The notes beneath the pieces were generated by a model. That model saw nothing but the letters and a program-made list of their open reading frames with translations, was not told the DNA's origin and made no database searches. This document shows, piece after piece, positions 1-64,000 of a stretch of DNA of 64,000 bases. Made by a program: the position numbers and the translations under genes. Source of the stretch: Caldalkalibacillus uzonensis. Its GTDB lineage: Bacteria > Bacillota > Bacilli > Caldalkalibacillales > Caldalkalibacillaceae. The stretch spans positions 124,001-188,000 of the forward strand of contig NZ_JAUSUQ010000002.1 of assembly GCF_030814135.1 (NCBI RefSeq). Reading direction: 5' to 3'. How positions within the stretch are numbered: the stretch's first letter is position 1; the number at the start of each line of letters is the position of its first letter.

Positions 1-1108
1 CTGATATGCCTGTTACTTTAATGCCCGTTTCTTTTCTCAGCTCCTGCAAAATATGTTTTACCATGAGCGGAATATCCTCTTTCCGCTCCCGTAAAGGCGG
101 AATCTCCAAGGTGATCACATTTAAACGGTAATAGAGATCTTGACGAAACTTCCCTTGGGCCACAAGTTCCTCCAGATTTTTGTTCGTGGCGGCAATCACC
201 CGTACATCGACAGGCTCAGGCACGTCTGCTCCCACTGGCTCAATTTCTTTCTCCTGCAAAACCCGCAGCAATTTGACCTGCATGTTTAACGGCATTTCAC
301 TGATTTCATCCAAAAAAATTGTTCCTTTATGTGCTAAAGCAAACTTTCCTTTTTTCCCCGTTTTCCGGGCGCCGGTAAAGGAGCCTTCTTTGTAGCCAAA
401 CAGCTCCGATTCAAACAATGTTTCAGGAATGGCGGCACAGTTGACCCGGATAAAAGGGCCATAAGCTCTCTTGCTCTCCTGATGAATGGCATGGGCAAAG
501 AGCTCCTTCCCTGTTCCGCTTTCCCCCACAAGCAAAACTGTGGCCGGGCTGCTGGACACATTGCGGGCCAATTCCTTTACCTCATTCAGTTGGGGACTTT
601 GGCCAATAATTTGGTTAAAGGAATATTTGGCCCCAACTCGCCGGTTTAATTCCCTTTTATAGTGTTCCAGTTCAGTTTTCAGTTTTTCAAATTTAGCATT
701 CATGGTAAACAAATCATCCACATCTTGAAACAATACTTTACCTACGGCGGCCACCACTTCCCCTTTGTTGTTTTTGATCGGAATGCGATGGGCAATCATC
801 TGTCCGCCTTTGATATGTTGGACTTCAGTCAGTTCGGGAACACCTGTTTTGACTACGATATGCATCCTTGTATTTTCGATTACTTCAGTGACATGCTTGC
901 CAATGACCTCATCGATAGTTGTGCCCAGGAATGAGGCATACGTTTCATTGATAGAGGTAATATAACCTTCTTTGTCCACCATGACCACACCTTCATAGGC
1001 ATGTTCCAGGGCGGTCTTGTACAAATCCAGCTCTTTTTCTGCTTCTTTTACTCTATTGGTCAGCTTAATAAGTAGACGGTGAATCCATCCGTAACGTTTG
1101 ATGTGCAT
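1..1108 (-). CDS. Sigma-54-dependent transcriptional activator, 3' end cut by window
   Basis: Enhancer-binding protein that would activate RNA polymerase carrying sigma-54. About 369 codons are present; the end of the AAA+ domain and the DNA-binding helix-turn-helix lie outside. ATG at 1108 follows a GGGGGTGA ribosome site. A PAS-like sensor domain covers roughly residues 25-130, followed by a coiled-coil-like linker. The AAA+ domain shows a Walker A motif GESGTGKE near residue 194, the sigma-54 contact loop as GSFTGA (usual form GAFTGA) near residue 240, and Walker B GTIFLDE near residue 260. The PAS domain implies a small-molecule or redox signal. The target genes are not visible: odhB ends 222 bp upstream on the same strand, so the gene is probably transcribed on its own. 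Family assignment is firm; the signal is unknown. Confidence 0.93.
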
Positions 1109-1253
1109 AGGGTCACCCCCACTCAATCTCCCAATGGTTTATCTTGTCAAACCATACGAAAATGCGCAAAACTCAGTAAAATATTATATCATGATCCGAG
1201 ACCACCAACTACCTGCCCCCATCCATACAATGCTATGTCTCAATCCATAAATA

Positions 1254-1298
1254 AACGGCGCTCATCTCTCCAGATTGCACTGAGAGATATACGCCGTT
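1254..1298 (-). terminator. Probable terminator of odhAB
   Basis: Inverted repeat with AACGGCG/CGCCGTT outer arms and ATCTCTC/GAGAGAT inner arms separated by a small internal loop. On the minus strand it lies just after the odhB stop and is followed by a moderately T-rich stretch (TTTATTTATGG). The T-run is not strong, so a different role for the hairpin in the leader of the sigma-54 activator gene is possible. Confidence 0.5.
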
Positions 1299-1330
1299 AT
1301 GAGTTCCAATGGTTATAAGCTAAAAACTGT

Positions 1331-2620
1331 CTATCCCTCCAACAGCAGCGTTTCGGGATCTTCCAGCAACTCTTTCACCTTGACCAAGAAGCTGACCGCT
1401 TCTTTTCCGTCCACAATGCGATGGTCATAAGAGAGGGCAATATACATCATGGGGCGGTTTTCCATGTGCTCATCATCAACAGTGACAGGACGGGTTTGGA
1501 TTTTGTGCATGCCCAAAATACCCACCTGCGGGGGATTGAGAATCGGGGTGGACAGAAGAGAGCCGAACACCCCGCCATTGGTAATGGTAAATGTCCCTCC
1601 CTGCAAGTCCTTAATGCTCAGTTTGTTTTGACGGGCCTTATCTGCGAGCGAGGCAATCTCCCGTTCGATTTCCGCGAAGCTGAGTTTGTCGGCATTGCGC
1701 ACTACAGGAACCACCAGACCCTCATCGGTGGAAACAGCGACACCGATGTCATAATATTTTTTGACCAAGATCTCGTCCCCTTGAATCTCTGCATTTAACA
1801 AGGGGAATTTTTTCAAGGCACCGATGACTGCTTTGGTGAAGAAAGACATAAAACCCAATCTGACCCCGTGTTCTTTATAAAAGGATTCCTTGCGCCGTTT
1901 ACGCAGTTCCAGAATGGCGGTCATATCCACTTCATTAAAGGTGGTGAGCATGGCAGCTGTTTGTTGCGCTTCAACCAAACGCTTGGCAATAGTCTGCCTG
2001 CGGCGGGACATACGGATCCGTTCCACCGGTTTGGCTTCATCTGTTACCAGTTCTGTGAATGGTACGCTTTCCGGTTGAATCGGTTTTTGAGCCGGTTTCT
2101 CTGTTCCGGCCCTCTCCTGTCCGTCCTCTGCTCTGGCTGATGCTTTCTCTTGGTTGTTAATATCTGCTGCATGGATCCGGCCTAAGGGATCAAGGCTTTC
2201 AACTTGTCCCAGATCAATACCCTGCTGGCGTGCCCACCGGCGGGCAGCAGGCGTGGCCAGACGCTTCCTGCCGAGGGTTCCCTCCCGGTCTTCAGGCTTC
2301 ATTCTTCCGACCTCTTCTTTTACAGCTGGTCCTTCTTCAACCTGAGCTTCTTCCGGTACGCCATCCGGGCCTTGATCCTCTCCAGCTGCTCCTCTATCCA
2401 GGCGGGCAATCACTTCGCCCACCGTGACTGTATCACCTTCTTGTTTGAGACGCTCCCGCAAGATACCATCATGCTCAGCGTTGATTTCCAAATTGACTTT
2501 ATCTGTTTCCAGCTCAAGCAGGATATCTCCCTGCTTGACCGGATCCCCTTCTGTTTTGAGCCACTTAACTATGGTTCCCTCACTGATTGATTCGGCCAGT
2601 TCAGGCACTTTGACCTCCAT
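1331..2620 (-). CDS. odhB: Dihydrolipoyllysine-residue succinyltransferase (2-oxoglutarate dehydrogenase E2)
   Basis: E2 core of the 2-oxoglutarate dehydrogenase complex; transfers the succinyl group from lipoamide to CoA in the TCA cycle. 429 aa, normal length. One lipoyl domain at residues 1-75 carries the lysine in [12 protein letters not shown] variable Pro/Ala/Glu linker follows, then a peripheral-subunit-binding domain around residues 118-155 ([10 protein letters not shown] through GRIHAADI). The C-terminal catalytic domain ends with the active-site motif [12 protein letters not shown]. It lies 67 bp downstream of odhA on the same strand, the standard odhAB arrangement. No lpd (E3) gene is present here. 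I prefer odhB over pyruvate or branched-chain E2 because of the E1 neighbour. Confidence 0.96.
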
Positions 2621-2687
2621 TATCCCGGATACCTCCCTCAGTTTGAATAAACAGGTTGATCTGTGCTTGTTTGCTCTTGCCGTTTGT

Positions 2688-5534
2688 TTAGCGTTTCAAG
2701 GCCTGTTGTACAATCCGTTCCTGCTCTTTCTTGTGGGCTTCATGTAAACCTTCTGACGTGCTGGAGCGGTCCGGACGCCCGATGTAAAGGACAGGAATCT
2801 CCCCCGCCAACTCCAAGAGATGAGGCTCCATATAACGCCAAGCCCCCATATTGCGCGGTTCTTCCTGCACCCAGACGATCTCTTGCAATCCCTGGTAACG
2901 TTGAATGATCTTTTGGATGTCTTGTTTGGGAAAAGGATAGAGCTCCTCTACACGCACAATATGCAGCCAATCCATGTTATCCTCTGCTTTCTCCAACTTT
3001 TCCTCTAACTCCACCGCAATTTTGCCGCTGCACAAAATGAGGCGCTCGACACGGTCAGGACGTTGACCCAAGCCTGGCTGTTCTAGTACGGGGTAAAACC
3101 TGCCCCCACTGAAGAACTTGGGGAGAGAGGCCGCCCGCGGGTTGCGAATCAGGCTCTTGGGAGTCATAATGACCAGCGGCCGCTCTTCTTCACGCCCTGA
3201 TAACAGGGCTTGACGGCGCAAAAGGTGGAAGTATTGGGCCGCTTTGGTCACGTTAGCGACAAACCAGTTATTTTCGGCGGCCAATTGCAAGAAACGTTCC
3301 AGCCGGGCGCTGGAATGTTCCGGACCCTGCCCTTCATAGCCGTGCGGCAAAAGCATGACCAGATTGGATCGTTCACCCCATTTGGCCCGGCCAGCCGATA
3401 TAAATTGGTCAACTATCACTTGGGCTACATTGGCAAAGTCACCAAATTGGGCTTCCCACAGGACCAAGGTATCTTGGGTAAATACACTGTAGCCATACTC
3501 AAAGCCCAGCACCGCTGTTTCAGTAAGTGGACTGTTATAAATGGCAAACGAAGCGCGGGCTTGGGGTATAACATGGAGAGGAGAAAGGGATTCTCCCGTT
3601 TTGCTGTCATGCAAAACCAAATGGCGGTGGGCAAACGTGCCCCGTTCCGTATCCTGACCGGTTAGCCGGATCGGAATACCGTCATGCAGGATCGTGGCAA
3701 AAGCCAGCGTCTCAGCCAGTGCCCAATCCACTTTGCCGTCATCAGCCAGGGCATTGGCCCTCCGTTCCAGAATCCGTCTTAATTTCGGATAAACCGTAAA
3801 TCCTTCGGGCCAGTTCAGCAAATCACGGTTAATCGTCCTAAGTGTATCCAGCGGGACACTGGTGTTAATATCAGGCAGGGATCCGCTCAACACTTCCGGT
3901 GGATCCAAATCAAGAGGTTCAGCTTCCTTCTTATACTTAGCCCGTTGATAAGCCGCTTCTAATCTCTCCACAGCCTTGTTTTCCTTTGCTTTGATAAGAT
4001 CTTCTGTGACCAATCCTTCCTTGATCAAGGTCTGTGCGTATTGCACACGGACGCTGGGATGGTGCTGAATTTTAGCATACATTTTGGGCTGGGTCACCGC
4101 CGGATCGTCAGCCTCATTGTGTCCAAAACGGCGGTAACCGATCAAGTCAATCAGAAAATCCTTGTGAAAACGCTGGCGGTAGGCGTAAGCCAGCCGGACA
4201 GCAGCCAAACACGCTTCAGGATCATCAGCATTAACATGGACAATGGGAATCTCAAATCCCTTGGCCAGGTCACTGGCATACTTGGTGGACCGGGCATCCC
4301 GTTCTTCGGTGGTGAAGCCCAGACGGTTGTTGGCAATAATGTGAATCGTGCCACCTGTATGATAGCCGCGCAGCTGACTTAAATTTAGAGTCTCCGCCAC
4401 AATCCCTTCGCCCGGAAAAGCCGCGTCGCCGTGAATCAGAATAGCAAACGCTTTGTTGACATCCTGCTCGGGGTAGCCCCTCTTTGTCCGTTCTTCCTGT
4501 GCAGCCCTGGTGAAGCCTTCAACCACTGGGTTCACAAACTCTAAATGACTGGGATTATTAGCCAAGGTCAACCGTGTCCAAACCACATTATCCTCCCGGA
4601 TGGCCCGTTTTCCTCCCAGATGGTATTTCACGTCTCCGGTCCAGCCGTAGTTTATGCCGACCGAACCCTCAGACGGCACCAAATCTTTGTTGGGGGAATG
4701 ATGAAACTCGGAAAAAATCAGCTCATAAGGTTTGCCCAGTACATGGGCCAGCACGTTCAGCCGCCCGCGGTGGGCCATACCGATCATGACGTGCTCAATA
4801 CCGCTGTGCACGCCTTGGCTGATCAGCTCATCCAACATGGGCACCAGCGCATCCAACCCTTCAATGGAAAAGCGCTTTTGCCCTACAAATTTGCGGTGCA
4901 AAAATTGTTCAAACACTTCCACTTCAATCAATCTGTTCAGCAGCGCCACCTTTTCTTCACCAGTCAGTGTCTCATGTGCCCGGCCCGTTTCCACCCAGCG
5001 GCAAAGCCACTTGCGTTCTTCAGGATCATGAACATGGGTAAATTGGTAAGCCAGGGATTCAGTATAGACTTGCTTCAAGTGGTTAAGGGCATCCCAAGCT
5101 GTTTCCATCCTGTCCGGCGCTTCTGGCCATACGGCGGCTGCGGGCAACGCGCGCAGATCTTCTTCAGTCAGGCCGTAAGCAGATGGATCAAGCAGGGAAA
5201 CGTGCTCCGTCTCTCCCTCGTGCAACGGGTCAATTTTGGCTTCCAAGTGGCCGTATGTACGAATATGCTGGGCCAACTGCATGGCAGCTACCGCTTTTTC
5301 CATTTGGTATGCACTTGTTTGTGGCGACCCTCTTTCTCTTTTCCTATCCCGTACGGGCTGATGACCGTGGTCAACCGAAGGTGGCGGTCCCCACTGTTCA
5401 AATAAGGTTCTCAGCTCTGGTTCAGCTGAGTCAGGATCATCAACGTACTGTTCATATCGATCGTAAATATAACCCAGATTCACCCCAAATGCCCGTTCCC
5501 AACGGCGTCGATTCTCCATATCCTCAGCAGGCAT
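2688..5534 (-). CDS. odhA: 2-oxoglutarate dehydrogenase E1 component
   Basis: Thiamine-diphosphate-dependent decarboxylase of the TCA cycle; passes the succinyl group to the lipoyl arm of OdhB. 948 aa from the chosen start, full length for Bacillus-type OdhA. Recognisable blocks are the N-terminal [16 protein letters not shown] region, [20 protein letters not shown], the ThDP region with [37 protein letters not shown], and the C-terminal transketolase-like part with [20 protein letters not shown] longer reading from a GTG at 5543 is open, but that GTG overlaps the GGAGGG ribosome site, so ATG at 5534 (9-nt spacer) is preferred. First gene of odhAB; no convincing promoter is assigned. Confidence 0.96.
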
Positions 5535-5723
5535 CCCTAACACCCTCCGCTATTTCAGTTTCTTACAATAAGATACCCTTATCCTGTTTGGTGTAAACAG
5601 CCGTTTTAAGTTTATACACCTTGTTTAGCCCACTCCGATTCCTAAAATACAAAGATTAAGACACATAAACTCCGGCAAAGCATGACATATTAATATAAGC
5701 TTCACTTTTCTAGAAGGTGTTCA

Positions 5724-7208
5724 ATGAACATGAAAAAAATCATTTTCTTAATGGTTGACTCACTGATGCCTGCTATCCTGGAAAAAGGCTTTCAAAAACG
5801 AATCATTCCCGCCCTTCAGTTTTTAAGGGAGCGTGGGCAATACCGTGCCGATTGTGTCACTGTTTTTCCCACCATGACCGCCTCTGTGGACAGCTCCCTG
5901 GCCACAGGCGTGTACCCCAATGTACATAAAGTGCCAAGTTTAATTTGGTATGATCCTGTACAAAAAGAGATTATTAATTACATCAATGGTTATAAGTGTG
6001 TGTCCAGATTGGGCTTGGGCAAATGTGCTCGAAATGTACTGCTCAATTTAAATGAAAAGCATTTGAGCCGCAGCGTAAAAACCATTTTTGAAGAACTGGC
6101 CGGACTGGGATTAACCTCAGCCAGTATTAACCTGATTATTCACCGCGGCTTAGCCAGTCACAAACTGCACCTGCCTGTTTATATGAAATGGATCTCAGGA
6201 ATTAAAGGTGAACCAACCGTAAGCGGGCCCGAGATTTTGACGCTTGGTGCAATCGCTTACCCTGCCCTCTTGCAACATAAGCTAAAAAGCTATGCCATTG
6301 GTTTGACCAAATTATGCGGAATCAATGACGACTTTGCCATTGATGTCAGTGCCGAGCTGATCAAGCAAGGAAAACAGCCTGATTTTATGCTGATTTATCT
6401 TCCTGATAACGATCATAAAATTCACAAAAAAAGCCCTCAACATGGTGAACTGCCGCTGATTCAAGTTGACCAGCAGTTACAAAAACTGTTAAATGCGTAC
6501 GGATCATGGGAGAAAGCTTTGCAAGAGAATATTATCATCGTCAGCAGTGACCATGGTCAAACACATGTGGGTACAGAGGAAGATTACAATATTGATATGG
6601 ATCACCTGTTACATGATTATCGTGTTTTGCAACTTGGAGAAGAGGTAAGCGACGATCACCATCTGGTGGTCTGCAACAATGAACGGATGGCCTACCTTTA
6701 CCCCTTGCAACCCGGGATTGATAAAAAAATTGTCGCGTTATTGAAAGCAGAAGCCCGTATCGATCTCATCGCCTGGAAAGAAGACAATCAAGTTGTTGTC
6801 ATGGAAGGCGGTTCAGGAAGAGAAATGAGCTTTAAGCCCAATGGGCCTTTTGTTGATCCTTATGGGAGCACTTGGACTCTAACGGGGGATTTGGCCGTGA
6901 TGGACATAAGCTTAAAAGGACAAAAGATCGAATACGGCGACTATCCCGATGGACTGGCCCGGCTATACGGTGCTCTGTTCTCACAGGATTTTCCGCTGAT
7001 TGTCATTACCGCCCGGCCGAGATTTGAATTTAAAAGCCGATACTATCCCACGCATAATAACGGCGGCAGCCATGGCTCCCTGCACAAATGGGACTCCCTC
7101 ATACCCTTGATTGTTGCCGGAGATGAATCAGGGAGTTCGCTTCCCTCCAGACTTGTCGATTTCAAAGGATACATTCTCAACTTGTTCAAATCCCATTATT
7201 TTCAATAA
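5724..7208 (+). CDS. Alkaline-phosphatase-superfamily phosphodiesterase
   Basis: 494 aa protein of the type I phosphodiesterase/nucleotide pyrophosphatase family. Visible metal and catalytic motifs are FLMVDSLMP (first metal-binding Asp), VFPTMTASVDSSLATG with the likely nucleophile Thr, LPDNDHKIH, and SSDHGQTHVG (second metal site), with a late His in THNNGGSHG. No signal peptide or membrane segment is evident, so it may be cytoplasmic. ATG at 5724 follows an AGAAGGTG ribosome site. It is a single gene between odhA (divergent) and copA (convergent). The substrate cannot be read from the sequence; nucleotide or phospholipid-headgroup diesters are possible. Confidence 0.85.
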   Translation: MNMKKIIFLMVDSLMPAILEKGFQKRIIPALQFLRERGQYRADCVTVFPTMTASVDSSLATGVYPNVHKVPSLIWYDPVQKEIINYINGYKCVSRLGLGKCARNVLLNLNEKHLSRSVKTIFEELAGLGLTSASINLIIHRGLASHKLHLPVYMKWISGIKGEPTVSGPEILTLGAIAYPALLQHKLKSYAIGLTKLCGINDDFAIDVSAELIKQGKQPDFMLIYLPDNDHKIHKKSPQHGELPLIQVDQQLQKLLNAYGSWEKALQENIIIVSSDHGQTHVGTEEDYNIDMDHLLHDYRVLQLGEEVSDDHHLVVCNNERMAYLYPLQPGIDKKIVALLKAEARIDLIAWKEDNQVVVMEGGSGREMSFKPNGPFVDPYGSTWTLTGDLAVMDISLKGQKIEYGDYPDGLARLYGALFSQDFPLIVITARPRFEFKSRYYPTHNNGGSHGSLHKWDSLIPLIVAGDESGSSLPSRLVDFKGYILNLFKSHYFQ

Positions 7209-7212
7209 GAAA

Positions 7213-7237
7213 AAGCACACCTGAGGGGGTGTGCTTA
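7213..7237 (-). terminator. Terminator of copA
   Basis: Stem AAGCACACC / GGTGTGCTT with a short loop between the convergent genes. On the minus strand it is followed by TTTTTCTTATT, so it primarily ends copA transcription. In the plus direction no T-run follows, but it may still slow readthrough from the phosphodiesterase gene. Confidence 0.85.
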
Positions 7238-7251
7238 CATCGGTCTGCCTG

Positions 7252-9678
7252 TTATAATTTAACCCGTTGCAACCTCAAGGCATTCAACACAACGGAAACG
7301 GAGCTGAAAGCCATCGCCGCCCCGGCCATCCAAGGTTGCAAAAGACCGGCTGCAGCCACAGGGATAGCTGCGGTATTATAGCAAAAAGCCCAGAATAAGT
7401 TTTGTTTGATGTTGCGCATCGTTTTGCGGCTCATGAGCAAAGCATCAACCACGCTGTTCAAATCCCCCCGCATCAGGGTAATGTCCGCTGTTTCCATGGC
7501 GATATCTGTACCGGTACCGATGGCCATGCCGATATCCGCCACAGCCAAGGCAGGAGCATCGTTAATTCCATCGCCCACCATGGCCACTTTCTTCCCTTGT
7601 TGTTGCAGTTTTTTAACTTCATCAGCCTTGCCTTCGGGCAACACTTCGGCCAGCACACGGTCAATGCCCACTTGTCTGGCAATGGCACGGGCCGTCCGTT
7701 CATTGTCTCCCGTGATCATCAGCACTTCCAGGCCCATCGCCTTCATGCGGGCCACGGCCTCTCGAGATGTTTCTTTCACTCTGTCGGCAACGGCGACAAT
7801 CCCGGCATAGGTGCCATCAACGGCCACCAGCATGGCGGTTTTCCCTTCCTGTTCAAGCTGTTCCAGCTGCCCTAAGGCCGGGGAGACGTCAATATTATGT
7901 TTAGCCATCAGGCGGCGGGTACCGGCTAACACCTGATGCTGGTCTACTTCCGCCGTTATTCCGTATCCGGGAACCGCTTCAAAAGCTTTAGGATGGGTTA
8001 ACTTAATATTTCTGTCCATAATGCCTTGCACAAGGGCCTGGGCCAGAGGATGTTCGGAGGGTTTTTCCGCCGAACCGACCAGCCTTAACAGCTCCTCCTC
8101 ACTGAGTCCGGCATCATGGTTCACCAGTACATCCGTCATTTCCGGTTCACCCTTGGTCACGGTGCCCGTTTTATCCAGGACGACAGTCGTAATGGTTTGG
8201 GTTTTCTCCAGATGTTCACCGCCCTTGAACAAGATGCCGTGTTCCGCTGAACGGCCCGAACCGGCCATAATGGAAGTCGGAGTGGCCAGCCCCAGGGCAC
8301 AGGGACAAGCGATCACCAGGATAGAAATGGTGGAAATCAGGGCGCTGCCCAGCTGGCCGGGTGTCAGGATCAAGTACCAGAACCAGAACGTGAGAAAGGC
8401 AAAGATCACCACAATGGGCACGAAGATGCCGGAGACCTTATCCACCATGCGCTGAATGGGCGCTTTGGAACCTTGCGCCTCTTCCACGACCCGCACAATT
8501 TGGGCCAAGGCCGTATCTTTACCCACTTTGGTGGCCTTGATTTTTAGCGTGCCGTTTTTGTTGATCGTGGCCCCGATCACTTCGTCTCCCTCTTCTTTGT
8601 CCACCGGGATGCTTTCTCCAGTCAGCATCGATTCATCCACTGCGGAACGGCCAGCAATCACTTCCCCGTCTACCGGAATTTTTTGACCGGGTTTAACCAA
8701 AATGATGTCACCCACAACGACTTCGTCCACCGGAATCTCAATCTCCTGCCCGTTACTGATCACCAACGCCGTTTTGGGCTTAAGGCCCATCAGCTTTTTG
8801 ATGGCCTGGGAGGTGCGGCCTTTGGCTTTTGCTTCAAAATATTTTCCGAGTAAAATCAACGTAATAATGATGGCTGAGGCTTCGTAATAAAGGTCCACAT
8901 GATGAGCCCCTGTCCTCAGCCAATCGATGGATAAATACAGGCTGTAAAAATAGGCGGCAGATGTCCCCAAGGCCACCAGCACATCCATATTGGCACTTTT
9001 GTTGCGCAGCGCTTTATACGCCCCCTTGTAAAACTGCCAGCCGATCACAAACTGTACCGGAGTGGCCAAAGCCCATTGCACCCACGGGTTCAAGAGCACA
9101 TCCGGCACCCAGATAAAAGCTGTCCATTCCCAATGGCTCACCATCGACCATAAGAGGGGGAGTGAGAAAACAGCCGCCCAGACAAACTTGCGAAATTGAC
9201 GGCCGGTCTCCCGGTCCTGTGCTTGGTCCGCACCAGTCCGATCTTCTTTTAAGCTCAGCTTAAAGCCAAGCTGATCAATGCGTTTGATCATCTCCTCCGG
9301 GGTAACCTCAGCGGGGTTGTAGGCCACAGCAGCCCTCTTCAGGGCAAAGTTTACGTTGGCTTGAAAAACGCCTGCCATTTTGTTTAACGTTTTTTCAATG
9401 CGGTTGGCACAAGCGGCACAAGACATGCCTTCGACCTCAAATTCAACCTTTTCTTTTACTATAGCGTATCCCAGCTGTTCAAGGCGTGCTTCCAGACGGG
9501 ACAGGTTGACATGTTGTGGATCATACTCTACTGTCGCCTTTTCCAAAGCCAAATTCACATGGGCAGTTTGTACCCCGTCAAGTTTGTATAATGCTTTTTC
9601 AATCCGGTTGGCACAAGCGGCACAGGACATGCCTGTCACTTTAAAACTGGTCTGCCGTGTTTGGGTCACAGCTGCCAC
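7252..9678 (-). CDS. copA: Copper-exporting P1B-type ATPase
   Basis: Membrane pump that expels Cu+ using ATP. 808 aa. Two N-terminal heavy-metal-associated domains, each with [13 protein letters not shown], lie around residues 10-75 and 78-145. The membrane copper-binding motif ACPCALG is near residue 456 and the phosphorylated Asp lies in DKTGT near residue 499. [14 protein letters not shown] and a HP motif (SEHPLAQA) are also present. The product receives Cu+ from CopZ, encoded just upstream. A near-perfect CsoR-type palindrome lies 22-38 bp upstream of the start codon, so it probably has its own copper-controlled promoter rather than depending only on csoR-copZ. A terminator follows the gene. 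Confidence 0.97.
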
Positions 9679-9699
9679 CCCCGTTTCTTTACTCTGTTT

Positions 9700-9716
9700 A
9701 TACCCTTATAGGGTAT
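9700..9716. promoter_or_regulatory. CsoR operator upstream of copA
   Basis: Palindrome ATACCC-TTATA-GGGTAT between copZ and copA. It matches the known CsoR operator pattern (ATACCC and GGGTAT half-sites about a short AT-rich centre). It would place copA directly under copper derepression. Confidence 0.85.
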
Positions 9717-9803
9717 CATTCAACCCAAAAGGAATCGTGCTACCTTTTCCGTAACACGATTTGCCCGAAGCCGAAAACAGTCCAGCTTTTCTATTAGACT
9801 CTC

Positions 9804-10016
9804 CTACGATACCACATCATATCCCTGGTCATCGATGGTTTGCTTAATTTTTTCCACACTGACGACGCTGTCGTCAAATTTAACCTCAACCAGACCCTGA
9901 TCCAGATTGACTTTTACCCCAGAAACGCCCTCTAACGCCCCGACACTCTTTTCTACAGCAGATACACAATGGGAACAAGACATACCTTCTACTTTGAGTG
10001 TGACTTCTTTCATCAT
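9804..10016 (-). CDS. copZ: Copper chaperone CopZ
   Basis: 70 aa cytoplasmic Cu+ chaperone with a single heavy-metal-associated domain; motif GMSCSHC near residue 12 binds Cu+ through two cysteines and hands it to CopA. ATG at 10016 follows GGAGGAG with a 5-nt spacer; a second ATG follows immediately. A longer open frame to 10067 lacks a ribosome site and is rejected. It lies between csoR and copA, all on the minus strand. A CsoR-like half-site precedes it at 10088-10104. Confidence 0.94.
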   Translation of the reverse strand: MMKEVTLKVEGMSCSHCVSAVEKSVGALEGVSGVKVNLDQGLVEVKFDDSVVSVEKIKQTIDDQGYDVVS

Positions 10017-10087
10017 TGTCTCCTCCAAAGTTTGGTTTGGTGTTAGTGTCGATTGTATGGAATCCAATCATTCACCATTAATATAGA

Positions 10088-10104
10088 ATACCCCTGTATT
10101 GTAT
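10088..10104. promoter_or_regulatory. Possible imperfect CsoR operator before copZ
   Basis: ATACCCC followed by an AT-rich centre and a degenerate right arm (TTGTAT), 72 bp upstream of copZ and just after csoR. The left half-site matches the copA operator well and the right does not, so this is a weaker call. Confidence 0.45.
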
Positions 10105-10141
10105 TCAAGAAAAACCGAAATCACACTTATTGATCCCCTTG

Positions 10142-10468
10142 TTATTTGATTAACTTGGAGATGGTTTTCATAAATTCTCCGGTCACTTCTTGATCGCCTT
10201 CTTTGAGCCGCTCCATCACACAGGTTTTGATATGGCTTTCCAGCAGCAATTTGGACACCGAATGGAGAGCCGATTGGACGGCAGCCATTTGATTCAGAAT
10301 GTCATCACAATACACATCCCGCTCAATCATGCCTTTGATACCCCGGACCTGCCCTTCAATCCGGTTCAGGCGGCGGATCAGGTTTTCTTTCAATTCAGCC
10401 GGTGCCCGTCCCTGGCGCCCGCTCTCATGGCAGTCTGACACTTCGTGATTGTGTTTTAAATCCGTCAT
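10142..10468 (-). CDS. csoR: Copper-sensing repressor CsoR
   Basis: 108 aa all-helical repressor of the CsoR/RcnR family; releases DNA when it binds Cu+. The Cu+ ligands are visible as Cys in DVYCDD, then His and Cys in ESHIKTC, the C-H-C signature that separates CsoR from Ni/Co or formaldehyde sensors. The conserved helix with LIRRLNRIEGQVRGI is present. ATG at 10468 follows GAGGTGAG; upstream in-frame codons lack a ribosome site. An N-terminal His-rich stretch (KHNHEVSDCHES) may add metal affinity. First gene of the csoR-copZ-copA group, probably autoregulated. Confidence 0.94.
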   Translation of the reverse strand: MTDLKHNHEVSDCHESGRQGRAPAELKENLIRRLNRIEGQVRGIKGMIERDVYCDDILNQMAAVQSALHSVSKLLLESHIKTCVMERLKEGDQEVTGEFMKTISKLIK

Positions 10469-10540
10469 CTTTCTCACCTCACTAATACTATACCCATGTA
10501 TGATGAAAATCACAAGGGCAAGCGCCGTAAAAGTTAAGCA

Positions 10541-10921
10541 CTATACCCCCTCGACAATTCTTGCCACCCTTTTGTGGGCCTCACGTATAACCTCTCTTTC
10601 GTCAATGGTTAAGAGTTTCCTGTTCTTCATTAAAATTTTTCCATTCACAATGGTCGTATCCACATCCGAACCGTTGGCAGAATAGGCCAGCAAAGAAGGA
10701 ATATGGTGATGTGGGACAAGATGAGGCTGGTTCATATTAATCAAAATGATGTCCGCTTTTTTACCCGGCTCCAATGTTCCAACCTCTTTGTCAATGCCCA
10801 GCAGCTTTGCTCCCTCAAGCGTGGCCATTTTTAACACCGTCTGGGCATCCAGCACAGTGGGGTCAAAATGTTCGGTCTTTTGCAATCCAGCTGCTATTTT
10901 CATTTCTTTAAACAAAAGGTT
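10541..10921 (-). pseudogene. 5'-truncated mtaD-like deaminase remnant
   Basis: About 126 codons matching only the C-terminal quarter of 5'-methylthioadenosine/S-adenosylhomocysteine deaminase (amidohydrolase superfamily). Recognisable parts are LFKEMKIAAGLQK, MATLEGAKLLGID, VGTLEPGKKADIILI, and SANGSDVDTTIVNGK near the end. The N-terminal metal-binding HxH and the rest of the barrel are missing, so it cannot be an active deaminase. Homology starts within a few bases of the stop codon of the MoaD-like gene, as if a deletion joined the two. The frame can be opened only from a TTG at 10915 with no good ribosome site. The retained frame has no further damage, so the loss may be fairly recent. 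Confidence 0.82.
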
Positions 10922-10923
10922 GG

Positions 10924-11205
10924 TTATCCCCCCTCTATTGGGGGGATCAGTTCGATCCGGTCCCCATCATGCACCTGTTCATCCCAGTCCATAAATTCTC
11001 CATTGCGGACCAGAAAGCAAACCTCCTGTTCGGGAATGCCCAGCGAACGGATGATGCTTTTGATGCCATGACTGTCTGTTTTCAGCTTTACCCACCGCTT
11101 ATCATCCCCAAAAGGCTCCCCTTGCTGCAGATAATGTTCCAAATGCCCATAGGCTCTGAGATAAATAAGCATCCCGATCCCTTCTTTGCCAATGACTCTG
11201 TTCAT
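10924..11205 (-). CDS. MoaD/ThiS-like sulfur carrier associated with aldehyde ferredoxin oxidoreductase
   Basis: 93 aa beta-grasp protein ending in Gly-Gly (PPIEGG), the tail that is adenylated and thiocarboxylated in MoaD/ThiS proteins. The core has LIYLRAYGHLEHYL at the start and DGDRIELIPPIEGG at the end. ATG at 11205 follows GAGGTAAAAC; an internal ATG at residue 12 is the main alternative and would give a length nearer to typical MoaD. It lies directly downstream of the aldehyde ferredoxin oxidoreductase gene, a pairing seen for tungstopterin enzymes, so it probably supplies dithiolene sulfur for that cofactor. The stop codon abuts the mtaD remnant. Confidence 0.82.
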   Translation of the reverse strand: MNRVIGKEGIGMLIYLRAYGHLEHYLQQGEPFGDDKRWVKLKTDSHGIKSIIRSLGIPEQEVCFLVRNGEFMDWDEQVHDGDRIELIPPIEGG

Positions 11206-11247
11206 GTTTTACCTCACATCGCACGCTCTGTCACGGTGGTAAATACA

Positions 11248-13128
11248 TCAGCCTTGCTCAATGGAGGTGACTTCCCTGGCAGCGCTATCCCGTGCCCATA
11301 AAATACCCAATTCGGTCAGTTTGCCGTTTGTGGGTACACCTTGTTCATCCCAGCCCATCATCTGGTAATAATAGCGGATGGCCTGCCGGAAGTCCTCTTC
11401 CGAGGGGGCTTTGCCTTTAATATACCCTGCCTTAAACGGCTTGAAAAACCGCTTGGGCAGACGGTCATCCTCCGCTGTAAATCCTTCCCGTAAATTAAAG
11501 AGACGCGTTAGCGTAGCGGCCCGTTCGCCTACTTTCATCAATTCCCACACATTGGTGTCCCAGCCCGTGACGCCATTGGTCAACTCCACAAGATGATCAA
11601 TGGTCCAGGGTAAAAACTGGCACACCACCGCACTGTTCATATAATGGCGCCAATTGGTAAAATACACCAGCATGCGCATCTTCTCCGGGCCGATATCATC
11701 GGCAGGAACTGGCTTAAAGGCACCTAACGGTTTGAAAAAGTCCACGTTTTTGGCTGTTCCCGTATCGTGCAGGTTGTGGCAATGATCGGCTCCAGTCGGG
11801 GAAATGGCGTAGCCGACACCCATCCCCTGCTTCAAGCGGGGTTCATGCATGGGTAACTCCAGACCTTTGATATGCAGAGCAAACTCCCCTGTCCCGCCGC
11901 CAATCTCATCAGCAAAGCGCATGCTGCCTTCAGCCAAGAGATCGCCAACACCTTCCCTCCGGCATATTTTCTCGCTCAGGGTCAACAGGGCTTCGGCATT
12001 GCCCCAGGTCAGCTCAATCCCGTCGGTATCCGCTGTGGTGATGATGCCTCTCTCATAGGCTTCCATGGCACAGGCAATGGTCACACCCAGCGAAATGACA
12101 TCCACTCCGTAAGCATTGCACCGCTCCGTCGCTTTCATCAGAGCAGCCAGATCGCTAATGCCCAGGTTAGAACCGATCGCACTCAAATGTTCATACTCTG
12201 CTCCACCAAATCGGCCGTCCACCTGATGTTCCTCCGACTCCACCACCCGTTTGCAACGGATGGGACAGGCGTTACAGGTATCGTCCTTCACTTTAAACTG
12301 GCTGTGCATCGCCTCGCCGGAAATCTGTTCAGCATATTCAAAGGAAGGATCCCTGAAATTGCGGGTAGGCAAGCCGCTGACCCGGTTTAACGGTTGTACA
12401 ACCCCTGAGGTGCCCATCTTGTGAAAGCCCTTGGTCAGCTCGGCATGGTTCTTGCCCATCCAGGCCGCCAGCTCCTTCACCCTCTGAGGATTGCTCATCT
12501 TGGGCATTTGCTTGCCCTTGACCACAATGGCTTTCAGTTTTTTGGAGCCCATCACAGCCCCCATTCCGGTCCGTCCCACCATGCGGTTGATGTCATTGAC
12601 CACTGTGGCATAGCGGACCAGGTTTTCCCCGGCAATACCGCATTGGCATACTTTAGCCCCCCGGCCATGCTTTGCTTTTAAGTATTGATCTACATAAGCC
12701 GTGTCTTTACCCCAAAGGTCGCTGGCATCATGAATCGTCACCTGTCCATCCTCAATGGCAATATAGACAGGTTGCTCTGCCTTGCCTTCCACAATCACGG
12801 CATCGTACCCTGCCCGCTTTAAAAAGGAGCCCCAAAACCCGCCTGCTTCACCGTCACCATACGCTCCTGTCAAAGGGGACTTGGCCCCCACACTGTTGCG
12901 TCCCGCTCCGCCAAACGGTTCACCGGTCAGCGGTCCGGCGGCAAAAATCAGCTTGTTGTCCGGTCCCAATGGATCAATCCCAGGCTCCAACTCCTTGTAC
13001 AAGTAATAGGCAATCAGGCCTCTGCCGCCGTGATACATCCGGTACCAGGCCTCATCCGGCCGGTCGATGGAATGAGTCCCCTGCGTTAAATTGACCCGTA
13101 ATATTTGACCGTTAATTCCTAAACTCAT
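11248..13128 (-). CDS. Aldehyde ferredoxin oxidoreductase (tungsto-bispterin enzyme)
   Basis: 626 aa cytoplasmic enzyme oxidising aldehydes to carboxylic acids with ferredoxin as acceptor; contains a W (or Mo) bis-pterin and one [4Fe-4S] cluster. The cluster cysteines appear as CNACPIRC near residue 283, with the likely fourth Cys in NSAVVCQFL near the C-terminus. Pterin-binding motifs include YHGGRGLIAYYL near the N-terminus, AYGDGEAGGFWG, and GADHCHNLHDTGTAKN. ATG at 13128 follows GGAGGGCAGGGT; the in-frame ATG at 13173 lacks a ribosome site. A MoaD-like gene follows 42 bp later. Family substrates include acetaldehyde, formaldehyde, glyceraldehyde-3-phosphate and aromatic aldehydes; which one applies is not evident. 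It is unusual but not unknown in Bacillaceae. Confidence 0.93.
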   Translation of the reverse strand: MSLGINGQILRVNLTQGTHSIDRPDEAWYRMYHGGRGLIAYYLYKELEPGIDPLGPDNKLIFAAGPLTGEPFGGAGRNSVGAKSPLTGAYGDGEAGGFWGSFLKRAGYDAVIVEGKAEQPVYIAIEDGQVTIHDASDLWGKDTAYVDQYLKAKHGRGAKVCQCGIAGENLVRYATVVNDINRMVGRTGMGAVMGSKKLKAIVVKGKQMPKMSNPQRVKELAAWMGKNHAELTKGFHKMGTSGVVQPLNRVSGLPTRNFRDPSFEYAEQISGEAMHSQFKVKDDTCNACPIRCKRVVESEEHQVDGRFGGAEYEHLSAIGSNLGISDLAALMKATERCNAYGVDVISLGVTIACAMEAYERGIITTADTDGIELTWGNAEALLTLSEKICRREGVGDLLAEGSMRFADEIGGGTGEFALHIKGLELPMHEPRLKQGMGVGYAISPTGADHCHNLHDTGTAKNVDFFKPLGAFKPVPADDIGPEKMRMLVYFTNWRHYMNSAVVCQFLPWTIDHLVELTNGVTGWDTNVWELMKVGERAATLTRLFNLREGFTAEDDRLPKRFFKPFKAGYIKGKAPSEEDFRQAIRYYYQMMGWDEQGVPTNGKLTELGILWARDSAAREVTSIEQG

Positions 13129-13216
13129 ACCCTGCCCTCCCTTTGCTTTCTTGTTATATGTATTCGCAACCATACACCCTTTTTCCTTTTTTTCGCCTAA
13201 CTAAAGTTTTTAATAG

Positions 13217-13244
13217 TTGATTTTAAGTAAAATTATGTTAAAAT
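13217..13244 (+). promoter_or_regulatory. Sigma-A-type promoter for the FAD dehydrogenase gene
   Basis: TTGATT, 16-bp AT-rich spacer, TAAAAT, ending 85 bp before the ATG at 13330. The spacing and AT-rich context fit a vegetative promoter; assigned by eye. Confidence 0.55.
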
Positions 13245-13329
13245 AAACACGGTTTGTGGTAAATACGAACTTTTTAAACAACCCGTCTTTTTATTGTTCG
13301 TCTTTATCTTTAACGTGAGGTGATTGCCC

Positions 13330-14796
13330 ATGTATGATGTCATTATTGTCGGGGCCGGACCGGCCGGGATCTTTGCAGCCTATGAGCTCACCTTGAAAGC
13401 ACCAGGAGCCAAAGTGCTGCTTATTGATAAAGGACTGGATATTTATGCCCGGCGCTGTCCGATTTTGGAGCGCAAAATTAAAAAATGCCCGCCAGCTACA
13501 GCGAAAAAAGACTATGCCGGCTGTTTGCCCGCCTGTTCCATCACCAATGGATTCGGAGGGGCTGGCGCATATTCAGATGGAAAGTTTAATATCACCACTG
13601 AATTTGGCGGTTGGTTAACCGATTATTTAGATAAACGTATCGTATATGACCTCATCACCTATGTGGATGAAATTAACCTGAAGCATGGTGCAACCACATC
13701 CATAACAGACCCAACCAGTGAAGCTGTCAAGGAAATTGAGAAAAAAGGATTGGCAGCAGGCTTAAAATTATTAAGGGCCAACGTTCGTCATTTGGGAACG
13801 GAACAAAACCTGGAAATACTGAAGAGTATCTTTGAGTATTTAAGCGATAAAATTGAGATGCGTTTCAAAACAGAAGTGGCAGACTTGCTGACTGAAGAAG
13901 AAAACGGCAAGCTGAAAGTGAACGGCATCATTTTGAAAAAGAACGGCGAGGAAATCAGAGGCAGACACGTGCTCATTGCCCCAGGGCGGGACGGATCAGC
14001 CTGGCTGGCTGACCTGCTCCGCAAACGGAATATCAGGATGAAAAATAATCAGGTAGATATTGGCGTACGAGTGGAAACCTTAAACACCATTATGGAAGAG
14101 GTCAACACCCACCTGTATGAAGGTAAGTTTATCTATAACAGCTCAGTGGGCACAAGAGTGAGAACGTTCTGCAGCAACCCTTCCGGCCATGTGGTGGTAG
14201 AGAACCACAGCGGTGTCATGCTGGCTAATGGACACAGCTACAGAGATGAAGCGCTTGGTTCAGAGAACACCAACTTCGCTCTCTTGGTTTCCCATGAGTT
14301 CTCTGAACCGTTTGACAGACCAAACGAATATGCCCGACGTATTGGAACATTAGCCAATGAGTTATCTGGAGGATCCATCCTGGTGCAAACCTTTGGAGAT
14401 ATCATGCGAGGCAGACGCTCCACTGAGAAACGGATCAAAGAAGGTTTTGTGGAACCTACACTGAAAGAGGCTGTTCCCGGTGATCTGACCAAAGTACTGC
14501 CTTATGCCACAATGAAGAGCATTATTGAAATGATTGAAGCGTTAAACCATGTCACTCCGGGACTGGCCACTGAGCACACCTTGTTGTACGGTGTGGAGGC
14601 CAAATTTTACTCAGCCCGTCCCTATTTAACTGAGCACCTGGAAGTGGAAGAAGTTAGCAACCTGTATGCTGCTGGAGACGGCGCAGGGTTGACCCGGGGA
14701 CTGGCCCAAGCATCTGCTTCAGGGGTTTGGGTTGCCCGCCATATCGTAGAGAAGCTCAATACTTCCTCCTCAGTACACATTGTTGCTACAAATTAA
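13330..14796 (+). CDS. FAD-dependent dehydrogenase (COG2509-type)
   Basis: 488 aa flavoprotein of unassigned physiological role. The N-terminal FAD dinucleotide fold is IIVGAGPAGIFAAYEL with a second FAD motif ending in LYAAGDGAGLTRGLAQASASG near the C-terminus. A CPILERKIKKCPPA segment and CLPACSITNGFGGAGAYSDGKFN are characteristic of this Firmicutes family. ATG at 13330 follows GAGGTGA with a 6-nt spacer; an in-frame TTG at 13324 sits too close to that site. It is monocistronic, divergent from the aldehyde oxidoreductase gene, and preceded by a promoter-like sequence. A simple hairpin lies after the stop. The substrate is not identifiable from the sequence. Confidence 0.85.
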   Translation: MYDVIIVGAGPAGIFAAYELTLKAPGAKVLLIDKGLDIYARRCPILERKIKKCPPATAKKDYAGCLPACSITNGFGGAGAYSDGKFNITTEFGGWLTDYLDKRIVYDLITYVDEINLKHGATTSITDPTSEAVKEIEKKGLAAGLKLLRANVRHLGTEQNLEILKSIFEYLSDKIEMRFKTEVADLLTEEENGKLKVNGIILKKNGEEIRGRHVLIAPGRDGSAWLADLLRKRNIRMKNNQVDIGVRVETLNTIMEEVNTHLYEGKFIYNSSVGTRVRTFCSNPSGHVVVENHSGVMLANGHSYRDEALGSENTNFALLVSHEFSEPFDRPNEYARRIGTLANELSGGSILVQTFGDIMRGRRSTEKRIKEGFVEPTLKEAVPGDLTKVLPYATMKSIIEMIEALNHVTPGLATEHTLLYGVEAKFYSARPYLTEHLEVEEVSNLYAAGDGAGLTRGLAQASASGVWVARHIVEKLNTSSSVHIVATN

Positions 14797-14835
14797 CACC
14801 CTTATTCTACTGGGAAATGGTCATACTAAGTGACG

Positions 14836-14865
14836 GATGAGCTTTACCAACCTGGTTAGCTCATC
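14836..14865 (+). terminator. Possible weak terminator after the FAD dehydrogenase gene
   Basis: Stem GATGAGCT / AGCTCATC enclosing a further pairable ACC/GGT segment. It is followed by TATTCC rather than a run of T, so termination may be weak. Confidence 0.4.
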
Positions 14866-14895
14866 TATTCCAACGGCGAAAAGGAGTGCATCCCG

Positions 14896-15060
14896 GTGGC
14901 TAAAAACCGTAACAACCAGCGGAACAGAAACGAGCGAAACATCAACATTCGTGACGTTGTTCCGGTGGAAGAGTTTGCTGGAGAATATGAGGGTGCTGAA
15001 GCAGTAACCAATCGCAGAAAAAATGAGCCAGAAGATTACAACTTAAACGAGTACTGCTAA
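14896..15060 (+). CDS. Small Asn/Arg/Glu-rich hypothetical protein
   Basis: 54 aa, start GTG at 14896 with AAGGAG nine bases upstream, stop at 15060. The N-terminus is strongly basic and Asn-rich (VAKNRNNQRNRNERN), the rest acidic, ending in NLNEYC. No membrane segment or known motif is seen. The composition and size resemble small spore-associated proteins of Bacillaceae, which is only an analogy. It is followed by a clear GC-rich terminator, which supports a real transcript. Function unknown. Confidence 0.65.
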   Translation: MAKNRNNQRNRNERNINIRDVVPVEEFAGEYEGAEAVTNRRKNEPEDYNLNEYC

Positions 15061-15077
15061 ATTCGCCGTTATATTGA

Positions 15078-15104
15078 GGGGGCGGCCTTTTATAGGCCGT
15101 CCCC
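15078..15104 (+). terminator. Terminator after the 54-aa gene
   Basis: Stem of 11 pairs, GGGGGCGGCCT / AGGCCGTCCCC (one G-T pair) around TTTAT, followed by AAGTTATTAATTA. The strong GC stem makes a terminator likely despite the short T-run. Confidence 0.7.
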
Positions 15105-15144
15105 AAGTTATTAATTAGCTATCTGAGTAAATCTCTCACTCCCT

Positions 15145-15173
15145 TTCACGAATATACTCAGTCATGCTAAAAT
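15145..15173 (+). promoter_or_regulatory. Sigma-A-type promoter for namA
   Basis: TTCACG, 17-bp spacer, TAAAAT with TGC just before the -10 box (extended -10), 55 bp before the namA start. Assigned by eye. Confidence 0.5.
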
Positions 15174-15228
15174 ATTTAGTAAGACGAAAAAACTTCAACA
15201 ACAAAACTGTGTAAAGGAATGTGAGGCG

Positions 15229-16242
15229 ATGAACATGCTGTTTAGCCCCTATACCATTAAGAACGTGACCTTTAAAAACCGGATCGTCATGTCTCCGATG
15301 TGCATGTATTCTTGCATGAAAGGGGATGGAAAAGTAACGGACTGGCATCGTGTCCATTATACCAGCCGAGCAGTGGGCCAGGTTGGCCTGATTATTGTGG
15401 AAGCCTCTGCCGTTACCCCCCAAGGGCGTATTTCTGTGCATGACTTGGGGGTCTGGAGTGACGAGCATATTGAGGGTTTGGAGGAATTGGTCCGCTTGAG
15501 CCATGAGCACGGCGCCAAAATTGGCATCCAGTTGGCCCATGCCGGACGCAAAGCTACCGTTGATGGTCCGATTATCGCTCCGTCAGCTATTCCGTTTAAT
15601 GATAAGTTGGAAACCCCTCAAGCAATGACGGCGGAACAAATCAAAGAAACCATTACCGCATTTCAACATGCTGCACGCCGGGCCAAAGCAGCTGGGTTTG
15701 ACGTTGTGGAAATCCATGCTGCTCATGGATATTTGATCAATGAATTCCTCTCTCCTTTGAGCAATAAGCGCAATGATACATATGGGGGTGACCGTGACTG
15801 CCGTTACCGTTTCCTGCAAGAGGTGATTGAAGCGGTTAAACAGGAGTGGGAAGGTCCACTGTTTGTGCGCATTTCGGCTAGTGATTATCATCCGGATGGA
15901 TTAGATATTGAGGATTACGTTTATTATGCCCAAAAAATGAAAGCACAAGGCGTGGACCTGATTGATTGCAGTTCCGGTGGGGTTGTGCCGGCTAAAATTA
16001 ATGTTTACCCGGGATATCAGGTGCCTTTTGCAGAAAGAATCAAAAAAGAGGCAGGGGTAGCCACCGGAGCGGTAGGCCTGATCACCAGTGCTTTACAGGC
16101 AGAGGAAATTTTACAAAATGAACGGGCCGACCTAGTTTTTCTGGCTCGTGAACTGTTACGTGATCCCTATTGGCCAAGACGGGCCGCACAGGAATTAAAC
16201 GTGGATATTGAAGCCCCCCGTCAATATGAACGGGGCTGGTAA
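15229..16242 (+). CDS. namA: NADPH dehydrogenase NamA (YqjM), Old Yellow Enzyme family
   Basis: 337 aa FMN flavoprotein that reduces alpha,beta-unsaturated carbonyls and nitro compounds with NADPH; thought to act in electrophile detoxification. It closely follows B. subtilis YqjM from memory. MSPMCMYS contains the Cys that tunes FMN and the Tyr of the active site; [29 protein letters not shown] with the substrate-binding His pair, and the C-terminal QYERGW carrying the arginine that reaches into the neighbouring subunit are all present. ATG at 15229 follows GTGAGGCG. It is monocistronic with its own promoter-like sequence, and cotF begins 70 bp after it. Confidence 0.96.
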
Positions 16243-16312
16243 AACTCACAAGCCATACTTTAATCTATTTTGGGTACCTTATGAAAGGGGGAATTCTGAA
16301 GGGAGGATCATC

Positions 16313-16876
16313 ATGCCTTACGGTGCCCATGAAGCGATGGAAGCCCATGAAATACTAAGCGATACGATCAACATGATTGACCACTTCGCCATGTATGCCA
16401 CTCAATGTCAAGATGCTGAACTGGTACAAATCCTGAACCGGCACATTGACCAAGCCATTCAGCATTATAACAACCTGGTGGAATATACCCATGATTATTC
16501 ACAGGTACCTAATACAGCCACGCACACCCGATCACCTGTCCAGCCAGGTCAAATTCACTATGGATTGACCAACCCTCAACAAAAAGCACCACAGCTGCGG
16601 ATGAGTACCATGTCCACCCAGCAAATCGCCCATGCCGTTTTATCTGCGCATAAAAATTCGGCTAAAAATCACATGAGTGCCGCTCTGGAATGTGCCGATC
16701 CCAATGTCCGCCAGCTGATGGTCGACGGGGCTGTAGCCTGCGAGCAAGCCGCTTATGAAATTTTCCGCTATATGAACCAAAAAGGATGGTACCAAGTGCC
16801 CACCCTTGACAATCATACGGCCAAAACGATGCTGCACAGTTACAAGGCTGTTCAGCAGCCGCAGCCTCAAATGTAA
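16313..16876 (+). CDS. CotF-family spore coat protein
   Basis: 187 aa protein with two related helical blocks of the coat protein F family: residues about 5-60 (AHEAMEAHEILSDTINMIDH) and 105-165 (TQQIAHAVLSAHKNSAKNH, then CADPNVRQLMVDGAVACEQAAYEIFRYMNQKGWY). ATG at 16313 follows GGGAGG; an open frame to 16208 overlaps namA and lacks a ribosome site. Members are deposited in the spore coat or mother cell late in sporulation. A CATACTTTA sequence at about 16254 resembles the sigma-K -10 box, but no matching -35 element was found. A strong terminator follows. Confidence 0.88.
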   Translation: MPYGAHEAMEAHEILSDTINMIDHFAMYATQCQDAELVQILNRHIDQAIQHYNNLVEYTHDYSQVPNTATHTRSPVQPGQIHYGLTNPQQKAPQLRMSTMSTQQIAHAVLSAHKNSAKNHMSAALECADPNVRQLMVDGAVACEQAAYEIFRYMNQKGWYQVPTLDNHTAKTMLHSYKAVQQPQPQM

Positions 16877-17086
16877 TCATCCCCCATCCCCCAACAACAA
16901 CTGTTGGGGGATTTTCAGGTGGTAGTCCGCTGGATCAACCCACTTTTGAAATGGCCAGTCTACTTGCCACTGGTTTGTCAATTTTTTCAGCTTTTGGCGT
17001 ACGGAGTCAGGCAGTGGGAGTGCAATAAACAGACGTTTTGTAACCCTTGTCTTTTTTCCAAGTGACTCAATGCTTCTTATCATCAT
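16877..17086 (-). pseudogene. 3'-truncated RNA 2',3'-cyclic phosphodiesterase (thpR/ligT) remnant
   Basis: 69 codons carrying only the N-terminus of the 2H phosphoesterase family: KRLFIALPLPDSVRQKLKK followed by WVDPADYHL, where the first catalytic HxT motif (normally in a YHLTLKF context) should begin. Homology breaks off exactly there and the frame runs into the cotF terminator and stops next to the cotF stop codon. About two thirds of the enzyme and both HxT motifs are missing, so it is non-functional. Its start ATG (17086) overlaps the stop of the HAD gene in an ATGA-type junction, showing that the two were once translationally coupled. Confidence 0.8.
16888..16910 (+). terminator. Terminator of cotF
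   Basis: Perfect nine-pair stem CCCCCAACA / TGTTGGGGG with a five-base loop, followed by ATTTTC. It lies 11 bp after the cotF stop and now also sits inside the truncated thpR frame on the other strand. Confidence 0.85.
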
Positions 17087-17757
17087 GTGACAACTCTCTT
17101 TTCTGCCCAAGCTTCTACCCAAGTGACAAATTGTCTAAAATGGTTCACATATGTTGCAGGGATTACTCCTTGCTCACGCATACGTTCTTCATCCCCTTTG
17201 TAGGCCACGAAATCGATACCTGCTGATTGAGCCGCTTTACCATCAATCCATGAATCTCCCAGCATAACCCAGCTTTTTACCTCAGGAAAACGTTGCTTCA
17301 CGACTAGAAGACCGCTTGGTGCCGGTTTTAGCACCTCCATTTGATCCCTCCCTATAACAGTGTCCATATATGGGAGGATACCGGTTCCTTCTAAAGCTAA
17401 GGAAGCAGAAGCATAGGCATTATTGGTTACGACTGTCAAGATGATCTTTTTCTTTTTCAATTTAGCAAGCCCCTGCTTAACTCCCTGTTCCAATTGCACA
17501 TTCTTCATCCCTAATGTTTCATGCTTAGTCACAATATTAAATATTTCCTGTGTTAACCGGTCTTTTTCGTCCGGGTTTTCGACCAGGCTTTTGCCCCTTT
17601 CAATCACCTGAGCCGGTGTGATTTCCCGTTCATAAATCGCTCTTGTGCCAATCTTGTTCTCCAGCAGAAAGCTAACGATTTCCTCTCTCATCGCTTTGAA
17701 GTTAATGCGGGATTGCAAAAGCGTATTATCCATATCAAACATAATGCCCAATTGCAC
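17083..17757 (-). CDS. HAD-superfamily hydrolase
   Basis: 224 aa phosphatase-like protein. HAD motif I is FDMDNTLLQ near residue 6, motif II is TVVTNN, motif III uses a Lys near the VLKPAPSG segment, and motif IV is MLGDSWIDGKAA. An alpha-helical cap lies between motifs I and II. GTG at 17757 follows GGAGGGAGA with a 6-nt spacer; the longer ATG frame to 17796 has no ribosome site and would add 13 non-homologous residues. The stop codon overlaps the start of the thpR remnant. The substrate is unknown; small phosphorylated metabolites are usual for this class (phosphoglycolate phosphatase-like). Confidence 0.87.
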   Translation of the reverse strand: MQLGIMFDMDNTLLQSRINFKAMREEIVSFLLENKIGTRAIYEREITPAQVIERGKSLVENPDEKDRLTQEIFNIVTKHETLGMKNVQLEQGVKQGLAKLKKKKIILTVVTNNAYASASLALEGTGILPYMDTVIGRDQMEVLKPAPSGLLVVKQRFPEVKSWVMLGDSWIDGKAAQSAGIDFVAYKGDEERMREQGVIPATYVNHFRQFVTWVEAWAEKRVVT

Positions 17758-17935
17758 GTTTATCTCCCTCCGCCACTCCTCTTTTCCACATGCCATCCTC
17801 TCCTTTTACTATAACAAATCTCCATCAAAATACCCATATCTTTCCTTAAGACTATCTTTTTTGCTGAAAGAGTGATATACTATAAATACTAGTGTCAGAA
17901 TTTTTATGATTCATATTTTGATTGGAGGAGATCAT

Positions 17936-18517
17936 ATGCCATTAGAAGGAAGAGCTCTGTTATTTGTGGGACCGGACGGATCAGGACGTTTTACACTAGC
18001 TAATGCCATCGGTGTCACGTTAAATATACCAATGGTCACCTCCTATACGACCCGGCCTAAGCGGCCCCGTGAGACGGATGGAAAGGAATATCACTTTGTA
18101 TCTGAGGACAAATTTAAAGCCATGCAGGAAGCGAATGAATTTATTGAAGTGGTCCAATCGGACGATTTTTACTACGGGATTCGTAAAGAAGATTGCCAGC
18201 AACTCTTGGAAAAAGCGGGCAGTTTCTTCGCTATCCTGAGTCCTGAGGGCTGTGAGATTTTCAAACGGGAATTTACCAATACCTTAACCATATTCGTCTA
18301 TGCTGACCGGGACACTGTTGTGCAACGGCAAATTGAGCGGGGAGATGACCCGGAAACGATCAAGCGTCACTTAAGCCACTATGAAGAAATTATGGCCTAT
18401 AAAGACAAATGCGACATTGCTATTCCCAACTATGACTTGGCCAGCACCGCCCAGGAACTGACCAACCGGATTGAAAAGTTTCTGGGCATTGAACACCATC
18501 CTGACAGCAAGTATTAA
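17936..18517 (+). CDS. Guanylate-kinase-like protein with altered P-loop
   Basis: 193 aa with guanylate kinase fold. The nucleotide-monophosphate-binding stretch SYTTRPKRPRETDGKEYHFV matches true guanylate kinases well, and the lid-region arginines (RQIERGDDPE) are present. The P-loop reads GPDGSGRFTL instead of the usual GPSGxGKGT: the catalytic Lys is replaced by Arg and the following Gly by Phe. The essential gmk gene would be expected elsewhere on the chromosome, so this is probably a paralogue with reduced or different activity. ATG at 17936 follows GGAGGAG; the open frame to 17906 lacks a ribosome site. It is the first of a short run with the DUF418 gene 105 bp downstream. Confidence 0.82.
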   Translation: MPLEGRALLFVGPDGSGRFTLANAIGVTLNIPMVTSYTTRPKRPRETDGKEYHFVSEDKFKAMQEANEFIEVVQSDDFYYGIRKEDCQQLLEKAGSFFAILSPEGCEIFKREFTNTLTIFVYADRDTVVQRQIERGDDPETIKRHLSHYEEIMAYKDKCDIAIPNYDLASTAQELTNRIEKFLGIEHHPDSKY

Positions 18518-18622
18518 GCCAGCAAATACTACACAGCCAATTACGAACAGCGGATGCGGGAGAGTGGTTCTCAGCCATTCTCCTTTTGTGTGTACGACAT
18601 AATTAAGGAGCTGAAGCACAAG

Positions 18623-19840
18623 ATGTCTCTCCAACCTATCTCACCGCATGAACGCATTAAAACATTAGATATCATCCGTGGTTTTGCCTTACTAGGGATC
18701 CTGGTTGCTAACATGGCTTTTTTTGCTTCTCCCATTATCTATATACACATGGCTGCCGTTGATTGGTGGGAAAAAGCATGGGATAAATGGGTACTGTGGG
18801 TGATTCAATTTTGTGCTGAAGCGAAGTTTTTCACCATGTTTTCATTATTGTTTGGGTTAGGTTTTATTTTATTTATGGAAAGGACCGAGGCGAAAGGCTA
18901 TTCAGTTGTACCTTTGTTTAGCCGGCGCCTGGTCATTCTGCTGTCAATCGGGATGATCCACGCTTTTTTCATTTGGGCGGGCGATATTCTCCTGCTTTAT
19001 GCCGTCCTTGGTTTTGCCCTGCTGCCCTTTCGTCATATGTCTTCTAAGCAGGTGCTCACTTGGGCCATTGGTTTGTGGGCTGTGCCGTTGATTTTGATCA
19101 CCTTGCTTTTTGCCCCCGGTTTGGGTGATGAGTTCGCTGATCCCCTGTGGGAAGAAACGGCCTACCGTTATATTGAACGTTCCATCGATGTTTATAGCAG
19201 CGGCAGCTTTTTAGACATCACTGCTCAGCGTTTTTTTGACTATCTGTTTCTGGGCATCAATTCTTTCCTCATCATTCCCCTTGTCCTGGCCATGTTTCTG
19301 ATCGGTGCCTATGTGGGTAAGCGGCACATTCACCACAAGCTGGATCAACACCAGGGGCTTATCCAACGCACTTGGTGGTATAGTTTGCTCATTGGCGTGC
19401 CTTCTGCCTTGTTACAAGTTTACAGTTCTGAGCAAATGCTGACCACCGGACTGATGGTCTATCAATGGCTCTCTGTTGTCAGTGTGTTTATAGCTGGGCC
19501 AGCCTTGTGTTTTTTCTACATCACATCACTGATATTACTTTCCCAACATCGGTCATGGCAGCTGCGCTTAGCCTTTTTGGCGCCCGTAGGCCGTATGGCA
19601 CTCAGCAATTACTTGTTGCAATCCATTGTATGTACCACTCTGTTTTATAGCTATGGATTTGGCCTCTATAACCAAGTCGATCCGGTCTTGTGGGTTGTCA
19701 TTGTGGCTGTTCTCTATCCCCTGCAAGTGTGGTTTAGTCATGTATGGTTAAGCCGCTTCCGGTATGGACCGGTGGAGTGGTTGTGGCGTTCTCTCACATA
19801 CCGCTCGTGGCAGCCTCTTAAGCAGCCTTCTAATAAGTAA
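18623..19840 (+). CDS. DUF418 integral membrane protein (YeiB family)
   Basis: 405 aa polytopic protein with about ten hydrophobic segments. It has the family opening RIKTLDIIRGFALLGILVAN, the AKFFTMFSLLFGLGF segment, and the C-terminal DUF418 part with PVGRMALSNYLLQSI and GPVEWLWRSLTY. Function is unknown; a transport or cell-envelope acyltransferase-like role has been suggested for related families. ATG at 18623 is chosen because family proteins start near SLQPISPHERIK; an AAGGAG lies 13 bp upstream, a long spacer. The extension to 18554 is not conserved-looking. A terminator follows. Confidence 0.88.
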   Translation: MSLQPISPHERIKTLDIIRGFALLGILVANMAFFASPIIYIHMAAVDWWEKAWDKWVLWVIQFCAEAKFFTMFSLLFGLGFILFMERTEAKGYSVVPLFSRRLVILLSIGMIHAFFIWAGDILLLYAVLGFALLPFRHMSSKQVLTWAIGLWAVPLILITLLFAPGLGDEFADPLWEETAYRYIERSIDVYSSGSFLDITAQRFFDYLFLGINSFLIIPLVLAMFLIGAYVGKRHIHHKLDQHQGLIQRTWWYSLLIGVPSALLQVYSSEQMLTTGLMVYQWLSVVSVFIAGPALCFFYITSLILLSQHRSWQLRLAFLAPVGRMALSNYLLQSIVCTTLFYSYGFGLYNQVDPVLWVVIVAVLYPLQVWFSHVWLSRFRYGPVEWLWRSLTYRSWQPLKQPSNK

Positions 19841-19861
19841 AATCGATAGGTTGTGGTACAT

Positions 19862-19896
19862 GAGATCGGGATCTGCCAGGCAGGTCTCGTTTTTTT
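19862..19896 (+). terminator. Terminator of the DUF418 gene
   Basis: Outer arms GAGATC / GGTCTC with a pairable inner TGCC/GGCA segment, followed immediately by a run of seven T (GTTTTTTTATG). Confidence 0.75.
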
Positions 19897-20029
19897 ATGA
19901 CTATAGCCACATTTTACAAAAAGTCTGTTATATATCAAAAATTAATATTGCATTTTTGTAATATAACACATATAATAAAAACAACACAGGAAATCATGAC
20001 ACCTCAGAGGAGAGGAGGAGAGAAACCAG

Positions 20030-20191
20030 ATGATCAAGTTTGAGCGCAACATCTCTGCCAAAACTTGTCCACACTGTCGTCAAGAATTTCATGAACTGTA
20101 TGATTCTTATACCGAAGCTTGTCCTGAATGTCAGGTTGAGCACAAAGGCGTTTTAGTTCAAACCGAAGGTGGATGGGTGTGGCAGTTATAA
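20030..20191 (+). CDS. Small zinc-ribbon protein
   Basis: 53 aa with two CxxC knuckles, CPHC at residues 13-16 and CPEC at 31-34, spaced as in a zinc ribbon; ends in a Trp-rich EGGWVWQL. ATG at 20030 follows a GAGGAGGAG ribosome site, and the gene is closed by a strong terminator, so it is a genuine transcription unit. No family name is recognised. A small nucleic-acid-binding or protein-interaction role is typical for such ribbons but is not shown here. Confidence 0.78.
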   Translation: MIKFERNISAKTCPHCRQEFHELYDSYTEACPECQVEHKGVLVQTEGGWVWQL

Positions 20192-20280
20192 CTCCCATTG
20201 TCACACTGGTTGTTACTTAACCATGGAATGATGTGTATCACCTCAATTGTTTACTCATACTTTCACCTTTTTGTATGGAT

Positions 20281-20309
20281 CAGGCTTTAAACAGAGCCTG
20301 TTTTTTTTT
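20281..20309 (+). terminator. Terminator of the zinc-ribbon gene
   Basis: Stem CAGGCT / AGCCTG with an eight-base loop followed by nine T. A textbook intrinsic terminator. Confidence 0.9.
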
Positions 20310-20312
20310 GGT

Positions 20313-20343
20313 AAAAAAACACTTTCCCGCAGCAAGGAAAGTG
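20313..20343 (-). terminator. Terminator of ecsB
   Basis: Eight-pair stem CACTTTCC / GGAAAGTG at 20320-20343, followed on the minus strand by a run of seven T (20313-20319). It ends the ecsAB transcript three bases after the ecsB stop. Confidence 0.9.
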
Positions 20344-20346
20344 ATG

Positions 20347-21636
20347 TCAGGTTTTGTTAAATATATGCTTCACTAATCTTGGCGGATACCAGCCGACAAA
20401 CAGACAGCCGACCAGGGCAATGCCCATCGTAACAATTAATGGATAGCCAGTAATCATGATGGGGCACCACATGATCACAGCTTGAATACCAAGCAAAACA
20501 CGCAACAACCACAGAAAGCTGCTTAATGCAAGATCCTGGGAAAGAGGAAACAGCTGATGCCAAAACTGATGTTGATGGTGACCCCATACAGCCTGCAACT
20601 GGGTTGCTGTGGCAAACAAAAACAAAGCGTAAACCACCCCCAGCACCCATCCTTCACTTAAAACATAGATAAACAGTATTCCAACGGCTGTCAAACGCAC
20701 GTAAATTCCCAAATAGTCTTGGGCCCTGATGAACGTTTTCAGATATAAATAGCGGAAGGCATTGTTTTGCTGAAAGGGCAGCCATGCCGTGACATCACTT
20801 AACCAGGGCCGTTTCTTGACCCGTGTTCCCATATGCGGGACATCCACAAAAGACTGACAGAAGGCATAAAAGCGGCTCTTTTGTTTCTTCTCCAGTTCCA
20901 ACAGGCGCATCCACTGATAGCCAAAGCTGTGAACCACCTGCCGTTCGTACAGAAAAAAAACAATCACCACGAGACCAAAGAGCAACAGCAACCCATACGG
21001 TCCCTGGTAAAACCACCATAGCAGAAAACCAAAGCTAAACAAGACCCTCAATCCCCGGTGCAAGGCCACCTTCCGCTCGTCAACATGACGTAAGAGAGCC
21101 CAATGGGATCCGAAATTCCACCCTTTTAAAATAAAAGGAATCAGAAAGTAAGCCCAAACCGGCTGCCCGGGCAGAGCCACAGTATCCCGCCAGATGGGGT
21201 AAAGCAAGATGGCGGCCACAATGACGGCAGCGAGTTGCAAAATCAGATTATAACGATAAGTATGCCGAAAATAGCCATCCATCTGTGTCTGGACAGGGGT
21301 TAAAAAAATCAGATCAGCCTCATGCAAAAAATGGCGTTGCGGAGCCCGGGTTACAAGCCAGCCAAATAGCAAAGCATAGATTAAACCCATGGGCAGCCAG
21401 TCCGGGATCCAAGCCACAATCTGGTCATAGTAAATCATGCCGATGATTAACAGCACAATGACCGTAAACAAGAGGCCGCTAGAAGCGATCAACTGCCAAT
21501 AGCGGATCGCTTCGGTAATAAATGCTTGAATCCTTTCTCTCGCTATTTTTCCGACATCAAGTGACATCGCCTGCTCCTGATCCGGTCTCGATGGTGTGCT
21601 GCCAGTGTTTTGGGAAAAAACTCTTGTTTTGCTCAT
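20347..21636 (-). CDS. ecsB: ABC transporter permease EcsB
   Basis: 429 aa membrane subunit of the EcsAB transporter, which in B. subtilis affects protein secretion, competence and intramembrane proteolysis by RasP. Multiple hydrophobic helices are visible. The conserved RAPQRHFLHEADLIFLTPVQ stretch after the second helix is typical of EcsB. The start ATG overlaps the end of ecsA (ATGA junction), indicating translational coupling. The small third gene ecsC found in some Bacillus is absent. No substrate is established. Confidence 0.92.
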   Translation of the reverse strand: MSKTRVFSQNTGSTPSRPDQEQAMSLDVGKIARERIQAFITEAIRYWQLIASSGLLFTVIVLLIIGMIYYDQIVAWIPDWLPMGLIYALLFGWLVTRAPQRHFLHEADLIFLTPVQTQMDGYFRHTYRYNLILQLAAVIVAAILLYPIWRDTVALPGQPVWAYFLIPFILKGWNFGSHWALLRHVDERKVALHRGLRVLFSFGFLLWWFYQGPYGLLLLFGLVVIVFFLYERQVVHSFGYQWMRLLELEKKQKSRFYAFCQSFVDVPHMGTRVKKRPWLSDVTAWLPFQQNNAFRYLYLKTFIRAQDYLGIYVRLTAVGILFIYVLSEGWVLGVVYALFLFATATQLQAVWGHHQHQFWHQLFPLSQDLALSSFLWLLRVLLGIQAVIMWCPIMITGYPLIVTMGIALVGCLFVGWYPPRLVKHIFNKT

Positions 21637-22376
21637 ACTTGATCAACCTCAGTCAGTACAAGATAGATATCATCAAGGCTTGCCGTGGGCATGCCGCTGA
21701 TTTGACGCAAGTTGTCCAGCGTGCCTTGGGCCCGGATGCGCCCCTCATGAATAATCACAAACCGGTCACAGTAACGCTCGGCCGTAGCTAAGATATGGGT
21801 GGACATCAGGATCCCTGCTCCCTCCTGCTTGCAAGCGACCAGCCACTCCAGCAAAGACCGGATGCCCAAAGGGTCCAGTCCCAGCAAAGGCTCATCGACA
21901 ATATAAAGTTTAGGCTGAACGAGAAAGGCCATCATAATCATGAGCTTCTGTTTCATGCCCTTGGAGAATTGTGTGGGAAACTGATGCTTTTTCCTCTCCA
22001 TGCGGAATTCTTGCAATAAAGGCTCCACACGCTTTACAAATGTGGAGCGCTCCAAACCATAGGTCATCGCGGCCAGCTCCAAATGCTCCCATAGAGTCAG
22101 CTCTTCATAATAGATCGGCGACTCGGGGATATAACTGTATAACGAGCGGTAACGATCAGGATCATCCCGCAACTGACAGCCATCAATCACAATGGTTCCC
22201 TGGTGAGGGGTTAGTAACCCCAGGATATGTTTGATCGTGGTACTCTTTCCTGCTCCGTTCAGCCCGATAAGGGCCACAATTTCCCCTGCATTAATGTCAA
22301 AGCTGATATCATGTATCACGGGTTTCGTTGCTGTGTACCCTCCTGTGACGTGATCCACTTGTAAAAGAGGACGCAT
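21633..22376 (-). CDS. ecsA: ABC transporter ATP-binding protein EcsA
   Basis: 247 aa ATPase. Walker A is GLNGAGKSTT near residue 39; the signature appears as FSKGMKQKLMIM (a divergent LSGGQ, as usual for this family); Walker B is LYIVDEPLLGLDP; a His switch lies in MSTHILATAERYCDR. The C-terminal tail ends TEVDQV and overlaps ecsB by four bases. Partners with EcsB at the membrane. The gene follows the opp operon terminator and presumably has its own promoter between 22377 and 22490, which I could not define. Confidence 0.94.
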   Translation of the reverse strand: MRPLLQVDHVTGGYTATKPVIHDISFDINAGEIVALIGLNGAGKSTTIKHILGLLTPHQGTIVIDGCQLRDDPDRYRSLYSYIPESPIYYEELTLWEHLELAAMTYGLERSTFVKRVEPLLQEFRMERKKHQFPTQFSKGMKQKLMIMMAFLVQPKLYIVDEPLLGLDPLGIRSLLEWLVACKQEGAGILMSTHILATAERYCDRFVIIHEGRIRAQGTLDNLRQISGMPTASLDDIYLVLTEVDQV

Positions 22377-22490
22377 GCTTCATCAACCTTTCCCTGAAGT
22401 TCCTACCCTCTATTGTTTCTTATTTTTGCCATATTGACAAGTCACCATGTTGAGGCCAAGTCATTTATCATCCCCTTATGTATATATAGC

Positions 22491-22544
22491 AAAAAAAAAG
22501 CCGCAATTCCGTTGAGAGCAGGTTTATTTACGGAACCGCGGCTT
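22491..22544 (-). terminator. Terminator of the peptide transporter operon
   Basis: Long stem, arms 22498-22512 and 22530-22544 (AAGCCGCgg/TTCCGT paired with one or two mismatches), followed on the minus strand by a run of nine T. It ends the five-gene operon after the last ATPase gene. Confidence 0.9.
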
Positions 22545-22581
22545 AATTAATCAATGATTAACAACAGGAGACCCTTTAGCG

Positions 22582-23604
22582 TCAGGAAATCTTAATTTCC
22601 TGCATCAATTTGTGGTAATCCACCGGGCCATCTTCCAGCAGGTGACAAGCAGCCTGGTGCTGTCCGTTTAAGTTGTGCATCGGCGGCGCTTCTGTTTTGC
22701 AGCGGTCCATCACAAATGGACAGCGGGTGTGGAAGCGGCAGCCCTGGGGCGGATCGATAGGGGAAGGCACGTCTCCTTTCAGGATGATACGCTCTTTTTT
22801 AACTTTCGGATCAGCTACCGGAATGGCAGATAACAACGCCCGGGTATAGGGATGCTGCGGATTGTCAAACAGCGATTGCTTATCTCCCATCTCCACAATT
22901 TTACCCAGGTACATGACAATGATACGGTCAGAGATATGACGGACCACACCCATATCATGGGAAATAAACAGATAGGTCAAATTAAATTCACGCTGCAATT
23001 TTTTTAACAGATTAAGAACCTGAGCCTGTACGGACACGTCTAAGGCAGAGACAGCTTCATCACAGATAATCAGCTTAGGTTCAACGGACAAGGCACGGGC
23101 AATGCCAATACGTTGTCTTTGACCGCCGCTAAATTCATGGGGATAACGATCAATTTGATCAGCATTTAAGCCCACCATTTCCATTAATTCGACGACACGC
23201 TGGCGCCGCTGGCTGCGCGGCACTACATTTTGGATGGCCAACGCTTCTTCCAGAATTTGACGCACCGTCTGCCGTGGATTAAGGGAAGCGAACGGGTCTT
23301 GGAAAATGATTTGCATGTCCTTGCGTTTTTTGCGCATCTCTGCTTTGCTTAGTTGTAGCAAATCCTGTCCCTGAAACAACACTTTCCCTGCAGTTGGTTC
23401 TTCCAGGCGAAGGATGGCCCGCCCTGTAGTCGATTTGCCACATCCTGATTCTCCGACCACACTGACTGTCTCACCCTCATTGACATGGAAGCTGATGTCA
23501 TCTACCGCTTTCACATAGTTCACGGTGCGGCCGAAAATACCACCTTTGATGGGAAAATATTGCTTCAGATGTTCAACTTGAAGTAATGGTCTCTTCGTCA
23601 TCAC
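22582..23604 (-). CDS. Oligopeptide/dipeptide ABC transporter ATP-binding protein (OppF/DppF type)
   Basis: 340 aa ATPase. Walker [16 protein letters not shown] near residue 54, signature [15 protein letters not shown], Walker [16 protein letters not shown]-loop [12 protein letters not shown]. The C-terminal oligopeptide-transporter domain contains [15 protein letters not shown], a cysteine-rich segment that in related proteins can bind an Fe-S cluster. It overlaps the OppD-type gene by four bases. Last gene of the operon; pairs with the OppD-type ATPase to power the OppB/OppC-type pore. Confidence 0.95.
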
Positions 23605-24614
23605 TTGGCCACCTCCTCCTGTTTATCCCACTTCTCCGTATACATCCAGCAGCGCACCAGATTGCCGTCTTCCATGGTTTTTAATTCGGGCAGATGATCG
23701 AAACACATCGATTTGGCATGGGGACAGCGGGGGGCAAAGCGGCAGCCCTTGGGCATATTGAACGGACTGGGTACAGAACCTTTAATAACAGTCAGTTCCT
23801 CCTGGTCCTCATCATGCCGGGGCAAAGCGTTGAGCAATCCGACGGTGTAAGGATGCTTTGGATTTTCAAACAATGATTCCACATCGGCATACTCTACCAC
23901 TTTACCAGCATACATGACGGCCACTTTATCGCACATCTCAGCCACAACCCCAAGGTCATGGGTGATCATCATAATCGTTGTGCCCAGTTCCTCCTGCAGT
24001 TTCTTCATCAGTTCCAGGATTTGAGCTTGAATGGTGACGTCCAATGCCGTGGTTGGTTCATCAGCGATCAATAGCTCGGGACTGCAAGCCAAAGCAATGG
24101 CGATCATCACCCGCTGGCGCATCCCACCGGACAATTCAAAGGGATATTGCTTAGCACGCTTTTCGGGAGAGGGAATGCCGACCAGTTTCAGCATCTCAAT
24201 CGCTTTTTCCCACGCCGCTTTTTTGCTTTTCTTTTCGTGGATGCGGATTGTCTCCGCAATCTGATCTCCTACGGTATACACAGGGTTCAGAGATGTCATC
24301 GGTTCCTGGAAGATCATGGAGATATTTTTCCCCCGGATATGCCGATACTCCTTATCCGATTTCTCAAGCAGATTTTCCCCTTTAAACCAGATTTCCCCGC
24401 CCACGATTTTGCCGACTGGCTGAGGTAACAGACGCATAATAGACAAAGAGGTAATACTTTTACCACAGCCGGATTCCCCGACGATCCCCAATGTTTTTCC
24501 TTTTTCAATGGAAAAACTGACACCGTCAACGGCTTTTACTTCTCCTTCGTCCGTAAAGAAGGAGGTCTGCAAATTCTTCACTTCCAAAATGGGGGTTCCA
24601 TTATTGACGCTCAT
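23601..24614 (-). CDS. Oligopeptide/dipeptide ABC transporter ATP-binding protein (OppD/DppD type)
   Basis: 337 aa ATPase with Walker [16 protein letters not shown] near residue 40, signature [15 protein letters not shown], Walker [15 protein letters not shown], and a C-terminal [15 protein letters not shown] cysteine segment. The ATG lies 19 bp after the OppB-type gene, and the 3' end overlaps the OppF-type gene (ATGA-type coupling). The two ATPases form the heterodimeric motor of the importer. Confidence 0.95.
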
Positions 24615-24633
24615 CCCTGTTCACCGTCCTTTA

Positions 24634-25587
24634 CTAGTTCAATTCCACGCGTTTATTCAACAGGCGATAGGTGATGTCTACCAGCAAGTTAACGGCCACA
24701 AACAAGACTGAGGCAACCAACACTGTTCCCTGCACCACCGGGAAATCACGTGCCCCTATGGCATCAATCATTAAACGCCCCATACCGTTTATGGCAAAGA
24801 CAACCTCAGTTAGAACAGCCCCTCCCAGTAATGTGCCAAACTGCAGACCGACAACCGTCACAACGGGTATTAGGGCGTTGCGCAAGGCGTGTTTATAAAT
24901 GACAACCGCTTCTTTTACCCCTTTGGCCCGGGCCGTGCGGATATAGTCCTGGTTAATCACTTCCAGCATGCTGGAACGGGTCATGCGGGCAATGATGGCC
25001 GCGCCACCTGTTCCTAAAGTAATAGCAGGCAGAACCATATGCTTCCAGGTCCCCCAGCCGGCAACAGGGAACCAATTGGTTGTAATTCCAAATATATCGA
25101 TTCCGATTCCAAACCAAATAATCAACATGATACCAAGCCAGAAGTTAGGCATAGACAAACCGAATAAGGCAATCAACATCACCGAGACATCCCAAATGGA
25201 ATAACGTTTCACAGCTGAGATAATACCGGCAATGAGTCCGATAAAAATACTTATGGCCATACTGACTACAGCAAGTTCAACAGTGATTCTGAACCGGGAG
25301 TTGAAAATCTCCTCCGTCACCGGCCGGCCGGAACGGATTGATGCGCCCAAATCACCTTGAATGGCATTACCCAGATACTTAAAATATTGGATATGCAAAG
25401 GATCATTTAATCCCAGACGCTCCCTCATTTGCTCTACCCGCTCAGGAGAAGCACTTTCTCCGGCCATAATCTGAGCGGGATCCCCAGGAATGAGGTGCAT
25501 CAGCAGCAAAACAATCAAGACAACACCCATCAAAACTGGTATGGTTTGTAAAATCCTGCGGACAATATAGATAAACATTTTGTACAC
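24634..25587 (-). CDS. Peptide ABC transporter permease (OppB/DppB type)
   Basis: 317 aa membrane subunit. The N-terminal helix with YIVRRILQTIPVLMGVVLIV and the LIPGDPAQIMAG segment are diagnostic of the OppB/DppB branch. The EAA-like loop that contacts the ATPases reads RTARAKGVKEAVVIYKHALR. About six hydrophobic helices. It follows the OppC-type gene by eight bases. The order C then B is reversed compared with the usual B-C arrangement. Confidence 0.94.
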   Translation of the reverse strand: MYKMFIYIVRRILQTIPVLMGVVLIVLLLMHLIPGDPAQIMAGESASPERVEQMRERLGLNDPLHIQYFKYLGNAIQGDLGASIRSGRPVTEEIFNSRFRITVELAVVSMAISIFIGLIAGIISAVKRYSIWDVSVMLIALFGLSMPNFWLGIMLIIWFGIGIDIFGITTNWFPVAGWGTWKHMVLPAITLGTGGAAIIARMTRSSMLEVINQDYIRTARAKGVKEAVVIYKHALRNALIPVVTVVGLQFGTLLGGAVLTEVVFAINGMGRLMIDAIGARDFPVVQGTVLVASVLFVAVNLLVDITYRLLNKRVELN

Positions 25588-25595
25588 CTCGTTAC

Positions 25596-26513
25596 TCAGT
25601 TTTTCATTCTGGGATCAAGGGCATCTCTCAAACCATCGCCTAACAGGTTAAAAGCCAGCACAGAGACTAAGATAGCAATTCCAGGGAAAGTTGAAACATG
25701 AGGGGCATCCCAAATATAGTTTCTTCCTCCGGACAACATGGCTCCCCATTCAGGTTTGGGCGGCTGGGCTCCTAAACCAAGGAAGGACAGGCCGCTGGCA
25801 ACCAAAATAGCTGTAGCAATATACAGGGTAGCCTGAACGATAATCGGGGACATCACGTTGGGCATAATATGCTGGAAAATAATCTTTCCATCTCTGGCTC
25901 CCAGGGCCTTAATGGCATCAATATACTCCAGTTTGCGCACGGCCAATGTAGAGCCCCGTACAATCCGTGCAAAAGTGGGCACCGCAAATATTCCCACGGC
26001 AATGATGACATTGATCAAATCAGGTCCCAAAGCACTGACAATAGCCAGAGCCAAAAGAATACCGGGAAAAGCAAGCAGCACATCCATAATGCGCATAATC
26101 AAGGAATCAATCCAGCCGCCGTAATACCCGGCAACAATACCTAAGATCACACCGAAAAAGGCCCCGATGAGTACGGAGACAAAGCCCACATACAAAGTGA
26201 TTTGCGTGCCATAAATAATCCGGCTGTAAATATCCCGGCCTAAATGGTCGGTGCCCAGCCAATGCTCAGCAGAGGGTTTGGCCAATTTATTTTGCAAATT
26301 TTGTTCCAAAGGATTGTGGGTGGCAAAAAATGAAGGGAATAAAGCAATAATGACCAGAATCATGATCATAATGCCTCCGACCACAGCGGCTTTATTTTTA
26401 CTTAATTTTTTGAAAAACACTTTCCAACTCCTGAATGTGGTATGTCCAACTTTAGGAGGGTGGGGACTTTGGGCTGCCGTGCCGTTTGCCGAACCAAGCT
26501 TTGGTTGACTCAT
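25596..26513 (-). CDS. Peptide ABC transporter permease (OppC/DppC type)
   Basis: 305 aa membrane subunit with the DppC-type N-terminal segment (FFKKLSKNKAAVVGGIMI), HWLGTDHLGRDIYSRIIYG after the first helix, and the EAA loop EYIDAIKALGARDGKIIFQH. ATG at 26513 follows a GGGTGA ribosome site; the open frame to 26603 is upstream leader. It is separated from the binding-protein gene by an intercistronic hairpin, which would lower permease relative to binding-protein expression. Confidence 0.94.
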   Translation of the reverse strand: MSQPKLGSANGTAAQSPHPPKVGHTTFRSWKVFFKKLSKNKAAVVGGIMIMILVIIALFPSFFATHNPLEQNLQNKLAKPSAEHWLGTDHLGRDIYSRIIYGTQITLYVGFVSVLIGAFFGVILGIVAGYYGGWIDSLIMRIMDVLLAFPGILLALAIVSALGPDLINVIIAVGIFAVPTFARIVRGSTLAVRKLEYIDAIKALGARDGKIIFQHIMPNVMSPIIVQATLYIATAILVASGLSFLGLGAQPPKPEWGAMLSGGRNYIWDAPHVSTFPGIAILVSVLAFNLLGDGLRDALDPRMKN

Positions 26514-26606
26514 GCGTGTTTCACCCTTTCTTGAATTTAAGTATGACACATCGTAGATATATTCGATTATTTTTCCTGTCTGCACTGGTTTACCCCTATA
26601 CATGAT

Positions 26607-26643
26607 AAAAAGGGTTGCACTTTTATAAGATACAACCCTTTTT
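26607..26643 (-). terminator. Intercistronic hairpin after the peptide-binding protein gene
   Basis: Eleven-pair stem AAAAAGGGTTG / CAACCCTTTTT with T-rich flank, between the binding-protein gene and the first permease gene. It probably acts as a partial terminator or mRNA 3' stabiliser, giving excess binding protein. Confidence 0.8.
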
Positions 26644-26687
26644 ATCTTTTATTGGGTTTATGCAAGTATTATCTGCTTGTTAAGATA

Positions 26688-28304
26688 TTATTCTTCAATG
26701 GTTACTTCTCTCAGTTGCATGATATTGTCAGGGGAATGCCAGTAACCTTTGACATTCGGAGCTAATCCAATCAACCACTCCGGATGATAGAGATAGATCA
26801 TTGGTGCTTCATCAACCAGGTACTCCTGAATATGTCTATACAGCTCTATACGGGTATCCGGGTCTGTTTCTTGGCGGGCTTGGTCAAGCATGGCATCCAC
26901 TTCTTCGTTAGTGTAGAAAGATCTGTTACCAGGTTCCCCATGATTGTTGGAGTGGAACAAAGCATAAGTACCATAGTCCGCATCATAGGTGACAGTGCCC
27001 CAGCCCAGAATGAACATATCATGTTCACCATTCGCTGTTTTTTCCAAGTAAGCACCCCATTCTAACACTTCGATTTCAGCATCGACACCAATTTCTTTTA
27101 ACTGGGCTTGAACCACTTCCGCAATGTCTTCCCTGACTTGGTTATCGTTAGTCCAAATAGTCGTTTTAAATCCATCCGGATAACCGGCTTCAGCCAGCAA
27201 TTCCTTCGCTTGTTCAGGATTGTATTCCAGCTGGCTTACACCATCATGGTAGCCAAAAACATCTGGTGCAAGGGGGCCTACAGCCGGAATGCCGGCTCCT
27301 CCAACAATCCCGTTAATGATTTCCTCTTTGTTGATCGCCATGGAAATAGCTTTACGCACACGCACATCATTGAAAGGTTCTTTTTGCGTGTTAAAGCTGA
27401 TATAGGTTAAGCTTACGCTGTCAACATGATAGAGTTCCATGTTAGGAGAAGCTTCTACACGGGAAACATCACTCGGTTGTACAGGTTCGGCAATATGTAT
27501 CTCTCCTGTTTCTAACATAGCCAGACGGGTGGAGTCTTCTGGTACAACCATAAAGGTGATGCTGTCTAGCTTAGGTGGTTCACCCCAGTAATTTTCGTTC
27601 TTCTTCAGGACGATTTCCTGACCAGGCTCCCAGCGCTCCAGGACAAACGGACCGGTACCAACCGGGTTGGTGGCAATGGTGGTTTCACCGTTTTTCTCGG
27701 CTTCAATAGCCGCAGGGCTGATCATTTGTCCTGCAGAATGTGTAAAGTGAGCCAGCATAGGTGAATATGGATACCATGTTTTAATTTCAACCGTGTATTC
27801 ATCAACCACGTTTACACTCTCAAGCCATCCATTTTTTTCAGGATTATTTTCGAAAATAAAGGCACGCGGAGAGCCCAGGTCTTCATCCAGAAGGCGCTCC
27901 AGGTTGACTTTTACAGCTTCAGCATTAAACGGTGTTCCGTCACTAAAAGTAACGCCTTCACGCAGTTTGATATGCCAGGTCACCTCGTCTACCTGCTCAT
28001 AGTCCTCGGCAAGCAAGGGTTGAATTTCCCCATTTTTGTCCCGGTAGAACAACGTTTCATAGATGTTATGGGCTACGTTGCTGGATGGATTGTCAGTGGC
28101 TCCATGCGGATCCAAAGACACAGCGTCAGACAAAATGGCAATCTTCAAATCTCCGCCAGCTGCCGGTGTTTCAGAGGCTTGATCTTCACCTGTTCCTTCG
28201 GTGTCCTCAGGAGCAGGCTCCTCACCGCCGCCACAGGCAGCCAACACTGTACTTACAGCAAGGACAAGCACAGCAAGCAACAGCCATTTACGCTTAAAAT
28301 TCAT
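26688..28304 (-). CDS. Peptide-type ABC transporter substrate-binding lipoprotein (SBP family 5)
   Basis: 538 aa extracellular lipoprotein. The signal peptide with lipobox VSTVLAACGGG puts the lipidated Cys near residue 24. A Glu/Thr-rich linker follows, then the family 5 binding fold (SDAVSLDPHGATDNPSSNVAHNIYETL, FNDVRVRKAISMAINKEEI). It resembles proteins annotated for glutathione or dipeptide uptake; the ligand cannot be decided from sequence. First gene of an A-C-B-D-F operon. A promoter with an overlapping cre-like element lies upstream. Confidence 0.92.
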   Translation of the reverse strand: MNFKRKWLLLAVLVLAVSTVLAACGGGEEPAPEDTEGTGEDQASETPAAGGDLKIAILSDAVSLDPHGATDNPSSNVAHNIYETLFYRDKNGEIQPLLAEDYEQVDEVTWHIKLREGVTFSDGTPFNAEAVKVNLERLLDEDLGSPRAFIFENNPEKNGWLESVNVVDEYTVEIKTWYPYSPMLAHFTHSAGQMISPAAIEAEKNGETTIATNPVGTGPFVLERWEPGQEIVLKKNENYWGEPPKLDSITFMVVPEDSTRLAMLETGEIHIAEPVQPSDVSRVEASPNMELYHVDSVSLTYISFNTQKEPFNDVRVRKAISMAINKEEIINGIVGGAGIPAVGPLAPDVFGYHDGVSQLEYNPEQAKELLAEAGYPDGFKTTIWTNDNQVREDIAEVVQAQLKEIGVDAEIEVLEWGAYLEKTANGEHDMFILGWGTVTYDADYGTYALFHSNNHGEPGNRSFYTNEEVDAMLDQARQETDPDTRIELYRHIQEYLVDEAPMIYLYHPEWLIGLAPNVKGYWHSPDNIMQLREVTIEE

Positions 28305-28359
28305 TAAATTACCCCCCTAAAATTTTTGTTTATAATTTTGTGTACATTTGACACAAACA

Positions 28360-28397
28360 ACTATAATTGATATCAACCCAATTTGCAAGCGTTTTTT
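28360..28397 (-). promoter_or_regulatory. Promoter with overlapping cre-like site for the peptide transporter operon
   Basis: On the minus strand TTGCAA (28388-28383), 17-bp spacer, TATAGT (28365-28360), about 56 bp before the start codon. A sequence resembling the catabolite-responsive element (TGCAAGCGTTTTTT on the plus strand, 28384-28397) overlaps the -35 box, with one mismatch in the core; it would allow CcpA repression. Confidence 0.5.
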
Positions 28398-28483
28398 TTC
28401 GGTTAATTTTGACAATGTCTACATAAATAGCACAATTCGACAATATTATTGTTTTGAAAAAGTTATAAAAACGGGCCTTCTGT

Positions 28484-30118
28484 TTATAGGCCCGTTTGTT
28501 GCATCTGGGGTGGAAAGACGTTTTCTTGTTGCATTATTTTTTCGATGATAGGGTAATAGGCTGTATAAGTATTCCTATCAAAGTAGGCATCACCGGTTCG
28601 ACGCACTAAGAAGTCCTCAGCGTAAACCACCATTTCATGATGTACGGCATAGTACAGTTCGGCCCAGAGTAAGGGGGGAATATGGGACTGATCCTGCAGC
28701 TGAGTTTCTCGTTCTGCATTTTTTATATACTGAAAAATATGTCCGATATTGCTGCCGTAACGCCGAACAAGCTTTTCCGCCTGCTCTTTTTCGACATGAT
28801 GTTTGGTGAGCTCCTGGATATGCTGGTCAACAAAGTCCGGCCAGCTTTCCGGTCCCCCCACCTTCCCGCCAGACAGCACCTGGGAATCCGTTTGGCAAGG
28901 GGCAAACGAGCGCCCTGTTTCCTGTTCAAGTTCCCGGACAACCAAGTCAACGACCCGTTCCGCCATTTTGCGAAACCCGGTCAGTTTGCCTCCCGCAATG
29001 GTAATCAGACCAGATTCGGAACGGAAGATTTCATCCTTGCGGGATAGCTCCGACGGGGACTTGCCTTCTTCGTGTATGAGTGGCCTGAGTCCGGCCCAAT
29101 GGGATTCCACATCGTCCCTGGTAAGCCCGATGGTGGGAAACATGGCATTGGCCGCCTCCAGCAAATAAGTGATATCTTCCTCACTAGTGGGCGGGTCAGC
29201 CAAATCACCTTGATAATCGGTGTCTGTCGTGCCAATATAGGTTTTGCCATCCCGTGGAATGGCAAACACCATGCGCCCGTCAGGCACATCGAAGTAAACC
29301 GCTTGGCGTAAGGGGAAGCGGCTTTGGTCAACCACGATATGCACCCCTTTTGTCAGGTGCAAGCGTTTCCCTTTGAGAGAGTTGTCTTTTTGGCGGAGAT
29401 GATCGACCCAAGGCCCCGTGGCATTGACAATTTTTGAAGAATGGATGATGTAAGCCTTTTCCTCGACTCGGTCCGTCACGGTGACACCAATGAGCTGGCC
29501 TTGATCATAGATAAACTCTGTGGCCTCAGCATAGTTGACCGCCAGCGCCCCCTGTTCCACTGCGGTCTTAATCACTTCCAGCGTCAGGCGGGCATCATCT
29601 GTGCGGTACTCCACATATAAGCCGCTGCCCTTCAGGCCGTCTTTTTTCAACAGCGGCTCCCGCTCCAAGGTCTCTTCCTTGGTCAACATGACTCTCCGTT
29701 CACTTTTCTTAACTCCGGCCAGCCTGTCATACAGCCACAGGCCGAATGAAGTGGCTAAACGGCCATATGTCCCCCCTTCAACCAAGGGCAACAGCATCGG
29801 CTCCGGAATCACCACATGGGGTGCATTGTGATACAAAATGGCTCTCTCTCTGCCCACTTCCCTGACAAGTTTGACCTCCCCCTGCTTTAGGTAACGCAAG
29901 CCTCCATGGATCAGTTTGGTGGAACGGCTGCTTGTTCCAGCCGCAAAATCCTGCATCTCGATAAGCCCTACTCTAAGTCCACGCAAAGTTGCATCCAAAG
30001 CAATGCCACAGCCGGTAATTCCCCCGCCAATGACCAACAGGTCTAACGGTTCCCCAGCCATGCGCTTCAATATAGCAAAGCGGTTGTATTTGGAAAAAGC
30101 CAGTTTCTCTTTGCCCAT
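28484..30118 (-). CDS. glpD: Aerobic glycerol-3-phosphate dehydrogenase
   Basis: 544 aa FAD enzyme, membrane-associated, oxidising sn-glycerol-3-phosphate to dihydroxyacetone phosphate and reducing quinone. The FAD motif is LVIGGGITGCGIALDATLRG near residue 23; GTSSRSTKLIHGGLRYLKQ and the TTDTDYQGDLADP segment are family signatures. ATG at 30118 follows AAAGGTGG; the open frame to 30175 is leader. A Rho-independent terminator hairpin sits 41 bp upstream between promoter and gene, the classic target of GlpP antitermination, and glpP is encoded just upstream. Confidence 0.96.
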   Translation of the reverse strand: MGKEKLAFSKYNRFAILKRMAGEPLDLLVIGGGITGCGIALDATLRGLRVGLIEMQDFAAGTSSRSTKLIHGGLRYLKQGEVKLVREVGRERAILYHNAPHVVIPEPMLLPLVEGGTYGRLATSFGLWLYDRLAGVKKSERRVMLTKEETLEREPLLKKDGLKGSGLYVEYRTDDARLTLEVIKTAVEQGALAVNYAEATEFIYDQGQLIGVTVTDRVEEKAYIIHSSKIVNATGPWVDHLRQKDNSLKGKRLHLTKGVHIVVDQSRFPLRQAVYFDVPDGRMVFAIPRDGKTYIGTTDTDYQGDLADPPTSEEDITYLLEAANAMFPTIGLTRDDVESHWAGLRPLIHEEGKSPSELSRKDEIFRSESGLITIAGGKLTGFRKMAERVVDLVVRELEQETGRSFAPCQTDSQVLSGGKVGGPESWPDFVDQHIQELTKHHVEKEQAEKLVRRYGSNIGHIFQYIKNAERETQLQDQSHIPPLLWAELYYAVHHEMVVYAEDFLVRRTGDAYFDRNTYTAYYPIIEKIMQQENVFPPQMQQTGL

Positions 30119-30154
30119 GCTTGAACCACCTTTCTGTTTTTCTTGTCGGCAATT

Positions 30155-30206
30155 AAAAAAGACCGCAAAAACCACTACATATTCTGTAGTGATTTTGTGC
30201 GGTCTT
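30155..30206 (-). promoter_or_regulatory. GlpP-responsive leader terminator of glpD
   Basis: Long hairpin with outer arms AAGACCGC / GCGGTCTT and inner CACTACA / TGTAGTG, followed on the minus strand by a T-run just before the glpD ribosome site. It shares the outer GAAGACC...GGTCTT arms and a CACTAC-like core with the hairpin in front of glpK. Known role in Bacillus: GlpP with glycerol-3-phosphate prevents termination here. Confidence 0.8.
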
Positions 30207-30243
30207 CTCCAGTTCTCTGACCCTAATTATTAATATCAATATA

Positions 30244-30272
30244 AGTATAGCACAAATTTTGAGACACAAAAA
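30244..30272 (-). promoter_or_regulatory. Promoter of glpD
   Basis: Minus strand: weak -35 TTTTTG (30272-30267), 17-bp spacer, strong -10 TATACT (30249-30244) preceded by TGC, an extended -10 element. It lies upstream of the leader terminator. Confidence 0.55.
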
Positions 30273-30410
30273 GATACGCAATCACGCAGTTAAAAATATT
30301 ACCATTAGAAGATTAGATCACTCACATCAAAATCTTACTGAGGAGAATCATCGTAAAATTTACGGATCCTCCCGTTTCTGTTATTGGCCAAGGGTATTGA
30401 GAGCCGTTAC

Positions 30411-30986
30411 TTAAAGGTCTAAGTTCCATAACTTAGGATCACCAACGGAAGTAGCCAGTGCCCCGGCCCGCAAAGCTTCCAAAATCTCCTCTTTTTCTCT
30501 GATCAGGCCGCCTGCAATTAAGGGAATGGGCAGCTCTTCCGTTAATTCATAGATCACTCTGGGCATCAACCCGGGCAGTACCTCTATCGCATCCGGCTGA
30601 CAGGCCCTGACCAGTTCAATCCCCCTCTTCAAAGCGCTGGAGTCAAGCAGAAAAATGCGCTGGATGGTCAGCAGTCCCTCTTCTTTGGCCGCTTTGATCA
30701 ACTGATTGCGGGTGGTAATAATGCCATCCGGCTGCCATTCTCTGGCCACATATTGGATGGCACTTTTGTGATTGGACAGGCCTTCGATAAAATCCAGGTG
30801 AATAAATACTGGCATGCCAGCTGATTTCAGCCGGTCTACATAGTCCTTGATCGTCAGCAGATCACCGGTTAAGAGAAAGGCAATGTTGGCCTCGCTGTCC
30901 ACCGCTTCTTCAATCAACTCCGGCTGATGAATGGAGGCAATCACTTGTGATTGAACCATATCCACAATAGGAGAATTCACGTCCAT
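30411..30986 (-). CDS. glpP: Glycerol uptake operon antiterminator GlpP
   Basis: 191 aa RNA-binding regulator, length as in B. subtilis GlpP. It is TIM-barrel-like, with a phosphate-binding region LIAGGLIREKEEI and a preceding VLPGLMPRVI. With glycerol-3-phosphate it binds leader RNA and prevents premature termination of glp genes. It lies between glpK and glpD on the same strand, 59 bp after glpK, so it may be cotranscribed with glpK. Two hairpin leaders in this block (before glpK and glpD) are its likely targets. Confidence 0.93.
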   Translation of the reverse strand: MDVNSPIVDMVQSQVIASIHQPELIEEAVDSEANIAFLLTGDLLTIKDYVDRLKSAGMPVFIHLDFIEGLSNHKSAIQYVAREWQPDGIITTRNQLIKAAKEEGLLTIQRIFLLDSSALKRGIELVRACQPDAIEVLPGLMPRVIYELTEELPIPLIAGGLIREKEEILEALRAGALATSVGDPKLWNLDL

Positions 30987-31045
30987 CCTCCTTTACAGTC
31001 CGATACCCCCTGTGCAGGGAGGCATTTTTCTCATTTCATCATACC

Positions 31046-32563
<1,518 letters not shown>

Positions 32564-32730
32564 CTAAAAATAGTTCCGTCTTCCACTATCATTTGCTTTC
32601 TATCTTCTTCACGTGAAGCAAGAAACCTTTTTACAACCTGTCTTTTTAGAAAATTTTATGTATGAGTACGAAAGTTCCATGTATCATAATCTCTATGGAA
32701 ACTCCCCCTTCTGCCCCTATCAAACAAAAA

Positions 32731-32784
32731 AGAAGACCAAAAAACCACACTCTTCCCACCAAAGAGTAGTTGTTTTGGTCTTCT
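32731..32784 (-). promoter_or_regulatory. GlpP-responsive leader terminator of glpK
   Basis: Hairpin with ten-pair outer arms AGAAGACCAA / TTGGTCTTCT and an inner CTCTTT/AAAGAG helix, followed on the minus strand by TTTTTTGTTTG. Arms and general layout match the glpD leader. The region 32558-32865 holds this element and the promoter; no gene was found in it. Confidence 0.8.
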
Positions 32785-32816
32785 CCTTATCTCCAACCAG
32801 GTATAGATTTGTCTAC

Positions 32817-32845
32817 AGTTTATGATAGGCGGACAAGTTTGTCAA
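32817..32845 (-). promoter_or_regulatory. Promoter of glpK
   Basis: Minus strand: consensus -35 TTGACA (32845-32840), 17-bp spacer, -10 TAAACT (32822-32817), 33 bp upstream of the leader hairpin. Confidence 0.65.
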
Positions 32846-32865
32846 CATTTTTTGAAATTTGCATC

Positions 32866-34206
32866 TTACTGATTCGCCCGTCTGTAATTCTCCAGTTCCC
32901 GGTTGATCTCCTCATTGGCCCGGTTTAAAGCTTCCAAGGGGTCGTCCCCATTGTGTACACTTTCAATGGCGTTGACCACCCGTTCCCGGGCTTCCGGAAA
33001 GACCCCAATTAATGCGCCTTGAGTGGCCGGGGTCAGCTTGGTGTTTTGCAACTGCTCCACTGCGGTCAAAAATTGGGGATATTGCTCATAGACCTCCTGC
33101 AACACCGACTCATTATGAGCTGCTTTGGTGATAGGGAAATAACCTGTGCTGGCTGCCCACTGAGCCTGCACATCAGGCTGGGCTGCATATTTGATAAACT
33201 CCCAAGCCGCTTCCTGTACCTCTTCAGGAATGTCAGCCATCATCCACAGGGAGGCACCTCCAACCACTACCCCATGAGGCTCTACTCCGTCAGGTACTGG
33301 CAAAAATGCCGTCCCCACTTCAAAGTCAGCGTTATTGACGTTTCCGGATGTAGAAGCGGTAGAATCCAAATACATGGCCACCGTCTGAGCCAGGAAAGCG
33401 GCGCGGTGATCATCCCAATCCCGCCCATAATTGCCCAGTGTGCCGTCTTCTCTTAAGTCAGCCAGCCATTGAAACCAGCGCTGCCCCTCTTCCTGATTAA
33501 TCAGGGCCTGGGTTGGCTCCCCGCTGCGCCCATTATCATTATCCACATATAGACCTCCTTGATTGGCAATCATTTGCTCCGTAAACCAGCCATGGCTAAT
33601 CACCGAAAAACCATCCACCCGGCCGCCGAAATGCTCTTTAATCACCTTGGCCGCCTCTCTCACCTCATTGTACGTCCGTGGCGGGTTCTCAGGGTCAAGC
33701 CCTGCTTCCCTGAACATATCCTTGTTAAAAAACATAATCGGGTTGGAGGTGTTAAAGGGCATGGAGTATAGCTTGCCATCCACCTGATAATAAGCCAAAA
33801 TGTTTTCCTCAAACTGGCTGACATCAAAATTGTCCCGGTCAATAAATGTTTGCATCGGCTCAATATAGCCACTCTCAATCATATATTTGGTGCCCACTTC
33901 AAACACTTGCACCAGAGCAGGAGCTTCAGAGGTACCGACCACTTGCCTTAATTGGGTTAAAGATTCCTCATAACTTCCCTGATAGACGGCATTAACATAG
34001 ACTTCATCCTGGCTCTCGTTAAAGCCAGCCACTACCGCTTCCACTGCTTCACCCAGGTTGCCTCCCAAAGCGTACCAGAAATCAACAACGATGCGGCCAT
34101 CATCCGTTGTTTTCAGCTGACCGGTTGACGAACTGCACCCGGACATGACCAGCACCAATGCCAACGCCAGTAATAAGAAGGCTGATGCCCTCTTGTGTTT
34201 TAACAT
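32866..34206 (-). CDS. ugpB: sn-Glycerol-3-phosphate-type ABC transporter substrate-binding lipoprotein
   Basis: 446 aa extracellular binding protein of SBP family 1. Signal peptide with lipobox VLVMSGCSSS, lipidated Cys near residue 23. The mature part contains DFWYALGGNLGEAVEAVVAGFNESQ, close to UgpB-type proteins, and GTAFLPVPDGVEPHGVVVGGASLWM. ATG at 34206 follows GGTGAAGGAA. It is the last gene of the ugpA-ugpE-ugpB set. Location next to glpK, glpP and glpD supports glycerol-3-phosphate or its diesters as ligand. No terminator was recognised after it. Confidence 0.88.
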   Translation of the reverse strand: MLKHKRASAFLLLALALVLVMSGCSSSTGQLKTTDDGRIVVDFWYALGGNLGEAVEAVVAGFNESQDEVYVNAVYQGSYEESLTQLRQVVGTSEAPALVQVFEVGTKYMIESGYIEPMQTFIDRDNFDVSQFEENILAYYQVDGKLYSMPFNTSNPIMFFNKDMFREAGLDPENPPRTYNEVREAAKVIKEHFGGRVDGFSVISHGWFTEQMIANQGGLYVDNDNGRSGEPTQALINQEEGQRWFQWLADLREDGTLGNYGRDWDDHRAAFLAQTVAMYLDSTASTSGNVNNADFEVGTAFLPVPDGVEPHGVVVGGASLWMMADIPEEVQEAAWEFIKYAAQPDVQAQWAASTGYFPITKAAHNESVLQEVYEQYPQFLTAVEQLQNTKLTPATQGALIGVFPEARERVVNAIESVHNGDDPLEALNRANEEINRELENYRRANQ

Positions 34207-34264
34207 TTCCTTCACCTTTTCTTCCCCCTTGTGCATTTTTGAAAAAAATGTATAAGCTCACCAT

Positions 34265-35074
34265 CTATCCTTTTAATGCCCCTGACATCAATCCACGGCG
34301 GATGTGTTTGATGCCCAGGAACAATAAAAGCAAAGTAGGCAATAAAATGATCACCACGCCGGCCATGACCATATTCCAGGCTGTAGAAGCTTCTTGGGAA
34401 ATCATCATGCGGATGCCGATCTGGACCGTGCGCACATTTTCATTGCTGGTCACCAACAGCGGCCATAAATACATGTTCCATGTGGTCAAAAAGGCATATA
34501 TAGCCAAGGCACTCAACATAGGTTTGGACAATGGCAAGGCAAATGACCAATAAAAACGGAAACGGCTGCAGCCATCAATTTGCGCTGACTCATAGAGCTC
34601 CTTGGGCAAGGTCATAAAATGCTGGCGCAACAAAAAGATGCCAAAAGCCGTCGTTAGAAACGGAACAGTCAGGGCCAGATACGTATTGAGCCAGCCCAGA
34701 TTAAGGATCGTGACAAAGTTGGGAATCATAGCTGCCTCCCAGGGTATGAGCAGGGTGGAAATAAATAGAAAGAAGAAAAAGTTGCGCCCTTTGAAGGGAA
34801 TAAAGACGATGGCATAGGCAGCCAGACTGCACAACAGTAACTGCCCTAGAGTGACTATGGACGATACAATAAAGCTGTTAACCAAAAACTTAAACAGCGG
34901 GATGGTGCCAAAGGCCTGAAGATAACTGTCAAGGCTAAACCGGGACGGGATATAATGTCCGCTGTACAGCTCAGCCGTACTTAACAAACTGGCCAGTAAA
35001 GCAAACAGGATAGGAAAAAAGAGCACGAAAGCCGATATGCTGAGTAAAATATAAACAATGACTTTTCGTATCAT
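34265..35074 (-). CDS. ugpE: sn-Glycerol-3-phosphate-type ABC transporter permease UgpE
   Basis: 269 aa, six hydrophobic helices, binding-protein-dependent permease of the carbohydrate uptake class. The EAA loop reads ELYESAQIDGCSRFRFYWSFALPLSKP. It overlaps ugpA by four bases (ATGA) and is followed 58 bp later by ugpB. Forms the pore with UgpA. Confidence 0.9.
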   Translation of the reverse strand: MIRKVIVYILLSISAFVLFFPILFALLASLLSTAELYSGHYIPSRFSLDSYLQAFGTIPLFKFLVNSFIVSSIVTLGQLLLCSLAAYAIVFIPFKGRNFFFFLFISTLLIPWEAAMIPNFVTILNLGWLNTYLALTVPFLTTAFGIFLLRQHFMTLPKELYESAQIDGCSRFRFYWSFALPLSKPMLSALAIYAFLTTWNMYLWPLLVTSNENVRTVQIGIRMMISQEASTAWNMVMAGVVIILLPTLLLLFLGIKHIRRGLMSGALKG

Positions 35075-36018
35075 TGATAATGCACCTTCTTTTCACCCAC
35101 TTTAAACTGCAGTACTGTAAATACCAGGATGATGAAAAACAGGAGAATCGCCTGGGCACTGGCAAAGCCAAAGCGGGAAAACTCAAACGCCTCTTTGTAA
35201 ATCGAGTATACAATGATATTGGTGGCCTCATTGGGGCCCCCGCCTGTTAAAATATGAATCTGCCCAAAAGACTGAAAAGCATTAATAAGCGTCACCGTCA
35301 CCACAAAGAAAAGCGTCGGTGACAAGAGAGGAAGCGTAATTTTAAACAACTGGGCAAAATAACCGGCTCCGTCTATGCGTGCACTTTCATACAACTCTTC
35401 TGATATATTTTGCAAGCCGCCGAGCAGGATAATAAAGTTAAAGCCTACATTCATCCATACCGTGGTCACGGCAACCGAGAGCAGTGCCCATTCCCCGGAT
35501 GTCAGCCATGGAACCGGAGCCAGTCCTAGGAAAGCAAGTATATTATTAAACACACCAATGCTGGGATGGAACATAAACAGCCAGATGGTTGCTCCTGCAG
35601 CCACGGATACACCAAGTGTAGACGAAAATATGACTCTGAAAAATTCAACCCCCTTTAACCTTTCATTGGCGATAACCGCTAAAAACAGAGCGAGCAGCAC
35701 ACCGGTAGGAACCGTATACAAGACGAACTTCAGAGTTTGGATCATGCTGTGTTGGAAATTGGGGGACTGGATCAAGTGCATATAATTTTCCAGCCCGATA
35801 AAAGCCACTGTCTCCCCGCGGGGATTGGTGATGAAAAAACTGTAGTACAACGTTTTAAACATAGGGTAGAACAAAAACACGCCCAAAATAATAAGTGCTG
35901 GAGACAGGTACATGAGTCCCTCAGCGAAAAGCCGCCACTCTTGTGTGTGCATTTTCCTATGCTCCACAGCGGGATGTCTCAGTTTAGGCTGAGGAGACTG
36001 AAAGAAACGAAACGTCAC
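35071..36018 (-). CDS. ugpA: sn-Glycerol-3-phosphate-type ABC transporter permease UgpA
   Basis: 315 aa permease with N-terminal cytoplasmic extension and six helices. The EAA loop is ELYESARIDGAGYFAQLFKITLPLLSP; SFGQIHILTGGGPNEATNIIVYSIY is typical of the UgpA/MalF class. First gene of the three-gene set. No ATPase gene (ugpC/msmX) is present in the operon, so it must use an ATPase encoded elsewhere, as many Bacillus sugar importers do. Confidence 0.9.
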   Translation of the reverse strand: MTFRFFQSPQPKLRHPAVEHRKMHTQEWRLFAEGLMYLSPALIILGVFLFYPMFKTLYYSFFITNPRGETVAFIGLENYMHLIQSPNFQHSMIQTLKFVLYTVPTGVLLALFLAVIANERLKGVEFFRVIFSSTLGVSVAAGATIWLFMFHPSIGVFNNILAFLGLAPVPWLTSGEWALLSVAVTTVWMNVGFNFIILLGGLQNISEELYESARIDGAGYFAQLFKITLPLLSPTLFFVVTVTLINAFQSFGQIHILTGGGPNEATNIIVYSIYKEAFEFSRFGFASAQAILLFFIILVFTVLQFKVGEKKVHYQ

Positions 36019-36144
36019 TGACTCACCTCCCCATTTGGCTTATCCCATCGGGACTTGTTTTCAGTACATAGGTATTCTACAGCGCAAATATTAAGAACAT
36101 TTTAATTTCCGGTTAAAGCCCTGTTAATTTTTCCTGCATTGGAT

Positions 36145-36195
36145 AAAAATAAAAAAGACCAGGCCACACATGTGAAGGTCATGTGATCTCCTGGT
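36145..36195 (-). terminator. Terminator overlapping the end of tatD
   Basis: Minus-strand hairpin ACCAGG...CCTGGT with an inner CACATG/CATGTG helix, then CTTTTTTATTTTTA. The left arm contains the tatD stop codon. Because it also lies about 130 bp ahead of ugpA and ends in GTGTGG-CCTGGTCTT, faintly like the glp leaders, a role as a ugpA attenuator cannot be excluded. Confidence 0.75.
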
Positions 36196-36991
36196 TTTCC
36201 CGGCGGTTGAACAGGTTGTTCACGTTGACCGCTAATTGACAAGCCAGTTCCCTTGGCGTCAGGCGCTTTATGTCAGCCACTTTTTCAACCACAGGCTGCA
36301 AAAGCAAGGGCGTTGTTTCCTGCCCCTCAAACGGTCCGGCAAAAGGCCATGGACCGTCCGTTTCCACTACCAGATTCTTTTTTGGCACAAGCTCAACCAG
36401 CCGCTGATCCCGCTTTCGATAGCACACCTCAGGCGTCACAGAAACATAGTAGCCGGCTTTGACAATTTTCTGAATCATCTCTTGCGGCGCTTTAAGCCAG
36501 TGAAAGTGTGCCTTTGACACGTTTTCCTCTTGTAACAGCTCAAAGACAGGTTGCACCTTATCATGGACCGCGTGCAAAAGCACAGGAAGATCGAACATTT
36601 GGCTGTGTTGCAAAAAAAGCCTAAGCAGCTCCGTATACCCTTCCAGCAGCGGATGCCCCATCTTGTTCAAAGTGTAATGGGGCAAGCCAACTTCACCAAA
36701 GGCTGCTACCCACCTTCGCTCTTGGCGGACCAAGCTAAACAGCTCACACAGTTCCTTCTCGGTGGGAAGAGGCTGTTCAGGATGATAGCCAACTGCCGCA
36801 AAGACAAAGTCCGGATAGGAGTGCTTCAGTTCCAGCGTACGGTAAGCGGAGGCCAGGTCAGTAGAGACAGCAACTACACTTCTAACACCGGCTAACTGCC
36901 AGTGGTTAATCATATCATGGAGCTTCTCTTTTCCGTAACGAAGCAAATATTGATCCAAATGCAGATGGGCATCAATGTACTTGCTTCCCAT
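36179..36991 (-). CDS. TatD-family metal-dependent hydrolase
   Basis: 270 aa, amidohydrolase-like barrel. Metal-binding residues are visible as HxH in DAHLHLDQY near residue 8, Glu in AFGEVGLPHY, His in LLHAVHDK, His in KAHFHWLKAP, and Asp in VVETDGPW. Family members act as DNases or deacylases. ATG at 36991 follows GAGGTGAACAGGG. The coding sequence for residues 7-16 contains a 30-bp stretch found again, identically, at 53278-53307 beyond the sulfonate island, where it belongs to a second, broken tatD start. The closest upstream gene is the hydroxyacid dehydrogenase, 42 bp away. Confidence 0.87.
   Translation of the reverse strand: MGSKYIDAHLHLDQYLLRYGKEKLHDMINHWQLAGVRSVVAVSTDLASAYRTLELKHSYPDFVFAAVGYHPEQPLPTEKELCELFSLVRQERRWVAAFGEVGLPHYTLNKMGHPLLEGYTELLRLFLQHSQMFDLPVLLHAVHDKVQPVFELLQEENVSKAHFHWLKAPQEMIQKIVKAGYYVSVTPEVCYRKRDQRLVELVPKKNLVVETDGPWPFAGPFEGQETTPLLLQPVVEKVADIKRLTPRELACQLAVNVNNLFNRRENQEIT
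36944..36973 (+). repeat. Left copy of 30-bp direct repeat flanking the island
   Basis: Identical over 30 bp and in the same orientation as 53278-53307. It lies inside intact tatD. The two copies are 16.3 kb apart and enclose the hydroxyacid dehydrogenase, suy, fumarase/SDH-like, tct and exporter genes. Confidence 0.95.
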
Positions 36992-37033
36992 CCCTGTTCA
37001 CCTCAAGCTTTGGTGCTATGTTTTGGTTGGGAA

Positions 37034-37987
37034 CTAATATCCCCGTTTGACATCAATGACATTGCGCATGGCTTCCGTATCTGGATAGCGCTTTAAATTT
37101 TCTTCAAAGATAGCCAGGGCCCGGCGCATGTAATGGGGGGAGCGGCCCGACACGTGAGGCGTTACGATGATGTTTTTCTCCGACCAGAACGGATGATGAT
37201 CAGGTAAAGGTTCCTCACTAAACACATCCAGGACAGCCCCGGCTATTTTGTTACTGCGCACCGCCTGAAGCAACGCCTCTTCATCCACCACTTTCCCCCT
37301 GGCAATATTAATCAGATAAGCGCTGGGCTTCATCCAGTCCAATTCAGTATGACCTACAGCATGCTCCGTCTCCGGGGTAAGGGGCAGCAAGGCAACAACA
37401 AAGTCACTTTCCCTAAACAAGATCTCCCTTTCCGCCATGGTGAGCAGTTGATCCACATAGCCGGGACAGGGGGCTTGGGAACGGCGTACAGCAAGCACAC
37501 GCATACCGAACGCTTTGGCCCGCTTGGCAATTTCCTCTCCAATCGCCCCCAAACCGAGAATACCGATCGTTTTGCCATAGGCCTCATCCACCCGGACCGA
37601 CCTGCCCCACTTTCGCTCTTTCTGTAAGTCATATAATTGATAATGGCGCCGGACAAGGGTTAAAATCATGGCCATGGTATACTCGGCCATCTGAATGCCG
37701 TGGATTCCCCGGGCGTTGGTCACCAGGATGTTCCGCTCCCCAATCCGTTCAAAAGGCATCTTTTCCAGCCCCGCACTAAGCACCTGGATCCATTTCAAGG
37801 CTGGCAGCTCGTCAATCAGCACCGGTGTCAAGTCCTCTCCGTATGTAAGCAGCACTTCGGCCTCCTGTTTCGCTTCAGCTGTAACTTGATCCATTCTGTC
37901 AAAGAATGTGAACTGGTGCTGGGAAAAGACAGATTGCAAGCGTTCTTGGTGCTTGGAGCTGATCTTGGCGCTGGAGACGATTCTCAT
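37034..37987 (-). CDS. D-isomer-specific 2-hydroxyacid dehydrogenase
   Basis: 317 aa NAD(P)-dependent oxidoreductase. The Rossmann motif is IGILGLGAIGEEIAKRAKAFG; catalytic residues appear as Arg in INIARGKVVDE, Glu in FSEEPLPDHHPFW and His in TPHVSGRSP. ATG at 37987 follows GGGAGGGAACGCC. It is 63 bp downstream of the comC-like gene and may be the last gene of the suy unit, interconverting 2-keto and D-2-hydroxy acids such as glyoxylate, hydroxypyruvate or sulfopyruvate; the substrate is open. The last nine codons are echoed in a remnant at 56726-56755. Confidence 0.88.
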   Translation of the reverse strand: MRIVSSAKISSKHQERLQSVFSQHQFTFFDRMDQVTAEAKQEAEVLLTYGEDLTPVLIDELPALKWIQVLSAGLEKMPFERIGERNILVTNARGIHGIQMAEYTMAMILTLVRRHYQLYDLQKERKWGRSVRVDEAYGKTIGILGLGAIGEEIAKRAKAFGMRVLAVRRSQAPCPGYVDQLLTMAEREILFRESDFVVALLPLTPETEHAVGHTELDWMKPSAYLINIARGKVVDEEALLQAVRSNKIAGAVLDVFSEEPLPDHHPFWSEKNIIVTPHVSGRSPHYMRRALAIFEENLKRYPDTEAMRNVIDVKRGY

Positions 37988-38050
37988 GGCGTTCCCTCCC
38001 AAGTTTGGAGTCAATATAAAATATCAATCATTTGCCAAATTATTGACTAA

Positions 38051-39103
38051 TCAGTCGCATTCCTCTATTCTCTTGATTCCTAAAGTGGCTGCCAAATGAT
38101 TTAACTCTGCATACACCTCCGGTGATAGGGGGATACCTTCTTTGATTCGCCGGGTAGCAGTGATCCTTTTTCTCTCCCCTGGAATATAGATTTGGTCTGC
38201 TCCTTCTCTTAACGGGATAGCCTTAATTTCATCGCTCATTTGGGAGATGCGCTTCAGGTACTCATTATAGTGTAAATAATGGCTCACGTTGGAAAGGAGG
38301 ATAAAATGACCCACATTGGCCTCACCAGCATGTTGTTCATAGATAGACTGTACATAGGGGCCAAAGGCAGCTCCGGTCAAAATGCCAGCCAATATTTCCA
38401 TGGATAAGGCCAAGGCGTAACCTTTTGCTCCCCCGAATGGCAGCACAGCCCCTTTTAGTGCTTCAGCTGGGTTGGTTGTCTCTCGACCCTGCTGGTCAAT
38501 CGCCCATCCTGTGGGGATTGTTTCTTTGTTTTTGTTGGCCAGGATGATCTTACCCCTGGCCACTATACTGGAGGACATGTCAACGATGACAGGAGGGCCG
38601 TCAGTTGGAAAACCGAAGGCGATGGGATTGGTTCCAAAATACGGTTCCCGGCCACCCCAAGGGGGGATACCCTTGGGCGAGTTAGTCGTCAGCATGCAGA
38701 AGAGGTGGTGCTGGGTTGCCAATTTGCAGTAATAACCGGCTTGCCCAAAATGATTACTATGCCGAATAGCAATGGCCACCAACCCGTGCTCCTTGGCCTG
38801 AGGCCATCCGGTCTCTACCGCCTTGTAAGTCACCACCTGTCCCAATCCGTTATCTCCATCGACTAACATCACATTTCCGTTATGGTGAATCGTTACCTCC
38901 GGATGCGGATTGATGCGACCCTCTTTTAAGCGTTGAATGTAAATAGGAAGGCGTGAGATACCGTGGCTATCCAGCCCGTCTAAGTTAGCGTCAACGATAA
39001 TCTCACTGGCAATACGGGCATCCTCTGGCTTAAAACCTACACTCATAAATGCGTCATGACAAAACTGCCTGGCTTGATCTGCGTCAATCAGGATCAAACT
39101 CAT
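38051..39103 (-). CDS. comC: Ldh2-family dehydrogenase, probable (2R)-sulfolactate dehydrogenase
   Basis: 350 aa member of the malate/L-lactate dehydrogenase (LDH2) family, unrelated to the usual Rossmann LDH. Family motifs: LDSHGISRLPIYIQRL near the N-terminus, IRHSNHFGQAGYY with the catalytic His, FGTNPIAFGFP, and PFGGAKGYALALSMEIL. ComC oxidises (2R)-3-sulfolactate to sulfopyruvate. Together with an SlcC-like enzyme it can invert sulfolactate stereochemistry, as shown for Chromohalobacter. The assignment to sulfolactate rests on neighbours suyA, suyB and the slcC-like gene; ureidoglycolate, malate or another 2-hydroxy acid would be possible for the family alone. Confidence 0.72.
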   Translation of the reverse strand: MSLILIDADQARQFCHDAFMSVGFKPEDARIASEIIVDANLDGLDSHGISRLPIYIQRLKEGRINPHPEVTIHHNGNVMLVDGDNGLGQVVTYKAVETGWPQAKEHGLVAIAIRHSNHFGQAGYYCKLATQHHLFCMLTTNSPKGIPPWGGREPYFGTNPIAFGFPTDGPPVIVDMSSSIVARGKIILANKNKETIPTGWAIDQQGRETTNPAEALKGAVLPFGGAKGYALALSMEILAGILTGAAFGPYVQSIYEQHAGEANVGHFILLSNVSHYLHYNEYLKRISQMSDEIKAIPLREGADQIYIPGERKRITATRRIKEGIPLSPEVYAELNHLAATLGIKRIEECD

Positions 39104-39128
39104 CCCTCCTTACCAACAAGCTTCCCCT

Positions 39129-39863
39129 CTACTCAGACGAACGGGGGCCTTTTAATGGTGGATCAAGTTCATTGTTTAATGTTTCTTCTACACTGTTTAA
39201 ATGTTCATACATTAATCTTCGAGCCTCTGGTGGATCGCCTTTGTAAATGGCCTCTGCTATCAGTTGATGTTCTTTTAGCGATCGTAAGGGACGGCCAGGA
39301 ATCTGTAAGGTGTGCATGCGCGCAGTTTTTAAAAGACCCATTAAATGCTTCATTACACTCAGATAAACGGCATTCCCGGTGCTTTCCGAAATGAGGTAGT
39401 GAAAGTTATGGTCAGCCTGCTCTAAGTAATCGATATCCACTTCTTCATAAATGACCGTGTCATAATTTTCCTTTGTTGTTTTTAAAATCTTCTCTTTCAT
39501 CCGGGGTGTCGCCCGTTCAGCAGCCCAGTAAGCCGCTTGTGTCTCCAATACCTTGCGCATTTCAAACAGATCACTAACCGAATCCTGACTGTTAAAAAAG
39601 GTTTCGAAAATGTCTTGCATGCGGTCCTTGGGATCTTTGACAAAGACTCCCTGACCGTGCTTAATGTCCACAAATCCCAAACCGGACAAAATCTTAAACG
39701 ATTCCCTGATCGTCGGCCGGCTAACATCCATGAGCTGGGCCAGTTCTCGTTCCGGCGGAAGCTTATCCCCTGGTTTTAACTGTCCGTCAAGGATTAACTG
39801 TTTAATGTGGTTGACCACTTTACCTGTATAATTCAATTTATCATTTTTAATTGATTTAAACAT
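39129..39863 (-). CDS. GntR-family (FadR/FCD subfamily) transcriptional regulator
   Basis: 244 aa. The N-terminal winged helix-turn-helix has GDKLPPERELAQLMDVSRPTI and the C-terminal FCD domain contains DADxxFH-like DHNFHYLISESTGNAVY and a late EHQLIAEAI, giving Asp/His ligands for a metal that holds a carboxylate effector. ATG at 39863 follows CAGGTGAG. It sits inside the catabolic unit between the slcC-like and comC-like genes, so the effector is probably sulfolactate or a related acid and the target the suy operon promoter. Confidence 0.9.
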   Translation of the reverse strand: MFKSIKNDKLNYTGKVVNHIKQLILDGQLKPGDKLPPERELAQLMDVSRPTIRESFKILSGLGFVDIKHGQGVFVKDPKDRMQDIFETFFNSQDSVSDLFEMRKVLETQAAYWAAERATPRMKEKILKTTKENYDTVIYEEVDIDYLEQADHNFHYLISESTGNAVYLSVMKHLMGLLKTARMHTLQIPGRPLRSLKEHQLIAEAIYKGDPPEARRLMYEHLNSVEETLNNELDPPLKGPRSSE

Positions 39864-39874
39864 GTTCTCACCTG

Positions 39875-40822
39875 CTATCTTATTGAGCATATGGACGGCT
39901 GTCCCCTCAGCTCCTTCAACACCTCTTCTGCCACTAAGCGGGATGTTCTCTCCTGCGACTGTTCTGTTAACCCTGCCACGTGGGGGGTTAGGATCACGTT
40001 GTCTAAGGCAAAGAGGGGATGGTCCTGCTGTGGAGGCTCCTGTTCAAGTACATCAAGAATACCAAACGCCTGGTGATGATGATTTAAAAATGTACTTAAA
40101 GCTTGTTCATCGACCACCCCTCCCCTTGATGTGTTAATCATGGTTACCGTTGGTTTCATTTTACTAAACTCGGCATGTGAAATCATATCCCTTGTTTGGG
40201 GCGTAAGCGGCACATGAATACTAATAAAATCACTGTGAGCTAACACGTCCTCAAATGAAACTTTCTTAATTCCTGCTTCAGCGTAGGGGTAATCATAGGG
40301 ACCAACAAAAGGATCATACCCCACTACCTTCAGCCCCAGCGCTTGCGCCCTGACCGCAATTCTTAGACCAATTTCACCGACACCAATCAGCCCCAGTGTC
40401 CGGCCGTAAATTTCGGAGCCTGTAAAGCACCGACGATTCCACTGGCCTTGTTTAACGGCTTCTGTGGCAGCTAGCAAAGGACGGCAGACCGTTAGCAAGC
40501 CAGCAATGACATATTCCGCGACTGATATGGCGTTGGCATTCTTAGCATAGACCACGGAAACATCCGCTTCCTTTGCCGCCCCGATATCAATATTGTCAAG
40601 GCCGACGCCAAGACGACCAACCACTTTTAGCCGGCTGGCATGGGCTAATAATTGACGGTCAACCTGCGTTTGATTGCGGACGATTAGCGCATCAGCATCC
40701 TTGATTTCACTGAATAATTTTTCCCGGTCCTTCCACAAATCAGGGTTATAAACCACTTTAGCTTCCTGACGCAATAATCGAATGCCTTCCGGCCAATTGA
40801 GCTCCGCAATGACAACCTTCAT
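39875..40822 (-). CDS. slcC: D-2-hydroxyacid dehydrogenase, probable (2S)-sulfolactate dehydrogenase
   Basis: 315 aa of the phosphoglycerate dehydrogenase-like family. NAD-binding motif LGLIGVGEIGLRIAVRAQALG; catalytic Arg in INTSRGGVVDEQ, Glu in LDVLEQEPPQQDHPLF, His in LTPHVAGLT. It lacks the C-terminal ACT domains of SerA. SlcC oxidises (2S)-3-sulfolactate to sulfopyruvate, which the ComC-type enzyme reduces to the (2R) form used by SuyAB. ATG at 40822 follows GGGGGATG. Placement between suyB and the regulator is the main reason for the name; a generic hydroxypyruvate or phosphoglycerate role is the alternative. Confidence 0.68.
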   Translation of the reverse strand: MKVVIAELNWPEGIRLLRQEAKVVYNPDLWKDREKLFSEIKDADALIVRNQTQVDRQLLAHASRLKVVGRLGVGLDNIDIGAAKEADVSVVYAKNANAISVAEYVIAGLLTVCRPLLAATEAVKQGQWNRRCFTGSEIYGRTLGLIGVGEIGLRIAVRAQALGLKVVGYDPFVGPYDYPYAEAGIKKVSFEDVLAHSDFISIHVPLTPQTRDMISHAEFSKMKPTVTMINTSRGGVVDEQALSTFLNHHHQAFGILDVLEQEPPQQDHPLFALDNVILTPHVAGLTEQSQERTSRLVAEEVLKELRGQPSICSIR

Positions 40823-40871
40823 AACATCCCCCTTTTTTTACCATTGGACCACATACCTCAGGATAGATAAC

Positions 40872-40899
40872 AGGGAGCTAATGGTTGCATTAGCTCCCT
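40872..40899 (-). terminator. Intercistronic hairpin between suyB and slcC
   Basis: Eleven-pair perfect stem AGGGAGCTAAT / ATTAGCTCCCT, loop GGTTGC. On the minus strand it is followed by GTTATCT, with no T-run. It may reduce or process the mRNA past suyB rather than fully terminate it. Confidence 0.55.
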
Positions 40900-40929
40900 C
40901 TTGCCGCATCAGCCCCTTGAATTTGAAAC

Positions 40930-42099
40930 TTAGATGCTGACCCCTGTACGGTGAATAGCAAACCCGGTATACTCTTTCAAGATTTCTGATTTGGTCAATT
41001 TTCCGTTGCAGGTCTCTAACACCTCGTCGTAGATGAGATCACCTGCCGCTTCTAAGCTGAGATCACCGTTGAAAATATCGCTTAGATCGAGTTCGAGGGT
41101 ATCCTGCATGGCTTGATAGGAGTTCACATTACTGGTAATGCGTATCGTAGGCATGATCGGGTGATTAATGACGTGACCGCCTCCTGTACTGAAAACGAGC
41201 ACCTGGGCCCCAGCAGCAGCGATGCCAGTGATCGATTCACTGCCATGTCCCGGGGTATACATGACATACAATCCAGGGTCTTTGGCCGGCGCCTCAGCAT
41301 AATCAATCAGATCCATAATAGTGGCTGACCCGCTCTTTTGATAAGCTCCCAGGGACTTCTCCTCAATTGAACTCAACCCTCCCACGATATTATCCCCAGT
41401 CGGCTGTGAACCGCGAATATCCTCTCCGCTCTCCAAAGCCCGCCGTTCAAAGTGCTGAATAGCGGCAACGATTCTCTCGCCCACTTCCGGGGTGACTGCC
41501 CGCTCCCGTATGTAGTCCTCAGCTCCCATCAGTTCTGTAACTTCGGCTAATATTGAGCGTCCCCCCTGAGCGATGATTTTGTCTGAACAAAAACCAAGGG
41601 ATGGATTGGATCCTAAACCAGATGTAGTATCGGATGTACCGCAGTTGAGGCCGAAAAGAAGGTTGGAGATGGGAACAGGTTCCCGTCTTAACCTGGAGAT
41701 CTGTCTCTTGATCAGCATCGCTTTTCTGGTGGCTTCCGCAGTGGCCGCAATCGCTCCTCCAGCATGGCGTATATTGACTACTTCGACTGGCTTGCCAGTC
41801 TGGCTGATTTCATGGGCGATTTCTTCTGCCGTACACCCTTCTTCCCGGAAATGATCAATGACCACAACACCGCCCACATTGGGGTTTTTACCCATACCCA
41901 CCAGTGTTTTAAAGGTGGTTCTCAAGTCGGGCTTCACTTGACAGCGGCCCAAGGGGTGGGTGATGGCAATGGCGCCTTCAATGGTATTAGCCACCCTTTC
42001 TGCTGTTGAATTGGCGTAAACCGTCCCCGATAAAATGAGCAGATAATTACGAATACCGGCACTGCCATCAGGTCTGACATAACCAAAAAATTGATCCAT
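40930..42099 (-). CDS. suyB: (2R)-3-Sulfolactate sulfo-lyase large subunit (UxaA family)
   Basis: 389 aa catalytic subunit of the altronate/galactarate-dehydratase-like family. Opening GYVRPDGSAGIRNYLLIL, then HPLGRCQV, FGLNCGTSDTTSGLGSNPSLG and GHGSESITGIAAAGAQ, with several conserved Cys and His that bind the metal. SuyAB cleaves (2R)-3-sulfolactate to pyruvate and sulfite. The large/small split of 389 and 107 aa fits the two-subunit SuyAB. Two sulfite-exporter-type genes in the same island support the sulfo-lyase reading over altronate or galactarate dehydratase, since no hexuronate genes are near. It overlaps suyA by one base (TAATG). Confidence 0.75.
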   Translation of the reverse strand: MDQFFGYVRPDGSAGIRNYLLILSGTVYANSTAERVANTIEGAIAITHPLGRCQVKPDLRTTFKTLVGMGKNPNVGGVVVIDHFREEGCTAEEIAHEISQTGKPVEVVNIRHAGGAIAATAEATRKAMLIKRQISRLRREPVPISNLLFGLNCGTSDTTSGLGSNPSLGFCSDKIIAQGGRSILAEVTELMGAEDYIRERAVTPEVGERIVAAIQHFERRALESGEDIRGSQPTGDNIVGGLSSIEEKSLGAYQKSGSATIMDLIDYAEAPAKDPGLYVMYTPGHGSESITGIAAAGAQVLVFSTGGGHVINHPIMPTIRITSNVNSYQAMQDTLELDLSDIFNGDLSLEAAGDLIYDEVLETCNGKLTKSEILKEYTGFAIHRTGVSI

Positions 42100-42422
42100 T
42101 ATTGGGATACCTCCTTTTCTTTCTCGCTCTTATACCGGTCTCCTCTTCCCCGGTTACTCTCCATGTTGTGAATATGCACGTGTGCCCCTTGTTGAATATC
42201 TTCCGTTGCCGTCCCAATGCTCAATCCATACTTCAAAATCTGTTCCCCTTTTTTAATGTCTCTCACAGCGATTTTGTGTCCATAAGGGATATCGCTTTGA
42301 ATTTTGATCAGTTCTGTCCGGTCACCAATACGAACCTCGATGCTTTGACCCGCCCGTACATTGTCGCTAATCACTGTACCCGTATTATCCTCAGGCTTAA
42401 TCACATACACTTTTTTCCCCAT
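42099..42422 (-). CDS. suyA: (2R)-3-Sulfolactate sulfo-lyase small subunit (SAF domain)
   Basis: 107 aa with an SAF domain: GYxxR-like substrate-binding surface, IPYGHKIAVRDIKKGEQILKYG, then HVHIHNMES. The C-terminus is a charged tail. This domain is the N-terminal module of UxaA-type dehydratases and is a separate gene in SuyAB systems. ATG at 42422 follows GGAGGG. First gene of the suyA-suyB-slcC-regulator-comC unit; a LysR-type regulator is divergent from it with 183 bp between. Confidence 0.75.
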   Translation of the reverse strand: MGKKVYVIKPEDNTGTVISDNVRAGQSIEVRIGDRTELIKIQSDIPYGHKIAVRDIKKGEQILKYGLSIGTATEDIQQGAHVHIHNMESNRGRGDRYKSEKEKEVSQ

Positions 42423-42478
42423 ATTATCCCTCCTACACCGTTTCTCTTAGTGGTCTTACCTCTTACCAAGGTGTTTTA

Positions 42479-42508
42479 AATGTAGCAGAGAATACACCAT
42501 TTCGTCAA
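42479..42508 (-). promoter_or_regulatory. Promoter of the suy operon
   Basis: Minus strand: -35 TTGACG (42508-42503), 18-bp spacer, -10 TACATT (42484-42479) with TGC before it (extended -10), 57 bp ahead of suyA. The AT-rich divergent region 42510-42605 next to it would be the site for the LysR regulator; no single operator was fixed. Confidence 0.55.
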
Positions 42509-42605
42509 TATATTTATTTTAAATTTTTATAACATTTTGTTATTATGTTTATTAATAAATGGGATAAAAATAGATCATATTTAACGGCTTAAGGGGCTGA
42601 TCTGA

Positions 42606-43538
42606 TTGAACTATGAACATATAAAAACGTTTCTTATTGTGGCTGAAAAGAAAAGCTTTACCAAAACAGCCCAACTTTTACACTTGTCCCAACCTACCGT
42701 CACCGCTCATATCAAGGCACTGGAGCGACACCTGAATACAACACTGTTTGAACGAAACACCAAATCAGTGGCGCTCACACCCGCTGCAAAAATCTTATAC
42801 CGCTATGCCAAAGAGATTATTAAACTATGTGAACTGGCTGAAAATGAGATCCTCAACATGAGTCAAACCATACAAGGCAGATTAACCATTGCTTGCAGTC
42901 TGACGATTGGAGAAAATATTCTGCCGCTTGTGTTAAAGGAACTCAAACAAAACTTTCCCTATCTCCAACTCAATGTAGACATCACCAATACCACCCAGAT
43001 TATACAAAGAATTAAAGCTCATACATTGGATATTGGTTTAATTGAAGCGCCTGTGGACGATCCCTCGCTGATTCTAGAGCCTTTTATGGAGGATAAATTG
43101 GTCCTTATCTCTAGCCCGAACTATTTTGAAATAGCTAAATGTTATGTCACCAAAGATGAGATGACCCAGCTCCCCCTTATTTTACGTGAGCAAGGGTCCG
43201 GTACCAGAACTGTAATGGAAAAACACCTGGCCCAAGCCGGTGTGGAGCTTGAAGATTTAAACATCATCTTGGAATTGGGCAGCACAGAGTCGGTCAAGTC
43301 AGCTGTAGAATCCAATCTGGGCGTGTCAATCTTATCAAGAACTGCGATTAAGAAAGAATTAAAATTAAATCTGTTAAAAGCCTACCCAATTAAAGACCTT
43401 TCCTTCTCTCGCCATTTCTATATCGTTTATCATCGGGATACGGTACTGAAACCAACGGATCAAGCCTTGATCCAAACCGTGAAGGCCCTAAACAAAATAG
43501 AGGAAGATGCCTCTCCCTCTAAATCACCAACCCCTTAG
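42606..43538 (+). CDS. LysR-family transcriptional regulator
   Basis: 310 aa. N-terminal helix-turn-helix: FTKTAQLLHLSQPTVTAHIKALERHL at residues about 18-45; the C-terminal effector domain starts near residue 90 with GRLTIACSLTIGENILP, resembling the CysL/CbbR group. Start is TTG at 42606 with AAGGGG upstream. It is divergent from suyA and convergent with tctB, overlapping its 3' end by 20 bp. As LysR proteins often control a divergent operon, it is likely to act on suyA and perhaps on the tct/SDH-like operon. Confidence 0.92.
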   Translation: MNYEHIKTFLIVAEKKSFTKTAQLLHLSQPTVTAHIKALERHLNTTLFERNTKSVALTPAAKILYRYAKEIIKLCELAENEILNMSQTIQGRLTIACSLTIGENILPLVLKELKQNFPYLQLNVDITNTTQIIQRIKAHTLDIGLIEAPVDDPSLILEPFMEDKLVLISSPNYFEIAKCYVTKDEMTQLPLILREQGSGTRTVMEKHLAQAGVELEDLNIILELGSTESVKSAVESNLGVSILSRTAIKKELKLNLLKAYPIKDLSFSRHFYIVYHRDTVLKPTDQALIQTVKALNKIEEDASPSKSPTP

Positions 43539-43995
43539 GCACGGGGACGCGTAAAAAGATGCTAAAGGCAAGATAAATAATAAACATGACTGTACTTGAC
43601 ACGATAACAGGATAGAGCAAGGCCTTCATATTGACCCTTAAGCCGTTAAGATACCAGCTGATCAGGATCAGAAAGAGGGCACTGGTTGTATAGAAACCGA
43701 TTTGGGGCATGAGGACAACATAGGCGATAAGGGCACTCATACTGATCCATCCTTTTTTTATGTTTCCTTTCTCATCTGTTGCTCCCGGGTCGTCTGGCTC
43801 GTCGTGGTAGTATCTGTTAAAGAACAATGCTTTGGCAAGCAAGATACTCCCTAGCACAAACAGAATAAGGATAACAGCTTTTGGGAAAATATCCGCAGGG
43901 GGTGTCAATGTTTTGGTATTGATATAAAAAGCGATGGACAAACCTAACACAATGAGCGCAACGATCATATCCTTCTTCCGTTCTCGATCATGCAT
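43519..43995 (-). CDS. tctB: Tripartite tricarboxylate transporter small subunit TctB
   Basis: 158 aa, four hydrophobic helices, TctB family: AFYINTKTLTPPADIFPKAVILILF and a later helix with YPVIVSSTVMFIIYLAFSIFLRVPVPKG. Works with TctA as the small membrane subunit. 26 bp after tctA. Its 3' end overlaps the convergent LysR gene. Last gene of the long minus-strand operon that starts at the SDH-like iron-sulfur gene. Confidence 0.85.
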   Translation of the reverse strand: MHDRERKKDMIVALIVLGLSIAFYINTKTLTPPADIFPKAVILILFVLGSILLAKALFFNRYYHDEPDDPGATDEKGNIKKGWISMSALIAYVVLMPQIGFYTTSALFLILISWYLNGLRVNMKALLYPVIVSSTVMFIIYLAFSIFLRVPVPKGLVI

Positions 43996-44021
43996 GGCTA
44001 TCCTCCTTTACGAACTCCTTA

Positions 44022-45545
44022 CTAAGCACCCATTCGGGTCCCCTCTTCCCCCTGTGCTTTACGTTGAACCCGATTGACGAAGATGGGGGCAAAGATAGAT
44101 AGAATAGTGAGAATAATAAGGAGAATGGAGATCGGGCGTGTGAGGAAGAGTTTAAAGGCACCGCTCACTGAGTCTGCAATAATCACCGATAACACAAACC
44201 CTTGCTCGGCAATCACACCTAAGATCAGCCCTAATACTATAGGACCGGCCGAAATACCTACCTTAAAAGCAAAATAACCTAGTATGCCGCAAGCCAGCAT
44301 CACATAGACGTCTAATACACTATTCCGAATCGAGTATGAACCAATGACGGCTAAGACAACAATAATCGGAGCCAAATAATGAACCGGAACGGTCAAGGCG
44401 CGCACAAAATAGCGGGTTCCCCACAAACCGATCATTAAGAGAAGGAGATTGGCAGTAATTAAACCCAACATAAAGGTGTAGGCAATGGTTCCTGCTTCTT
44501 CAAACAACGCCGCCCCTGGCTTTAAGCCATGGATAAGCAGTCCCCCTAATAGGACGGCCGCCACTGGACTTCCAGGAATCCCTAGGGTTAGCAACGGAAT
44601 GAGAGAAGAACTAACAGTAGCATTATTAGCCGACTCACTCGTCACCACGCCATCCACATTACCTTTACCAAAAGATTGTGGCTCTTTTGAGAAACGTTTG
44701 GTCTCGTTATAAGCAACAAATGAGGCCACATTTCCCCCGGCTCCCGGCAGCATGCCGATGAACGTTCCGATAAGGGAACTCCGCAATAAGATCACTGGCT
44801 TCTTGAGCGTCTCCACAATCGTTCGTTTATAGATCCCTTTTTTAGGCTGATATTGAGTGATGTACTTATCATCTTTTATAATTAAGCGAATCACTTGCGG
44901 AATGGAGAAAAATCCGATCATAGCCGGCAAAAGATTAATGCCTTCGATCAAGTTGCGTATGCCAAAGGTAAAGCGGGGATAACCTGAAACAGGGTCTATG
45001 CCGATTAGGGCCAGCAACAATCCCAGTGCACCGCCGATCAACCCTTTTAGTAAGGACTTGCCTGCTAAGCTCCCTATGATGGTCAACCCAAAAATAGCCA
45101 ACCAAAAATTCTCCGGTGGTCCAAAACTTAAAGCAAATGTAGCCAGTGGTTGGGATAAAAAGATAAGAAATAACGTGCCGATAATACCTCCTATCACAGA
45201 AGCCACCAACGCTGTAACTAGGGCACGGTCGGGTTCTCCTTTTAACGTCATGGGATAGCCGTCAAACGTCGTGGCGACAGCAGCAGGTGTTCCAGGGGTA
45301 TTGATGAGGATTGCTGAATTAGCTCCACCAAACATGGCTGCAGTATAAAGTGCCCCTAAGGCTAAAAGTCCGGTAGCCGGGTCCATCCCGAACGTCAAGG
45401 GGACGAGCAGGGCCACGCCCATCGTTGCTGAGAGCCCTGGCAGAGTTCCGATGATGATCCCCCCGACCACTGCTAGAGACATGACGAACAAATTACCAAT
45501 AGAGAGGCTGTTAAGCAGACCTTGAATGATGCTATCGATCATCAA
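44022..45545 (-). CDS. tctA: Tripartite tricarboxylate transporter large subunit TctA
   Basis: 507 aa, about twelve hydrophobic segments, TctA family: GTLPGLSATMGVALLVPLTFGMDP and AMFGGANSAILINTPGTPAAVATTFDGYP near the N-terminus, repeated in the second half as GMLPGAGGNVASFVAYNETKR and LLTLGIPGSPVAAVLLGG. Uses an ion gradient to import a carboxylate delivered by the TctC binding protein. In the sulfolactate users known from the literature a transporter of this class imports the sulfonate, consistent with this island. Confidence 0.93.
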   Translation of the reverse strand: MMIDSIIQGLLNSLSIGNLFVMSLAVVGGIIIGTLPGLSATMGVALLVPLTFGMDPATGLLALGALYTAAMFGGANSAILINTPGTPAAVATTFDGYPMTLKGEPDRALVTALVASVIGGIIGTLFLIFLSQPLATFALSFGPPENFWLAIFGLTIIGSLAGKSLLKGLIGGALGLLLALIGIDPVSGYPRFTFGIRNLIEGINLLPAMIGFFSIPQVIRLIIKDDKYITQYQPKKGIYKRTIVETLKKPVILLRSSLIGTFIGMLPGAGGNVASFVAYNETKRFSKEPQSFGKGNVDGVVTSESANNATVSSSLIPLLTLGIPGSPVAAVLLGGLLIHGLKPGAALFEEAGTIAYTFMLGLITANLLLLMIGLWGTRYFVRALTVPVHYLAPIIVVLAVIGSYSIRNSVLDVYVMLACGILGYFAFKVGISAGPIVLGLILGVIAEQGFVLSVIIADSVSGAFKLFLTRPISILLIILTILSIFAPIFVNRVQRKAQGEEGTRMGA

Positions 45546-45594
45546 CTTTCCTCCCTTCTGAAACCATGTGATCTGTGATGTGTTATTTCATTTA

Positions 45595-45626
45595 AAGCCG
45601 GTCAGCCAAACACATGCGACCGGCTT
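45595..45626 (-). terminator. Intercistronic hairpin after tctC
   Basis: Nine-pair stem AAGCCGGTC / GACCGGCTT, 14-base loop, between the binding-protein and channel genes. No long T-run. Like the hairpin after the peptide-binding protein gene, it probably favours excess binding protein. Confidence 0.65.
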
Positions 45627-45665
45627 ATGAATGATCCTCAAAAATTAGACGTCAAACTCTTGCTA

Positions 45666-46631
45666 TTAATTGATTTCGTTAAATTGTTCAAGAATACTCT
45701 CCGCTTCTTGCTTCTGTTCTTCTATTAATTTGGCCCATTCATCTCCAGACAGAAAAGCAGGAGGCAATCCGGCATTCTCCATTCCTTCCAAATATTCTGG
45801 CAAGTCAGTGATCTTCTCTAATGCCTCATACAATTTCTCGTAGGCTTCCCTTGGGCTTCCTTTCGGCATGGCTAAGCCGCGGTCAATGGCAGCGACAAGA
45901 TCAATACCCTGTTCTTTAAACGTTGGCGCATCCGGCAGCCACTCGTGGCGCTCTTCAGTTGCGACTGCCAATACTTTGAATTGCTGAGGTTCCTTGGCTA
46001 CATCCCCTACATTGCCCATGATGGCATCTACATGTCCCCCCAGAAGAGCAGCCACCTGGTCAGCCGCACCCTGGAAAGGAGTGGGATTTACTTCAACTCC
46101 TGCCCTGTCCATGAACATTAATGTGGTTAAATGGTCCCCTGTTAATGTTCCGGTCATTCCTACAGTTAAACTGCGCGGATTTTGTTTGAGGTGGTCAATG
46201 AACTGATCTAACCTATCAAATTCACTATCGGCCCGAACAGCCAAAACTTGAGGATCAGAGACAAGACGAACCAGAATGTCGAAGCTGTCTGTGTCAAACT
46301 CTGTTGGTCTTCCCAAAGGCTGCAAAATGATATGTGGTGTATTAATAGCCCCGATCGTATATCCGTCCGGTTTGGCTTTGGCCAGCTCGGTAAAGCCAAC
46401 CTCCCCTCCTGCTCCTGTTTTGTATTCAATGACCATGTTGGTTTCAAAGTAGTCCGTCCACAAACTTTCGATCAACCTTAAATTAACATCCGTGGTTCCA
46501 CCAGCAGAAAAGGGATTGATCGTGATGATATTACGGTTCGGATAATCTTCAACAGATGTGGATGAACTACACGCAGACAAGAACAAAGCCATCATCAATG
46601 TGATAGAGAGCAAAACAGAACACTTTTTCAT
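45666..46631 (-). CDS. tctC: Tripartite tricarboxylate transporter substrate-binding lipoprotein TctC
   Basis: 321 aa. Signal peptide with lipobox LFLSACSSS, lipidated Cys near residue 21. Family fold: NIITINPFSAGGTTDVNLR and IEYKTGAGGEVGFTELAKAKPDGYTIG, the two loops that clamp a carboxylate, then ALLGGHVDAIMGNVGDV. TctC-type proteins bind citrate, tartrate, dicarboxylates, aromatic acids or sulfolactate. Here it sits downstream of the fumarase-like and SDH-like genes, so its ligand is presumably their substrate. ATG at 46631 follows GGGGGG. Confidence 0.88.
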   Translation of the reverse strand: MKKCSVLLSITLMMALFLSACSSSTSVEDYPNRNIITINPFSAGGTTDVNLRLIESLWTDYFETNMVIEYKTGAGGEVGFTELAKAKPDGYTIGAINTPHIILQPLGRPTEFDTDSFDILVRLVSDPQVLAVRADSEFDRLDQFIDHLKQNPRSLTVGMTGTLTGDHLTTLMFMDRAGVEVNPTPFQGAADQVAALLGGHVDAIMGNVGDVAKEPQQFKVLAVATEERHEWLPDAPTFKEQGIDLVAAIDRGLAMPKGSPREAYEKLYEALEKITDLPEYLEGMENAGLPPAFLSGDEWAKLIEEQKQEAESILEQFNEIN

Positions 46632-46649
46632 AAGAACCCCCCATTTTCT

Positions 46650-47264
46650 TCATTGATCACTTTTAATACCCAACTCTGCCAGCACATGCTCCATATTTTT
46701 CTTTGCTTGAGCTTTGATGTTTCGATATAAGTTATTACCATGGCAATCGATGGACACGATCAGCGGGCCAAAATTTTTAACTCTAAACTTCCAGATGGCT
46801 TCAGGCATCAGATCTTCCCACCACACCTCCTCAATATCTTCAATCTGCAATGTTTCCAAAGCAGCTGCTCCTCCAATGACGGTCAAATAACACCCTTTTA
46901 AATCGACGCAAGCCTGACATCCGTCTTCCAAGAGGCCTCCTTTTCCAGCAATGGCCTTTAATCCGTATGTTTTGAACAAGCCTCTTGTAAAGCGATCCAT
47001 CCTGTAACTGGTGGTGGTGCCAACACAAATTTTTTTATATTTACCGTTTTCTAATTTTTTGACGTTAGGAGCTGTGTGCAAGCCAATGGCACCTTTTAAT
47101 TGAGCAATGAGATCTGGAGGCAGTTCTACTTTTTGATCAAATAAGCGGATCAAGTTGGCATCCCGAATACCGAAAATATGACCATCGATGCTGACTGTGT
47201 CACCCGCCCGTAATGTTTCAATCAGTTCATCCGCAAGGGGAGACTGGATATGATAGTGAGCCAT
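46650..47264 (-). CDS. Class I fumarate hydratase-like enzyme, beta subunit
   Basis: 204 aa, matching the C-terminal domain of class I fumarase and TtdB. Recognisable: GDTVSIDGHIFGIRDANLIRL, IGLHTAPNVKK, GKGGLLEDGCQACV. The active-site segment normally close to GPTTAGRMD in fumarases reads VGTTTSYRMD here: the Pro is Thr and the Ala/Ser-Gly pair is Ser-Tyr, while Arg-Met-Asp is kept. The EAIWKFRVKNFGPLIV segment also departs from the usual FPA. These changes suggest a non-standard substrate. It follows the alpha subunit gene by 21 bp. Confidence 0.85.
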   Translation of the reverse strand: MAHYHIQSPLADELIETLRAGDTVSIDGHIFGIRDANLIRLFDQKVELPPDLIAQLKGAIGLHTAPNVKKLENGKYKKICVGTTTSYRMDRFTRGLFKTYGLKAIAGKGGLLEDGCQACVDLKGCYLTVIGGAAALETLQIEDIEEVWWEDLMPEAIWKFRVKNFGPLIVSIDCHGNNLYRNIKAQAKKNMEHVLAELGIKSDQ

Positions 47265-47285
47265 TTTGTGGCACCTTCCTTATTC

Positions 47286-48218
47286 TTAATAGGTAATAGA
47301 CACTGCTTCTCCCGGACTAAATGTCGCCCTTCTTCTCCTCGCCGGCCAGCACATCATATTAACGGCCACAGGATTCATGGTCATATGGGTGTGAGCCTCT
47401 TCAATATGAACGGCAAGCGCGGTGGTACTCCCGCCCAATCCGTGGGCTCCAATGCCCAGTTGGTTGATTGCCTCATATAATTCATCTTCTAACGCCCTGA
47501 CATGAGGATCGGGATTTTGGGAGCCTACTTCACGCACGGACGCTTTTTTGGCCAAAGCGACGCACAGGTCAGCCGAGCCACCTATGCCGATCCCCACAAT
47601 AGTGGGGGGACAGGGATTGGCACCTGATTCAAACACACATTCCAACACAAACTTTTTAATTCCGTCGCTCCCTTCAGCCGGAGTCAAGCATTTTAAGTAG
47701 CTCATGTTTTCCGATCCCGATCCTTTAGGGACGTTTAAAATCTCGACTTGATTTCCCTGGACAAACTCATAATGAATAACGGGAATCCGGTAGCCGGTAG
47801 AAGTGCCCGTATTTTTACGGGTGAGGGTATGACAAATGCTGCTTCGCAACGGATGCTCTAATGTGGCCCGTTCGGTCCCCCGACGAATCGCCTGCTCCAA
47901 ACGCCTGCCATCGAAGCGAACTTCACTTCCAATTTTGACAAAGTAGATAGGGATGCCAGTGTCTTGGCAAATGAGCATATGATGTTCGTCGGCCTTATCA
48001 ACATTCTCAATCAGTGTCTTCAGGATTCTTTTGCCGCTATCCAATTCCTCCCGTTTGTACGCATTCTGCAAGGCTTCTCTCACATCCGGCGGTAAATCTT
48101 TTAAAGATTCAATATATAACGTTTTGCATACTTCCTCCACATTTTGATAAAATGAATCGTCAACATCCCAAACCTCACTGTAATCTTGCTGGTCGGCTAA
48201 GATCATCCTGTCAGTCAC
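47286..48218 (-). CDS. Class I fumarate hydratase-like enzyme, alpha subunit
   Basis: 310 aa, [4Fe-4S] hydro-lyase subunit homologous to the N-terminal half of FumA and to TtdA. Cluster-binding Cys are in MLICQDTGIP, RSSICHTLT or FESGANPCPP, and the substrate loop motif LNVPKGSGSENMSYLK is conserved; GIGIGGSADLCVALAKKA follows. Fumarases add water across fumarate to give L-malate; this pair may hydrate fumarate or an analogue. It lies between the SDH-like flavoprotein gene (17 bp upstream) and the beta subunit gene, one operon, so product of the dehydrogenase is probably its substrate. Confidence 0.88.
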   Translation of the reverse strand: MTDRMILADQQDYSEVWDVDDSFYQNVEEVCKTLYIESLKDLPPDVREALQNAYKREELDSGKRILKTLIENVDKADEHHMLICQDTGIPIYFVKIGSEVRFDGRRLEQAIRRGTERATLEHPLRSSICHTLTRKNTGTSTGYRIPVIHYEFVQGNQVEILNVPKGSGSENMSYLKCLTPAEGSDGIKKFVLECVFESGANPCPPTIVGIGIGGSADLCVALAKKASVREVGSQNPDPHVRALEDELYEAINQLGIGAHGLGGSTTALAVHIEEAHTHMTMNPVAVNMMCWPARRRRATFSPGEAVSITY

Positions 48219-48235
48219 CCCTCCTCACCTCAAGG

Positions 48236-49957
48236 TTATTCAATGATATATTCTCCATTCCCAATTCGCATTCTGTTTTGCTTTACTTCTCTTATCTCGT
48301 ATCGTGGCTCCCCGTCATCTCCTTGTTGAACAAAAATATTTTTTAGCCAGTTCTGATCATCCATTTCAGGAAAATCCTCACGATAATGAGATCCTCTGCT
48401 TTCTGTCCGCAGCAGTGCACTGGTGGTGACCATCTTGGCAATCGTGATCAAATTTTGGACATTGAGCGCTTCTTGCCAAGCCAGATTGTATGCCCTCGGA
48501 CCTCTGATAGAGATTCGCCGTACTCTCTCTTCTAATTCCAGCAATTCTCTCTGTGCATCCTGCAAATCTTTTTTGGTGCGCACCAGTCCAACTTTTGTCC
48601 ACATTAAGTCCTTTAATTGGTGTTTGAGTTTAAAAGGATTCTCGCCATTCTTTCTATTGAAGGAAGAGAGTACCTCTTTTTCCGTATCTCTGACCTGTCC
48701 TGCCCATACTCTTGCCGTTTTGTTCAGGTTAAGAACATAATCAGCCGCCGCATCTCCTGCTCGGGCACCGAACACAATGGAATCAGCAACTCCATTGCCT
48801 CCCAAACGATTGGCACCATGTACGCCCCCTGCATCCTCTCCAGCCACAAATAAGCCAGGGAGATGAGTTTCACAGTTAATGGTGATCTGAACACCTCCCA
48901 TATGATAATGAGCAGACGGGGATATTTCTACGGGCTCCGTGCTCAAATCACGTCCAACATCTTTACACCTTTCAACCATCCCAGGGAACATCTTTAGTAC
49001 ATTTTCTCTACCCAAATGAGAAACATCGATATATACGCCTCCCAAAGGGGTTCCCCGACCCGCCATGATCTCCATGTAACAGGCTCTGGAGACACGATCC
49101 CGGGTGGAACGTTCCATTCGTTCCGGATCGTAGCGATTCATAAACCGTTCTCCCAAGGCGTTATACAAATATCCTCCCGCCCCTCGGAGCCCTTCTTCCA
49201 AAACCCCGCCATTTAATCTTGAATTTTCAGCTAATAATCCGGTCGGATGAAACTGCATCATTTCCATATCTAAAAAAACAGCTCCTGCTCTGTAGCACAT
49301 GGCCATCCCATCACCTGATTTTTCCATACTCGGTGTGGCCATCCTATACATGGTTGCTGCTCCACCCGTTCCGACAATCACGGCTTTGCTGCGGACGACC
49401 AACAACTCACCCGAGCGGATATCCAGCATCAGGCACCCCGCAATACAACCACTATCTACATCGACTAGCAACTCAAGGGCTCTTACTTCATCCCATGTTG
49501 CCACATTGGCTTTGGCAAAGAGCTGATCTCTCAAGCGGGAGGTAATCTCAATCCCAGTTAAATCCCCCCGGTGGACGGTGCGGTCAAATGATTGGCCAGC
49601 AAAAGGTTTTTGGTGAATGGTGCCATCCTCATTTCTGTCGAAAAAACACCCCATTTTGTTTTCTAATTCGAGGATACGCTTAGGTGCATCCTCGACCAAG
49701 ACCCAAGCCAAATCTTGATTGTTAATCCCTGCCCCTCCTTTAATCGTATCGGTGAAATGTTTATCCAGGGAATCATCGGGATGGAGAACAGCATTGTATC
49801 CCCCCTGAACCATACGCGTGCATCCGCTTTTGCCGATCAACCCCTTTGCAGCCATAATGATCTTTAACTTGGGAGAGACATCAGCCGCATGATGGGCGGC
49901 AAACAACCCCGCCCCTCCACTTCCTAGAATTAAAATGTCCGTCTCAACATGCTCCAC
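48236..49957 (-). CDS. Succinate dehydrogenase/fumarate reductase-type flavoprotein
   Basis: 573 aa FAD subunit. N-terminal FAD motif DILILGSGGAGLFAAHHAAD. Dicarboxylate-site residues of the family are kept: MQFHPTGLL, Glu and Arg in LEEGLRGAGG (usual RGEGG reads RGAGG), Arg in STRDRVSR, His in SAHYHMGG, and Arg in GANRLGGNG. The His that covalently holds FAD in true SDH/FRD (SHT...QGG) is replaced: the segment reads SGCTRMVQGG, with Cys at that position by eye alignment. GTG at 49957 follows AAAGGTGGTG. The gene order iron-sulfur, anchor, flavoprotein differs from the Bacillus sdhCAB operon. Confidence 0.87.
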   Translation of the reverse strand: MEHVETDILILGSGGAGLFAAHHAADVSPKLKIIMAAKGLIGKSGCTRMVQGGYNAVLHPDDSLDKHFTDTIKGGAGINNQDLAWVLVEDAPKRILELENKMGCFFDRNEDGTIHQKPFAGQSFDRTVHRGDLTGIEITSRLRDQLFAKANVATWDEVRALELLVDVDSGCIAGCLMLDIRSGELLVVRSKAVIVGTGGAATMYRMATPSMEKSGDGMAMCYRAGAVFLDMEMMQFHPTGLLAENSRLNGGVLEEGLRGAGGYLYNALGERFMNRYDPERMERSTRDRVSRACYMEIMAGRGTPLGGVYIDVSHLGRENVLKMFPGMVERCKDVGRDLSTEPVEISPSAHYHMGGVQITINCETHLPGLFVAGEDAGGVHGANRLGGNGVADSIVFGARAGDAAADYVLNLNKTARVWAGQVRDTEKEVLSSFNRKNGENPFKLKHQLKDLMWTKVGLVRTKKDLQDAQRELLELEERVRRISIRGPRAYNLAWQEALNVQNLITIAKMVTTSALLRTESRGSHYREDFPEMDDQNWLKNIFVQQGDDGEPRYEIREVKQNRMRIGNGEYIIE

Positions 49958-49985
49958 ACACCATCACCACCTTTCCAACAACGGA

Positions 49986-50363
49986 TTATAACACCATGAA
50001 AAAGAAGGAGAGGGCAAACAGAAAGGTGCCAATGATTGTAAAACTCATAAAAACGTCACGATTATCTTTGACCCACCCTATGTCAATGCACATCACTCTA
50101 ATCCCGTACAGGGCATGAAAGATCACCGCAAATAACAAGATGGCATCGATCAAGGGACTGATGTGTAGAGCAGCGATAACGCTCCCGCCAGGAAGTTTAC
50201 CGATCATGGCATAGCCGCTGTAAATTTTTAAAGGAAGTAAGATGAGCAGCATTAAAGCGGTGATCCTTTGAATAAGCCAAGCAATGTATCCCACAAAAGG
50301 TTTCTGACTGATTTTGAACTCCCTACCCGTCTCAACAGATGTCCTCGATCTGGGTGACACCAT
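49986..50363 (-). CDS. SDH/FRD-type cytochrome b or membrane anchor subunit
   Basis: 125 aa with three hydrophobic helices. The opening FVGYIAWLIQRITALMLL resembles the SdhC SxxHRxTG segment in reduced form, and FHALYGIRVMCIDIG carries the His expected as axial haem ligand in this family. Much shorter than the ~200-aa five-helix SdhC of B. subtilis, so it is a different class. Anchors the flavoprotein and iron-sulfur subunits and connects to the quinone pool. Start ATG at 50363; GGAGG lies 12 bp ahead. Confidence 0.82.
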   Translation of the reverse strand: MVSPRSRTSVETGREFKISQKPFVGYIAWLIQRITALMLLILLPLKIYSGYAMIGKLPGGSVIAALHISPLIDAILLFAVIFHALYGIRVMCIDIGWVKDNRDVFMSFTIIGTFLFALSFFFMVL

Positions 50364-50400
50364 CGAACCCTGATTCCTCCTTTCACCTAGATTAAGACCC

Positions 50401-51132
50401 TTACCATTTTAGACCCAAAAAACGACGGATCTGTTTTTCCTTTAACTTTTGAATGGTTACCATCGGTTTGATCCCTTTAGGACACACTTCCACGCATCCC
50501 CCAAAAACATGGCAGCCAAAGGCTCCATCGTCTCCACTAACCAGATTGAGCCGTTCTTCTCTGGCCCCGTCACGTTCATCTGCAATGAGATTATAGGCTC
50601 TGCTGAGAGCGGCAGGACCGATATAGTCCTCTCCCCGCATGGTAATGACGTCACAAGACTGGTAACACAACCCGCACGTAATACAATCCTGATTCTCATC
50701 AATGATCTCTCTCCGACCGGATGAAGGCAGAATAATGGCAAAATCATTTCTCTCTTCCTTAGGAACAAAATAAGGCATAATTTTCTGCCAACTTTTAAAA
50801 AACGGATCCATATCAACTGCCAAATCTTTAATGACAGGCATGTGACGAAGAGGGGCAACAACGGTTTCCGTTCCCAAATGTTCAATCTTTGTCCGGCAGG
50901 CTAGACGCCCACGTCCATTAATCATCATGCCACATGTTCCACACATCCCCAATCTGCAAGCGCACCTGAATGATAACGTTGGATCATGTTCCTCCACAAT
51001 GACAAACAGAGCATCAAGGACCGTCATGTTTTTCTTTACGTCAACCATAAATTGGTCATAATATGGAGCCTGCTCTTCCTGTTCAGGATTGTAGCGCCTG
51101 ATGCGAATGGTGGCTTGAAACAATGGTATCAC
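50401..51132 (-). CDS. SDH/FRD-type iron-sulfur subunit
   Basis: 243 aa. [2Fe-2S] ligands in CRLGMCGTCG plus a later Cys (LACRTK); [4Fe-4S] ligands in CITCGLCYQSCD; [3Fe-4S] ligands in GCHVFGGCVEVCPKGI. The full three-cluster set of SdhB/FrdB. Start codon GTG at 51132 has a GAGGTGG site unusually close; an internal TTG at 51123 is the alternative. First gene of the operon, 166 bp from the divergent exporter genes, preceded by a good promoter. Confidence 0.93.
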   Translation of the reverse strand: MIPLFQATIRIRRYNPEQEEQAPYYDQFMVDVKKNMTVLDALFVIVEEHDPTLSFRCACRLGMCGTCGMMINGRGRLACRTKIEHLGTETVVAPLRHMPVIKDLAVDMDPFFKSWQKIMPYFVPKEERNDFAIILPSSGRREIIDENQDCITCGLCYQSCDVITMRGEDYIGPAALSRAYNLIADERDGAREERLNLVSGDDGAFGCHVFGGCVEVCPKGIKPMVTIQKLKEKQIRRFLGLKW

Positions 51133-51174
51133 CCACCTCAGAAAAGGTATGACCTCTATCCTTTTTTTACTTTG

Positions 51175-51203
51175 ATCCTATTGATATTTTAATAAGTTGT
51201 CAA
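51175..51203 (-). promoter_or_regulatory. Promoter of the SDH-like/fumarase-like/tct operon
   Basis: Minus strand: consensus -35 TTGACA (51203-51198), 17-bp spacer, -10 TAGGAT (51180-51175), 43 bp ahead of the iron-sulfur gene. It lies in the region shared with the divergent TauE-type gene, so joint control is likely. Confidence 0.65.
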
Positions 51204-51337
51204 GGAAAATATGTAAAATTAAGATTTTTCTATTATTTGTTTTCGTAATAAATAGGATAGTAATAATGAAATTCTAATTCGTTCTATTCACTGCTAAAAT
51301 GAGGTATGACCAATCTGATATGAAGGAGCCGCTCATC

Positions 51338-52111
51338 TTGTCTCTAACCTTATTTCTCATCGGTTTGATCAGTGGCGTTGTCACTGGTTTACTTTCTATT
51401 GGGGGAGGCATTATCCTGATCTCATTTCTGATCATCATTCCCCCCTTAATACTTAAAGAAACGTTTACCATGCAAACGATCGCCGGGTTTGCGATGCTGC
51501 TCGCTTTTTTTTCCACTCTTTCCGGATCGATTTATTATTGGCGAGCACGACTGATTGAGCGAAATGTGGTCCTTTTCCTGGGTGTTCCCTCTTTTTTTGG
51601 GGCGATGCTTGGGTCCTTTCTGTCCGAATATACACCAGAGAAAATCTTAAAAATCATCTTCATCATCCTCGCTGTGGGAGCAGTGATCATTTTACAGATT
51701 TCCCAGAATCCAAATCATGCTGATCAGCGTTTCCGTTTTCAACCCTATTCGGCTGTACTGACCGTTGGGGCAGGCATCGTGATCGGGGGGATCGGGGGGT
51801 TAATCGGACTAGCAGCCGGGTTTATCTATGTCCCTTTCATGACCTATTTTTTTAAATTCCCTATTAAAAAAGCTATCGGCTCCAGTCTGAACACCTGTTT
51901 TCTGTTGGCTTGTGGTGGTTTAGCCATTAAATTTGGCGTTCATTCCATCGCCCTTGGGTTAGGATTCAGTCTCGTTTTGGGCGGCATCATCGGTGCCCAG
52001 CTGGGAGGCATTATTGGAAAATTTCTCTCCCCTCTGATCTTGAAAGAAGTGGCCACATTACTTATTTCCTTAATCTGTATCAAGCTCATCTATGATTTAT
52101 TCCAATTATAG
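51338..52111 (+). CDS. TauE/SafE-family sulfite exporter
   Basis: 257 aa membrane protein, about eight helices in two repeats: GLISGVVTGLLSIGGGIILISFLII in the first half and GIVIGGIGGLIGLAAGFIYVPFMTYFFKFPIKKAIGSSL in the second, the duplicated family signature. TTG at 51338 has AAGGAG nine bases upstream and fits the usual family start; ATGs at 51299 and 51320 are open alternatives without a ribosome site. Family members export sulfite released from sulfonates or organosulfur compounds. It is divergent from the SDH-like operon and followed by the YeiH-type gene 21 bp later. Confidence 0.85.
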   Translation: MSLTLFLIGLISGVVTGLLSIGGGIILISFLIIIPPLILKETFTMQTIAGFAMLLAFFSTLSGSIYYWRARLIERNVVLFLGVPSFFGAMLGSFLSEYTPEKILKIIFIILAVGAVIILQISQNPNHADQRFRFQPYSAVLTVGAGIVIGGIGGLIGLAAGFIYVPFMTYFFKFPIKKAIGSSLNTCFLLACGGLAIKFGVHSIALGLGFSLVLGGIIGAQLGGIIGKFLSPLILKEVATLLISLICIKLIYDLFQL

Positions 52112-52132
52112 ACAATCAAGGAGTGAATACTG

Positions 52133-53260
52133 TTGACCTTCTCTTATAGAATTCTACCGGGCGTTGTATTATGTTTGCTTATCATGACCGTGGGAGAATT
52201 ATTCTCCCGCTGGATCGGATATGGATTAAATCTCTTACAAGGACTAACCACCGACAATCCCAGCCCTGTATCCGGCATCTTCATCGCCATTTTATTAGGA
52301 TTGGTGGTTCGAAATGTCCTCGGCCTACACGAGTTTTTCAGAGATGGAGTCCTATTCTCAATCAGATATATTTTAAGACTTGGCATCATACTACTAGGTA
52401 TTCGCTTAAGTTTCTACGATGTAGTCAAATTAGGAATCTGGGGCATTCCTATTATTGTCTCTTGTGTGGGGGTGGCTTTGTTCATCACATTGTGGATGAC
52501 CCACAAGATGAATCAATCCAGCCGTTTGGGCACCTTGATTGCGGTAGGAACAGGTATTTGTGGCGTAACGGCTATTGTAGGAACCTCGCCGGGGATACGC
52601 GCCAATGATCGTGAAGTCGCTTATGCCATTGCCAATATTACACTGTTCGGGATTATTGCTATGTTTATATATCCTTATGTTGCTTATATACTCTTCCAAA
52701 ATGATCCAATTAAAGCAGGTCTTTTCTTGGGAACGGCGATTCATGAAACTGCTCAGGTTGCAGGGGCAGCTTTAATCTACAACCAAATGTTTGCCCAATC
52801 TCTGGTCATCGACGCCGCCACCATTACCAAACTGACTCGAAATTTTCTGTTGCTTGCGGTTGTACCATTGATGAGCTTCTACTATGTAAAAAAATTAAAA
52901 GACCGAAGAGAATCAGAAGGAACTGAGACTAAATGGTATCAGCTCATTCCTCTGTTCGTCCTCGGTTTTTTGGCCATGGCCATTGTGCGGAGCATTGGGG
53001 ATGCGGGAGCAGCAGCCAATGGTTTAGCCTTCGGTCTCTTGAACGAGAACCGGTGGGTCACGCTGTGGACCACCTTAAGCACGCTGGGGTCCAAGTATCT
53101 GTTGGGCATTGCCATGGCAGGCATTGGCCTTTCCACCAGCGTCCATGTTTTTAAAGGACTGGGAATTAAACCTTTTTATATCGGTATGATCGCAGCTCTC
53201 ACTGTCAGCATCATCAGTGCTGTCCTGATCTATTTCCTTGGTGACTTTATCCGCCTCTAA
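52133..53260 (+). CDS. YeiH-family putative sulfate/sulfite exporter
   Basis: 375 aa membrane protein with about ten helices. Family motifs: SGIFIAILLGLVVRNVLG, GIILLGIRLSFYDVVKLG, GTGICGVTAIVGTSPGIRAND, and GTAIHETAQVAGAALIYN. TTG at 52133 with AAGGAG upstream. Family proteins are annotated as putative sulfate exporters and are often regulated by CysL-like LysR proteins. Pairing with a TauE-type gene next to a sulfo-lyase operon indicates a sulfite-export role. Confidence 0.87.
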   Translation: MTFSYRILPGVVLCLLIMTVGELFSRWIGYGLNLLQGLTTDNPSPVSGIFIAILLGLVVRNVLGLHEFFRDGVLFSIRYILRLGIILLGIRLSFYDVVKLGIWGIPIIVSCVGVALFITLWMTHKMNQSSRLGTLIAVGTGICGVTAIVGTSPGIRANDREVAYAIANITLFGIIAMFIYPYVAYILFQNDPIKAGLFLGTAIHETAQVAGAALIYNQMFAQSLVIDAATITKLTRNFLLLAVVPLMSFYYVKKLKDRRESEGTETKWYQLIPLFVLGFLAMAIVRSIGDAGAAANGLAFGLLNENRWVTLWTTLSTLGSKYLLGIAMAGIGLSTSVHVFKGLGIKPFYIGMIAALTVSIISAVLIYFLGDFIRL

Positions 53261-53268
53261 GCGATATT

Positions 53269-53325
53269 TTAACGCTTCAAATATTGATCCAAATGCAGAT
53301 GGGCATCTACATATCGGGCTTGCAC
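53269..53325 (-). pseudogene. 18-codon 5' remnant of a second tatD
   Basis: From GTG at 53325, with an AAGGAAGG ribosome site before it, the frame reads V-Q-A-R-Y then VDAHLHLDQYL, K, R, stop. It matches the start of tatD at 36179-36991 (KYIDAHLHLDQYLLR) and shares 30 identical bases with it. Everything after the first 18 codons is missing, and the YeiH-type gene ends nine bases away. It is the scar of a tatD whose body is no longer here. Confidence 0.85.
53278..53307 (+). repeat. Right copy of 30-bp direct repeat flanking the island
   Basis: Identical to 36944-36973, same orientation. Flanking sequence beyond the 30 bp diverges quickly on both sides. Confidence 0.95.
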
Positions 53326-53342
53326 AAGTGTTTTCCTTCCTT

Positions 53343-54218
53343 TCAGGCTGTTTTAAAACGGAGGAACAGATAAATGCCGGACAAGATCATCATTCCGCCC
53401 CCTATTTGGGTTACGCTTAGCGTTTCTCCCAGGATGAGATAAGCCAGGATAGAGGCACCAATCGGCTCAAAAAGTACCGTCACTGAAATGACAGAGGCGC
53501 CTACCCATTTTACGGCCCAATTGAAAATAGAGTGGCCCAGCAAGGTAGGAAACAGGGCCAAGGCCAGAAACAGCCACCAGTCGCCAGCAGGATAATCAAG
53601 GAAGGGACTGTTCTGGGCCATAACATAGGCCAGGATAAACAGAGCTGCTGCCCCATAAACTACATAAGTATAAGCCATAATAGACAAACACTGCCGCAAA
53701 TGCTGCCCACACAGCCAGTAACCTGAGACCATAGCAGCTGCCAATAACGCAAGGGCATTGCCCACAATTGCTTCCCCACCAAAGCGGAAGTCTCCCCAAA
53801 AGATCAGCACACTGCCACCAATGGCCAAAATTCCTGCGGCCAAAGCCTTGATCGTCATTCGTTCCCTAAACAGTACATAAGCCCCTGCAAAAGTGAACAA
53901 AGGTTGTAAGGTGACCAGCACCACCGAACTGGCCACCGAAGTGTAATTCAAAGATTCAAACCACAACACGAAATGCAAGGCTAAAAACAAACCGCTGACA
54001 AGCAGATAGACCCATTGCCGCCTCTCTAATCTTTTCAATTCCTTAAAATAAGGGAACACAAATGGGGTCATCAACACCACAGCTAAAAACAAGCGGTAAA
54101 AGGCCACAACCTCAGCCGGTGCAGAGGACAGCTTAACCAAAACAGCTGCGGTCGAGACAAACACAGCCCCCACGATTAATCCAAAATAGGGCGGAAATAC
54201 TGGTCGCTGTTGGTCCAT
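53343..54218 (-). CDS. EamA/DMT-superfamily transporter
   Basis: 291 aa with ten hydrophobic helices in two EamA repeats: residues about 15-140 (SSAPAEVVAFYRLFLAV, YTSVASSVVLVTLQPLFTFAGAY) and 150-285 (VVYGAAALFILAYV, VTVLFEPIGASILAYLILGE). Drug/metabolite-type exporter of unknown substrate. ATG at 54218 follows GGAGAGAG; the in-frame ATG at 54236 has no ribosome site. Confidence 0.9.
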   Translation of the reverse strand: MDQQRPVFPPYFGLIVGAVFVSTAAVLVKLSSAPAEVVAFYRLFLAVVLMTPFVFPYFKELKRLERRQWVYLLVSGLFLALHFVLWFESLNYTSVASSVVLVTLQPLFTFAGAYVLFRERMTIKALAAGILAIGGSVLIFWGDFRFGGEAIVGNALALLAAAMVSGYWLCGQHLRQCLSIMAYTYVVYGAAALFILAYVMAQNSPFLDYPAGDWWLFLALALFPTLLGHSIFNWAVKWVGASVISVTVLFEPIGASILAYLILGETLSVTQIGGGMMILSGIYLFLRFKTA

Positions 54219-54282
54219 TGTTCTCTCTCCTACCATGTGTACCTGTTTAAATATTCAGCCTAATGTTAGTCTTTAGACTAGA

Positions 54283-54702
54283 CTAGGATCGTTGTGTATG
54301 CCGCCATTGTTTCCACTGAAAGTAGATAGTGCAACCGATACAATAACCGGCCAAGGCAAATGCGGCGGCCACCATTACCATACCGGCCGGGATCCAGCCA
54401 CTCCAGTGACCAGTGGTCCATAGAATACCTACGGCCAGCCCCAGAAGGATAGTGGCGATGCTCTGGTTAAAACGCTGCAATTCCGCCGCTTCCTGTTCAG
54501 CAGCCGCCAATCGGTTCTTAAGCAGCGGTTTGGTCAAGACGAAGACTACATTGCCCTTGGGACCAAACAGCAAGGCCAGCAATGATATGATGAACAATAG
54601 CGTCAACAGGAGCTGGGATTGCAACAGGATAGCCAACAAAATTCCTCCGACCATCACCCACTGATTGGCTCGGACCAATGGAACCGGAATGCCTTGTTTC
54701 AT
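54283..54702 (-). CDS. DUF4395 membrane protein
   Basis: 139 aa with four hydrophobic helices. DUF4395 signatures: IPVPLVRANQWVMV at the start, FGPKGNVVF in the middle, ELQRFNQSIATILL, and GYCIGCTIYFQ near the end. Function is unknown; the CxxC-like IGC segment and frequent association with thioredoxin-like genes suggest redox use, but no such gene is adjacent. ATG at 54702, GGAGG upstream. Confidence 0.85.
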   Translation of the reverse strand: MKQGIPVPLVRANQWVMVGGILLAILLQSQLLLTLLFIISLLALLFGPKGNVVFVLTKPLLKNRLAAAEQEAAELQRFNQSIATILLGLAVGILWTTGHWSGWIPAGMVMVAAAFALAGYCIGCTIYFQWKQWRHTQRS

Positions 54703-54764
54703 GAAACTCCCTCCTTATGGATATGATATTAGATTCACTTTATCATCATTATAACAGGAAACTT

Positions 54765-54793
54765 AAAAACTCTCTCGGCAACGGCCGAAAGAG
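54765..54793 (-). terminator. Terminator of the oligoendopeptidase gene
   Basis: Stem CTCTCTCGG / CCGAAAGAG (one mismatch), loop CAACGG, followed on the minus strand by TTTTTAAG. Confidence 0.8.
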
Positions 54794-54819
54794 CTTTTTC
54801 ACACACCCCTTTTGTTAGA

Positions 54820-56613
54820 TTAATTTGTATTTACCTTCTCATGTCCCTCTAATTGGTCTAAAGCCTGTTCAACTTTGGTGACCATTTCCGCTACACGAGC
54901 TTCGGAGAGATCAAACGTAATCCCAGCTTGCTGATAAATCTCTGGCAGGGGTTTGGAACTGCCCAAACCCAGCGCCTGTTTAAAGCGGGTTAAGGTGGCT
55001 TGGGGATCCTGCTGATAATCAGCCCACAATTCCAGCGCTCCCAGTTGGGCGATGACATATTCAATATAGTAAAACGGCACCTCGAAGATATGTGGCTGTA
55101 ACATCCAGCGCACTTCCAGAATCTCCTCCAACCCTCTAGTATCCACCCCGTGGTAGCTCATTTCCTGAGCCAGCTCCCGAAACTTGAGCTTGCGTTCCTC
55201 AGGGGTATGTTCCGGGTGTTCATACATCCAGTGCTGAAACTGGTCCACCACCATGGCCCACGGAAAAAACGAGATAATGTTCTCTAAATGTTCCCGTTGA
55301 GCCTTGTGCAACTGTTCCGGATCCTTATAAAACACATCCCATTCATTCATCGTCAACAGTTCCATGCCCATGCTGGCCAATTCAGCTACTTCCTTGTCAG
55401 CTGAACGGTAACTGTCCAAAGGCTGTCTCTGCATCAGATAGTTGTGCACGGCGTGGCCACCCTCATGAATCATGGTGGTCACATCCCGCCCTGAGCCTGT
55501 GGCATGCATAAAGATAAAAGACAAACCAGTCACAGGCAGCTGGGAGCAAAAGCCTCCGGGAGATTTTCCTTTCCGGTTTTCCAGATCTAGCAATCCTTCT
55601 TCATCCATTTTTTTCAGTACAAAGGAAAACTGTGGATCCAAGCGTTCAAAAATCTTAATGGTCCCCTCAATCAGCTGGTCCACATCTTCAAAAGGCTTAA
55701 GCGGCTGATGGCCCGGCACCATGGCCGGAATATCCCAGGGCTTGTAGTCCGCCAAACCAAGTGCTGATTGATGCTCCTGCTGCAAGCGGCTGACAGTGGG
55801 TACCACATGTTTTTTAATGGCCTCATACAGACGGTGGCTATCTTCCGGGGTATAATCAAAACGTTCATATTTGCGGTAGATGTAGTCTCGGTAGTTGTCA
55901 AAACCGGCATTTTTGGCAATTTGCTGGCGTAGCTCGATCAGTTCACTCATTAACCCATTCAATTTCCCTTCTTCCTTTAATACCGCCTCCCACATCGCCC
56001 GCCAAGCTTTTTCCCTTATGTCTCTTGGGGCATGCTGCAGAAGGGTCTGCATCTGTTGAAAGGTACGCTCTTCACCCTCCCACTCCACAGTCAGACTGCC
56101 AATAATTTCATTATACTGCTTAACCAACTGGCGTTCTTTCACTTCCAAAGGAATGTTTTCTTCTTTAAAAAGTTGGACTGAATTTTGGCGGGAGCGAATC
56201 AGCTCTCCATAGCGCTCCTTGTCCAACTGATTGAGATAAGGACTGCCCACAAACTTTTCATCCAGCAAAAAGCTGTAGCGTTTAATCATGGGTAGCAGTG
56301 TTTCATTTAAATAATCATATTGCTCTTTGGCTTCGGCATCGCTATGGTCACGCTTAAAACTGATGTGAATTCTTGCAGCCAGTTCCCCGACTTCTTCACT
56401 TAAGGCGCTCTCCTCTTGCAGCCACGCTTCCAGTTCTTCCACCGAGTTGATGTTTTTCTGCAACAATCCTTTTAACTTCTGTTCCAGGCGGTGTTTGTCC
56501 AACAGGGGATGCTGTTCATCCGCTTTTAGTTCCAAGGCTAACATATGGTCCATCATCTCGACAGGCAAGACATATTCGATGGCCGGCTGATCATCAATGA
56601 ACATCGTATCCAC
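54820..56613 (-). CDS. M3-family oligoendopeptidase
   Basis: 597 aa cytoplasmic zinc metallopeptidase that degrades oligopeptides (thimet/PepF family). Active site TTMIHEGGHAVHNYLM near residue 380 (HExxH), with the third ligand Glu in ELASMGMELLTMNEW about 25 residues on. An N-terminal helical lobe (residues 1-200) precedes the catalytic part. ATG at 56613; the protein sequence is intact. It lies between the DUF4395 gene and the YlbF-family gene, each apparently separately transcribed. Confidence 0.93.
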   Translation of the reverse strand: MDTMFIDDQPAIEYVLPVEMMDHMLALELKADEQHPLLDKHRLEQKLKGLLQKNINSVEELEAWLQEESALSEEVGELAARIHISFKRDHSDAEAKEQYDYLNETLLPMIKRYSFLLDEKFVGSPYLNQLDKERYGELIRSRQNSVQLFKEENIPLEVKERQLVKQYNEIIGSLTVEWEGEERTFQQMQTLLQHAPRDIREKAWRAMWEAVLKEEGKLNGLMSELIELRQQIAKNAGFDNYRDYIYRKYERFDYTPEDSHRLYEAIKKHVVPTVSRLQQEHQSALGLADYKPWDIPAMVPGHQPLKPFEDVDQLIEGTIKIFERLDPQFSFVLKKMDEEGLLDLENRKGKSPGGFCSQLPVTGLSFIFMHATGSGRDVTTMIHEGGHAVHNYLMQRQPLDSYRSADKEVAELASMGMELLTMNEWDVFYKDPEQLHKAQREHLENIISFFPWAMVVDQFQHWMYEHPEHTPEERKLKFRELAQEMSYHGVDTRGLEEILEVRWMLQPHIFEVPFYYIEYVIAQLGALELWADYQQDPQATLTRFKQALGLGSSKPLPEIYQQAGITFDLSEARVAEMVTKVEQALDQLEGHEKVNTN

Positions 56614-56716
56614 TCCTTTATCAGCAAAAAAAGCCGCACTGGGCGACTCTTGGTTTCTTGTTATTTTTCCTCCACAGGAAACTTTTATACAATTTAAAGT
56701 TAAAAATGAGTAATAC

Positions 56717-56739
56717 CCGCGGGAACTAATATCCGCGGG
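56717..56739 (-). terminator. Hairpin after the ylbF-like gene
   Basis: Seven-pair stem CCCGCGG / CCGCGGG around a nine-base loop. On the minus strand followed by TATTACTCATTTTTA, only partly T-rich. It overlaps the dehydrogenase scar. Confidence 0.5.
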
Positions 56740-56755
56740 TCACATCAATCACATC
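56726..56755 (-). pseudogene. Last nine codons of a hydroxyacid dehydrogenase (scar)
   Basis: Reads D-V-I-D-V-T-R-G-Y-stop, against N-V-I-D-V-K-R-G-Y-stop at the end of the dehydrogenase gene at 37034. At the DNA level the first 14 bases (56721-56734 versus 37029-37042) are identical and most of the next 20 match. No further homology upstream is visible before the YlbF-family stop codon. It suggests a lost second copy of the dehydrogenase gene. Confidence 0.65.
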
Positions 56756-56758
56756 CTA

Positions 56759-57106
56759 TTAAGGCTCTTTGTAAAATTCTTTGGTGGGCTCCATGACGAT
56801 TTTCATCACATCTTCCAGCATGACGTTCAGCCGCTGTTCCGCTTCCAATAATTTGGAAATCGTTGGATTGAGTTGAACTGTATTAAACAGCTGTTGAATC
56901 TGTTGCTTTTCCTGTTCGGTAATTTGCTGTCCTTGCATCTGTTTCATATGTAATTCAAGTTGTTTTTGGCGAAAGTTTTCGAACATACGTTTGATTGTTT
57001 CTTCTGCGTTCACCTGTGCCTGCAAAGATTTTAAGGTTTGAAATTCATTGCTTTCCTTTACAGCTTGGGCAAGCTGATGGGCCTGATCATAAACAACAGT
57101 CATCAT
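56759..57106 (-). CDS. YlbF-family protein (YheA/YmcA-like)
   Basis: 115 aa all-helical protein of the YlbF/YmcA superfamily: VVYDQAHQLAQAVKESNEFQTLKS at the start, a Gln-rich central helix (KQMQGQQITEQEKQQIQQLF), and a conserved AEQRLNVMLEDVMKIV near the end. Related proteins YlbF, YmcA and YaaT form a complex that affects RNase Y, competence and sporulation; this one is closest to the YheA-like branch by length and lacks the C-terminal Cys cluster. ATG at 57106 follows GGAGG with a 5-nt spacer. Confidence 0.85.
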   Translation of the reverse strand: MMTVVYDQAHQLAQAVKESNEFQTLKSLQAQVNAEETIKRMFENFRQKQLELHMKQMQGQQITEQEKQQIQQLFNTVQLNPTISKLLEAEQRLNVMLEDVMKIVMEPTKEFYKEP

Positions 57107-57332
57107 TAATACCTCCTATAAAGATGTTACTAACCATCATATCAAACTTTTTTTAATGATGCATGAAATGAGATCATCTCTTTTTGTTGGGACCCAGTGG
57201 CCCAGTTCATCTACCAGTATCTCTTCCAGTCCGGGATAAAAACAGGTTTAGCGTCACATTAATAAGGTTAATCATTACTTGTCGGCCTCAGAACCGTAGT
57301 CAAACGTCTCAGTTGAATAAAGGAGTGAAAGA

Positions 57333-58928
57333 ATGAGTCAATCTAAACCGCGATTAGGCTATGTCTTTTATATCTCAGTTATTATCGTTACTATTTTTGT
57401 AGCCTGGGGATTTATCCGCCCCAGTCATTTGGCGGAAACGGCCGGTAACGCCCTTGCTTTTGTGACACGGACCTTTGGCTGGTTTTATTTGTTTGCCACC
57501 TTTATCTTTCTTGTCTTTGCCCTATACCTGGCTTTTGGACCGTACGGACGAATAAAGTTAGGCAAAAAGGATGAAGATCCGGAATATAACTATTGGACAT
57601 GGTTAGGCATGCTGTTCTCAGCCGGGATGGGTATCGGCCTGGTCTTTTGGGGTGTAGCTGAACCAATGTATCATTATATGTCCCCTCCGGAAGGGATTGA
57701 GGGTGAAAGCATAGAAGCGGCTAAGGCCGCCATGCGTTATTCTTTCTTCCATTGGGGATTACACCCGTGGGCCATCTATACCATTGTGGCTCTGGCCTTG
57801 GCCTATGCCCAGTTCAGAAAAGGGGAATCTGGTTTAATCAGTTCCACCTTCCGTCCTCTTATCGGTGACCGGGTGGACGGCCCCCTTGGCAAAGGGATCG
57901 ACACTTTGGCGGCCATCGCCACTGCGTTTGGGGTAGCTACTTCACTCGGTTTGGGAACATTGCAGATCAACGGTGGTTTAAGCCATGTTTTTGGACTGCC
58001 CAACAACACGACCGTGCATTTATTAATCATTTTGGTGGTCACCGTTTTATATATGATTTCCGCCTCTACTGGCCTGAACCGGGGAATCAAATATTTAAGT
58101 AATGTGAACATTTCTCTGGCCGCATTATTACTTTTGTTTGTCTTGCTTGTCGGCCCCAGTATCTTTATTTTGGAAACGTTCACGACCACAACCGGAAACT
58201 ATCTGGGCAGCATCATTCCCATGAGTTTCAGACTGACTCCCTTTACTCAGGGGGAATGGGTTGGTGCCTGGACGCTTTTTTACTGGGCCTGGTGGATCGC
58301 CTGGGCACCTTTTGTCGGTACCTTTATCGCCCGTGTTTCGCGGGGACGGACCATTAAAGAATTTGTATCGGGGGTGCTCTTGGTGCCAACGCTAATCGGA
58401 GCGCTATGGTTTGCCACTTTTGGGGGATCCGCCCTTCATTTGGAAATGTTTGAAGGGGTGAGCATCACACAAGCCGTCTCCCAAAGTGTAGAAGGCGCCC
58501 TGTTTTTTACCTTGGAACAGTTCCCTCTGGGATTATGGCTCAGTATCTTGGCCACTTTGCTGATTATTACTTTCTTTGTCACATCAGCTGATTCTGCTAC
58601 TTTCGTCTTGGGCATGCTCACCTCAAAGGGAGCACTTAACCCCAAAGTTTCAACCAAGCTCATTTGGGGAATCTTGCAGTCTGGCATTGCCGCTGTCCTG
58701 TTACTCAGCGGCGGCTTAAATGGTTTGCAAACCGCATCAATTGTGGCTGCCTTGCCTTTTGCCGTTATCATGCTGTTCATGGTTCTCTCCCTGAACAAGG
58801 CTCTGAAGGCCGAATTGCGTGAAGAACGACGTCGCGAAAAAATGCGTATTCGCAAGTTAGAACAGCTGATCGAGGAAGAACTGGGTATAGGTCCCACCGA
58901 TATAGACACCTATAAAAAAGACAAATAA
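57333..58928 (+). CDS. BCCT-family betaine/carnitine/choline transporter
   Basis: 531 aa with twelve hydrophobic helices. BCCT signatures: NYWTWLGMLFSAGMGIGLVFWGVAEP near residue 90 and the aromatic substrate box TLFYWAWWIAWAPFVGTFIARVSRGRTIKEF near residue 310. Imports glycine betaine or a related quaternary amine with Na+; OpuD is the B. subtilis relative and the most likely function is osmoprotection. ATG at 57333 follows AGGAGTG. A strong terminator follows. The 226-bp gap before it (57107-57332) presumably holds its promoter; none was fixed. Confidence 0.92.
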   Translation: MSQSKPRLGYVFYISVIIVTIFVAWGFIRPSHLAETAGNALAFVTRTFGWFYLFATFIFLVFALYLAFGPYGRIKLGKKDEDPEYNYWTWLGMLFSAGMGIGLVFWGVAEPMYHYMSPPEGIEGESIEAAKAAMRYSFFHWGLHPWAIYTIVALALAYAQFRKGESGLISSTFRPLIGDRVDGPLGKGIDTLAAIATAFGVATSLGLGTLQINGGLSHVFGLPNNTTVHLLIILVVTVLYMISASTGLNRGIKYLSNVNISLAALLLLFVLLVGPSIFILETFTTTTGNYLGSIIPMSFRLTPFTQGEWVGAWTLFYWAWWIAWAPFVGTFIARVSRGRTIKEFVSGVLLVPTLIGALWFATFGGSALHLEMFEGVSITQAVSQSVEGALFFTLEQFPLGLWLSILATLLIITFFVTSADSATFVLGMLTSKGALNPKVSTKLIWGILQSGIAAVLLLSGGLNGLQTASIVAALPFAVIMLFMVLSLNKALKAELREERRREKMRIRKLEQLIEEELGIGPTDIDTYKKDK

Positions 58929-58940
58929 AATCTATAAATC

Positions 58941-58971
58941 AGGGATCCCGCCCAAAGGGGATCCCTTTTTT
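58941..58971 (+). terminator. Terminator of the BCCT transporter gene
   Basis: Nine-pair perfect stem AGGGATCCC / GGGATCCCT, loop GCCCAAAG, followed by TTTTTT. Confidence 0.92.
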
Positions 58972-59011
58972 GAACGGTGTAACCGGATTAGATTTAATCC
59001 TCATCTGTCTT

Positions 59012-59437
59012 TTATTCTCTTTCGCAGGTGTCATCATCTCGAGACTCCCGCGACTGTTGCTCCGTTTCCTCCTCGCTTCTGTCCGGTGTGTAGAAATATT
59101 CATTTACTTCCCAGGACTCCACAATGTGCCAGGCCCGGTGAGGCGGATAGCCGCGGCCCACCAAATAAGCGATGGCTGCCACTTCCCGCATGGCATGGGC
59201 CACTGATGTGACTTTCGCCTCCTTTAACCCGTATTGAACCAATGGTTCCACTGTACTTAGAACATGATGTTTCATATCATATGGATCATATGGAGCCGGC
59301 AATACTTCTGGTGGATGCATCACTCCATCTGGAGGCATATACCCCGGATAAAAGGCGGGATACAAATAAGGACTGGGGACTTGGGGAAAATGATGTAAAA
59401 CATGCTCATGATATGGATTTTGATACAGATCGTTCAC
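59012..59437 (-). CDS. Pro/Tyr/His-rich protein of unknown function
   Basis: 141 aa. The first 60 residues are rich in Pro, Tyr and His (YLYPAFYPGYMPPDGVMHPP), followed by a helical domain with VLSTVEPLVQYGLKEAKVTS and HAMREVAAIAYLVGRGYPPHRAWHIVESWEV, and an acidic tail. Start GTG at 59437 has AGGAAAGGAAG upstream; an ATG at 59458 lacks a ribosome site. The composition recalls spore coat or exosporium proteins, but I do not recognise the family. The 3' end faces the BCCT transporter gene. Confidence 0.7.
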   Translation of the reverse strand: MNDLYQNPYHEHVLHHFPQVPSPYLYPAFYPGYMPPDGVMHPPEVLPAPYDPYDMKHHVLSTVEPLVQYGLKEAKVTSVAHAMREVAAIAYLVGRGYPPHRAWHIVESWEVNEYFYTPDRSEEETEQQSRESRDDDTCERE

Positions 59438-59596
59438 ATCTGCACTTCCTTTCCTCATTTAAAATGACACTGTCATTCTATGCATCAACCCACGTTCAAG
59501 GTTCCAATTTCTCTTTCCTTTCATTCCCCTCTGGGCAAGATATGATAAAATAAGATAAACAAAGCATGGAAACAAATCAGACAGGAGGATGCAACC

Positions 59597-60241
59597 ATGA
59601 CCAAAACACTTCCCCCTGGTCAAATGGAAACAAAGAAGTGGCCGATCCTGCATGAAGGAGACGTATATCAATTTAATGAAGAGACATGGCGCTTCAAATT
59701 ATTTGGTGAGATAAGAGAAGACGTGATCCTTACCTTTAAAGATGTGATGGATCTGCCCAAAGTGATCACCACTGTTGACATGCATTGTGTCACCACTTGG
59801 TCCAAATTCGACACCACCTTTGAGGGGATTCCCTTCCGTGAATTTGTGAAGTTAGCCGACTTGAAGCCCCATGTGCGCTATGTGCGTATTTATGGATACT
59901 TAAATGGTGATCCTCTCGGTTATTCGGCCAATCTGCCCCTTGAAGCCTTGCAAGGAGATGATGCCCTGTTTGTTTACCGTTGGAAAGATGCAAAAAATGA
60001 TTGGCAAGACATTTCTCCCAAGCATGGCTATCCTTTACGCTTTATTCCACCCGCCCAGTTTTATCTGTGGAAAGGCTCCAAGTGGGCTACGGGCATTGAG
60101 TTTATGACAGAGAACAAGCCTGGTTACTGGGAAATCAGAGGGTACCACATGAACGGCAATCCATTTAAAGAGGAGCGTTTTGCTGATCCTGCCAGCCTGC
60201 CTAGCGGTTATGGCGGAGCCAATGAATGGCAAGATCAATAA
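59597..60241 (+). CDS. Sulfite-oxidase-like molybdenum enzyme (YuiH family)
   Basis: 214 aa single-domain protein with the sulfite oxidase molybdopterin fold: TTVDMHCVTTWSKFDTTFEGI holds the Cys that ligates Mo, and WEIRGYHMNGNPFKEERF is near the C-terminus. It has no signal peptide, haem domain or dimerisation domain, unlike true sulfite oxidases, and corresponds to B. subtilis YuiH, whose substrate is unknown. ATG at 59597 follows AGGAGG. It lies 18 bp upstream of the LytS-like gene and is probably cotranscribed with it. A link to the sulfite-producing island about 6 kb away is possible but unsupported. Confidence 0.88.
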   Translation: MTKTLPPGQMETKKWPILHEGDVYQFNEETWRFKLFGEIREDVILTFKDVMDLPKVITTVDMHCVTTWSKFDTTFEGIPFREFVKLADLKPHVRYVRIYGYLNGDPLGYSANLPLEALQGDDALFVYRWKDAKNDWQDISPKHGYPLRFIPPAQFYLWKGSKWATGIEFMTENKPGYWEIRGYHMNGNPFKEERFADPASLPSGYGGANEWQDQ

Positions 60242-60259
60242 GTAGGGGGATTTCGCACG

Positions 60260-62053
60260 GTGGACATCCTGACGGTCACCCTTTTGGAACGCATCGGCAT
60301 GCTGCTGATCGCCGCTTTTATTATTACTCGCATGCCTTCCATTAAGTATCTCCTGGAACGGGAGCTAAATTGGAAAACAGCTGCTACCTACTCCCTCTTT
60401 TTCGGTTTGTTCGGCATCGGAGGCGTCTTGGCCGGGGTCTCCATTTATGACGGACAGATTATTCGTCCCTTGTGGTTACCCACGTTTGATCAACATGTGG
60501 CCTTGGCTCACTCAGGAACTGTGGGCGTCGTGATGGCCGGTTTGCTGGGTGGCCCGGTTGTCGGTCTGGGAGCAGGGGCTCTGACCGGCTTATTCCTCCT
60601 CTTGATGGGAGGAATAAGCGGTCAAGCCTACGCCATTGCTGCCCCTTTTGTTGGTTTGTTGGCCGGAGGGGCCGCCCGCTTTTTCTCTGAAGAGCGGATC
60701 ATCTCCCCGGCCAAGTCACTTTTTATCGGGATGTTCGCTATCATTTTAACCATGTGTTTTATTTTGGCGTTTACCACACCCAGTGATCAGGCCATCAGCC
60801 TCGTCAATCAAATCGGGATCCCTATGGTTATTGTCAACAGCTTGGCCATCGCTGTTTTCACCATCATGATACGTGCTGTCTTAAACGAGAAAGAGCAGGC
60901 CCAGGCCATAGAAACGGAACGGGCATTAAAAATTGCTGACAAAGTGCTGCCTTATTTGAAACGGGGACTGAACTATGAAACGGCGCACACCACAGCACAT
61001 CTGTTGATGAATGAACTGGAGCCTGCAGCCGTTGCCGTGGCTAACGATCACAAAATATTGGCCCATATCGGGCTCGGTGCTGATCATCATACCCCCAATT
61101 CTCCTTTGAGCACGGCTGGGGACAAAATGGCTTTATATAACGGCCATGTCCAGGTGATTTCGAACCAGGCTGAGATCAATTGCACGCACCCGCGCTGTCC
61201 TTTGAAAGCTGCCATTTTAATCCCCTTTCATCAATCAGGAAAGATGGCCGGCTTAATCAAGTTGTACTACAAACGCCCCCAACAGATCCGTGCCGTGGAT
61301 ATTGTCCTTGCCCAGGGACTGGGAAGATTGATTTCCAATCAATTGCATCTAGCCGAAGCAGAACGAATGAAAGAGTTGATCAGGGATGCTGAACTGAGAC
61401 AGTTGCAGGCCCAAATTAACCCCCATTTTTTGTTTAACACACTGAACACCATTGTTTCTCTCATCCGTATCAACCCAGCTCAAGCTAGAACAGTCACACG
61501 GCAGTTGGCCCAATATATGCGCATCAATTTAAACATCTTATCCCAGTCCCTCATTCCTATTGAGCAGGAACTGGAGCACTTGCAAACTTATCTGGACATC
61601 ATCCTTGTCCGTTTTTCCGATCAACTGCAAATTGAAGTCAATACTGATCCGAACTTGTCCCATGTCTATCTGCCCCCCTCCACCTTGCAACCCCTAGTTG
61701 AAAACAGTATTCGACACGGATTGAAGAATAAAAGGACTGGGGGAAAGATCATGATCCAAATTAAAGAGCAACAGGATCATGTCTATGTCTGTGTTGAAGA
61801 TAATGGGACTGGTATTCCCCATGATGTGATTGACCGTTTGGGAAAGGTGCCCATGTCCACCGGTACGGGCAACGGGATCGGTATTTATAATGTCAACCAG
61901 CGGCTGATCACCTTGCTGGGTGAGGGGTCTGCTCTCTGTATTCGCAATAAACCGGATGAAGGATGCCAAATCTCGTTTGCCATTCCCCATAGCATTGAAA
62001 AGACTGCAGACCCAAAACTGGTCAGGACTGGAGGTGTAAAGCATGTCCATTAA
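60260..62053 (+). CDS. LytS/BtsS-type sensor histidine kinase
   Basis: 597 aa. An N-terminal 5TM-Lyt membrane sensor (residues about 1-200; ERIGMLLIAAFIITRMPSIKYLL, then GGPVVGLGAGALTGLFLL), a GAF-like domain (about 225-360), then a His_kinase domain with the phosphorylated His in QAQINPHFLFNTLNTIV and a HATPase with LVENSIRHGL and DNGTGI. GTG at 60260 with AGGGGG upstream. LytS-type kinases sense pyruvate or envelope signals in relatives. It overlaps the response regulator gene by 11 bases. Confidence 0.92.
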   Translation: MDILTVTLLERIGMLLIAAFIITRMPSIKYLLERELNWKTAATYSLFFGLFGIGGVLAGVSIYDGQIIRPLWLPTFDQHVALAHSGTVGVVMAGLLGGPVVGLGAGALTGLFLLLMGGISGQAYAIAAPFVGLLAGGAARFFSEERIISPAKSLFIGMFAIILTMCFILAFTTPSDQAISLVNQIGIPMVIVNSLAIAVFTIMIRAVLNEKEQAQAIETERALKIADKVLPYLKRGLNYETAHTTAHLLMNELEPAAVAVANDHKILAHIGLGADHHTPNSPLSTAGDKMALYNGHVQVISNQAEINCTHPRCPLKAAILIPFHQSGKMAGLIKLYYKRPQQIRAVDIVLAQGLGRLISNQLHLAEAERMKELIRDAELRQLQAQINPHFLFNTLNTIVSLIRINPAQARTVTRQLAQYMRINLNILSQSLIPIEQELEHLQTYLDIILVRFSDQLQIEVNTDPNLSHVYLPPSTLQPLVENSIRHGLKNKRTGGKIMIQIKEQQDHVYVCVEDNGTGIPHDVIDRLGKVPMSTGTGNGIGIYNVNQRLITLLGEGSALCIRNKPDEGCQISFAIPHSIEKTADPKLVRTGGVKHVH

Positions 62054-62816
62054 GGTGATGATCGCCGAAGATGAGAAGCTTGCCCGGGAAGAGCTGGAGT
62101 ATTTGCTCAGCTCATACAATGATCTAGAGCTTATACCGAGCGTGACCAATGGCAAAGATTTGCTTGAAAAATATGAAGAGTACTGCCCAGACGTGATATT
62201 TCTAGATATTCAAATGCCTGAATTAGAAGGTATGTTTGTCGCCAAACAACTGCGGGCCCGTGAACATCCTCCGCTTATTGTCTTTACCACAGCATATGAA
62301 CATTATGCTGTTGAAGCTTTCCGCCTGAAGGCAATCGATTATTTGCTGAAACCCTATAGTGAACAACGCTTGGAAGAGGCCATCAATCGCATCCGGACCG
62401 AAATTAAGCGCTTGAGGGAACAAGCAAAAAAGGAAGCCACAGCGCCAGAAACCAAAACCTCTCCATCTAGAGAGATCCAGCGGATAGGCAAGCTGTTAAT
62501 TGATGATGGTGAGCGCTTATCGGTGGTGGATCCCGCCTCCATCCTGTATGTGGTCCGGGAAGACCGCTTGTTAAAAATTCATACGGCCACCAAAATATAC
62601 ACCTCTAAACTGACATTGCAGGAACTTGAGGAAAAATTAGCTCCCTACAACTTTTTCCGGCCCCACCGCAGTTATCTGGTCAATCTTAACTTTGTGGAAG
62701 AAATTACACCCTGGTTTAACGGGGCCTACAACCTGACCCTGCAGCACCGCCAGAAAACCAAAATTCCGGTTAGTCGCACTGCAGCAAAAGAGCTGTTACA
62801 ACGCTTGCAGATGTAA
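62043..62816 (+). CDS. LytTR-family response regulator
   Basis: 257 aa. Receiver domain with the acidic pocket IAEDEK and phosphorylated Asp in VIFLDIQMPELEG, Lys in LLKPYSEQ; LytTR DNA-binding domain from about residue 150 (RLLKIHTATKIYTSKLTLQELEEKL, FFRPHRSYLVNLNFVEEI). Partner of the overlapping LytS-type kinase. The next operon, encoding a small membrane protein and a DUF4212/sodium symporter pair, is the likely target: related LytS/LytR systems commonly control adjacent carboxylate transporters. Confidence 0.92.
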   Translation: MSIKVMIAEDEKLAREELEYLLSSYNDLELIPSVTNGKDLLEKYEEYCPDVIFLDIQMPELEGMFVAKQLRAREHPPLIVFTTAYEHYAVEAFRLKAIDYLLKPYSEQRLEEAINRIRTEIKRLREQAKKEATAPETKTSPSREIQRIGKLLIDDGERLSVVDPASILYVVREDRLLKIHTATKIYTSKLTLQELEEKLAPYNFFRPHRSYLVNLNFVEEITPWFNGAYNLTLQHRQKTKIPVSRTAAKELLQRLQM

Positions 62817-62835
62817 TATTGGCCTGCCTTAGCCC

Positions 62836-62863
62836 AACCGTTTCCATTCGGAAACGGTTTTTT
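62836..62863 (+). terminator. Terminator of the LytS/LytR operon
   Basis: Ten-pair perfect stem AACCGTTTCC / GGAAACGGTT, loop ATTC, followed by TTTTTT. Confidence 0.93.
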
Positions 62864-62947
62864 GCATTTCAGGCGACTAGCCAAACATTTCAGACCACAA
62901 CCTCCACGTTATTCGAAAATTCCCAATAAAATAAGAACAACAACATC

Positions 62948-62961
62948 GGAAAACGCTTTCA
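62948..62961. promoter_or_regulatory. cre site upstream of the symporter operon
   Basis: On the minus strand TGAAAGCGTTTTCC, matching the CcpA catabolite-responsive element at 13 of 14 positions, 29 bp before the first start codon. Position after a TAAAAT box near 62928 would make it a roadblock or promoter-overlapping site; glucose repression of the operon is likely. Confidence 0.7.
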
Positions 62962-62989
62962 TTGTACACCTTTTTACGGAGGGAGGACC

Positions 62990-63166
62990 ATGATCTATCT
63001 GTTTTTGATGATTACCGCCACCTGCTTGTTCCTTACCTTTAAATTAAAAAAACCATTGCTCTTAACTGTTCCATTTTTGACGATCTTCATCTATGTTACG
63101 GTTCAAATTGCCATGGTACCACTAGGCTTTTTTGAAACGCTGAAATTTATCATGAGTTTGCGTTAA
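62990..63166 (+). CDS. Small membrane protein in the symporter operon
   Basis: 58 aa with two hydrophobic helices (IYLFLMITATCLFLTF and LLLTVPFLTIFIYVTVQIAMVPL) separated by a KLKK turn. ATG at 62990 follows GGAGGG. It precedes the DUF4212 gene by 26 bp. No known family is recognised; it may be an accessory subunit of the symporter. Confidence 0.75.
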   Translation: MIYLFLMITATCLFLTFKLKKPLLLTVPFLTIFIYVTVQIAMVPLGFFETLKFIMSLR

Positions 63167-63192
63167 TCATTCATTGTAGGGAGGTGCTGTAT

Positions 63193-63495
63193 GTGAGAAA
63201 AATGGATAAAGCCGTAGCCGATGCCTATTTCCGTAAAAGAACCCGGCATATTCTCATCTATTTGGCCATCTGGTTTATCGTCTCCTTCGGCGTCGTGCTG
63301 TTTGCTGAACATTTGACTCACTTTACGTTTAACGGTATGCCCTTTCATTACTTTATGGGAGCACAGGGGTCCATCCTGGTGTTTATTCTCTTGCTCTTTG
63401 TCAATGCCATTGTCAGCGACAAGGTGGACAAGGATTTTGGCATTGATGAAACAGAAAACAAACGCATTAGTGCTGGCAAAACATTAGATCATTAA
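63193..63495 (+). CDS. DUF4212 sodium/solute symporter small subunit
   Basis: 100 aa with two hydrophobic helices: HILIYLAIWFIVSFGVVLFAE and GSILVFILLLFVNAIV, the latter preceded by the conserved FHYFMGAQGS. Family members form a pair with the sodium/solute symporter encoded next. GTG at 63193 with GGGAGG upstream by eight bases; ATG at 63202 and GTG at 63184 are alternatives. Confidence 0.85.
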   Translation: MRKMDKAVADAYFRKRTRHILIYLAIWFIVSFGVVLFAEHLTHFTFNGMPFHYFMGAQGSILVFILLLFVNAIVSDKVDKDFGIDETENKRISAGKTLDH

Positions 63496-63525
63496 TTGAA
63501 CCGCCAAAAGGGGGGAATGTTTCAT

Positions 63526-64000
63526 ATGGACGCGCAATTTTGGGTCTCGCTTGCTCTTATTTTAGCTTCATTTGCCCTGTATATCGGTATTGCTGTTTAC
63601 AACCGTTCACGCCAAACATCTGACTTTTATGTCGCCAATCGCGGGGTACCACCTGTATGGAACGGGATGGCTATTGCTGGGGACTGGATGAGCGCCGCTT
63701 CGTTTATCGGCATGGCCGGTACGGTGATGATCCTGGGTTACGACGGTTTGGCTTATATCATGGGCTGGACCGGAGGATATTTGCTGCTGACTTTCCTTCT
63801 GGCTCCCCAATTGCGTAAGTACGGTCGTTACACGGTGCCCGAATTTATTGGTGATCGCTTTGACAGTCATACGGCACGTATTATTGCTGCTGTGGGCACG
63901 ATGATTATCAGTTTTGTTTATATCATTGGGCAACTGTCCGGGGCCGGAGTGGTCATCGGCCGTCTGTTCGAGATTAACACCGCCATCGGCACCATCATCG
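63526..64000 (+). CDS. Sodium:solute symporter (SSS family, ActP-like), 3' end cut by window
   Basis: 158 codons present. The N-terminus has YNRSRQTSDFYVANRGVPPVWNGMAIAGDWMSAASFIGMAG, the helix 1-2 signature of acetate/pyruvate-type symporters, then GYDGLAYIMGWTGGYLLL and YTVPEFIGDRFDS. ATG at 63526 follows GGGGGAA. Together with the DUF4212 subunit it should import a short carboxylate such as acetate or pyruvate with Na+. Sits under a cre site and next to a LytS/LytR system. Confidence 0.92.
   Translation, partial: MDAQFWVSLALILASFALYIGIAVYNRSRQTSDFYVANRGVPPVWNGMAIAGDWMSAASFIGMAGTVMILGYDGLAYIMGWTGGYLLLTFLLAPQLRKYGRYTVPEFIGDRFDSHTARIIAAVGTMIISFVYIIGQLSGAGVVIGRLFEINTAIGTII

Follow-up and report, generated by a model that had tools for sequence, protein, structure and literature searches.

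The 64,000-nucleotide stretch of DNA from Caldalkalibacillus uzonensis analysed here (the window) encodes a flavoprotein, SdhA*, that resembles the catalytic subunits SdhA and FrdA of complex II, and in which a cysteine stands in the region where these enzymes bind FAD through a histidine. We asked how such an enzyme would hold its flavin, on which substrate it would act, and what the genes that surround it in this and other genomes suggest about its role.

Flavin site and substrate pocket

The open reading frame proposed in a first-pass annotation is borne out, with a GTG start and 573 codons on the minus strand (Table 1). The protein has the Pfam domains FAD_binding_2 and Succ_DH_flav_C. Its AlphaFold2 model (pLDDT 92.7) superimposes on E. 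coli FrdA (1kf6) with a Z score of 55.5 and an rmsd of 2.1 over 557 residues, and a Foldseek/VIA search with this model returned known complex II relatives only. The annotation had placed Cys at the position of the FAD-linking His, and this agrees with counting back from the QGG anchor, which puts Cys46 on FrdA His44 and SdhA His45. MAFFT instead aligns the His with G45 and leaves C46 unpaired, because the SdhA* loop has one extra residue in front. In both registers of the alignment against E. coli FrdA and SdhA the His is absent from the linking site, and comparison with E. coli NadB also gives Cys46 or Gly45, never His. The residue for 8alpha-N3-histidyl attachment of FAD expected in a complex II flavoprotein is missing from SdhA*; the genome's three canonical SDH flavoproteins have SHT or SHS there.

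Cys46, Arg48 and, in the substrate pocket, Glu254 are present in all 93 aligned sequences (92 relatives and the window protein), although the motif used to scan contigs for relatives contained Cys and biases the scan towards it. Cys46 and Glu254 are likewise present at 41/41 loci that were chosen by BLAST and not by the motif. Because of this double invariance the cysteine is beyond chance. Among control SDH/FRD/NadB sequences from the same genomes as the clade, 33 of 39 have His in the aligned column. In the tree the SdhA* clade is monophyletic, with its 96 members together on a long stem (support 1.0). When substituted SdhA* fragments were scored against NCBIfam, the TfrA profile preferred Cys over His by 6.4 bits and the canonical SDH/FRD profiles preferred His by 4–5 bits. 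Cys is therefore no singularity but a trait of a wider branch to which TfrA also belongs, and since TfrA is a fumarate reductase, exchange of His for Cys is not by itself the sign of a new substrate.

The FAD of SdhA* is most likely not histidyl-linked, and a non-covalently bound flavin is, in our judgement from the sequence, probable; we rate it above an 8alpha-S-cysteinyl link through Cys46. FAD attached in the latter manner is known from other enzymes, for example monoamine oxidase, and would restore a high potential from which an oxidising role would profit. Cys46 is invariant and sits at the linking site, but the same Cys is favoured by the profile of TfrA, which reportedly holds its FAD non-covalently, and the H44C variant of E. 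coli FrdA is said to contain no covalent FAD. Confidence in the model is moreover low for the Cys46 loop with its extra residue (pLDDT 71). As an answer to the flavin question the cysteinyl link thus appears rather unlikely. The clade constitutes a natural set of Cys-for-His enzymes that bears on why succinate oxidation keeps a covalent flavin.

The earlier statement that the catalytic residues of the dicarboxylate site are kept holds in part. H237, E255, R258, R286, H350 and R384 (FrdA H232, E245, R248, R287, H355 and R390), the catalytic His/Arg/Glu set of complex II, are invariant in the clade alignment, but FrdA T244, which binds the far carboxylate of the substrate, is replaced by Glu254 in 93/93 sequences. 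The reading of RGEGG as RGAGG was correct; the Ala at the position of FrdA E250 (A260) is shared by 86/93 clade members. In addition, the conserved GANRLG is followed in SdhA* by NG (388–389) in place of the canonical NS. TfrA was probed via its NCBIfam profile alone, by scoring altered SdhA* fragments, and the score rises by 3.6 bits with E254 changed to T, by 3.6 bits with A260 changed to E and by 1.9 bits with R48 changed to V. E254, A260 and R48 thus set the clade apart from TfrA as well as from the canonical enzymes, an argument that its substrate differs. In outline, therefore, the suggestion of a different substrate gains support from these clade-specific residues and from the recurrent sulfonate gene neighbourhood described below. 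A glutamate would be a surprising neighbour for an anionic sulfonate or carboxylate group; one guess is that Glu254 may pair with the equally invariant Arg48. SdhA* lacks both defining residues tested, the FAD-linking His and the substrate-binding Thr, and so does not warrant the name of succinate dehydrogenase or fumarate reductase.

The operon and its neighbourhood in relatives

The gene for SdhA* is the third in a compact minus-strand operon, sdhB-sdhC-sdhA*-fumA-fumB-tctC, with intergenic gaps of 18–38 bases; tctA and tctB follow tctC after a gap of 120 bases. In the tctC–tctA gap, a hairpin is no more stable than its shuffled counterparts (z –0.99). The iron-sulfur subunit and membrane anchor that complex II requires are encoded together with SdhA*, with one anchor only: no SdhD was found in the window operon, and apparently the same applies to its Bacillus relatives. 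Annotated proteobacterial clusters have two anchors, and none was seen at haloarchaeal loci. On the far side of the LysR gene a second group, also on the minus strand, encodes SuyA-like and SuyB-like subunits, SlcC-like and ComC-like proteins, a GntR regulator and one more 2-hydroxyacid dehydrogenase. The ComC-like protein has NF040650 as its best match, with 283 bits against a cut-off of 500. Only two TauE matches were found in the 3.88 Mb genome, one of them beside sdhB.

Table 1 Features around sdhA*, in window coordinates.
Feature	Position	Strand	Remarks
Ldh_2 family dehydrogenase, ComC-like	38051..39103	-	best NCBIfam L-sulfolactate dehydrogenase NF040650
GntR/FCD regulator	39129..39890	-	SuyR-like by position
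D-2-hydroxyacid dehydrogenase, SlcC-like	39875..40822	-	
SuyB-like GD_AH/UxaA-family subunit	40930..42099	-	
SuyA-like small subunit, 107 aa	42099..42422	-	overlaps suyB start
LysR-type regulator	42606..43538	+	
Terminator-like hairpin after tctB	43498-43521		
TctB small permease	43519..43995	-	
TctA-like permease	44022..45545	-	assigned from position and from resemblance to annotated TctA proteins of relatives
TctC substrate-binding protein, tripartite tricarboxylate transporter (TTT)	45666..46631	-	
Class I fumarase beta-type subunit	46650..47264	-	
Class I fumarase/tartrate dehydratase alpha-type subunit	47286..48218	-	proposed sulfoacrylate hydratase
SdhA/FrdA-like flavoprotein SdhA*, 573 aa	48236..49957	-	GTG start; Cys46, Arg48, Glu254 (FrdA T244), Ala260 (FrdA E250)
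FAD-link segment GKSGCTRMVQGG, residues 42–53	49799..49834	-	Cys46 codon 49820-49822; counted from the GTG at 49957
SdhC-like membrane anchor, 125 aa	49986..50363	-	HALYGIR motif
SdhB-like iron-sulfur subunit, 243 aa	50401..51132	-	motifs CRLGMCGTC, CITCGLCYQSC, CHVFGGCVEVCPKGI
Promoter-like TTGACA-17-TAGGAT, sigma-70-type, upstream of sdhB	51175..51203	-	consensus match only
TauE/SafE family exporter	51299..52111	+	divergent from sdhB
YeiH family putative sulfate/sulfite exporter	52133..53260	+	TIGR00698, 134 bits, below cut-off 232.6

Elsewhere in the genome there are three His-type SDH flavoproteins, three additional matches to class I fumarase and one FumC-like protein, and this redundancy disfavours a housekeeping role for the sdhA* operon. 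A second cluster (G000:C19:5317-9468) combines a class I fumarase with a B. subtilis-type SdhA and an odd FAD_binding_2 protein of 528 residues (motif YGGSSSISDAVH); an apparently MmgE/PrpD-like open reading frame adjoins it. Positions 30411–36018 of the window hold ordinary glycerol-3-phosphate uptake genes (Ugp-type ABC transporter, GlpK and a glycerol-3-phosphate antiterminator).

We compared 40 loci of the clade with 39 canonical SDH/FRD/NadB loci drawn from the same genomes, with flanks of equal extent (~7 kb). At least one of TauE, YeiH, SuyA, SuyB, ComC and SorA occurs at 22/40 clade loci versus 1/39 canonical loci (Fisher p = 9e-8, indicative only, as the loci are phylogenetically non-independent), and the class I fumarase FumA/FumB at 36/40 versus 2/39. 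Counts for single families are 11 versus 0 for TauE, 12 versus 0 for SuyB, 10 versus 0 for SuyA and 6 versus 1 for ComC; YeiH, SorA and NIPSNAP taken singly show no significant enrichment among the same loci. Some clade loci, including most acidobacterial ones, have no sulfonate gene within 7 kb. A hold-out set was chosen by BLAST after the hypothesis had been formed, from 7/150 genomes of Desulfovibrionales and 24/150 of Burkholderiales. Its 26 readable loci have a sulfonate gene in 22 cases, SuyB in 15, ComC in 13 and a class I fumarase in all 26.

In Desulfovibrionales, sdhA-sdhB-fumA-fumB-suyA-suyB lie on one strand at 5/6 loci, and fumA, fumB, suyA and suyB are in most cases separated by a few bases or overlap. 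In Bacillus sp. T33-2, whose SdhA* is 74% identical to that of the window, sdhB-sdhC-sdhA-fumA-fumB-tauE-suyA-suyB share one strand and are followed by a ComC-like gene. A Sulfitobacter locus reads sdhB-D-C-A-fumA-fumB, one extra gene, then tauE-lysR-tctC-B-A, which resembles the order in the induced cluster considered below. In Pseudomonas sp. MPC6 a gene for a CoA-acylating semialdehyde dehydrogenase lies directly 3' of fumB. Haloarchaea have sdhA*, sdhB and SuyAB-like and TauE-like genes without a class I fumarase. On haloarchaeal plasmids (L128:5371-6873, L134:6281-7783) a gene of the fumarase/argininosuccinate-lyase superfamily, annotated argH, stands divergently beside sdhA*. Its product matches the coenzyme M biosynthesis models XcbC and XcbD below cut-off; the XcbC and XcbD enzymes make or use sulfoacrylate, and the lyase is possibly a replacement hydratase. 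Two Desulfovibrionales SdhB partners (L197:11409-12752, L199:11167-12513; 447–449 residues) have a C-terminal Rieske [2Fe-2S] fusion, which is unusual for SdhB. A TPP-dependent enzyme recurs at 14/40 clade versus 0/39 control loci (L070:8566-10380, L176:9730-11355, L177:3404-5005); it belongs to no named family, and its best models, acetolactate synthase and 2-hydroxyacyl-CoA lyase, all score below cut-off.

The SuyB-like protein of the window is 37.6% identical to the SuyB beside hpsNO in Cupriavidus pinatubonensis and 29.7% identical to E. coli UxaA. It groups with the haloarchaeal copies that are also beside sdhA*, in a lineage sister to the hpsNO-linked SuyB clade. The SuyB of most relatives falls within that C. 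pinatubonensis clade; these proteins are 65–71% identical to Methylobacterium SuyB, itself 69% identical to that of C. pinatubonensis.

A candidate route for 3-sulfopropionate

Replacement of one carboxylate of succinate by a sulfonate yields the series 3-sulfopropionate, sulfoacrylate and sulfolactate, which matches the order of functions in the clade operons. We lean towards 3-sulfopropionate as the substrate of the SdhA* complex, which would oxidise it to sulfoacrylate for conversion to sulfolactate and cleavage by SuyAB. The genes sdhB-sdhC-sdhA*-fumA-fumB would then specify a membrane-bound dehydrogenase resembling complex II, with an altered dicarboxylate pocket, together with a hydratase of the class I fumarase type, and the operon would extend sulfolactate breakdown upstream by copying the succinate–fumarate–malate logic on a sulfonate. 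In the first step SdhA*BC would form trans-3-sulfoacrylate and pass the electrons to the quinone pool, and FumAB would hydrate this product to 3-sulfolactate. By homology, SlcC/ComC-like dehydrogenases would interconvert the sulfolactate enantiomers and SuyAB would release pyruvate and sulfite. Exporters of the TauE/YeiH type may expel sulfite or sulfate, and the TTT transporter may import the sulfonate. Sulfolactate is the established substrate of SuyAB, and SlcC and ComC form a racemising pair (PMC12421959, PMC11131964).

A 2024 paper describes 3-sulfopropionate breakdown as unreported in bacteria except for a Konstanz thesis on Roseovarius nubinhibens, which proposed a path via sulfoacrylate and sulfolactate (PMC11489063). 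Bilophila wadsworthia can use 3-sulfopropionate as the electron acceptor for growth (PMC11489063) and converts it to H2S by a mechanism that a 2026 review calls unclear (PMC12890257). No genes for the conversion of 3-sulfopropionate via sulfoacrylate to sulfolactate are named in the literature searched, a body that excludes most subscription papers and the thesis; the clade cluster is a concrete candidate for them.

The cluster might instead encode an accessory SDH/FRD and fumarase, co-regulated with sulfonate or tricarboxylate uptake and feeding pyruvate and C4 acids into central metabolism. SdhA* has the fold and most catalytic residues of FrdA/SdhA, and a class I fumarase adjoins canonical SDH genes of this genome too. 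The authors of PMC12421959 take an induced cluster, which may be the same as that of the clade, to be linked to the Krebs cycle. Several points also count against a sulfonate role: the window suyB-like gene is in a different transcription unit from sdhA*, past the divergent LysR gene, its product has only 37.6% identity to the hpsNO-linked SuyB, the ComC-like protein scores under its cut-off, and some clade loci have no sulfonate neighbour. We nevertheless consider an accessory function unlikely, given the three His-type SDH flavoproteins, three further class I fumarases and FumC-like protein already in the genome, the (near-)invariance in the clade of E254, A260 and R48, which are absent from canonical enzymes and the TfrA profile, and the excess of sulfonate neighbours over canonical loci (22/40 versus 1/39). 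The same neighbourhood would suit sulfosuccinate or a similar dicarboxylate analogue that contains sulfur, which would later be decarboxylated to sulfopyruvate or sulfolactate: a TTT transporter suits di- and tricarboxylates, and the hydroxyacid dehydrogenases could accept sulfomalate. In Desulfovibrionales, however, suyAB comes immediately after fumAB and no gene for a dehydrogenase or a decarboxylase intervenes, an arrangement that agrees with hydration straight to sulfolactate and renders this alternative quite improbable. Roles with mesaconate/methylsuccinate or tartrate, considered on account of the class I fumarase and the TTT transporter, were dropped once sulfonate neighbours recurred. 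Mercaptosuccinate was likewise set aside; the paper on its use by Advenella (PMC5373536) makes no mention of sulfosuccinate, sulfolactate or succinate dehydrogenase.

The flavin bears on the direction of the proposed reaction. Covalent attachment raises the FAD potential, engineered non-covalent forms lie 90–150 mV lower, and non-covalent relatives such as NadB and the soluble fumarate reductases catalyse the reduction of fumarate but not the oxidation of succinate (PMC9557727). SdhA* might accordingly be read in reverse, as a quinol:sulfoacrylate reductase with a low-potential, non-covalent FAD that serves as a sink in the manner of fumarate reductase, and the Cys common to SdhA* and the TfrA profile would agree with this. 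SuyAB, sulfite exporters and uptake systems in the clusters speak for mineralisation, and the clusters are present in bacteria usually held to be aerobic (Burkholderia-like, Methylobacterium, Paracoccus), so that we regard the reductase as very improbable. Oxidation of 3-sulfopropionate with a non-covalent flavin nonetheless involves a tension: since the non-covalent relatives only reduce, a dehydrogenase would need a favourable sulfoacrylate couple, the proton-motive force or an S-cysteinyl link at Cys46.

On balance, we give about even credence to the full proposal of a widespread and distinct branch of complex II that acts on 3-sulfopropionate and not on succinate, with a pocket reshaped by E254, A260 and R48 and no histidyl-FAD, and that would form with a class I fumarase and SuyAB a complete sulfonate-mineralising route, also the missing one from 3-sulfopropionate to H2S in Desulfovibrionales. 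If correct, complex II, usually held to be strictly a succinate/fumarate enzyme, has been moved to a sulfonate, and sulfonate-respiring Desulfovibrionales would obtain H2S in this way from 3-sulfopropionate, which is formed in the gut from sulfoquinovose and DHPS and in other settings from homotaurine.

Relation to known systems

SdhA* shares with the E. coli quinol:fumarate and succinate:quinone reductases (FrdA/SdhA) its fold, two-domain layout and catalytic set, as well as an SdhB with three Fe-S motifs and an SdhC-type anchor. It is 34–35% identical to FrdA/SdhA and departs from them at the FAD His (here Cys), the substrate-binding Thr (Glu), the Glu of RGEGG (Ala) and the NS pair (NG), as well as in the new Arg48, the single anchor and the sulfonate gene neighbourhood. 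TfrA (NF004900) is the best-scoring named family and also favours Cys at the FAD-link position, but the score of 621 bits is below the cut-off of 718, and the TfrA profile has T and E where the clade has E254 and A260. Unlike in the TfrA system, a membrane anchor is encoded with SdhA*, and its partner is an ordinary SdhB of 243 residues that matches only the first 223 of 488 positions of the TfrB profile NF004898. L-aspartate oxidase (NadB) belongs to the same superfamily, lacks the FAD-linking His and holds its FAD non-covalently. SdhA*, however, scores 370 bits against the TIGR00551 cut-off of 452.75, the genome has a separate NadB, and NadB works without SdhB or SdhC.

The sulfolactate modules of Chromohalobacter, Paracoccus and Cupriavidus have genes of the SuyAB, ComC, 2-hydroxyacid dehydrogenase, TTT and TauE types, as do the window and many of its relatives. 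Those modules begin at sulfolactate, cysteate, DHPS or sulfosugars, and an SDH-like complex with a fumarase was not found in any sulfolactate module described in the literature searched. A precedent in logic is HpfX/HpfYZ of Enterococcus gilvus, which act on sulfonates as succinate-semialdehyde dehydrogenase and succinyl-CoA synthetase do on their carboxylate substrates. HpfX is a CoA-acylating 3-sulfopropionaldehyde dehydrogenase (PMC11489063), to be compared with the semialdehyde dehydrogenase encoded after fumB in Pseudomonas sp. MPC6. These enzymes make 3-sulfopropionate, whereas the SdhA* complex would consume it, and the step proposed here would be the next in the same analogy.
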